Shown here: positions 1-26,387 of the stretch, piece after piece
Numbering within the stretch: the first letter of the stretch is position 1
Layout of the letters: each line of letters starts with the position of its first letter
The notes under the pieces: generated by a model
Told to the model about the DNA's origin: nothing
Databases searched by the model: none
The model's input: the letters and a program-made list of their open reading frames with translations, nothing else
Translations under genes and position numbers: made by a program
DNA from: a virus
IMG/VR virus record: IMGVR_UViG_3300023313_000026
Span: 1-26,387 of that record
Length of the DNA: 26,387 nucleotides
Strand: one strand, 5' to 3'

Positions 1-99
1 AAAGAGCCGAAGCAGTGCGTTGATGTAACCTTCCAAGCTTTTGGTTGTGTAGCAATAATAAGACGCTGTAAAAAGGATTTGCTGGAGATTGTGGAATGA
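1..99 (+). CDS. 3' end of an unidentified upstream phage gene (partial)
   Basis: Frame 1 is open from the first base to a TGA at 97-99 and encodes the last 32 residues of a protein, ending in KKDLLEIVE. The other two forward frames hit stops within about 27 bases. The TGA overlaps the ATG of the next gene (ATGA at 96-99), the same coupling seen throughout this window, which supports a real gene end. The tail contains two cysteines and a basic RRCKKD stretch but no motif that identifies a family. By position it belongs to the gene block before the packaging genes. The function is unknown and the start lies outside the window. Confidence 0.6.
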   Translation, partial: KEPKQCVDVTFQAFGCVAIIRRCKKDLLEIVE

Positions 100-452
100 G
101 AGAGATAAGCGAACATCAAGAGCAAGCGACACTCATGAGATGGGTACATATAAACACAGGCAGGCTTCCACAATTAAAGTGGCTGTTTGCTGTGCCGAAC
201 GGTGGGCAAAGGCACATTGCTACCGCCGTAAAATTGAAACAAGAAGGCGTAAAGCGAGGCGTTCCAGATTTGATGTTTCCAGTTCCTCAAGGAAAGTACG
301 CAGGTTTAGCCATCGAAATGAAGACACGCAAAGGCAGAGTATCACCAGAGCAGCACGAATGGATCGAAGGGCTGCGTAGCAATGGTTGGAAAGCTTTGGT
401 GTGTAGAGGGTGGGAAGATGCATCAAAAGAGCTGGAGAAATATTTAGCTTAA
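96..452 (+). CDS. VRR-NUC domain nuclease
   Basis: This 118-residue protein is a stand-alone VRR-NUC nuclease of the PD-(D/E)XK fold. Visible family signatures, in order, are PNGG (residues 34-37), a basic stretch with KxEGVKRGVPDL ending in the catalytic-type P57-D58, the E74-x-K76 pair in IEMK, and a conserved Q86. The length is typical of phage single-domain members, which are structure-specific or Holliday-junction-type nucleases needing a divalent metal. The ATG at 96 has a GGAG Shine-Dalgarno site at 84-87 and overlaps the stop of the previous gene; a TTG at 89 opens only another, shorter-lived frame. It sits directly before the terminase block, so a role in resolving replicated DNA before packaging is plausible, but that is inference. 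Family assignment is firm; the in vivo substrate is not. Confidence 0.9.
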   Translation: MREISEHQEQATLMRWVHINTGRLPQLKWLFAVPNGGQRHIATAVKLKQEGVKRGVPDLMFPVPQGKYAGLAIEMKTRKGRVSPEQHEWIEGLRSNGWKALVCRGWEDASKELEKYLA

Positions 453-453
453 A

Positions 454-509
454 CACTACATATAGTGCTTATCATCCCATGAAACCACAACATATAGAAA
501 ATAGTGCTT
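454..509 (+). repeat. Dyad and direct repeats upstream of promoter (possible operator)
   Basis: Just after the nuclease stop there is a perfect short dyad, CACTA (454-458), CATA, TAGTG (463-467). The 9-mer ATAGTGCTT occurs at 462-470 and again at 501-509, 39 bp apart. The second copy overlaps the -35 hexamer of the candidate promoter. This arrangement could bind a regulator, but the repeats are short and no regulator is visible in the window. Confidence 0.3.
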
Positions 510-535
510 GACAGTATCGCCGCTAAAACTACTAT
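508..535 (+). promoter_or_regulatory. Candidate sigma70 promoter ahead of the packaging genes
   Basis: A perfect -35 hexamer TTGACA (508-513) is followed, after 16 bp, by TACTAT (530-535), a four-of-six match to TATAAT. Transcription would begin near 541-543. It lies in one of the few non-coding gaps of the window and points toward the terminase, portal and capsid genes. An intrinsic terminator begins only about 25 bp beyond the predicted start site, so basal transcription may produce a very short RNA unless the terminator is bypassed. Confidence 0.5.
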
Positions 536-564
536 TTCCGCAAGATACGAAACGAGCCTACTTT

Positions 565-594
565 AACCCATACTTTAGCGAGTGTGGGTTTTTT
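565..594 (+). terminator. Intrinsic terminator just downstream of the promoter
   Basis: AACCCATAC (565-573) pairs with GTGTGGGTT (582-590), a 9-bp stem with one T.G wobble and an 8-base loop, followed directly by TTTT (591-594). It separates the nuclease gene and candidate promoter from the late genes. The stem contains a GTG (582) in frame with the next gene, but that GTG is buried in the hairpin and has no ribosome-binding site. Confidence 0.7.
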
Positions 595-614
595 GCGTTC
601 TGGAGGGTGAGACA

Positions 615-827
615 TTGCATAAAGTCACAGAGATTAAGATTGAGAAAGCAACAAACGGTTACATTGTCGAAACCACAGTTATCAAAGACGGTAAGAAAGG
701 CGAGCTAGGCTCAAATTTTCCGCAGAAAGAAATAGCATCTGTTGCAATGAACGATAGTCAGGTTATAGCACAAGTAAGAAAGCTACTGAAACAGATGACA
801 GCTGAAGAAGAAGACAGCAAAGAATGA
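615..827 (+). CDS. Small conserved-looking phage protein of unknown function
   Basis: I place the start at TTG 615. It has an excellent Shine-Dalgarno site, GGAGG at 602-606, eight bases upstream, whereas the in-frame GTG at 582 lies inside the terminator stem with no ribosome site. The product is 70 residues, mixed charge and probably cytoplasmic. The N-terminal half looks beta-rich (alternating V/I in the first 25 residues); the C-terminal half is helical and ends in an acidic tail, EEEDSKE. The TGA overlaps the ATG of the small terminase gene (ATGA at 824-827), so the two are probably translationally coupled. I recognise no family. Its place immediately before terS suggests a packaging-associated or single-stranded-DNA-related accessory, but nothing in the sequence demonstrates this. 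Confidence 0.7.
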   Translation: MHKVTEIKIEKATNGYIVETTVIKDGKKGELGSNFPQKEIASVAMNDSQVIAQVRKLLKQMTAEEEDSKE

Positions 828-1303
828 GTAAGCTAACTAAAGCAGGCAAAAAAGTCGGGCGAAAGTCTAAATATACACCTGCTCTAGTAGAAGAGATATG
901 CGAGAGACTATCAAAGGGTGAACCTTTAGCGCGTATATGCAGAGATGAACACATGCCGAGCGTTAGAGCAATGAGCGACTGGCAGAGGAAGGATGAAAGT
1001 ATTTCTGCCGACATCGCGCGAGCCAGATTGATAGGTGAGGACTATATAGCTGATGAATGCTTAGACATAGCAGACAATTCAACCAATGATTATATGGACA
1101 AAATGGGCGCTGATGGTGGTATGGATAAAGCTTTGAACAGTGAGCATATCCAACGATCTAAACTTAGAATTGATACACGGTTGAAGCTGTTGGCTAAATG
1201 GAATCCTAAGAAATGGGGCGACAAAGTAACCAATGAAATGACTGGCTCAAATGGTGCGCCTTTAGAAATGATTATTACAAAACGTGTTGTTTCACCCAAA
1301 TAG
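824..1303 (+). CDS. terS: Terminase small subunit (Sf6 gp1-like)
   Basis: This 159-residue protein is the DNA-recognition subunit of the packaging motor. It closely follows the layout of phage Sf6 gp1. A basic N-terminus ending in GRKSKYTP leads into a helix-turn-helix region (about residues 18-55: EEICERLSKGEPLARIC, then MPSVRAMSDW). Next is a helical oligomerisation region, and then the conserved segment RLKLLAKWNPKKWGDKV (from about residue 119), matching the Sf6 'RMNPRKYGDKVTNEL' region recalled from the family. In that family the subunit forms a ring that binds a pac-type site and hands the DNA to the large subunit. It overlaps the preceding stop by ATGA and is followed by a 65-bp gap before terL. 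Confidence is high for the family. Confidence 0.92.
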   Translation: MSKLTKAGKKVGRKSKYTPALVEEICERLSKGEPLARICRDEHMPSVRAMSDWQRKDESISADIARARLIGEDYIADECLDIADNSTNDYMDKMGADGGMDKALNSEHIQRSKLRIDTRLKLLAKWNPKKWGDKVTNEMTGSNGAPLEMIITKRVVSPK

Positions 1304-1368
1304 CATATTTTCAAGTCATTGATTCATAACGACAAAATGACAATGTTACACTACGGATATATAAGCTT

Positions 1369-2790
1369 ATGAGCGCAGTTGAAATAAACTATGACGAAGC
1401 GATAGCATTTAAGGCACTGGATAAGCCTAAACGATATAAAGTGTTTTTCGGTGGGCGTGGTGGTGCGAAGTCTTGGCAAATTGCTCAAGCGTTGCTGATA
1501 CGCGCCGCATCAGAGCCTACGCGCATTTTATGTACACGAGAGATTCAAGGCTCAATCAAAGAATCAGTGCATAAGTTATTAAGTACCACGATTGATAGAC
1601 TTGGCTTGTCTAGCTTCTTTGATGTTCTGGAAGCAGAGATTAGAGGGAAGAACGGCTCATCAATCATCTTTGAGGGATTAAAGCATAACATTACTAAGAT
1701 CAAGTCAATGGAAGGCATTGATATTGTATGGGCTGAGGAAGCGGAATCAGTCACGGAGACAAGCTGGGATGTGTTGTTGCCCACGATCCGCAAAGCTGGG
1801 TCTGAAATATGGGTATCGTTTAACCCACACGATGAGCTAGACAACACTTATCAACGCTTTGTTGTGCCTCATAAAGATGAGATTGATAAGTACGGCTTCT
1901 TTGAAGACGCGCAGACTTATGTGCGGAAGGTAAACTTTGAAGACAACCCATGGTTTACAGAAGAGCTACAGGCTCAAATGGAAGATTGCAAGCGCACAAA
2001 CTACAGGAAATGGCTGCATATCTGGTGCGGTGAGTGTAATGCTGATTATGCTGATTCTATTATTCAGCCAGAATGGGTTGAGGCAGCGATTGACGCACAC
2101 AAAAAGCTTAACTTTAAGCCTTGCGGTAAGCGCCAAGCAGGATTCGATCCAGCGGATGAAGGCGAGGATGCAAAAGCAGTTGTAACACGTCACGGTGTAT
2201 TGATTAACAAGATCAAGTCATGGAAAGATGGTGATTTGGATGACGCGGTCAGCTACGCACTCAAAATTGTTAAGCAACAGCATTGCAGGCTATTAACTTA
2301 TGATGTGGTTGGTATCGGTGCAGGTGTGAAGCTTGCACTTAAACGGCTTGATACGCCTGAGCTTGTTACAGCGGCTTACACAGGCGCTGGTGTTACTGAT
2401 GGTGAATCACTGTATGAAGATGACTTGAAAAATGAGGATGTGTTCAGAAATGGACGCGCTCAATGGTGGTGGTATTTACGCGACCGCTTCGAGAAGACGT
2501 ATCAAGCAGTTGAAAAGGGCAGATATATCAATCCAGACGACTTGATAAGCCTTGATTCAACACTTGAAGAGCTGCCAAGGCTGAAATCAGAGCTTTGCAA
2601 AGTGCGTAGAAAACGTGGGCAAACAGCATACATTCAAATTGAATCAAAGCAGGATATGAAAAAGCGCGGTGTTCAATCGCCAAACATTGCTGATGCGTTG
2701 GTGATGGCATTCTTTACAGATGCGAAACAGGACAGGCAGCAGTTTGTAACGCGGCGAGCAGTGCAGGTAAGTGAGGGAGGTTGGACTTGA
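1369..2790 (+). CDS. terL: Terminase large subunit, ATPase and nuclease (Sf6 gp2-like)
   Basis: At 473 residues this has the usual length for Sf6-type large terminases, and its motifs appear in the right order. Walker A is GGRGGAKS at residues 28-35. Walker B with the catalytic glutamates is DIVWAEE at 118-124, followed by the coupling-type segment IWVSFNPHDELDNTYQRF. The C-terminal RNase-H-like nuclease has D260 (FDPADEG), D312 (YDVVGIGAG) and D442 (PNIADAL). It powers DNA translocation through the portal and cuts concatemers at the start and end of packaging. The ATG at 1369 is the only plausible start: no ATG, GTG or TTG lies between it and an in-frame TAA at 1327. It lacks a good Shine-Dalgarno site, which is odd for so important a gene. 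Its TGA overlaps the TTG start of the portal gene. Confidence 0.97.
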   Translation: MSAVEINYDEAIAFKALDKPKRYKVFFGGRGGAKSWQIAQALLIRAASEPTRILCTREIQGSIKESVHKLLSTTIDRLGLSSFFDVLEAEIRGKNGSSIIFEGLKHNITKIKSMEGIDIVWAEEAESVTETSWDVLLPTIRKAGSEIWVSFNPHDELDNTYQRFVVPHKDEIDKYGFFEDAQTYVRKVNFEDNPWFTEELQAQMEDCKRTNYRKWLHIWCGECNADYADSIIQPEWVEAAIDAHKKLNFKPCGKRQAGFDPADEGEDAKAVVTRHGVLINKIKSWKDGDLDDAVSYALKIVKQQHCRLLTYDVVGIGAGVKLALKRLDTPELVTAAYTGAGVTDGESLYEDDLKNEDVFRNGRAQWWWYLRDRFEKTYQAVEKGRYINPDDLISLDSTLEELPRLKSELCKVRRKRGQTAYIQIESKQDMKKRGVQSPNIADALVMAFFTDAKQDRQQFVTRRAVQVSEGGWT

Positions 2791-4739
2791 ACAACACATT
2801 ACATTTTCAATCAGAAGCAGACTTGCAAAAGCAGGAAGCAGAACAGGCAAGCGCACAAGTACAAACTTCACTTGCACCGATGCTACTTACTCATATTCAG
2901 AAACGATGGACAGAAGCTCAGGAAGCTAAGAAAGTAATAACGCAACGGCTAACAGATTGCCAAAAACGCAGGGCTAGTGAATACAGCGACACGAAGATTG
3001 CAGCAATCCGCAAAACTGGTGGCTCTGAATCATATCCTGCTATCACTTCATCTAAATGTAGGGGTGCTTCGGCATGGATTCGCGACATCCTCTTGCCAGC
3101 CAATGATAAGAGCTGGGGCATTGCTGCAACACCGCAAGCTTCGGTAAAAGACGGTGCGAAAGAGAATGCGAAGCTTATCGTAATGCAGCAGGCACAATCT
3201 GCAATGATGCAGGGTGAGCAAATCACGCCACAGGACGTTGAGGACGCTGTAGGGCGTGCAGAGGAATCCTTTGTTAAAGAAGCACAGGACAAAGCGGATA
3301 AGGCTATGCTGGGCATGGAAAACGTAATAAGCGACCAGCTGGAAGAGGGTGGTTGGCATAAAGCGATGGAGGAAGTGATTGATGATTTCGTCACTTATCC
3401 GACTTGTTTCATGCGTAAAGGTTTGGTGCGTAATCGTGAGCAGATAAAATGGCAACAAACAGAGACAGGTTGGATTCCAGCTATAGAGAGCGAATCAATC
3501 GAAGAGTGGGAGCGCGTTAGCCCATTCGATATATACCCAGCCGCTTATGCCAAAGATTTAAACAGTGCGCCGTTGATCCAAAAGCACAGATTCTCTTTAA
3601 CCCAGCTATCACAAATGGTTGGTGCTAAAGGGTATGACAGCTTTGCGATCAGGCGTATCATGGACAGGTACGAAAACGGCTTAGATGACGAATCAGCAGA
3701 TGAGGCTGCAAGACGCGTTGCAGAGAAACATGCAACATCATCTATCAACTCAAGCACGATTGATGCTTTAGAGCTATGGGATGATGTGACTGGGAAAATG
3801 CTGATCGACTGGGATAAAGGGCGCGGCATTATCGGCTTTGAAGTTGACCCATACAAAACATATCACGTTACAATCATTTCGATTGCTGATGAGATTATAT
3901 CCGCAGACCTTAACCCTGACCTGCTCGGCAAGAAGCCTTACGGCTATGCAAGCTTTGAGCTGGTGTCGGGTTCAGTCTGGGGGACGGCATTGCCAGAGAT
4001 TATATCTGATCCGCAAGACTTGTGTTGTTCAGCAGCAAGAGCTTTAGAAAACAACTTAGCCATGGCTTCTGCCCCAATGGTCGCGCAAGACATTAACGCA
4101 TTACCAGCAGGTGCAGGACTAACAACAATCAGCCCTTGGAAGAACTTTCAATATGATGGCTCGAAAACAAACGGTCGTGTTCCTATCACTTTCTTTCAGC
4201 CCAACTCAAACGCAAATGAGTTGATTGGTATATTCAACAAGTTTTCAGACTTGGCAGAAGAGTATTCTGGTGTGCCTAAATATGCCTATGGTAATTCTGA
4301 TGTTGGTGGAGCAGGTCGCACCGCATCTGGCTTGTCTATCTTGATGAGCAATGCTTCAAAAGGTATCAAGGCAGCGATTGCACACATTGATTTGGGCATT
4401 ATTCGCTATCTAATCACTATGCAATACCAAGACAACATGCTCAATCATCCAGATGAAAGCATAAAAGGTGATGCTCAAGTATCAGCGCGTGGTTCAACTG
4501 CCTTGCTCTTGAAAGAAGTTCAGCAAATGCGCCGTAATGAGCTGTTACAGACAACAGCAAATCAAATTGATATGCAGATTATTGGTGTCGATGGTCGCGC
4601 TAAATTATTACGCGAAACATTTAAAGCCAATGATATTGATGACGTTGTACCGAGTGAAGAAGACTTGATGAGGATGCAAAATGAAGCAAGCCAGCAAGCG
4701 AACACTGCAAGCCTTGAGCAGCCTACAGGGCAACCATGA
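2787..4739 (+). CDS. Portal protein
   Basis: The product is about 650 residues, in the size range of podovirus (P22/Sf6-class) portals, which form the dodecameric ring through which DNA enters and leaves the head. I choose TTG 2787 because GGGAGG at 2775-2780 lies six bases upstream and the codon overlaps the terL stop (TTGA). An in-frame TTG at 2781 directly abuts the ribosome site, which is too close. Recognisable portal segments include ITSSKCRGASAWIRDILLP near residue 86 and a C-terminal region from about residue 508 (GAGRTASGLS, then ASKGIKAAI) typical of this portal class. The N-terminal 30 residues are glutamine-rich, and the last 30 are Q/N-rich and overlap the next gene. Its place between terL and scaffold is canonical. 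Confidence 0.92.
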   Translation: MNNTLHFQSEADLQKQEAEQASAQVQTSLAPMLLTHIQKRWTEAQEAKKVITQRLTDCQKRRASEYSDTKIAAIRKTGGSESYPAITSSKCRGASAWIRDILLPANDKSWGIAATPQASVKDGAKENAKLIVMQQAQSAMMQGEQITPQDVEDAVGRAEESFVKEAQDKADKAMLGMENVISDQLEEGGWHKAMEEVIDDFVTYPTCFMRKGLVRNREQIKWQQTETGWIPAIESESIEEWERVSPFDIYPAAYAKDLNSAPLIQKHRFSLTQLSQMVGAKGYDSFAIRRIMDRYENGLDDESADEAARRVAEKHATSSINSSTIDALELWDDVTGKMLIDWDKGRGIIGFEVDPYKTYHVTIISIADEIISADLNPDLLGKKPYGYASFELVSGSVWGTALPEIISDPQDLCCSAARALENNLAMASAPMVAQDINALPAGAGLTTISPWKNFQYDGSKTNGRVPITFFQPNSNANELIGIFNKFSDLAEEYSGVPKYAYGNSDVGGAGRTASGLSILMSNASKGIKAAIAHIDLGIIRYLITMQYQDNMLNHPDESIKGDAQVSARGSTALLLKEVQQMRRNELLQTTANQIDMQIIGVDGRAKLLRETFKANDIDDVVPSEEDLMRMQNEASQQANTASLEQPTGQP

Positions 4740-4920
4740 CTTTGAAGTTATTATGGACTGGATCAAGGAAACACGAAACGAATTGATAGAGCGATTGCCA
4801 CACGCTGAGGGAGAGCAGACGGCAAAAGCACAAGGACAGTTACTAGACTTGAACGAGATTATCAACACTGCCAACAAGGCAACTGATATTCTGTATCAAG
4901 CTACACACGGAAACACCTGA
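4681..4920 (+). CDS. Small portal-linked accessory protein
   Basis: A 79-residue helical protein overlaps the portal C-terminus by 59 bases. The ATG at 4681 has a good AGGA site six bases upstream (4671-4674). An internal ATG at 4753 (55 residues) has only a weak GAAG. The segment HDFEVIMDWIKETRNELI, followed by EGEQTAKAQGQ and LLDLNEI, resembles small proteins encoded next to portal genes in other tailed phages, and it extends upstream of the internal ATG, which favours the longer form. I cannot name a function. A role in head assembly or as a portal accessory is inferred from position alone. A strong terminator follows 23 bases after the stop. Confidence 0.7.
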   Translation: MKQASKRTLQALSSLQGNHDFEVIMDWIKETRNELIERLPHAEGEQTAKAQGQLLDLNEIINTANKATDILYQATHGNT

Positions 4921-4942
4921 TTAGGCAGGGCTTCCGAACGCT

Positions 4943-4969
4943 AAGGCATCCATCTGGGTGTCTTTTTTT
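4943..4969 (+). terminator. Intrinsic terminator between portal block and scaffold
   Basis: AAGGCATCC (4943-4951), a four-base ATCT loop and GGGTGTCTT (4956-4964) form a 9-bp stem with two wobble pairs, continued by a T-run to 4969. No obvious promoter follows before the scaffold gene at 5021. Partial termination here could set the dosage of scaffold and capsid relative to portal, or the late polymerase complex may read through. Confidence 0.7.
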
Positions 4970-5020
4970 ATGCCTAAAAAACAAGTGAACACCGTTCTAA
5001 CGGCTCATGGAGATAGAAAA

Positions 5021-5962
5021 ATGGGATTACCAAAGCACATCGAAGAAGAACTAGCACAAGCCGAAGAGGACTTCAAGTCTGCATATCCTGACCAAGTGGT
5101 AACCGACACGCAGGAAGCAGAGCAAGAGCCTATAGAAGCAGAAAAGGAAGACGTAGCGACTATCACGCCTGACGAAGTTGTAGAGCAAGAAACTGCACCA
5201 GCGCAAGACGTAGATAATACCGATACCACCAACCTTTTTGAGCAAAGATATAATGTTTTGAAAGGTAAATATAACAAGGAAGTGCCTTTATTGCAGGAGC
5301 AGGTGCGCAACCTGACTTCTCAAGTAGAAACGCTACAGAATCAGCCAGCGAAAAGAAGTGATGCAGACGAAGCACTTATTTCGAAGGTTAAAGATGAGTT
5401 CGGTGACGAGTTCATTGATGATTTCAAGCAAGACTACAGCAGTGAACAACCAGAGAGCGAAGTTGATGCGCTGAAACAGCGTGTTGAATCAGCAGAACAA
5501 GCCACGAAAGACATTCAGCACGAGAGTGCAATGGCAGAGCTTGACCGAACCATGCCTAAATGGCGTGAGCAGGACAGTGACCCATTGTTTCAAGAGTGGC
5601 TGGGTGGTTTGGATGAGTTCTCAGGTGTTGTGCGCAATGAATTGTTAATAAAATCCTTTAAAAATAGAGATCTAGCGCGTGTGAAACTTATTTTTGATGC
5701 GTACAACGTAACCCCGACACAATCACAGCAACCACAAGCAGTCCAGCCAGTAGAAACCCAGCCACAACAACAAAAACGATTGATGCCCTCCGCTTCGCAA
5801 GGAACGGAACAAGCAGAAACAGGCAAGCTATATAGCCAAGCCGATATTGATGCGTTTTATGCCGATGTGAGACAAGGTAGATACAGGAACAGGGCAGCAG
5901 ACGGTGAAAGGATTGAAAGGGATATTTTCGCAGCACAAAACGAAGGGCGAATTACAGCCTAA
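5021..5962 (+). CDS. Capsid scaffold protein
   Basis: A 313-residue, strongly acidic and glutamine-rich protein lies directly before the major capsid gene, the standard place for a scaffold. It would guide assembly of the coat shell and then leave. Residues 1-70 are an acidic low-complexity stretch. The segment at about 77-105 (RYNVLKGKYNKEVPLL, then a heptad-like coiled coil) is a pattern I know from podoviral scaffolds. The C-terminus (residues about 270-313: DIDAFYADVRQGRYR, ending EGRITA) matches the conserved coat-binding tail of that class. I start at ATG 5021, which has GGAG at 5009-5012. The GTG at 4958 and ATG at 4970 lie within or at the edge of the terminator and lack ribosome sites. 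Confidence 0.82.
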   Translation: MGLPKHIEEELAQAEEDFKSAYPDQVVTDTQEAEQEPIEAEKEDVATITPDEVVEQETAPAQDVDNTDTTNLFEQRYNVLKGKYNKEVPLLQEQVRNLTSQVETLQNQPAKRSDADEALISKVKDEFGDEFIDDFKQDYSSEQPESEVDALKQRVESAEQATKDIQHESAMAELDRTMPKWREQDSDPLFQEWLGGLDEFSGVVRNELLIKSFKNRDLARVKLIFDAYNVTPTQSQQPQAVQPVETQPQQQKRLMPSASQGTEQAETGKLYSQADIDAFYADVRQGRYRNRAADGERIERDIFAAQNEGRITA

Positions 5963-6021
5963 CCGCTGATTTACCGCGTTTAACTACGGAAAACCCTAAT
6001 CATCTTTAGGAGATTTCCATC

Positions 6022-6948
6022 ATGGCAATTCCAGTAGCTAACCCAAACTGGGACGGTGTACCACAATTACAGCGTTCTGGAACAGTAACACCTAACCAAT
6101 TATGGTCAAAAAAGCTCATTGCAGCTTTTTATAATAATACAGTCTTTGGCGCGATTGCTTCAACAGACTATGAAGGCGATATTAAAGCGTTTGGCGATTT
6201 GGTAACAATTCGTACTACGCCTGACATCGCAATCAGCAACTACACCAAAGGCGCACCATTGGTTTATGAGCAACCAGTCGTGCCAACGGTTGATTTGTTG
6301 ATTGACCAAGCAAAAAGCTTTGCGATTCAAGTTGATGATGTTGATAAATACCAAGCTGATTATGATTTCGTATCAGACTGGACAAATTCAGCAGCAGCAA
6401 ACATGAAGGTCAACATTGATACTGATGTGATTGCTTACGTTGCAGCAAATGTTGCAGCGACCAACCAAGGCGCAACAGCAGGTGTTGTATCAACAAGCTT
6501 CAATCTTGGTACTGCACTAGCTCCAGTGACTATCACGCCAGCAAACATCATCGACATTATTGTTGATATGGGTTCTGTGCTTGATGAATCAAATTGCCCT
6601 GAGAATGGTCGTTGGTTGGTTATGCCTTCATGGGCTGTAGGCATGATTAAAAAGTCTGCAATTCGTGATGCTTCATTGTCTGGCGGTGACACTTCGCTAT
6701 ATCGCAATGGTCGCGTTGGCATGGTTGATCGCTTTGAGATCTATGCTTCAAACAGCATCGTCCCAGCAGGTCTTAACTTCGACTTGATTGCAGGGCACAA
6801 GCAAGGTCTTACGTTTGCAAGTCAACTGACTAAAAACGAAAGCTTGCCTAATCCTAACAGCTTCGGTTCTTTGATCCGTGGCTTGCAGGTTTATGGTCGC
6901 CAAGTAGTTAAAGGTGACATTTTGGCACGCGCACAAGTTATCCGTTAA
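6022..6948 (+). CDS. Major capsid protein
   Basis: This 308-residue protein follows scaffold and has a strong ribosome site (TTTAGGAG) nine bases before ATG 6022. It carries hallmarks of a podoviral/siphoviral coat family of HK97 fold. These are an N-terminal segment with NTVFGAIASTDYEGDIKAFGD, a central VDLLIDQAKSFAIQVDDVD region, and a C-terminal block from about residue 193 (PENGRWLVMPSWAV, GGDTSLYRNGRVGMVDRFEIY). It would assemble into the icosahedral shell. Translation is probably strong, and a terminator follows directly, which suits a highly expressed gene. No truncation or frameshift is seen. Confidence 0.92.
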   Translation: MAIPVANPNWDGVPQLQRSGTVTPNQLWSKKLIAAFYNNTVFGAIASTDYEGDIKAFGDLVTIRTTPDIAISNYTKGAPLVYEQPVVPTVDLLIDQAKSFAIQVDDVDKYQADYDFVSDWTNSAAANMKVNIDTDVIAYVAANVAATNQGATAGVVSTSFNLGTALAPVTITPANIIDIIVDMGSVLDESNCPENGRWLVMPSWAVGMIKKSAIRDASLSGGDTSLYRNGRVGMVDRFEIYASNSIVPAGLNFDLIAGHKQGLTFASQLTKNESLPNPNSFGSLIRGLQVYGRQVVKGDILARAQVIR

Positions 6949-6968
6949 ACGATAACAACCAAATGGAG

Positions 6969-6995
6969 GGGGTGGCTTAGGCTGCCCCTTTTTTT
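6969..6995 (+). terminator. Intrinsic terminator after the capsid gene
   Basis: GGGGTGGC (6969-6976), a four-base TTAG loop and GCTGCCCC (6981-6988) form an 8-bp GC-rich stem with two wobble pairs, followed by seven T (6989-6995). It is the strongest-looking terminator in the window and probably limits expression of downstream head-completion genes relative to the coat. Confidence 0.85.
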
Positions 6996-7012
6996 ATTCA
7001 AGGAGTAAAGAA

Positions 7013-7318
7013 ATGAAAGAACAAAAGTATTTACGCAACACCGACAGCGGTATCATCGAGCTATACTCTGAACCCAAAGCAGCACTATCAAACATGGAAG
7101 AAGTAAGTAAAAAAGAAGCTTTAGCCGCAAGCAAAGCTAAGCCTAAAAAAGCAGCTTCGAATGATTCGCGCACAAATGAAATCAAAGCAGCAATCGACAA
7201 GCTAGACAAAGACGACCCTGACGCATTCACGGCATCTGGTAAGCCGCAAGTTGTCGCTATCGAAGCCATTTTAGGCTTTGACATTACAGCAGAAGAACGC
7301 GACAGCGCGATCGTATAA
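7013..7318 (+). CDS. Small capsid-adjacent protein (head completion or decoration?)
   Basis: A 101-residue protein with an AAGGAG ribosome site at 7000-7005 follows the capsid terminator. The first 30 residues look beta-structured (KYLRNTDSGIIELYSE) and are followed by a lysine/alanine-rich linker (residues about 38-58, with KKEALAASKAKPKKAAS). The C-terminal module is a compact helix-rich unit resembling small SAP-like or LEM-like folds (PDAFTASGKPQVVAIEAILGFDITAEERD). Proteins with this layout commonly follow coat genes in podoviruses, so a head-completion, decoration or DNA-binding role is reasonable but inferred. The family is not firmly named. Confidence 0.65.
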   Translation: MKEQKYLRNTDSGIIELYSEPKAALSNMEEVSKKEALAASKAKPKKAASNDSRTNEIKAAIDKLDKDDPDAFTASGKPQVVAIEAILGFDITAEERDSAIV

Positions 7319-7343
7319 CCAATAAAGGAAACGAGGTTACATA

Positions 7344-8036
7344 ATGGGTACATTGACAGCAGATGCGATCATTCTGAAAGCTCGGCGCATTTTTCAAGAC
7401 GATACAGGCGTTAGATGGCAAGATGCGGAAGAGCTGGACTGGCTAAATGACGGGCAACGTGAAATCGTCTTGATTCGCCCTGATGCAAATGTTGTTAATG
7501 CTACCGTTTTGTTATCCGTAGGCACAAAGCAGACGATACCTGCGGCAGGCGTTACGCTGATTGACGTGGTACGCAATATGGTAGGAGCAGGGCAGGCAAC
7601 AGCTGGTAAAGTGGTAAGGCTTGTTGATAGGGAAGTCTTGGATGCAACTAACCCCGACTGGCATAGCCAAGCAGCAAGTGCGAATGGCGAAGTTGACCAT
7701 TACGTTTTTGATAAACGCGACCCTAAAACATTCTATGTTTATCCACAGCCACCTGCTACACCCAACGGCATTGAGCTTGTTTATTCGGCAGCCCCAGATG
7801 TTGTAGCTTTCGTCAATGACACCATAAAAATTGATGATATTTATGCCAACGCATTGCTTGATTACATGCTTTATCGGTCGTATTCAAAAGATGCGGACTA
7901 TTCGGGCAATGTGAATCGTGCAGCCGCACATTTCCAAGCCTTCTTGCAAAGTTTAGGCATGAAGGCGCAAACGGATGCAGTTAATGATCCTAATAATGTA
8001 GCTGTGCCTAACCGTAACACTGTAGCTGGTCGCTAG
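7344..8036 (+). CDS. Adaptor (DUF6682-like) head-tail connector protein
   Basis: A 230-residue protein with a ribosome site (AGGAAACGAGG) just upstream. It resembles the phage adaptor family DUF6682. The N-terminal helix pair (MGTLTADAIILKARRIFQD, then WLNDGQREIVLIRPD) is followed by the conserved KQTIPAAGVTLIDVVRNM. Next come LVDREVLDATNPDWH and the HYVFDKRDPKTFYVYPQPP block with its beta-strand character. A helical C-terminus (ANALLDYMLYRSYSKDADY) completes the family pattern. Such proteins form a ring under the portal that joins head and tail. The next gene begins two bases after its stop and seems to be a partner connector. Confidence 0.82.
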   Translation: MGTLTADAIILKARRIFQDDTGVRWQDAEELDWLNDGQREIVLIRPDANVVNATVLLSVGTKQTIPAAGVTLIDVVRNMVGAGQATAGKVVRLVDREVLDATNPDWHSQAASANGEVDHYVFDKRDPKTFYVYPQPPATPNGIELVYSAAPDVVAFVNDTIKIDDIYANALLDYMLYRSYSKDADYSGNVNRAAAHFQAFLQSLGMKAQTDAVNDPNNVAVPNRNTVAGR

Positions 8037-8038
8037 TC

Positions 8039-8674
8039 ATGGGGTTATTTAGTGATTTACTGTCAGAGGTGCTGCCAGATGTTCCAGATTGCCTTAACAT
8101 CGTTATGGAAAAGGCGATCAGGGACGCTGCGATCAAGTTTTGCGAAGAGACACATATATGGGAAGTGGATTTACCCACCATTTCACTGCTTGCAGACACC
8201 GCAGAATATGCGCTCGCTCCACCAACTAACCAGCAAATCATCAAACTAACCCAAGTGATTATGAACGGCAGAATGATAGAGCCTACAAGTATCGTCAACC
8301 TTGATTCACGCAGCACGACATGGCGCGCACTGATAGGCACACAACCTACAAACTGGCTGATGGTGAACCCTGTAACATTAAGGGCTTATCCAATACCAAG
8401 TGTAGATGGTGCAATTACTGCAAAAGCTATTGTGAAACCATCGAGAACAGCGACAGGTATAGATGACTTTATCAGCAACGATTATTACTTAGCTATTGCA
8501 GCAGGAGCAAAGGCTTTGCTTTGTGCCATGCCGCATAAGGCGTGGACTGCATTAGAGCTGGTATCGTATTATCAAAGCATTTTCAATGAAGGCGTGAACC
8601 GTGCGAAATTGTATAAAAACAGCGGCTTTGCAAGCGCAGATCTTCCGAATCAAACACAGTATTTAGGGGCATAA
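8039..8674 (+). CDS. Second head-tail connector / gp4-like adaptor (probable)
   Basis: This 211-residue protein follows the DUF6682-like gene after two bases, with no clear Shine-Dalgarno site, so it is likely translated by coupling. It has the overall plan of connector-type proteins. An N-terminal helical segment (EKAIRDAAIKFCEETHIWEVDLPTI, residues about 22-46) leads to a beta-rich middle (NWLMVNPVTLRAYPIP). A C-terminal helical bundle follows (YYLAIAAGAKALLCAMPHKAW, YYQSIFNEGVNRAKL). Position after the adaptor and before the fibre gene supports a role in tail attachment. The exact family is uncertain and the name rests on architecture and context. Confidence 0.65.
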   Translation: MGLFSDLLSEVLPDVPDCLNIVMEKAIRDAAIKFCEETHIWEVDLPTISLLADTAEYALAPPTNQQIIKLTQVIMNGRMIEPTSIVNLDSRSTTWRALIGTQPTNWLMVNPVTLRAYPIPSVDGAITAKAIVKPSRTATGIDDFISNDYYLAIAAGAKALLCAMPHKAWTALELVSYYQSIFNEGVNRAKLYKNSGFASADLPNQTQYLGA

Positions 8675-8675
8675 C

Positions 8676-10799
8676 ATGGCATTTCAAACTAAGGCTGCAT
8701 GGTATAATCAAGGCACTGTAGCCACAGACGGAACAGCTAACATTGTCGGCACTTCAACCAATTTTACAGATATTGGCGATGTTAAAGTTGGTGATCTATT
8801 CTCACTGAACGGTGCTGACATTTATCAAATCATTTCAGTCGGGGACGGCACAACCAACGGTGACAGTACAGCAGGCACAGCAGCAGGCACAGCAGCAGGA
8901 AACAATACGCTGCTCACGCTAGACAGAAGCATTGCGACAGGCACATCCCAGTCTTATGTGGTGCTTAAACTATCATCCGTCAACCCTATCAATTCAGATA
9001 TTGCCTATCGTGTATCGCAAATGGTGCAGGCATGGCAACAGCGCGAAGATGAGCTGATCGCATGGCTTGCAGGAACATCAAGCGGCGGAAATCTTGCCAA
9101 TGGTGAATATCCTCTTACTGATGCAATAGGCAACACTTCACAAGTCAAAAGCCCAGCCAAGATGCAGAGCGAAGCAGATGCCGTTATAGCAACCGTTGCA
9201 GGCGCTGGCATGGATGGTGTCATGGCTGCCAACACTAACACTGGCGGCACTGGCAATATCCCAGCAGGCAAATCCTTCACACTTAACAACGCAGCAGGAA
9301 CGCGAACCTTATTGAATATTGACGAACAACGCGGACTTGCTGGCATGGTAGGCAACATCAATAGCCCACTTACACACCTAGTTTTCAGTGGGTTAGAATT
9401 ACCGCCGTTTGCTAGTGCGCAGTGTAGTATTGCAGCACCTGCCGCAATAGCTGTTGCCGCACCTGTATTCGGTTTAAGTGAAATGTTTTTGACCTTTGCA
9501 TCCATTCCAGCAGGTGTAGTTGCTGAAAAATGCTTCGCTACTATCAACGGCGTAGATTACCCAATCAGAGCGTTAAGTGGGGACGGCGTTAGCATCTACA
9601 TTGAATACGATGACACCTTAACCGACCCAACAGGAACGCCAGCAGTCATCTTCTCGCTATGGCGATTCCGTGGTAAATATGCAGGCAATCACAATTACGC
9701 AAGAGCTAGCCGCAAAACATACACCGACCCCTTAACAGGCAACCTACGCATGGAGCCAGCAGGCTATCCATGCTTTGAGCGCATGGCTGATGGTAAGATT
9801 GGTGTTTCGTTGGAGGGTGCTGGTAACAATTTAGCGTTTAATAGCGAAACTATCGGGGCGGTAGCAACCTGCTCAACCGCCCTAAATACAACAATCGACA
9901 CACCTTATGGTTTTAGCGGCAGTCTTATATCTACAGTAAACACGGGTTCCGGTAGGTATGGCGCGGTGAAATTAATCACAGGACTGACTATAGGAGTAAC
10001 ATACACTGCATCCATTATTGCTGCTCATCAAGTAGGTTTTGATAGGTTGTCTTTGTTCCGTGACTTGGCGCCTTTTACGGGTAGTACTTCGAGTTACACG
10101 TTTTCAACAGATACCATCGTAGGTAGTGAACTTCGAGTAACACATCGTTTCAATGATGGCAGCGTTAGATTAGAAATGACATTTGTTTCTGTGGCTGCCA
10201 ATGAAAATATCGCGTTAGTTGCATTTAATACCAGTGTGAACGATTACACACCTACAGGTGTTGAAACTATGATTGTAGAAGCAATACAAGTTGAAGCCCT
10301 GCCATTCGCATCATCATACATCCCAACAGCAGGAGCGGCTGTGAATCGGGCGGCGGATGATTTGAGTATTTCGGCAAAAGGAAATCTAAACTCTAGCGCG
10401 TTCACATGCCTAGGAGACTTTGCACCCAAAGGTAATGGTCAATACTTCTTTGATATGGATGTTAACACTAGTGGTGCAGGTAGGGTTGCTATATTAACAA
10501 ACAATAACAGTATTAACTTTTTTAATCTTGAAAATTATTACCCACCGATTAACCCTTACAGCACAGGGTACGCGCTACATCGTGTGGGGTTCAAAACTGA
10601 CTTCGTACAAGATATAGCCTTTTTTGACGGTGCAGTGGTTTTGTCTCACGCATCATCTTCCGCGCTCAACCTCGTTCATGAGGCGACCGATCTATTCTTG
10701 GGTCGCCGATACTCAAATAGTCAGTATATGTACGGGCATATCGGCTTCTTCGATATTTACGATTCATTACTAACAGACCAAGAAATGGGGGCTGCATAA
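8676..10799 (+). CDS. Large tail fibre or spike protein with carbohydrate-binding-like modules
   Basis: A 707-residue protein. Residues about 1-105 form an N-terminal domain seen in many phage fibres (TVATDGTANIVGTSTNFTDI, VKVGDLFSLNG), probably the virion anchor, followed by a helical AWQQREDELIAWLAG segment. A middle region precedes a module at about 384-563 with a 'NNLAFNSET ... QVEALPFASSYIPTAG ... NRAADDLS' frame, characteristic of CBM4-like domains in phage fibres. The last 140 residues look like a LamG/concanavalin-like beta-sandwich (DLFLGRRYSN ... GHIGFFDIYDS). It probably recognises surface sugars. It follows the connector genes with a TAA then ATG at 8676 and an AGGGG ribosome site. 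No enzymatic motif is evident. Confidence 0.78.
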   Translation: MAFQTKAAWYNQGTVATDGTANIVGTSTNFTDIGDVKVGDLFSLNGADIYQIISVGDGTTNGDSTAGTAAGTAAGNNTLLTLDRSIATGTSQSYVVLKLSSVNPINSDIAYRVSQMVQAWQQREDELIAWLAGTSSGGNLANGEYPLTDAIGNTSQVKSPAKMQSEADAVIATVAGAGMDGVMAANTNTGGTGNIPAGKSFTLNNAAGTRTLLNIDEQRGLAGMVGNINSPLTHLVFSGLELPPFASAQCSIAAPAAIAVAAPVFGLSEMFLTFASIPAGVVAEKCFATINGVDYPIRALSGDGVSIYIEYDDTLTDPTGTPAVIFSLWRFRGKYAGNHNYARASRKTYTDPLTGNLRMEPAGYPCFERMADGKIGVSLEGAGNNLAFNSETIGAVATCSTALNTTIDTPYGFSGSLISTVNTGSGRYGAVKLITGLTIGVTYTASIIAAHQVGFDRLSLFRDLAPFTGSTSSYTFSTDTIVGSELRVTHRFNDGSVRLEMTFVSVAANENIALVAFNTSVNDYTPTGVETMIVEAIQVEALPFASSYIPTAGAAVNRAADDLSISAKGNLNSSAFTCLGDFAPKGNGQYFFDMDVNTSGAGRVAILTNNNSINFFNLENYYPPINPYSTGYALHRVGFKTDFVQDIAFFDGAVVLSHASSSALNLVHEATDLFLGRRYSNSQYMYGHIGFFDIYDSLLTDQEMGAA
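8872..8899 (+). repeat. 12-bp direct repeat inside the fibre gene
   Basis: CAGGCACAGCAG occurs twice in tandem (8872-8883 and 8884-8895), followed by a partial CAGG. It encodes an AGT-rich loop in the N-terminal fibre domain. It is an in-frame codon-level repeat that could vary in copy number without frameshift; copy number is too low to say more. Confidence 0.6.
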
Positions 10800-11206
10800 T
10801 GTACACAGACTTAATCACATACACCAAAGATAGCCTAGTTTTTCTCGCAGAAGTTGAGCAAGCGTTTCCTGACAAGATTATCCGCGATGAGGAAACACAA
10901 GCAGCGATCGGTGTGCAAATCACCAAAACACCAACGGTGCGCAACGTCAACACAGCAACGAATGAAACGGTTGCTGTAGTTCGTGCTACAGATGCTGAAA
11001 TGTTCGATATTCGCACGTTGTCATCGTTGAATATTCTCTTGGAAGTGCCGTATGGCGAAAGCCTTGAAGCAGCTATGCCTTCAATGACGGCTGCTAACCG
11101 CAAGCTGTACGATGCTGTTCACGACCAAGCGCCTTATGACGTAACCCTCGAAGATGGCACGGTGCAAACCATTACGCCAAACGCGTACATTGGCGGCTTC
11201 CTGTGA
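10799..11206 (+). CDS. Fibre-linked small protein of unknown function
   Basis: A 135-residue protein whose ATG overlaps the stop of the fibre gene (TAATG at 10797-10801), indicating tight coupling with it. The N-terminal part (YTDLITYTKDSLVFLAEVEQAFPD) is helical; the middle has beta-like VQITKTPTVRNV and ETVAVVRATDAEMFDI; the C-terminus ends with TPNAYIGGFL. Genes of this sort next to fibres in other phages are annotated as fibre-associated or assembly proteins, but I do not recognise a defined family here. A chaperone or fibre-subunit role is inferred only from position and coupling. Confidence 0.65.
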   Translation: MYTDLITYTKDSLVFLAEVEQAFPDKIIRDEETQAAIGVQITKTPTVRNVNTATNETVAVVRATDAEMFDIRTLSSLNILLEVPYGESLEAAMPSMTAANRKLYDAVHDQAPYDVTLEDGTVQTITPNAYIGGFL

Positions 11207-11448
11207 ATATCAACAAGATGATGGCTAATGTCATGCCTTTGGATAAGCAGTTGCACATGCTATGGCTGTTTATGGCTACGTCTTGCTTGCTTGTCTTTGT
11301 TCCTATGCTTATTGCCTGCGTCATCGGTTTGAGTGTTGCGATTGTGAAAGAGTTTTTTGATAACAACAACACAGCAATGGAGCATGTTAAAGACGTGATT
11401 ACAGGTGCATTGGGCGTTGGGCTTGCTGCACTGGTTTCTGTGCTGTGA
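11203..11448 (+). CDS. Small inner-membrane phage protein
   Basis: An 81-residue protein starting at GTG 11203, which overlaps the previous stop (GTGA); an ATG at 11218 is an alternative start. It carries a DKQLH motif (residues 14-18), then a long hydrophobic segment (about 18-48), a KEFFD motif (49-53), and a second hydrophobic helix (about 64-81). The DK-LH / KE-D pattern flanking membrane helices resembles small phage membrane proteins loosely related to VanZ- or YfiM-like families, though I cannot confirm this. It could be a holin-like or envelope-modifying accessory. It lies well away from the main lysis genes, and the true holin is downstream. Confidence 0.65.
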   Translation: MNINKMMANVMPLDKQLHMLWLFMATSCLLVFVPMLIACVIGLSVAIVKEFFDNNNTAMEHVKDVITGALGVGLAALVSVL

Positions 11449-11792
11449 TTCTCACAGTGACCCATATTCCGCCAGCCCACTGGTGGCAGCGTGCGCAATG
11501 GTGCTTGCGCCATGATTTACCCGTTGTTGGCATCACTGTGCCTGCTGGTTTTGTTACGGATGCAATCAGCACCCCATGGTTTATGTTTTGGCTTGTCTCG
11601 CCAACGGGCAGGGGCTTCCCCGCTGCTGTGTTGCATGATTACATGCTTTCATTGTTACCTGATGGTGAAAGCAGGCTCGATGCGGATGAGTTGTTCCAAG
11701 ATGCCTTAGTGGCTTGCGCTGTTTCGCCGTGGCGAGCAAAGGGCATGTTTTACGCTGTACGCGCTTACGCATTTTTCAAAGGGGCTTTCTGA
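11445..11792 (+). CDS. DUF1353 family phage protein
   Basis: This 115-residue protein begins at GTG 11445, overlapping the previous stop (GTGA). It shows the DUF1353 hallmarks: the VPAGFVTDAIS motif at residues 32-42, then FPAAVLHDYM at 58-67, and a C-terminal helical segment with LDADELFQDALV at 78-89. DUF1353 proteins are widespread in tailed phages and have no settled function; the HD pair in LHDY hints at metal or catalytic chemistry, which is only an inference. It overlaps the next gene by TGATG, so the run is one transcription unit. Length is usual for the family. Confidence 0.88.
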   Translation: MILTVTHIPPAHWWQRAQWCLRHDLPVVGITVPAGFVTDAISTPWFMFWLVSPTGRGFPAAVLHDYMLSLLPDGESRLDADELFQDALVACAVSPWRAKGMFYAVRAYAFFKGAF

Positions 11793-12487
11793 TGGCAGTT
11801 GATCCCGTTGTCTGGGCAAATGACATGCGGGCGGCTATCGCACAGATGGCAGGGGCAATGCGCGTGATTGCTACTGCGGAGACGCAGCCAGAATGGAAAT
11901 CTTATTTTGATGCGTGGCGCAAAGACCCTTCGCTTTCTAAGTCCACTCGCAAAACAATCAAGTCTTTGATGCCTGCTGTGTTAGCTATTTCTGATGATTT
12001 GGATGACCCGTTGCTTACTGAGATCGGCATTGATGTTTTAGCATTGCCTGTGCCTGTGAGTTTTTCTGGGCAAAATCTTCCCTCCCCCAAAGATTTAAAG
12101 ATTGCCCAAGTTGACATGCACGAAAGCCCCTCTGAAACAGCACATGAAATCTTGGTGCTTACGCATCCTACGCGCATCTGCACGTTGACCATCAAGCAAG
12201 TGTCAGACGGTGTTGCGGTGGATGCCCCCGTGACCATGACAGAAGTAACCGCTGGCGTGTTTACCCACACTATTGATTGGAGCGTCTTAGCCGTAGCAGT
12301 GGGCTACTACATCATAGAAGTGACCGATGAGCATGAGCTTGATGCTGCTCTCATCGAATTGAAAGAACCACCAACAGAATCACACACCCAAGCTGATAAA
12401 GTCTGGATGTTGCAAAACGTCACAGGCGGCACTGGTGGCGGTGGTGGTAGCTATCCATCTGCGAAAGCGGACGGAAGCTTTATTTAA
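11792..12487 (+). CDS. Phage structural-type protein with Ig-like motif and Gly-rich tail
   Basis: A 231-residue protein starting at ATG 11792 (TGATG overlap; the in-frame extension upstream lies inside DUF1353). Residues 1-75 are helical, with a WKSYFDAWRKDPSL segment. The remainder looks beta-rich, with a G-V-F-x-H ... VGYYIIEV pair (nt 12250-12326) that recurs in three following proteins. The C-terminus has a GGTGGGGGS run and ends ADGSFI, like a flexible linker or exposed tail. No family is recognised. The helix-plus-beta layout suggests a small structural subunit attached to the tail or fibre complex. Confidence 0.6.
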   Translation: MAVDPVVWANDMRAAIAQMAGAMRVIATAETQPEWKSYFDAWRKDPSLSKSTRKTIKSLMPAVLAISDDLDDPLLTEIGIDVLALPVPVSFSGQNLPSPKDLKIAQVDMHESPSETAHEILVLTHPTRICTLTIKQVSDGVAVDAPVTMTEVTAGVFTHTIDWSVLAVAVGYYIIEVTDEHELDAALIELKEPPTESHTQADKVWMLQNVTGGTGGGGGSYPSAKADGSFI

Positions 12488-12507
12488 TCTTATCAAAGGA
12501 GATAAGA
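12488..12507 (+). promoter_or_regulatory. Hairpin presenting a Shine-Dalgarno site in its loop
   Basis: TCTTATC (12488-12494) and GATAAGA (12501-12507) form a perfect 7-bp stem around the loop AAAGGA. The Shine-Dalgarno AGGAG (12497-12501) is thus in the loop and first stem base, two bases before ATG 12509 resumes after the stem. Such a structure could promote or tune translation of the next gene. Confidence 0.5.
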
Positions 12508-12508
12508 C

Positions 12509-12913
12509 ATGGCTTTAACAGCATTTCAAAACAAGTCTGCGGACTTAGTTTATGACACAGAAGGAACGCAAAGCGGTGTGACTGACTTGCGGTTTGACAT
12601 TTATGACCCAGCAGGCGCACACGATCCTCTTGTGGATTTCGTAACTGCTACAGAAGTCGGCAACAGCGGTGTCTATAAAGCATCATTCACGCCTACTTTG
12701 GTTGGTACTTACGTTGTGCTTGCATCATCTGCGTTGTCTTCACCTTTGATCGACAACAAAGCTGGTACTGTGACTGTTCGCGCTCACGATGAAAACGCCA
12801 TCGCTGGTGCTGGATTCGTTTCTGCAACGGATTCACTTGAAGCAATGAGCAATCAACTTGTGACCATTGCCGCGTCACAGGGCGCACCATCTGCTCGCGG
12901 ACGCGTGATTTAA
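12509..12913 (+). CDS. Small beta-sandwich-like phage protein
   Basis: A 134-residue protein preceded by AAAGGAG within a hairpin loop. It looks like an Ig-like fold: strands around DLRFDIYDPAG, then SGVYKASFTPTLVGTYVVLASSAL (within nt 12661-12726), a pattern seen in bacterial Ig-like adhesin and phage decoration domains. The C-terminus is helical (ATDSLEAMSNQLVTIAAS). It is the second of four neighbouring proteins sharing this GV(Y/F) ... G(x)(Y/W) strand pair. Role unknown; a surface or fibre-associated decoration is the simplest reading. Confidence 0.6.
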   Translation: MALTAFQNKSADLVYDTEGTQSGVTDLRFDIYDPAGAHDPLVDFVTATEVGNSGVYKASFTPTLVGTYVVLASSALSSPLIDNKAGTVTVRAHDENAIAGAGFVSATDSLEAMSNQLVTIAASQGAPSARGRVI

Positions 12914-12941
12914 TCATGCTTAGCGGTGTTAGGTACTCCCT

Positions 12942-13349
12942 ATGATTAAGACAATTCGTTATATGGACGTGCCTAACATCGTGCTTGCTTGCGAGGTTTA
13001 CGACAGCTCCGACACCCTTCTTTCTAGCACTATCATGGCTGAGACAGGCATTGTGGGCGTGTATCGACACGATATTGATGTTTCTGCATTGGTTGGTGAT
13101 GTCTGGGTGCTTATCCGTGATTCGCAAGGCGCTGTTCGTGAAATGGTCAAGATTGCACCAAGTATTGATAGCTTGAAAGTCGATATTGATTTCTTACGCG
13201 CCATCGAAGGTGGGCGCTGGCAGATTGTTGGTCAGCAAATGGTATTCTTTGCTGAGAACAACACGACAGAAGTTGCAAGGTTCGACTTCAAAGATGATGC
13301 AGGGCTATTGACCAATCCTGAGACTGCGTTTGAACGGACGCGCGTATGA
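12942..13349 (+). CDS. Small beta-sandwich-like phage protein
   Basis: A 135-residue protein starting at ATG 12942, with only a weak upstream AGG. The N-terminal half has beta-like strands, including GVYRHDIDVSALVGDVWVLI (nt 13051-13115), which matches the strand-pair motif of its neighbours. A helical stretch (SIDSLKVDIDFLRAIEGG) and a second short beta-rich unit (WQIVGQQMVFFAENNTTEVARFDF) follow. The final segment reads like a 'coefficient/fallback' domain seen in phage proteins that carry a trailing strand, but I know no family name. It overlaps the next gene by ATGA, so expression is coupled. Confidence 0.6.
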   Translation: MIKTIRYMDVPNIVLACEVYDSSDTLLSSTIMAETGIVGVYRHDIDVSALVGDVWVLIRDSQGAVREMVKIAPSIDSLKVDIDFLRAIEGGRWQIVGQQMVFFAENNTTEVARFDFKDDAGLLTNPETAFERTRV

Positions 13350-13816
13350 ATTACATGCTGTTTAGAGGCTTGCTTGGCTTCATTATCACGAGAGGATATG
13401 GCTCTGTTCGCCCTCTGCGTGAGGCGTTTATTGCTGTCTCTTACCTTGCCCTGCAATACCGTGCCGATGTTCCCATGAGCATGGCTTGGCAGGCTAAGCT
13501 AACATTGCAACGCGCTTGGGCTGAGAACGTCATTATTTACGAATTACCTAATTTTATTACCAAAGCTTTTATCGTGCTTCGCCGCGTGTATCAATTAGCC
13601 ATCAAGAAAGATAGCTCTTTTGTTTCAACGTCTTATATCAAAATGGGTATGCGTAGCAAGGTTTCCATCAAACAAAAATCAGGGTACAATGCAAGGGCGG
13701 CTCTCTTGCAGCAATTTGCAGGCGATGCCGTGTTGGTGCAGGCATTTCAATCGCGTGTTGGCTTGCAACAAAAAAGCGTACATGCAGCAATTTTAGAGGT
13801 GAGTTATGGCAGGTAA
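13346..13816 (+). CDS. Basic phage protein of unknown function
   Basis: A 156-residue, lysine- and arginine-rich protein. It starts at ATG 13346, overlapping the previous stop (ATGA), and its end overlaps the next start by 11 bases. It is largely helical: a hydrophobic N-terminal 35 residues (FRGLLGFIITRGYGSV) is followed by helices with SMAWQAKLTLQRAWAENV and KAFIVLRRVYQLAIKK. The net positive charge could reflect nucleic-acid or membrane-surface contact. I recognise no domain. It sits amid the beta-sandwich cassette and differs from those neighbours in fold type. Confidence 0.6.
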   Translation: MNYMLFRGLLGFIITRGYGSVRPLREAFIAVSYLALQYRADVPMSMAWQAKLTLQRAWAENVIIYELPNFITKAFIVLRRVYQLAIKKDSSFVSTSYIKMGMRSKVSIKQKSGYNARAALLQQFAGDAVLVQAFQSRVGLQQKSVHAAILEVSYGR

Positions 13817-14114
13817 AATTTATGTTGGCGATATTGGTACAGCTTTTCGCTTGATTATGACCGACCCCGACACCAACCAGCCCATTGATATTTCAACGGC
13901 ATCCAGCCTCAATATCAGCGTGAAAAAACCCAATGGCACGATTGAAAATTGGGTGGCGCAGAATGGCGCAAACATTGGCGAAGTGGAGCATATTGCGATT
14001 GCAGGAGACTTGGATATTGCTGGCAACTATCAGCTTCAAGCTATCGTTGCGCTCCCCTCGTGGAGTGGGCGTTCTGAAACAGCTGCAACTACAATATATC
14101 AGCCTTTCAAATAA
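13806..14114 (+). CDS. Small beta-domain protein resembling a baseplate/fibre N-terminal domain
   Basis: A 102-residue protein with the signature IGTAFRLIMTDPDTNQPIDI and LNISVKKPNGTI, followed by EHIAIAGDLDIAGNYQLQAI (within nt 13978-14050). This arrangement is common in small phage structural proteins and resembles the BppU-type N-terminal baseplate domain. It carries the same G ... AG(N)Y strand pair as three upstream proteins. It starts inside the last codons of the preceding gene (11-base overlap), with GAGG near 13796. A role in a tail or fibre complex is plausible but unproved. Confidence 0.65.
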   Translation: MAGKIYVGDIGTAFRLIMTDPDTNQPIDISTASSLNISVKKPNGTIENWVAQNGANIGEVEHIAIAGDLDIAGNYQLQAIVALPSWSGRSETAATTIYQPFK

Positions 14115-14671
14115 TGAAAGATGAAGTCAGGCATCTTACACAGCGCGCAGATAAGCACGGCGATGAGTTGGTCAAGCTTATCGAGCAGCACAAGCATATC
14201 GACCGCGATTTAAACAAGCTCACTGAGTTGTGCGATGAGCTTGTGCGCTATAAACATACTAGCGAACAGCTCGATAAAGAGATGGTGCGTGTTCGCGAAT
14301 CAATGCACAAGCTTCGCAATGGAATGCAAGTAATGATGAGTGAGTTTCACACGTTCAAGAAGTCAAAGGGAAGTGACATTTTGAATCATCGAATTGATGA
14401 AAGAAAGAAAGAAATAGACTTGCTGGGCAAGGGCTTACGCAGCGATATGCGCAGCATGCAAGAAGAGATGCATGCGTTGGCAGTTGAGGCGCACTCAGCA
14501 ACTGAAAACACTGTAATCTTGCAGGATATTCAGAAGCGATTGCTTGCGTTAGAGCTGCAAATGCCGCTGCTGCAAAATAGCCGCAGTTGGGTTGAAAAAG
14601 GCATGTTGGCAGTCATGGCATTGGGCATGGCAGTGCTTGCTGGAAAATCAATAATCGGAGGTGCAGTATGA
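14114..14671 (+). CDS. Tail-anchored coiled-coil protein beside the lysis genes
   Basis: A 185-residue protein that begins at an ATG overlapping the previous stop (TAATG) and ends overlapping the lysozyme start (ATGA). Residues 1-150 are a long charged helix with heptad character (LIEQHKHIDRDLNKLTELCDEL, ERKKEIDLLGKGL, MHALAVEAHSATEN), likely a coiled coil. One C-terminal transmembrane helix spans about 160-178 (VEKGMLAVMALGMAVLAGK). This coil-then-C-terminal-anchor topology recalls XhlA-like lysis helpers more than spanins, whose anchor is N-terminal. Its coupling to lysozyme supports a lysis-timing or envelope role, but the family is not confirmed. Confidence 0.7.
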   Translation: MKDEVRHLTQRADKHGDELVKLIEQHKHIDRDLNKLTELCDELVRYKHTSEQLDKEMVRVRESMHKLRNGMQVMMSEFHTFKKSKGSDILNHRIDERKKEIDLLGKGLRSDMRSMQEEMHALAVEAHSATENTVILQDIQKRLLALELQMPLLQNSRSWVEKGMLAVMALGMAVLAGKSIIGGAV

Positions 14672-15081
14672 GTTTATCAGCACTTGAGCAAATAAAACGG
14701 CACGAAGGTTTGCGCTTGAAGCCTTATCAGTGCACAGCAGGGAAAACTACTATCGGCTACGGTCGCAATCTTGATGATGTTGGCGTAAGTGAATTTGAAG
14801 CTGAGTTGATGTTGAAGCACGATATTGAAGCTGCAACAAGTGAGCTGCACCGCGCATTGCCTTTCACACGCATGATGGATGGTGTGCGTCATGATGTGCT
14901 TGTGAACATGGTTTTTAATCTAGGTATCTCTCGGCTTTTGCGGTTCAAAAAATTCATTGCCCAACTGGAAACAGGGAATTACGCCACTGCGGCTATTGAA
15001 ATGATAGATAGTCGTTGGGCGGCGCAAGTGGGTGCGCGAGCTACAGAGCTTGCTCAGCAAATGCGATCGGGCACTGCATGA
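14668..15081 (+). CDS. Endolysin, T4-type lysozyme (GH24)
   Basis: This 137-residue muramidase hydrolyses peptidoglycan to release progeny. The T4 lysozyme catalytic set aligns as E13, C22 and T28 (RHEGLRLKPYQC, then TTIGYGRNL), so the usual second acidic residue is replaced by cysteine, giving the E-x8-(D/C)-x5-T signature. Family members with cysteine here are known to be functional. The C-terminal lobe shows NMVFNLGISRLLRFKKF and SRWAAQVGARATELAQQM, typical of the fold. No signal peptide or SAR anchor is present, so it would act from the cytoplasm once the holin opens the membrane. Its ATG overlaps the stop of the coiled-coil gene. Length is normal for compact phage lysozymes. Confidence 0.95.
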   Translation: MSLSALEQIKRHEGLRLKPYQCTAGKTTIGYGRNLDDVGVSEFEAELMLKHDIEAATSELHRALPFTRMMDGVRHDVLVNMVFNLGISRLLRFKKFIAQLETGNYATAAIEMIDSRWAAQVGARATELAQQMRSGTA

Positions 15082-15147
15082 TCGTTTGGGCTGAAATGCG
15101 CTTCCCTCCAATTAATTTATGGAATACACCAAAACAGGAGATTCAAT

Positions 15148-15564
15148 ATGGACTTTTTAAACATCGTAAGCAACATCTTCAAACCCGTTGCATCGCTAGT
15201 GAGCGAAGCAATCGAAGATACGGACAAAGCGAACGAGCTGCGCGCGCAAATGTATCGCATCGAAGCAGAATTGAGTGCCAAGGCATTGGAATACGAACGC
15301 GAACTCATGCAAGCACAAGCTTCTATTATCAACAGCGAAGCCAAGGGTGAGAGCTGGTTACAGCGGAATTGGCGACCTCTCATGATGATGTGGTTCGCGG
15401 CAATGCTTGGTATGTATTGGTTTGGCATGACCCCAGAAAACATGAGCCAAGAAACATTAAACAATCTATTCGACCTTATCCAAATCGGCATAGGTGGCTA
15501 CATTGTGGGCAGAAGCGCAGAGAAGATTGCGCCCACGGTTGCCAGCGCAATGAAACGCGAATGA
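15148..15564 (+). CDS. Holin of the 3-TM superfamily (GTA_holin_3TM-like)
   Basis: This 138-residue protein has a clear AGGAG ribosome site (15136-15140). Its C-terminal half matches 3-TM holins: ASIINSEAKGESWLQRNWRP (residues about 58-77), a transmembrane helix at 77-94 (LMMMWFAAMLGMYWFG), and a second at 107-121 ending in IGGYIVGRSAEKIAP. The N-terminal hydrophobic/amphipathic helix (1-20) supplies a third segment, and residues 25-60 are a charged helix. It would permeabilise the inner membrane and let the lysozyme reach the wall. It follows lysozyme by 66 bases and overlaps the next small gene (ATGA). Confidence in the family is high. Confidence 0.9.
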   Translation: MDFLNIVSNIFKPVASLVSEAIEDTDKANELRAQMYRIEAELSAKALEYERELMQAQASIINSEAKGESWLQRNWRPLMMMWFAAMLGMYWFGMTPENMSQETLNNLFDLIQIGIGGYIVGRSAEKIAPTVASAMKRE

Positions 15565-15677
15565 AAGCCGCTATCTTATTGCTGCTGATGTTATCGTTAT
15601 CGGCTTGCGCGTATTCTATAAAAGCAGATAAAGGCGGCAACATCTCTGCAAAAACGGAACTGACTTATGAATTTTGA
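15561..15677 (+). CDS. Tiny lipoprotein (38 aa), possible o-spanin-like lysis partner
   Basis: An ATG overlapping the holin stop (ATGA) opens a 38-codon gene. It has a hydrophobic signal (KAAILLLLMLSL) and a lipobox LSAC at 13-16, giving a mature lipoprotein of about 23 residues beginning CAYSIKADKGGNIS. It is a genuine small gene by its start coupling, signal and position. In Gram-negative phages, a small lipoprotein beside holin and lysozyme is often the outer-membrane spanin component. This one is short, and its partner gene is downstream rather than enclosing it, so the spanin role is only a hypothesis. Confidence 0.75.
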   Translation: MKAAILLLLMLSLSACAYSIKADKGGNISAKTELTYEF

Positions 15678-15858
15678 CCCCAAAACCATCATCATGCTGC
15701 TAACGCTTGTGCTTGGTGGTGGTGGCACGTTTGCAGTCTATGCAGACAACGGCGCACTGCGTGGTGAGATTCAAGTATTGAAGTTTCAAGTTGCCATGCA
15801 TGAAGAAGCCATCGCGGATATTACCGAATCATTTTATGACACGGATGTTTGCAAATAA
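15667..15858 (+). CDS. Small membrane protein with periplasmic coil (possible i-spanin-like)
   Basis: A 63-residue protein overlaps the lipoprotein gene by 11 bases. It has one N-terminal transmembrane helix (residues about 8-26: IIMLLTLVLGGGGTFAVY), then a short helix with heptad flavour (GEIQVLKFQVAMHEEAIADI, about 32-51), and ends with a cysteine near the C-terminus (DVCK). N-terminal anchor plus periplasmic coil is the layout of inner-membrane spanin subunits, but 63 residues is short for them. A role in lysis is inferred from position. Confidence 0.65.
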   Translation: MNFDPKTIIMLLTLVLGGGGTFAVYADNGALRGEIQVLKFQVAMHEEAIADITESFYDTDVCK

Positions 15859-15909
15859 TCTTAAACTGGCAATACAGCATTAAGCAATAAATCATTTAGG
15901 GGTTAAGCC

Positions 15910-17571
15910 GTGGCAATTATCAGTATTAAACAATTTAAAGGCACAGCTCCAAGGGTTAATCCACGTCATTTAGGCAATGAGCAGGCGCAAACGGCAGCCA
16001 ATGTGAACCTGTTATCGGGAAAACTTGCCGCACTTAAAACGCTGCTTTCGTTAGCTTGGACAAATCAAATCACTGGCAATATTGGCACGTTATACCGTTT
16101 TGCAAGCGGCACGAATGCGCCTAAAATGCTTGAGTTTATAGGCAGCGGCATTGATATTGTACGCGGCGCAACAGCACAAAACACCGATGAGCGCACCTAT
16201 TACACAGACGGCATCAAGCCTAAAAAGTTTGATGCAACGATGGTTGATGTTAGCGGTAATATCATAGCAAGAGATTTAGGCTTACCTATCCCTAGCGCAC
16301 CGTCTGCTGGCGGCAATGCTAATACCGATGAAGGGCTAAACGAAACCACACACTATATCTGCACTTATGTTTCAGACTGGGGCGAAGAGAGCGCACCGAA
16401 TGCAGTAGGCACACCAACGCTGATTACTTTTGACGGCACAGCACCATCTATTGCTTTGACTGGGTTACCGACTGCGGTTGCAGGTGCAGCAAACATTGTG
16501 AGTTATCGGGTTTATCGCTTGGCAACAGGATATAACGGCACGAACTACCAATTTGTCACAGAGCAGAATGTAGGCACAACCACCTTTACCGATACCATCA
16601 AAACGCAAGACTTGGGCGAAACATTGCCAGTTGAGGGATTAGCTTCACCACCTGACACCATGCAGGGCTTAACATCTATGCCGAATGGTATGCTTGCAGG
16701 GTTCAATGGGTCGGATGTTTTGTTTAGCGAGCCATATCAACCCCATGCTTTTCCAGTCGCATACATGAAAGCCACCGATTCACCGATTGTAGGCTTGGCT
16801 TCTTTTGGCAACACGCTAATGATCGCAACGCAGGACACTCCATATATTGTAGTCGGCGCACATCCATCATCTATGACCATGCAAAAGCTAGAGTTGGCAC
16901 AATCTTGCGTTTCCAAGCGAAGCATTGTTGATATGGGGTATTATGCAGCCTATGCCTCGCCTGATGGCTTGGTCAATGTAAGCAGTGGCAGTGCAAAGGT
17001 TGTAACATCAAGCTTGATTACCAAGGCACAATGGCAAGCCCTTAATCCTTCAACTATCCATGCTTATCTTTATGAAGGTAAGTATATTGCATTTTATGAT
17101 GCAACGGCTACTGGTGGCGTAAAAGGTGGCTTTATTATTGATGGTGATAATCCTGATTATGGTATTACTTGGCTTGACCAATGGTACACCACAGGCTTTA
17201 CCGACAGCGTAAGCAATACGCTTTACCTTGTAACGCCGCAAGATTTATCGGTAACACCAGCAATACAACCTGATATTGTTATGTGGGAAGCAGGCGCAGC
17301 CAACCAAAGCTATACATGGAAATCAAAGGTATTTACCATGCCTAAACCTATGAGCTTTGCATGTATGCAGGTATTGGCAGCCAGTTATGGCTTTACGATC
17401 AAAGTGTTTGCTGATGGTGTGTTAAAACATTCACAAACAGTAGCGAGTGGCAGTCCTTTCCGTTTACCTGCTGGATTCATGGCTTTGGATTGGGAGGTTG
17501 AGATTGCTGGATCTTCCGAGATTTACAGTGTCGATATTGCCAACGCTATGAATGAACTAGGGAAATTCTAA
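15910..17571 (+). CDS. Large tail structural protein, nozzle-like
   Basis: A 553-residue protein starting at GTG 15910, with an AGGGG site (15898-15902) seven bases upstream. The N-terminal segment (FKGTAPRVNPRHLGNEQAQTAANVNL) and the repeated blade-like strands are typical of a family found in podovirus tails. They include SMPNGMLAGFNGSDVLFSEPY, LASFGNTLMIATQDTPYIVVG, and SKRSIVDMGYYAAYASPDGLV. A fibronectin-III-like unit lies at about 135-240 (GLNETTHYICTYVSDWGEESAP). Proteins with this pattern have a beta-propeller-like repeat reminiscent of T7 gp12 tail nozzle; that functional match is inferred. It ends by overlapping the start of the J-like gene (TAATG). Confidence 0.72.
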   Translation: MAIISIKQFKGTAPRVNPRHLGNEQAQTAANVNLLSGKLAALKTLLSLAWTNQITGNIGTLYRFASGTNAPKMLEFIGSGIDIVRGATAQNTDERTYYTDGIKPKKFDATMVDVSGNIIARDLGLPIPSAPSAGGNANTDEGLNETTHYICTYVSDWGEESAPNAVGTPTLITFDGTAPSIALTGLPTAVAGAANIVSYRVYRLATGYNGTNYQFVTEQNVGTTTFTDTIKTQDLGETLPVEGLASPPDTMQGLTSMPNGMLAGFNGSDVLFSEPYQPHAFPVAYMKATDSPIVGLASFGNTLMIATQDTPYIVVGAHPSSMTMQKLELAQSCVSKRSIVDMGYYAAYASPDGLVNVSSGSAKVVTSSLITKAQWQALNPSTIHAYLYEGKYIAFYDATATGGVKGGFIIDGDNPDYGITWLDQWYTTGFTDSVSNTLYLVTPQDLSVTPAIQPDIVMWEAGAANQSYTWKSKVFTMPKPMSFACMQVLAASYGFTIKVFADGVLKHSQTVASGSPFRLPAGFMALDWEVEIAGSSEIYSVDIANAMNELGKF

Positions 17572-20180
17572 TGGCAAACTTACCCGTCATCCAAACAGCA
17601 CCCAACGATGCACCACCGCAGACAAAAGCGGCACTGAATGCGATTGCAAATGTAGTCAACAAGTTGGTGAGTAATACGGCTGATGGTGTTGTAACGAAGA
17701 GAGAACTTGCAAGCACTGGTTTGGTGTCTTTTGGTGCAGGCGGCATTGTTTCAACCAATAACCAAGCCGCAACACCCAATACCATCACAGGGCTAACCGT
17801 GACAGGTGGCTTTTCCTCATTGTTTATCAAGTGGAATCAAGTCACTCAAGAAGGTTATTCACACACTGAGATTTGGCGGTCGCAAGTCGATGATATATCC
17901 ACTGCAATTTTTACGGCAACGACAATCGGCGCATTTTATGCAGATATTCCGCAAGACAATAGCATATCCGTCACTTATTTTTATTGGGTTCGCGCCGTCA
18001 ATAGCAACGGCTTGCATGGTCGATTCAATGACACTGTAGGTACAAGTGGCTCAACAGCTAATGACCCAGCCTATGCCTTGCAAATATTATCAGGTGAAAT
18101 CACCAACACCCAATTACACCAAGATTTAAACAGCCGCATTGCGCTAGTTGATACCAGCGGCATAGGCTTAAAGAAGCTCCAAGCGATTACCAGCCAACAA
18201 GACAAGGTTGCAGCGGATAGCTTGCTTGCGAATAGTGTCACATTGCACCAGCGGCAAGATGCACACTTTGCTAATCTTGGGAATATCGCCCAGATTACCA
18301 ACACAGCAACCCAAACACTTACCGATTTACAGGCAGAGGTTACAGCACGAACACTGCTAGAGGTCAAACTTGATGCAGCAACAGCATTGTATTCAACCAG
18401 CTCAACGGCTTCTGTAGATGCGTTCCAAGCATTAGTAGATAGCCAATCCACACTACAGGCGCAAATTGACAGCAACACAGGTGTCATCGACAACTTAGAC
18501 AGTATAATTGCCACGCCAGTAGCCGCTGAGGCGACCAAGCGCGAAAACCTACAGACCGCAATACTGGGCAACACTTTAGACCCTACAGGTCAAACGCTCT
18601 CATCATTATCGGCTGGCATGTTGTTTGAAGAGAAGGCAAGCCGCATAAGTGCAGTCGATTCTATCAATACCGTTATTGCCACGATCCAAGGCAGTGTGAA
18701 CACGGCAGGCTCAATCAGCAATGCAGTCAATCAATCCAAGCAGGAAGCAAATGCTTATGCCGATAGTGCGGTAGCAAGTAGTGCAACAACATTACGCGGA
18801 GAGTTTACCACAGCGGATGATGCTGCAAATGGAAGGCTGGACACTATTACGGCTGATGTTAATAATCTTAGCTTTGCCCAAGCAGATGCCACAGGCGCAG
18901 TGACAAAAGAGATAAAAACGGCTATATCAGAGTTTAGACGAGAGGTTGCCCCTAATGCAGAAGGTATCTTGCTTGCAGCACTCGGACTATATAACGGGAG
19001 CGCGACAGACTTTCAAAGCAAGGCATCTATTCAGACTGTAGAAACTACGATTGCAGACGAGACACAAGCAAGGGCGGATTCAGTCACAACCTTGCAGGCT
19101 GAGTTAAACGGCAACACAGCAGCTATCCAAACACAACAGACCGTAACCAATGGATTATCAGCGCAATACACGATTAAAACGGACGTAAACGGCAAGATTG
19201 CTGGCTTTGGCTTGGCAAATACAGGCAATGATGCGCCTTCATTGTTTGAAATCAATGCAGATAGGTTTGTAGTGTCTTCGGGCGCAGTAGACGCTCCATC
19301 CACCATCCCCTTTGTTGTCGATGCCACAACTGGCGTTACCCATATTGATGCAGCATCTATCAAAGACGGCACAATCACCACGGCACACATAGGATCGCTT
19401 GATGCTGGAACTATCGACACAGGCACATTGACTGGTGTAACCATTGAGGGCAATACAATCAGGTCAACTGGTGTCACAAGCTTGGATGTTGGCATAGGCT
19501 TGTTTTCAGATGCAACAGGAAGGCTGCGTGTTGGTGATCCAAACGGCAATCATATCAAATGGGACGGCTCTGCTCTTAATGTTTACGGCAACATTGACCT
19601 AGCTACATCGAACTTTATCAAAAGCTCTTTGAAATCATCTTTAACCAGTGGAAGCGGCTTTTACATTAGCGGCGATGGCAAAATGAGCGTTGGCGACAAT
19701 CGCAACTTTATGGAGTGGGATGGCGCTGACCTTAAAATCGCTGGCAATCTTATACCAGTGTTGATTGCTAATAGCTCTATATCTTATTTTTCAAGTAATT
19801 TAGTAAGGGCTGGGTCAAATTATGATATTACGCTTGCCTCATATATAGTTGATTATAATGGGCATTTTTTACCAAATTTCAATTATACTTTCGCCAAGGT
19901 GATTGCACAGGTATCAGGCACAGCTTACATATATTGCACACCGAGCATTTCATCTGCTGGGGGAGTTTTTACAGGTGATATCTATATAAACGGTTCGCAT
20001 ATCAACACAACAATAACAGGCTGGACTTGGAACACTGGAGTAGTCACCTTGAATGCTGGTGACATCCTTACTTTCGAGGGTTCACACGATGCAGGAACAA
20101 CTTTTTACAGGCTTTTAACAATGAGTATTCAAATAAGGGCAGTTTCAGACATTGTAGAAACAGCAGCGGTAGCATTATGA
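17571..20180 (+). CDS. Lambda-J-like tail-tip / receptor-binding protein
   Basis: This 869-residue protein has the C-terminal architecture of tail-tip J proteins. A fibronectin-III-like domain spans about residues 66-165 (NTITGLTVTGGFSSLFIKWN, YWVRAVNSNGLHG), followed by long helical, low-complexity repeats (180-480: LQAEVTARTLLEVKLDAATA). A DUF1983-like block occupies roughly 485-585 (ARADSVTTLQAELNGNTAAI, SAQYTIKTDVNGKIAGFGLAN, FEINADRFVV). A beta-rich region with paired 'GNHIKWDG' and 'NFMEWDGADLKIAGN' units comes next. The last ~130 residues (from about 735) are a distinct, AT-richer domain, probably the receptor-binding head. The N-terminal J baseplate domains are absent. It is probably the host-recognition tip. 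Confidence 0.8.
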   Translation: MANLPVIQTAPNDAPPQTKAALNAIANVVNKLVSNTADGVVTKRELASTGLVSFGAGGIVSTNNQAATPNTITGLTVTGGFSSLFIKWNQVTQEGYSHTEIWRSQVDDISTAIFTATTIGAFYADIPQDNSISVTYFYWVRAVNSNGLHGRFNDTVGTSGSTANDPAYALQILSGEITNTQLHQDLNSRIALVDTSGIGLKKLQAITSQQDKVAADSLLANSVTLHQRQDAHFANLGNIAQITNTATQTLTDLQAEVTARTLLEVKLDAATALYSTSSTASVDAFQALVDSQSTLQAQIDSNTGVIDNLDSIIATPVAAEATKRENLQTAILGNTLDPTGQTLSSLSAGMLFEEKASRISAVDSINTVIATIQGSVNTAGSISNAVNQSKQEANAYADSAVASSATTLRGEFTTADDAANGRLDTITADVNNLSFAQADATGAVTKEIKTAISEFRREVAPNAEGILLAALGLYNGSATDFQSKASIQTVETTIADETQARADSVTTLQAELNGNTAAIQTQQTVTNGLSAQYTIKTDVNGKIAGFGLANTGNDAPSLFEINADRFVVSSGAVDAPSTIPFVVDATTGVTHIDAASIKDGTITTAHIGSLDAGTIDTGTLTGVTIEGNTIRSTGVTSLDVGIGLFSDATGRLRVGDPNGNHIKWDGSALNVYGNIDLATSNFIKSSLKSSLTSGSGFYISGDGKMSVGDNRNFMEWDGADLKIAGNLIPVLIANSSISYFSSNLVRAGSNYDITLASYIVDYNGHFLPNFNYTFAKVIAQVSGTAYIYCTPSISSAGGVFTGDIYINGSHINTTITGWTWNTGVVTLNAGDILTFEGSHDAGTTFYRLLTMSIQIRAVSDIVETAAVAL

Positions 20181-20416
20181 TAACACCATCCACAAACAGC
20201 GCACAATATAGAGCAGATAAAAACCCATCACTACCACTAGGTACAGTAAGAGCAACAAGGGGAAACCTTTTATTTCAATCTGACTGGACACAATTTTCAG
20301 ACAGCCCATTGAGCCAAGCGAAAAAAGATGAGTGGAAAGTTTACCGCCAAGCATTACGCGACCTGACCACAACCATTGACCTAAATAACCCTATTTTCCC
20401 AACACCACCTGCATGA
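20177..20416 (+). CDS. Tail assembly chaperone-type protein (Phage_tail_APC-like)
   Basis: A 79-residue protein overlapping the J-like stop (ATGA at 20177-20180). The motif RGNLLFQSDWTQFSDSPL, then EWKVYRQALRDL (residues about 29-66), is the clear hallmark of the tail_APC family. Members often follow or are fused to fibre and J-like genes. They are believed to assist assembly or fold the tip protein. No frameshift signal of the siphovirus G/GT type is needed: the gene is complete in one frame. A strong terminator follows, closing this operon segment. Confidence 0.85.
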   Translation: MITPSTNSAQYRADKNPSLPLGTVRATRGNLLFQSDWTQFSDSPLSQAKKDEWKVYRQALRDLTTTIDLNNPIFPTPPA

Positions 20417-20472
20417 TTACTTGAAAAAACCGCCGCTGATTGTAGTGTTTTTTATATAATTCAGCGAACCCC

Positions 20473-20503
20473 AAGCCCTGCCTTTATCGGTGGGGCTTTT
20501 TTT
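20473..20503 (+). terminator. Intrinsic terminator after the tail genes
   Basis: AGCCCTGCC (20474-20482), loop TTTATC, and GGTGGGGCT (20489-20497) form a 9-bp stem with two wobble pairs, followed by a T-run to 20503. It splits the tail operon from the internal-virion block. A TATAAT hexamer sits at 20455-20460, but no acceptable -35 is placed for it. Confidence 0.85.
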
Positions 20504-20529
20504 GTGCCTAAAATCCGTGAGGTAAGACC

Positions 20530-20982
20530 ATGAACGAACAGCAAATGATACAAAGCGCGTTGAAAGGAAACCAAGATGCTATTGGTTTTTGCAACATTAT
20601 TTTGCAAGCCAGCCAAGTGATTGACGACCTTATCGACCAAGACAAGCCAGTTGATGCGCGAGACATTGAGGCGGTGTTTTGGAATATGTTGGTAGCCCTT
20701 CCTTGCAATGCTTTTTATATCGACAACCTAAAACAACTCACCCCTTTGTTGCAACATGCTTTGTCTGATTGGTTTGACGCAAACACGCTGGAGAAAATGG
20801 GCGATGGTGAGCAAAACATTGCTTTCGTGCTGCGTGATACGATCAGCAGCTTGGTGATTGATTGCGCCTATATCGTGGGTGGCTATGCGTGGGGGCGGAA
20901 GGTGTCGGCTGAAATTCGACTGCACTATCACGATGAAAGCTTAACCGATTACAAGACCGCATTGCAGGAGGTTCAGACATGA
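20530..20982 (+). CDS. Conserved podoviral protein of unknown function (ejection block)
   Basis: A 150-residue, mostly helical protein starts at ATG 20530, following a GAGG. Conserved-looking stretches include ASQVIDDLIDQDKPVDARDI, EAVFWNMLVALPCNAFYIDN, ALSDWFDANTLE and AFVLRDTISSLVIDCAYIVGGYAWGRKV. This pattern is familiar from unnamed proteins in podoviruses next to internal virion genes. No catalytic motif or signal peptide is seen. It overlaps the next gene by ATGA. A role in assembling or loading the ejection proteins is plausible, from position only. Confidence 0.7.
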   Translation: MNEQQMIQSALKGNQDAIGFCNIILQASQVIDDLIDQDKPVDARDIEAVFWNMLVALPCNAFYIDNLKQLTPLLQHALSDWFDANTLEKMGDGEQNIAFVLRDTISSLVIDCAYIVGGYAWGRKVSAEIRLHYHDESLTDYKTALQEVQT

Positions 20983-21662
20983 GCTTAGGAAGTTATGACA
21001 CAGCGAGCGCATCAGCAGAAGAATTGCAACTTGCAGATGACGCGATGGCAGAATGGCAGACCACACAAAAAGACTTCATACCCTTGATGCAGGAGAGCGC
21101 GACCACAGCTATGGATGCAGACAAGCGCAATGATGTAGCCCTTAACGGTATCGCGGCAGGTATTGGGCAAACCGTGGACGCACAGCAGGCGCAAACAAAT
21201 AATGCCATGTTTGCAAGCGGCAGTTCACCTATGGACGGTGGCTTTATGATGGCAAACACAGGCGCACAGCGTACAGCAGCCGTATCAAAAGGAATAAGCA
21301 ACGGCATTGCAGGAAATGAGAAAAATTATCTTGCAGGCGTGGGCAATGTGTTGCAACAAGGGCAAGGCTTGCTTAATTCAGCCAAACAAGGCGCGGTGAA
21401 TAGCGCAGGTATTGCTACCACCGACCAGCTTATGAAGCAGTCAGCAGCGAATGCGTTAAGCACTAATATCGGTACAGCAGCAGGCGCAGGTATTGGTGCT
21501 TATGCTTCGATGAACAATCCAGAAGATAAAGGTAAAGGATTCACCGTTAAAGATGCTCAAGTCTATACGCAACCGCAGACGCTTTTGCCAACTTCGGCAA
21601 GCACAACGAACTGGCTGAAACCGAGCCAGCCAGCTTGGCAACAGCAGAGCGGAGGATATTGA
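20979..21662 (+). CDS. Probable internal virion / ejection protein
   Basis: A 227-residue protein with a GGAGG site before ATG 20979. It is alanine-, glycine- and glutamine-rich and largely helical, with a membrane-seeking glycine-rich stretch (GTAAGAGIGAYASM, about 167-180) and a proline/serine tail. This composition and place match the small internal proteins that sit between tail and large ejection genes in T7- and P22-like podoviruses (gp14 / gp7 type). Sequence similarity to a specific family cannot be shown by eye. Confidence 0.65.
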   Translation: MSLGSYDTASASAEELQLADDAMAEWQTTQKDFIPLMQESATTAMDADKRNDVALNGIAAGIGQTVDAQQAQTNNAMFASGSSPMDGGFMMANTGAQRTAAVSKGISNGIAGNEKNYLAGVGNVLQQGQGLLNSAKQGAVNSAGIATTDQLMKQSAANALSTNIGTAAGAGIGAYASMNNPEDKGKGFTVKDAQVYTQPQTLLPTSASTTNWLKPSQPAWQQQSGGY

Positions 21663-21663
21663 T

Positions 21664-22206
21664 ATGAGTTATGGCAAAGTAAAGAATGATAACCGCGCAG
21701 CAAATGTTATGGCGCAAATAAACCGCGAGCAGAAAGCGGCTTACAACACCATTTATAAACCAGTGGAAGACAAGCTGCGCAATCGTATCAGTGACCCCAA
21801 TTATGTGGCGAACATGACCAGCCAATCGGTAAGTGGTGCAGAGAATGCAGCAGCAACATCTAAGGGCATCGCAGCGCGAACACGGCAACGCTACGGCATT
21901 ACAGCCAACAACAGGCAAATGCAATCTATCAACAATGCAGGCAATTTGAGTGCAGCAAGGGCTATGGCAGATGCAAGCAATAGCACAAGACAAGCAGGCG
22001 TTTCCCTTAAAACAGCCGCAACCAATGGGCTTGCAGGCATGGGTGTTGGACACGCACAAAGCGCAGCTAATACCGCCAATTCATCTGCGCAATTAGAGAA
22101 ACAGCGCAATCTAGCGAATCAACAAGCCAAGCAGCAATCAGACCAAGGCGACATGCAGTTGGTTGGGCAAGGTATCGGCATTGCAGCAGGCGCAGGACTT
22201 CTTTAG
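21664..22206 (+). CDS. Probable internal virion / ejection protein
   Basis: This 180-residue protein has a GGAGG site (21650-21654). It is alanine-, asparagine- and glutamine-rich, with helical repeats (NRAANVMAQINREQKAAYN, AARAMADASNSTRQ, EKQRNLANQQAKQQSDQ) and a short hydrophobic glycine-alanine C-terminus (GIGIAAGAGLL). It lacks cysteine. The composition resembles the previous gene and the next one, so the three probably belong to one ejection complex. A precise family is not assigned. Confidence 0.65.
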   Translation: MSYGKVKNDNRAANVMAQINREQKAAYNTIYKPVEDKLRNRISDPNYVANMTSQSVSGAENAAATSKGIAARTRQRYGITANNRQMQSINNAGNLSAARAMADASNSTRQAGVSLKTAATNGLAGMGVGHAQSAANTANSSAQLEKQRNLANQQAKQQSDQGDMQLVGQGIGIAAGAGLL

Positions 22207-22215
22207 GAGCTTAAC

Positions 22216-23301
22216 ATGGCATTTTCAAACGGATTAGCAGCAGGACTACAGCAAGGCTTCAATATGGGGAATGCTATCAACGGCAGACGCGATAAAGAAG
22301 CGCGGCAAGTTATCGAAGATGAACGCTACGGCATCCAACAAAAGCGACAGCAAACGCAGGATGCCGCCCAAGCCAAGACAAGAGGATTGCAAAATCAAGT
22401 AGCCCAGACCGCGATAGATGACAATAAATATAAAAAGAATGTGACAACTGCCGCCGACCTTATCCGCGACTTCCACAAAAATGGCAATGTTGCTTTTACA
22501 AATATGTTCAACGATAGCGATAATGGCAAGGCTATTATGGACAACTTCGGCTACAGCAAGATCAAGGTCGAGAAAGTAGGTGACAGCTATCATCTTTTGG
22601 GCGAAAAAGACGGTAAATATGGTTTATTACAACAAGACGGAAGCCTTGCAGGTGATGAAGATACGCCTATGACATTGACTGGCGCAGGCATTGTTTCAGT
22701 GGGCAAGTATGTAATGGGTATTGATAACAAAACATTTATTGCAGCCAATAACCTTGTGAACGGAGAGAGAGACGCGGCAAGATTAAAGGCGCAAGACAGG
22801 GCAGACAAGCGCAAAGACTACGCGACCAAGCAGCGAGAAAGAGCGGATAAGAAGAGTTCTGAAAAAGCTGATGTTGTCACGCTGAACAACGGCAAGAAAA
22901 CCAAGAAATCAGAGCTGAGGGCGCAATACAAGACATACCAAGAAGGCGAAGACGGCACACAGTCTTTTGAAGAATGGGCGAATGCAAGGGTCATCCCTTC
23001 CGATAAATTTGAGATTATCAAGTCATTGGTTACGGATGAAGATGCTCAAGCTTATGCGAACGATAGATACGAAAAAGAAGCTTCAACTTTCCTTGCTGAT
23101 TCATACGAATTTGGCATGAGTGAGGCGGAAATAAAAGCCAAGTGGGCAGCGGAATACTTAGCAGAGCAAAACGGCACACCTTTGCAACCACCAGAGACAG
23201 AGCCAAAGGCAGCAGTAACCAAGAGTGGCAGGAATGCAACTAGGAACACGGCAAGCACAGAAAATAAAACTAATTTCAGCAACCTATGGGCAGATCAATA
23301 A
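22216..23301 (+). CDS. Probable internal virion protein
   Basis: A 361-residue, highly charged and helical protein with an AGGAG site before ATG 22216. Residues 1-70 are helical with Q/R-rich repeats (IEDERYGIQQKRQQTQDAAQ). A compact beta-like unit follows at about 112-145 (KIKVEKVGDSYHLLGEKDGK). The middle is strongly basic/acidic and coil-like (RLKAQDRADKRKDYATKQRE), and a helical C-terminus (EFGMSEAEIKAKWAAEYLAE) ends with an unstructured NT-rich tail. It resembles the intermediate-size ejection proteins of podoviruses such as P22 gp20 or T7 gp15 by position and composition. Its stop overlaps the next start (TAATG). Confidence 0.65.
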   Translation: MAFSNGLAAGLQQGFNMGNAINGRRDKEARQVIEDERYGIQQKRQQTQDAAQAKTRGLQNQVAQTAIDDNKYKKNVTTAADLIRDFHKNGNVAFTNMFNDSDNGKAIMDNFGYSKIKVEKVGDSYHLLGEKDGKYGLLQQDGSLAGDEDTPMTLTGAGIVSVGKYVMGIDNKTFIAANNLVNGERDAARLKAQDRADKRKDYATKQRERADKKSSEKADVVTLNNGKKTKKSELRAQYKTYQEGEDGTQSFEEWANARVIPSDKFEIIKSLVTDEDAQAYANDRYEKEASTFLADSYEFGMSEAEIKAKWAAEYLAEQNGTPLQPPETEPKAAVTKSGRNATRNTASTENKTNFSNLWADQ

Positions 23302-26300
23302 TGGCTATTAAATGGAATGAAGTTACCAATAAAGAAGGCTTCCAAAGCTTATCCGATAGCGATAAGCAAGCCGCAGCGGCGCAATATTTCAGTGAAGTAA
23401 TCACACCGCAACTGGATAGTGCGGACACGCAAGAAGCGGCAACACAGTTTTCAGCTTACAGCGGCTTTGATATTGCACTTGCGCCAACAGAACGCGCACC
23501 TATCCCTATTGATAATGAACATAATCAACTGGTAGCAGGCATTAAAACAGCCACGGACACCACACAAGCTACAGGATATGGGCTTGCTGCCATGTTTGGT
23601 GATGCGGTTGATTCAGATGCTATCCGTGATTGGGGTATGAAGGGCTACACGCGCAACATGGAAGAATCAAAAGACAACAACTTGCGGATTAGTGATTACA
23701 GAGATATTCATAGTGTGCGTGATGGTGCTGATTATGCGGTTGGTGGTTTAGGTCAAATCATACCTTCTGTATTGACGATGTTAGGCACTGGTGGCGTTGG
23801 TGGACTGATTGCCAAGTATGGCGCGAAGAAGGCAACTGAAAAACTTGCAGCCAAGATGGTGAAGGGTGGTATGGATGAGAAAGCCGCCAAACGTGCAGCC
23901 GATGTTGTACTGAAACAATCCACTAAAAAAGCTATTCAGAAAGGGCAAGCAGTCGGTGGATTTGCTGGCTCAATGGGTATGGGTACTGGCGGCATTTATG
24001 GTGATGTTGCAGAGAATGGCGCAGAAGGTGCAGGCGCGATTGCTTCAAGTATCGTTGGTGGTTCTGTCATGGGTGCGCTGGATGCGTTGCCTATGCTTCA
24101 AGTGGCTAAGAAGTTCGGCTTTGCTGGCGAGTTGTCTGATAAGTTATCGGGAAATATGTTTGCACGATTTGGCAAAGGTGGCTTAAAAACAGGGCTGCAA
24201 GAGGCTGGAACAGAAGCGGTACAAACGCTGATTGAAGAAACAACCAAAGCCTTTATTTTAGAAAAAGATTTACCTGATGACATTGGACACCAGCTCATTA
24301 ACGCCGCGTTACTTGGTGCAGTTGGTGGTGGTGCAATCGGTGGATCAAGTTCAGTGGTGCAAGGTCGCGCTGATACTCCCAAGCCTAAAGGTGATGAGGG
24401 AAAAGGTATTGAAACCGATACCGCCACAGACACAGATCCTACAGTTGGTGATTTCGCGGCTAGTGTTGATGAGCAATACCGTGATTTACTTGGTGAGATT
24501 GAGCAGGTCAACAATGATAATCAAGACCAAACTGTAACCCAAGAGCAGATGAATCAGGCTGATATTGATGTTACGCAAAACCGTGAATCGTATCAAGACT
24601 TGGCAGCGCAAACAGACGCAGTTCTAGCAGGTCGCAAGCCTGCCATATTGGTGACGCATGGCGCAGAAACACCGCTAAATGTTGACGGTTTGAAAGCGGT
24701 TGAAGTCGCTGATTATGGCGTGATTTACACAGCACAACCCGTAAGCAACAGGGGTGGAGTACAGAAGATTGGCAATGTTCCAGTCTTAAATGAAGACGGC
24801 TCACTCAATGGGCAAGTGCTTGGCTTTACTTCAAGTGTGAAACCAGCGGAACAGGCGCAAGTTGTAACTGAGGGGCTGGACGCAAATGGCAATGTTATCT
24901 TTTCAGAAATCGGTAACGGCGAAGCATTACAAGCCGCGGCACAGCAGCAAGCAGGCGAAGGTGGGCAAGTACGCACTATCAGCGTTGAACAGTCGCTACA
25001 AGAGCGAGAAGCACGAAGAATTGCCGACATCCAAGCCTTTGACCAACCCAACTTGGGCGCAAGCAATAAATCAGACTATTTACACCGCAAAGCAAGGGTA
25101 GATAGGAAAATTGCAGAGCAAGAGCAAACGAAAGCAGACGCGGTTGCAGAGCAAGTCAATGCTGCACAGTTTGCAGTTGATGAGCATACAGCAGCAGTGA
25201 ATGAAGGCTATCAGCCAACACCTGATGAAGTTGCAGAATATGAGCAATCATTGGCAATCATCCAAGAGAGTAAGCCAGCAGGCAAGCCTCAAATCAATTT
25301 ACCAGAGGGTGATCTAGGGCAAGTTGAGCAACCTGCATATATTGTTGACGGTAAACGGTACAACAGCCAAGCAGAAGCAGACCAAGCAGCACTTGATAAG
25401 ATTGAAGCTGAGAAAACGCCAGAGCAACGCCAAGCTGAAAAAGAGCAGCAAGATAGAGAAGATGCTATCCTTCAAAAGAAAGCTGAGCGCAGCGCAAAAG
25501 CAGTTGAAGTAGCGCGGCAACGCAAAGAAATATCAAGCGAGGATTCGCTAGAAAGCTTCGTGCGGAAAATGGGCGGCATTGCGAATGAGGCTGATTTCAT
25601 ACAGTCATTTAGCACTAGGGCGACAGGCAACAAGGGCGGCAACTTCAAGGGCGCACTTGTGCATTACAATGGCAAGCCATCCGATACGATGGCAGAGCTT
25701 GCAGTTGAAGCAGGCTATATTCAAGAGCGCAGCCCACAGGCATTACATGACGCGCTAGACCTTGAAATCAACCAAGGCATCAAGCAGCACACACCAGAAC
25801 AAATCCAAGACCAAGCCGAAGCAGATTATATCGCAGCACAGAAAGCAGGTGAGCCAGAGATAGTCCAAACGGACACAGTCAAAGGGAATGGTGTACACGG
25901 CAAGTTTGCGGTTAACAGCGATGGTTTTGTCGTTCATGCGGATGGTGGAAGTCCTTACGAAAAAACCAAAAGGGCTGCGATGAGTGCGGTTGCTGATGAC
26001 GACAGATTTAGGGCTGTACCCGTAACCGATGAGTATTATAGCAGACCAGCATACAGGGCGCAGCTAAAAGATTATGCCAATAAGGATAGAAGGAAAAGAG
26101 AAGAAACCCTGACTATCGGGCAAGATAAGATGAGCAATGAATTTGATGACTTTATTGCCAGCAAAGAATCTGACATAAGCGAACCTGCTATATCCGAAAC
26201 AGGCGATGTTTCTGACATAAAAGAAGACTTCAACTCTGAAACCATCTTGAAACAGGCGGTCAAACCCGATAATCAACAGAAATCCGTCAAAAACGAAGCA

Positions 26301-26387
26301 TTACCCTATGATGATGTGCCGTTTAGTCGTAGCGAAGGCGAGAGCAAGGCTTTTGTTAAAGCCTCTGATGGCTCTGAAATTTTTGGT
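23301..26387 (+). CDS. Very large multidomain internal virion / polyvalent-like protein (partial, 3' end missing)
   Basis: An ATG overlapping the previous stop (TAATG) opens a frame that stays open for all 1,029 remaining codons, so the C-terminus lies outside the window. Three glycine-rich, membrane-seeking stretches lie at about residues 148-173, 217-266 and 332-351, as expected of ejection proteins. A small beta-like module spans about 450-516 (ADYGVIYTAQPVSNRGGV), followed by charged coiled coil. Residues about 749-803 hold a segment (FVRKMGGIANEADFI, DTMAELAVEAGYIQ) and about 861-905 another (GVHGKFAVNSDGFVV). Both resemble linker domains of phage polyvalent proteins, which string together enzymatic units delivered with the DNA. 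No catalytic domain is complete in view; it may follow beyond the edge. Confidence 0.85.
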   Translation, partial: MAIKWNEVTNKEGFQSLSDSDKQAAAAQYFSEVITPQLDSADTQEAATQFSAYSGFDIALAPTERAPIPIDNEHNQLVAGIKTATDTTQATGYGLAAMFGDAVDSDAIRDWGMKGYTRNMEESKDNNLRISDYRDIHSVRDGADYAVGGLGQIIPSVLTMLGTGGVGGLIAKYGAKKATEKLAAKMVKGGMDEKAAKRAADVVLKQSTKKAIQKGQAVGGFAGSMGMGTGGIYGDVAENGAEGAGAIASSIVGGSVMGALDALPMLQVAKKFGFAGELSDKLSGNMFARFGKGGLKTGLQEAGTEAVQTLIEETTKAFILEKDLPDDIGHQLINAALLGAVGGGAIGGSSSVVQGRADTPKPKGDEGKGIETDTATDTDPTVGDFAASVDEQYRDLLGEIEQVNNDNQDQTVTQEQMNQADIDVTQNRESYQDLAAQTDAVLAGRKPAILVTHGAETPLNVDGLKAVEVADYGVIYTAQPVSNRGGVQKIGNVPVLNEDGSLNGQVLGFTSSVKPAEQAQVVTEGLDANGNVIFSEIGNGEALQAAAQQQAGEGGQVRTISVEQSLQEREARRIADIQAFDQPNLGASNKSDYLHRKARVDRKIAEQEQTKADAVAEQVNAAQFAVDEHTAAVNEGYQPTPDEVAEYEQSLAIIQESKPAGKPQINLPEGDLGQVEQPAYIVDGKRYNSQAEADQAALDKIEAEKTPEQRQAEKEQQDREDAILQKKAERSAKAVEVARQRKEISSEDSLESFVRKMGGIANEADFIQSFSTRATGNKGGNFKGALVHYNGKPSDTMAELAVEAGYIQERSPQALHDALDLEINQGIKQHTPEQIQDQAEADYIAAQKAGEPEIVQTDTVKGNGVHGKFAVNSDGFVVHADGGSPYEKTKRAAMSAVADDDRFRAVPVTDEYYSRPAYRAQLKDYANKDRRKREETLTIGQDKMSNEFDDFIASKESDISEPAISETGDVSDIKEDFNSETILKQAVKPDNQQKSVKNEALPYDDVPFSRSEGESKAFVKASDGSEIFG

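Follow-up and report, generated by a model that had tools for sequence, protein, structure and literature searches.

A promoter-terminator pair at the head of a podovirus-like late operon: a probable control point resembling the lambda late switch

Known late switches and the locus under study

In phage lambda (NC_001416) the late promoter pR' lies after the nin region, an intrinsic terminator, tR', precedes the first late gene, no other late-operon promoter is evident, and the switch is opened by the antiterminator Q. Known Q families are alike in position and function, and not in sequence or structure (PMC7171158). A podophage example is Pseudomonas phage vB_PaeP_YA3, in which NinB, a nuclease (NinG) and Q are followed by a late promoter with a rho-independent terminator 224 nt downstream, a predicted pR'-tR' pair (PMC7326022).

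The window, by which we mean the whole 26.4-kb virus record analysed here with the contig start as position 1, carries podovirus-like late genes, all on the + strand, in the order small ORF, terminase small and large subunits, SU10-like portal, scaffold-position gene, capsid, tail and lysis. Nothing precedes them other than the end of a small ORF and a VRR-NUC gene, and a promoter and a terminator are both accommodated inside the 162-nt gap (453–614) that separates the VRR-NUC gene from the first late gene. The relevant features are as follows.

1–99, + strand: small ORF, C-terminal 32 codons, penultimate gene of the early/nin-like region (frame reading)
96–452, + strand: VRR-NUC nuclease gene, last before the control region (PF08774, E 1.5e-13)
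451–470, no strand assigned: imperfect dyad AAACACTA-CATA-TAGTGCTT (sequence reading)
508–535, + strand: predicted late promoter of sigma70 type, TTGACA, 16 nt, TACTAT, expected start ~542
565–594, + strand: promoter-proximal intrinsic terminator, AACCCATACTT-TAGC-GAGTGTGGGTT followed by T6, 11 pairs, −13.9 kcal/mol, z = −5.9
615–827, + strand: first late gene, small ORF with TTG start, 70 aa, motif NGYI, conserved as the first gene of the late operon
824–1303, + strand: terminase small subunit, Sf6-type (PF20901, E 7e-36)
1369–2790, + strand: terminase large subunit (PF04466, E 1.6e-50)
4943–4969, + strand: internal terminator 5' of the scaffold-position gene
6965–6995, + strand: internal terminator directly 3' of the major capsid gene, −18.6 kcal/mol
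20473–20504, + strand: internal terminator farther along the late operon

The likeness to lambda extends to a consensus-type promoter after the nin region, an intrinsic terminator before the first late gene and the lack of any other evident late-operon promoter, no promoter matching at least 9/12 positions being found between the terminator and the small terminase gene of the window. The lambda promoter, TTGACT-17-TAAATT, is a poorer consensus match than that of the window. Unlike lambda, with its leader of 194 nt and its lysis genes first, the window has a leader of ~50 nt and begins with packaging genes; no Q of a known family was found in it, the promoter follows VRR-NUC without an intervening gene, and the pause-like hexamer is weak. 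YA3 shares the order of NinB, nuclease and late promoter with terminator, and differs in having a recognisable Phage_antitermQ protein and in placing its lysis genes first (PMC7326022).

Promoter and terminator

The elements proposed in a sequence-only reading of this DNA were borne out. Its −35 (TTGACA, 508–513) and near-consensus −10 (TACTAT, 530–535) stand 16 nt apart and match 10 of 12 consensus positions, its terminator at 565–594 is the stem listed above, and the short RNA of ~50 nt that it had claimed would follow in length from these elements, given a start near 542. Taken alone, a promoter match of this quality is ordinary: positions 1–20000 of the window hold 29 promoter-like sites, fewer than the 34.5 expected from shuffles, four of them at 10/12, and such a promoter is present in 3.6% of shuffles of the 162-nt gap. 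The score of the terminator is reached by 0.025% of gap shuffles, and the pair by none of 20,000 shuffles of the window gap or of 10,000 shuffles of the corresponding gap in L012, a related phage described below. The strict terminator scan is conservative, since it missed the lambda control, where tR' has a long loop.

The right half of the dyad, TAGTGCTT, is repeated at 502–509, where it overlaps the −35 of the late promoter. Dyad and half-site together form a possible regulator site or operator, insignificant alone, and could have arisen by chance.

Conservation of the arrangement

Five phages were compared (the window, L277, L278, L297 and L343), namely those whose record includes the same late-operon start. 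A perfect TTGACA is common to all five, and in four of them (all except L343) the order of TTGACA promoter, terminator and the same small first gene is kept. The 269 non-redundant related loci, amounting to 4.70 M strand-bases, contain only four distinct strict pairs, and three of these represent this site, lying 2214, 2220 and 2177 nt 5' of the portal start in three diverged phages; the fourth phage with the pair, L297, has a weaker −10.

The nearest terminase relative is represented by contigs 3300002242_000889 and 3300002242_000811 (L012, L094 and L277, identical at the site), with TTGACA-17-TATAAA, a terminator 45 nt on, and then a homologous small ORF and the small and large terminase genes. 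A capsid-based search yielded L278 (3300013233_000039), with TTGACA-17-TATGGT, a terminator 28 nt on and a second in tandem, followed by the same small ORF and then a different small terminase; 5' of its promoter lie a weak NinB match, a 66-aa ORF and a VRR-NUC gene, both homologous to those of the window (58% and 54% identity, respectively), and a 176-aa orphan. Two further phages came from a portal-based search. In L297, TTGACA-17-TAGCAA is followed after 57 nt by a terminator and then by the same small ORF; in L343, TTGACA-17-TACGGT stands directly 5' of the small ORF and the terminator is absent. Homologs of the first late gene of the window are thus found in L012 and L278, and are also read in L343 and L297. 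In L343 the stretch at 2209–2260 comprises this promoter and, 3' of it, a near-palindrome, CGGTGCGCGCCG, which lies over the expected start and is possibly a repressor site replacing the terminator.

Between the promoter hexamers and the terminators no recognisable sequence relation was detected across these phages, so that the conserved thing is the arrangement. The terminator stems are strong (−11 to −19 kcal/mol). With regard to a Q-binding element at the promoter, a TTCG after the −10 is a weak signal, occurring in three of four sites, and 1.5% of shuffles share as much. Annotated phages include no close DNA relative of the window, the scan with the small first ORF confirmed no further relatives, and genome collections contain no close prophage relative, the best having ~50% TerL identity; in most TerL relatives the genes are ordered differently and the pair is absent. 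Several TerS relatives (L198, L211, L217, L220 and L227) were considered as carriers of the pair and rejected, their 'promoters' falling inside the end of a coding gene.

A proposed lambda-like late switch and its upstream context

The promoter-terminator pair is probably a real control point of the late genes. Its best explanation, and one that we hold to be somewhat on the likely side, is a switch like lambda pR'-tR', opened by an antiterminator and standing at the head of the late operon. From the elements, their conservation and their order, all of them observed, we infer transcription from the site, the efficiency of its termination, a factor and the processivity of its action. Host RNA polymerase would initiate at the 508–535 promoter and, if unmodified, stop at 565–594 after ~50 nt, and the same terminator would halt early transcription coming through VRR-NUC. 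Towards the end of the early phase a phage factor would be made that modifies the polymerase at or near the promoter, and the modified enzyme would ignore the terminators at 565–594, 4943, 6965 and 20473, allowing the late genes to be expressed. The site would in this way act as the single control point of the late operon.

The earlier proposal of either antitermination or an attenuator finds support in its first part, which gains from the order of promoter, terminator and late operon in four diverged phages, 3' of a nin-like region (NinB, VRR-NUC), an order that reproduces the lambda pR'-tR' layout exactly, although no gene of the three known Q families was found in related records. Its second part loses ground: the leader of the window has no antiterminator hairpin, no leader peptide and no start codon in the stretch from 542 to the stem, and folds into the terminator and a 4-pair closing helix only, and this absence of antiterminator RNA structure and leader peptide argues against a classical attenuator.

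The genes upstream resemble those that precede the lambda switch. The site lies directly after a nin-like region, of which the window shows the VRR-NUC gene and the small-ORF end, and L012 and L278 show co-directional NinB, with nin-like genes running rightward into the site in both. The upstream region of the L012 phage has a lambdoid layout, in which leftward genes give way to rightward ones, among them Rha/KilAC and one for a NinB-like protein, and finally to a 194-aa orphan that adjoins the promoter on its 5' side; in these 13 kb the terminator after the promoter is the only strong one on either strand. The position of lambda Q is accordingly occupied by the 194-aa orphan in L012 and by the 176-aa orphan in L278. 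Comparison with hhalign detected no relation between the two, neither resembles known families, and phage records contain no homologs of either. Structure prediction for the 194-aa protein was of no use because it is without homologs (pLDDT 38, model unusable).

Nor was any match to the Q families PF03589, PF06530 and PF06323 obtained in related records or in the window from position 1 onward, the region 5' of it lying outside the contig; for PF06323 the control also matched nowhere. This is no disproof, since the known Q families are unlike one another in both sequence and structure (PMC7171158). The window leaves just 55 nt, and no gene, between VRR-NUC and the −35, and Q is therefore not at its usual place; on the lambda-like explanation the antiterminator would have to sit upstream of the contig. 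A −10-like hexamer that could produce the sigma-dependent, promoter-proximal pause on which the loading of Q relies matches at 5/6 positions in L277 and L278 and at 3/6 in the window, against a background of 5%.

A different predicted late control at the same junction

Another relative, L250/G004, has in common with the window the small ORF (65 aa there, with an identical end) and the VRR-NUC gene (92% identity), followed without a gap by a 133-aa gene that matches phrog_836, 'late transcriptional activator' (E 3.5e-12), and then by an unrelated terminase. No promoter-terminator pair was found at this junction. The presence of a predicted activator gene here, in place of promoter and terminator, implies that late control is decided at this point, and the joining of the early genes of the window to another late control implies that the promoter-terminator pair travels with the late module. 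The same junction, then, can apparently carry another kind of late control. The predicted phrog_836 activator, which we take to be Mor/C-like, stands where the window has its promoter-terminator pair, next to the shared VRR-NUC gene; it would be expected to activate initiation, and L250 has no promoter-terminator gap and another terminase.

Combining these observations, a more specific picture can be drawn tentatively, in which promoter-proximal antitermination is exerted by new, mutually unrelated proteins, those of the L278 and L012 orphans in the place of Q, the control cassette is exchangeable (switch or activator), and the terminators are gained or lost together; taken as a whole we find it rather doubtful.

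Positions 1–4000 of L250 (IMGVR_UViG_3300013233_000191) contain small ORFs separated by ~60-nt integron attC-type repeats (GCCTAACGGC...GTTAGGC), and are a gene-cassette array in the early region of a phage, just 5' of its NinB-like and VRR-NUC genes. Clusters of attC sites in phages have been reported before (PMC9892861).

Alternative explanations and the internal terminators

The pair might instead work as an insulator, in which a leaky terminator would block early rightward transcription, the promoter being regulated at initiation by a repressor or an activator and the leak sufficing for late expression with no antiterminator. Co-directional upstream genes go with a terminator in the window, L012 and L278, and divergent ones with its absence in L343, and both the operator-like dyad at 451–470, with its half-site over the −35, and the activator-type gene of L250 at this place would suit such regulation. 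However, an insulator would be expected 5' of the promoter, and the order is promoter then terminator in four of four phages; moreover, L278 has two tandem terminators 3' of its promoter, and the stems, as given above, are strong. We regard this explanation as unlikely, though of some weight.

A second alternative takes the promoter-proximal and internal terminators together as setting relative transcript levels, with no switch. The internal terminators claimed by the sequence-only reading at 4943, 6969 and 20473 are real, intergenic and on the + strand. Together with that at 565 they are the only strong terminators in the window (the capsid one starting at 6965), whose minus strand has none of comparable energy. 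The position before the scaffold gene is kept in the window, L276, L277, L278, L279 and L297, and that after the capsid gene in the window, L276, L277, L278 and L279, the stems themselves differing between phages; considered jointly, the two recur in five of five terminator-bearing relatives with data. Strong terminators 3' of the portal in relatives (373 kb) number 27 on the + strand vs 2 on the − strand. In phage T7 the terminator Tphi after the capsid gene is a level-setting device, and that at 6965 of the window, right after the major capsid gene, resembles it, although T7 has its own RNA polymerase and no such promoter-proximal terminator. Against level-setting as the whole explanation, a terminator 25–60 nt past the promoter can favour no gene, and L343 lacks the promoter-proximal, pre-scaffold and post-capsid terminators all together. 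We consider it improbable.

The behaviour of L343 bears equally on the lambda-like switch, since a single antiterminator acting on every terminator of the operon would lead one to expect that they come and go as a set. L343 provides only one such contrast, however, and among wider portal relatives upstream and internal terminators show no significant association (p = 0.17). The earlier claim that the internal terminators need bypass is thus upheld in part: they are conserved, and absent together in L343, but those of the capsid region may simply tune expression, like Tphi, and therefore do not alone demand antitermination.

Around the pre-scaffold terminator two further features were noted. 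GTG 4958, a possible start of the gene after 4943, falls within the terminator, and comparison with relatives places the start probably at ATG 5021. Between terminator and gene (4962–5022) lies a ~55-nt block (CTTTTTTTATGCCTGAAnAACAGTGAACACCGnnnnAACGGCTCACGGAGAT) that is near-invariant across phages with portals only 39–57% identical, and that holds, just 5' of the Shine-Dalgarno sequence, a hairpin, GUGA-ANA-CCG/CGG-C-UCAC, whose asymmetric internal loop is fixed. A model of the block built from five phages found two more matches, in L297 (E 1.7e-9) and L343 (E 3.8e-5), and the block may be a candidate translational operator of the scaffold gene. In the L012 phage (L277) a 210-aa ORF (6765–7397) separates the scaffold-position gene from that of the capsid, and is possibly an inserted gene, the capsid match there beginning only at residue 53.

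RNA-based processive antitermination of the HK022 put type, in which leader hairpins would modify the polymerase, draws on the additional hairpin between promoter and terminator in L278, L297 and L277, but a hairpin of this kind is absent from the window and no structure is common to the leaders, and we think it very unlikely. That the pair is the gene for a short regulatory RNA of ~50 nt, as a transcript framed by promoter and terminator might suggest, is likewise very unlikely, since a conserved trans-acting RNA should keep its sequence and the transcripts of the four phages are not alignable beyond the promoter elements and match no Rfam family.

Significance

If the lambda-like switch is the correct explanation, a mode of late control known from enteric phages would extend to a group of podovirus-like phages that are uncultivated and represented solely in metagenomes. 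It is visible from sequence alone that the promoter-terminator pair persists although its own sequence turns over. The two orphan genes in the Q position (176 aa in L278 and 194 aa in L012) provide concrete candidate antiterminators, and the junction shared with L250 suggests that late control of the antitermination type and of the activator type can replace each other in nature.

Follow-up and report, generated by a model that had tools for sequence, protein, structure and literature searches.

The T4 fibritin gene wac precedes gene 13; in T2/S16-type gp37-gp38 and Tfa-type pairs the conserved C-terminus of a fibre faces the conserved N-terminus of a variable protein coded downstream. Fibritin is described as a coiled coil with a C-terminal trimerising unit, and the folding of the fibritin of phage Aeh1 as requiring the protein of a downstream gene (PMC3797505). 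The N-terminal fold of BppU is reported to anchor receptor-binding proteins in several siphophages, and T5 p132 to be a small protein with this fold (PMC7291167); the collar protein LtfC is reported to help lateral fibre attachment in DT57C (PMC10713586). Here, five neighbouring genes (P1–P5) of an uncultured virus are compared with these systems. They probably encode a surface device of modular build, a fibre or an adaptor, a function that we infer from the comparisons below.

The window, i.e., the whole stretch of DNA analysed (26,387 bases, the record of an uncultured virus), was assigned to a tailed phage by family scans. The following features were located:

1369: large terminase (family scan)
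2781: portal-type head-tail adaptor (family scan)
6022: major capsid protein (family scan)
7344 and 8039: structural proteins (family scan)
8676: tail fibre (family scan)
11792..12487, + strand: P1, 231 aa; ORF, ATG within a longer TTG-started ORF
12509..12913, + strand: P2, 134 aa; Ig-like domain approximately 1–95, short C-terminal tail
12942..13349, + strand: P3, 135 aa; Ig-like domain 1–71, helix 73–90, C-terminal module 89–135
13205..13346, + strand: coding stretch of the P3 C-terminal module, approximately the last 47 codons (alignment of 80 relatives plus P3)
13346..13349, + strand: ATGA, 4-nt overlap of the P4 start with the P3 stop (sequence; same overlap in 28 of 74 relatives)
13346..13816, + strand: P4, 156 aa, TRGxG protein; IITRGYG at residues 13–19, rest variable
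13806..14114, + strand: P5, 102 aa, stand-alone beta-sandwich, predicted to be BppU N-terminal-domain-like (relatives' profile, AF2, fold matches)
14114: coiled-coil membrane protein, next after the cassette
14668: lysozyme-like gene, downstream of the cassette (NCBIfam match)
15910: phrog_511 'internal virion protein' (family scan)
17571: J-like fibre (family scan)

The 15910 protein has 169 distant relatives in phage records (the best of those listed at 30–33% identity); these include Burkholderia phage DC1 (Lessievirus) and Vibrio and Aeromonas phages, which we take to be podoviruses. L005, the nearest relative identified (54% identity in the 15910 gene), does not have the cassette.

The coordinates given in the preliminary description for the genes at 11792, 12509, 12942 and 13806 were correct and the genes are real; its four-member cassette left out P4, which lies between the third and fourth members, tells more than any other neighbour and must be included. 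One strand-pair motif had been read in all four proteins. P1, P2 and P3 each fit the expression G[VE][FY].{5,20}G.[YWV].[IVL] exactly (chance in composition-preserving shuffles: 0.0018, 0.0024 and 0.0028, respectively) and are the only matches among the 109 window ORFs of at least 60 aa; in the fetched loci, 7 of 4009 ORFs (60–260 aa) match. Chance as the source of the motif in P1–P3 was rejected on these shuffles and ORF counts; the p-values are optimistic, since the motif was picked after the sequences had been seen, and for this reason a separate profile test was run. The profile comprised 26 Ig-like domains from other phages, without any window sequence, and 20,000 shuffles were scored per protein; score and shuffles as good: P1 – 21.5 bits, 0; P2 – 34.2 bits, 0; P3 – 9.6 bits (weak), 5; P5 – −0.5 bits, 6800; P4 – −1.5 bits, 14,631; the last two proteins were not recognised. 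Sub-profiles were weaker and mixed relative to the full 26-domain profile: group A (5 sequences), p = 0.0011 (P1), 5e-5 (P2), 0.052 (P3); group B (9), 0.0006, 0.027, 0.028; group C (12), 0.12, 0.038, 0.17. The shared motif thus holds for P1–P3 and fails for P5, in which 'EHIAIAG' lacks its first half; P5 as a fourth copy of the P1–P3 domain was rejected on its profile score.

The proteins had also been called otherwise dissimilar, which is true in direct pairwise comparison (P2 vs P3, E = 2.7). By phmmer, P2 matched gene L010:4944 of Vibrio phage vB_VcorM_GR7B (E = 3e-8), the Ig domain of an L076 protein that carries the module (E = 6e-5) and the gene just upstream of a module-bearing protein in L075 (E = 4e-4); through the latter two matches P2- and P3-type Ig domains are linked via other phages. 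P1, P2 and P3 thus share one Ig-like domain in divergent copies, likely arisen by duplication. In P1 the domain occupies approximately residues 96–210, preceded by about 95 N-terminal residues without match and followed by a Gly-rich tail. GR7B resembles the locus in its two adjacent Ig-like proteins of about 130 aa (L010:4502 and 4944; against P2, 4944 scored E = 3e-8 and the other 0.22) and differs in that its whole record holds no module or P5 relative.

The AF2 model of P3 (32 sequences) had pLDDT 83.5, with 93–97 over the last 45 residues, a predicted C-terminal beta-meander. Model residues 1–71 are a predicted beta-sandwich of the Ig/FN3 type and matched Ig/FN3/macroglobulin domains with Z up to 7.7, and no family stood out; a function from the PDB matches of this domain was rejected, the matches being generic. 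With the P5 model, a beta-sandwich of another kind, the proposed series of beta-sandwich subunits survives in outline (Ig profile for P1–P3, models of P3 and P5) and is lost where it placed P5 in the same domain family.

The C-terminal module of P3 (consensus GRWxI...QMxF...ER.RV) was searched with a degenerate DNA pattern taken from the P3 end. Eleven module positions are fixed by this pattern, so conservation at these positions is due to selection by the search; the evidence for the module rests on positions outside the pattern, on gene order and on the contrast between viruses and genomes. Outside the pattern, G91, T109 and R132 are invariant in alignment A3, and the invariant residues are kept at 23–39% identity. 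In the viral set (IMG/VR fragments), 88 of 90 stretches were loci with an in-frame protein (89 proteins; none in L052 and L100); run on 257 Gb of bacterial and archaeal genomes, the pattern hit 26 stretches, 3 of them real, which shows the chance rate and marks the module as viral. Profile A3 gave 0 matches in 369 genomes sampled from a single class (centred on the L124 genome, a gammaproteobacterial MAG) and 2 in 395 genomes from the phylum of the genome of L103. After removal of redundancy by identical last 50 residues, 77 of the 89 viral proteins were kept and 3 from genomes added, to give 80 non-redundant proteins with mutually unrelated N-terminal parts (30 to 1400 aa). In the 89 viral proteins the module is nearly always terminal; approximately 28 residues lie beyond it in L023, eight in L055 and 3 to 5 in a few others. 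The module protein of L121 is truncated by the contig end.

A gene beginning with TRG[FYMLW]G lies directly downstream of the module protein in 56 of the 74 cases with room and upstream in 0 of 62; 12 of the 18 remaining relatives show TRG by a relaxed motif (read by eye). For comparison, the TRG motif occurs within the first 90 residues of 75 out of 6756 ORFs across the loci collected at that stage, and the chance of TRGxG in shuffles of P4 is 0.0012. No single ORF combining module and TRGxG was found among the loci. The C-terminal parts of the P4 relatives are variable and repeat-rich, and look like a displayed part. The gene order with conserved ends facing each other is that of a fibre protein paired with a downstream tip protein or chaperone; this, and the variable downstream protein, is also the likeness to the gp37-gp38 and Tfa-type pairs, to which no sequence relation was found, P4 having the TRGxG segment and apparently not gp38-type domains. 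Fibritin is resembled in the helix followed by a small C-terminal beta unit (P3 monomer model), in a partner gene directly downstream, as for the Aeh1 chaperone, and, at 16 of 54 loci, in a position ahead of neck genes that recalls wac. In fibritin the N-terminus is conserved and the C-terminus variable, whereas the module proteins are reversed and no sequence match was seen; a conserved N-terminal neck-binding domain of the fibritin type was not found, the N-terminal parts of the module proteins being mutually unrelated.

P5 was scored at E = 5.5e-24 by a profile of 16 relatives without P5. Its AF2 model (17 sequences) had pLDDT 95.1 and is a predicted beta-sandwich; Foldseek placed baseplate proteins of TP901-1, 80alpha and NF5 at TMq 0.55–0.74 and E 0.004–0.02, with no match at E ≤ 0.001. 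Against BppU-type chains Z was 9.1, 8.7, 8.1 and 7.9 (the first three for the TP901-1, 80alpha and NF5 baseplate proteins), level with generic Ig folds such as the DBB domain of BCAP (Z 9.2). Two phage neck proteins are also among the fold matches. Pfam BppU_N did not match P5 and matched one of the 17 members of its family (E = 2.5e-4). P5 has in common with BppU_N (TP901-1 ORF48, 80alpha and NF5 baseplates) and T5 p132 a predicted beta-sandwich, the place of a small putative adaptor by fibre genes and the Pfam match on one relative; it differs in that it lacks the Pfam match itself, stands alone after the TRG gene and belongs to a podovirus-type genome.

Relatives of P5 lie within 1200 nt downstream of the module protein in 16 of the 67 cases with room (distances 173–630 nt); P5 is not obligatory, as it is absent near the other 51. 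A pattern drawn from the P5 family, without reference to the module, found 27 stretches, of which 25 belong to the P5 family and 14 of these were already in the module set; a module protein lies upstream in 18 of the 21 P5-family stretches not cut by a contig end. Of the 11 new P5 loci, four (L129, L130, L140, L141) show a module protein on the upstream side and four (L131, L132, L136, L138) are truncated a short way upstream, TRGxG being still visible in L132; in L134, L135 and L137 no module protein was found by profile. Near-identical loci are present in the P5 set (L021/L046/L054, L049/L073, L092/L099). In L140 the TRG and P5 parts are fused in one ORF, which has a 4-nt overlap with its P3-like gene.

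In other phages the cassette adjoins a wide range of structural genes, from head and portal to neck adaptor and tail fibre. A neck adaptor (Ad2-like) follows it in the 16 of 54 loci mentioned above, the 54 being those with at least 2.5 kb downstream, and a tail sheath stabiliser is also present in 15 of the 16; group names such as T4-like are inferred from PHROG matches on one locus and extended by phmmer. This position in a sub-group of phages and the likeness of P5 to BppU N-terminal adaptors favour the attachment or collar device that had been suggested from the window.

With somewhat better than an even chance, in our estimate, P1–P5 form a five-gene cassette for a small virion device, fibre-like or an adaptor, with P3 and P4 as a matched junction and P5 as the anchor. 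P1 and P2 would be extra Ig subunits of the assembly; P3 has, besides its Ig copy, the predicted helix and the conserved C-terminal beta-module, and P4 opens with the conserved TRGxG segment. As the conserved ends of P3 and P4 meet at the 4-nt ATGA overlap and the outer parts vary, the P3 C-terminus most likely binds the P4 N-terminus, presumably during coupled translation, in the manner of a fibre protein with a tip protein or chaperone coded just after it; P5, as a BppU-N-like sandwich, would fix the assembly to the virion as adaptor. Against this reading stand the podovirus-type genome, in which no Dit ring is known that a BppU-N domain could bind, the tie of the P5 fold matches with generic Ig and their Foldseek E values above 0.001, the absence of P5 near 51 of 67 module proteins, the weak Ig score of P3 and the absence of the cassette from L005.

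The same junction allows P4 to be a dedicated folding chaperone of P3 outside the virion, with P1–P3 alone as a displayed Ig-like decoration or fibre and P5 as an unrelated neighbour. P4 is indeed a small downstream-coded protein with a conserved N-terminus beside a fibre-like protein with a conserved C-terminus, and Aeh1 fibritin is described as needing such a chaperone (PMC3797505); the fusion of P4-type and P5-type parts in L140 ties P4 to a structural adaptor fold, however, and the C-terminal parts of its relatives look displayed. We hold this alternative to be rather unlikely. We give clearly less credit to Ig-like domains that would be Hoc-like, weakly binding decorations of capsid or tail, with the P3-P4 junction as a recombination hot spot for gene swapping. 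In its favour, the stretches coding for the module and the TRG segment lie side by side, with unrelated flanks, in phages with quite different neighbours; yet conservation is at the protein level, and since A3 conserves its residues at 23–39% identity, the DNA identity available for recombination is low, and P5, too, is part of the cassette.

Least probable, and very much so, is a set of lysis-region accessory proteins without virion role between the tail fibre and endolysin/holin-like genes. The genes at 14114 and 14668 speak for such a set in the window, while the neighbours of the cassette in other phages (head, portal, neck adaptor or tail fibre genes) and the likeness of P5 to baseplate proteins speak against it; a lysis accessory role as the main reading was rejected on these two grounds. 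The favoured fibre or adaptor device can be carried further, to a tentative proposal that we regard as rather unlikely in its full breadth: the P3 module and the P4 TRGxG segment would be halves of a docking unit, separate chains joined on the ribosome, coupling any display domain to any P4-type tip universally across myo-, sipho- and podovirus-type uncultured phages, with P5 as the virion socket. If true, such display-and-tip coupling would be an element of host contact that uncultured phages have in common and that is easy to test, and module, ATGA, TRGxG and BppU-like protein would serve to find adhesion loci among metagenomic viruses.

Both module and TRGxG protein turn up repeatedly in phages with otherwise unrelated neighbours, and neither is named in the family libraries searched. 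P1–P5 have no family in Pfam, PHROGs or NCBIfam; in ten module relatives scanned, the module was named by neither Pfam nor PHROGs. A search of 50,697 phage records did not turn up the module, and P2, P3 and P5, each compared singly with viral contigs, gave no relative. By tblastn in phages, none was found for P1 and P3 and one weak match each for P2 and P5; no convincing match was obtained when the query was the module of a relative (E ≤ 0.01), an entire module protein (E ≤ 10) or a P5 relative (E ≤ 0.1). A profile search of the whole records of five isolate phages and L005 turned up a single P5 relative, in Alteromonas phage PT11-V19, and nothing related to P3; as control, the same profile recovered all 6 known positives. 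In BFVD a single protein passed E ≤ 0.001; it comes from an uncultured phage and is uncharacterised. Module and TRG peptide strings were unmatched in a literature set of 5.39 million papers, in agreement with the earlier remark, which knew of no description of such a cassette. Within the searches named, the module and its TRGxG partner are an undescribed family; the device itself is of a known kind (fibre/adaptor). Family scans of the large module proteins gave mostly no match, with DUF2341 in L011 and weak Ig-type matches in L047.

A relative of P5, the stand-alone beta-sandwich protein, was found in the isolate Alteromonas phage vB_AmeP_PT11-V19 (L009:4851-5228, E 3.5e-12), the portal gene lying directly 3' of it; the module (conserved C-terminal ~47 residues of P3) was not found in this phage. 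In the isolate Vibrio phage vB_VcorM_GR7B, two small Ig-like genes related to P2 stand side by side (L010:4502-5339), and this phage could serve as a laboratory model.

The same module was borne by two different proteins of a single contig (L079), neither followed by a strict TRGxG (P4-type) gene; in several contigs, a module protein was adjoined by a gene with a patatin-like GGGxxG segment at its start. The interval separating the TRGxG gene from the P5 relative, or the stretch immediately 5' of P5, often contained an extra small gene with short Leu/Ser-rich repeats.

Module proteins, C-terminal module in both:
L079:4525-5268
L079:7666-8151
Genes beginning with GGGxxG, adjoining a module protein:
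L018:106-990
L026:1696-2583
L079:8252-9124
Small Leu/Ser-rich-repeat genes:
L132:3510-3695
L141:11239-11424
L136:531-692
L137:7764-8060

In Aeromonas phage phiARM81mr, a relative, the position equivalent to that of the cassette in the window (L002:9828-11905) was occupied by genes for, by annotation, a 23S rRNA-intervening-sequence protein and a retron-type reverse transcriptase; the set looks like a diversity-generating retroelement.
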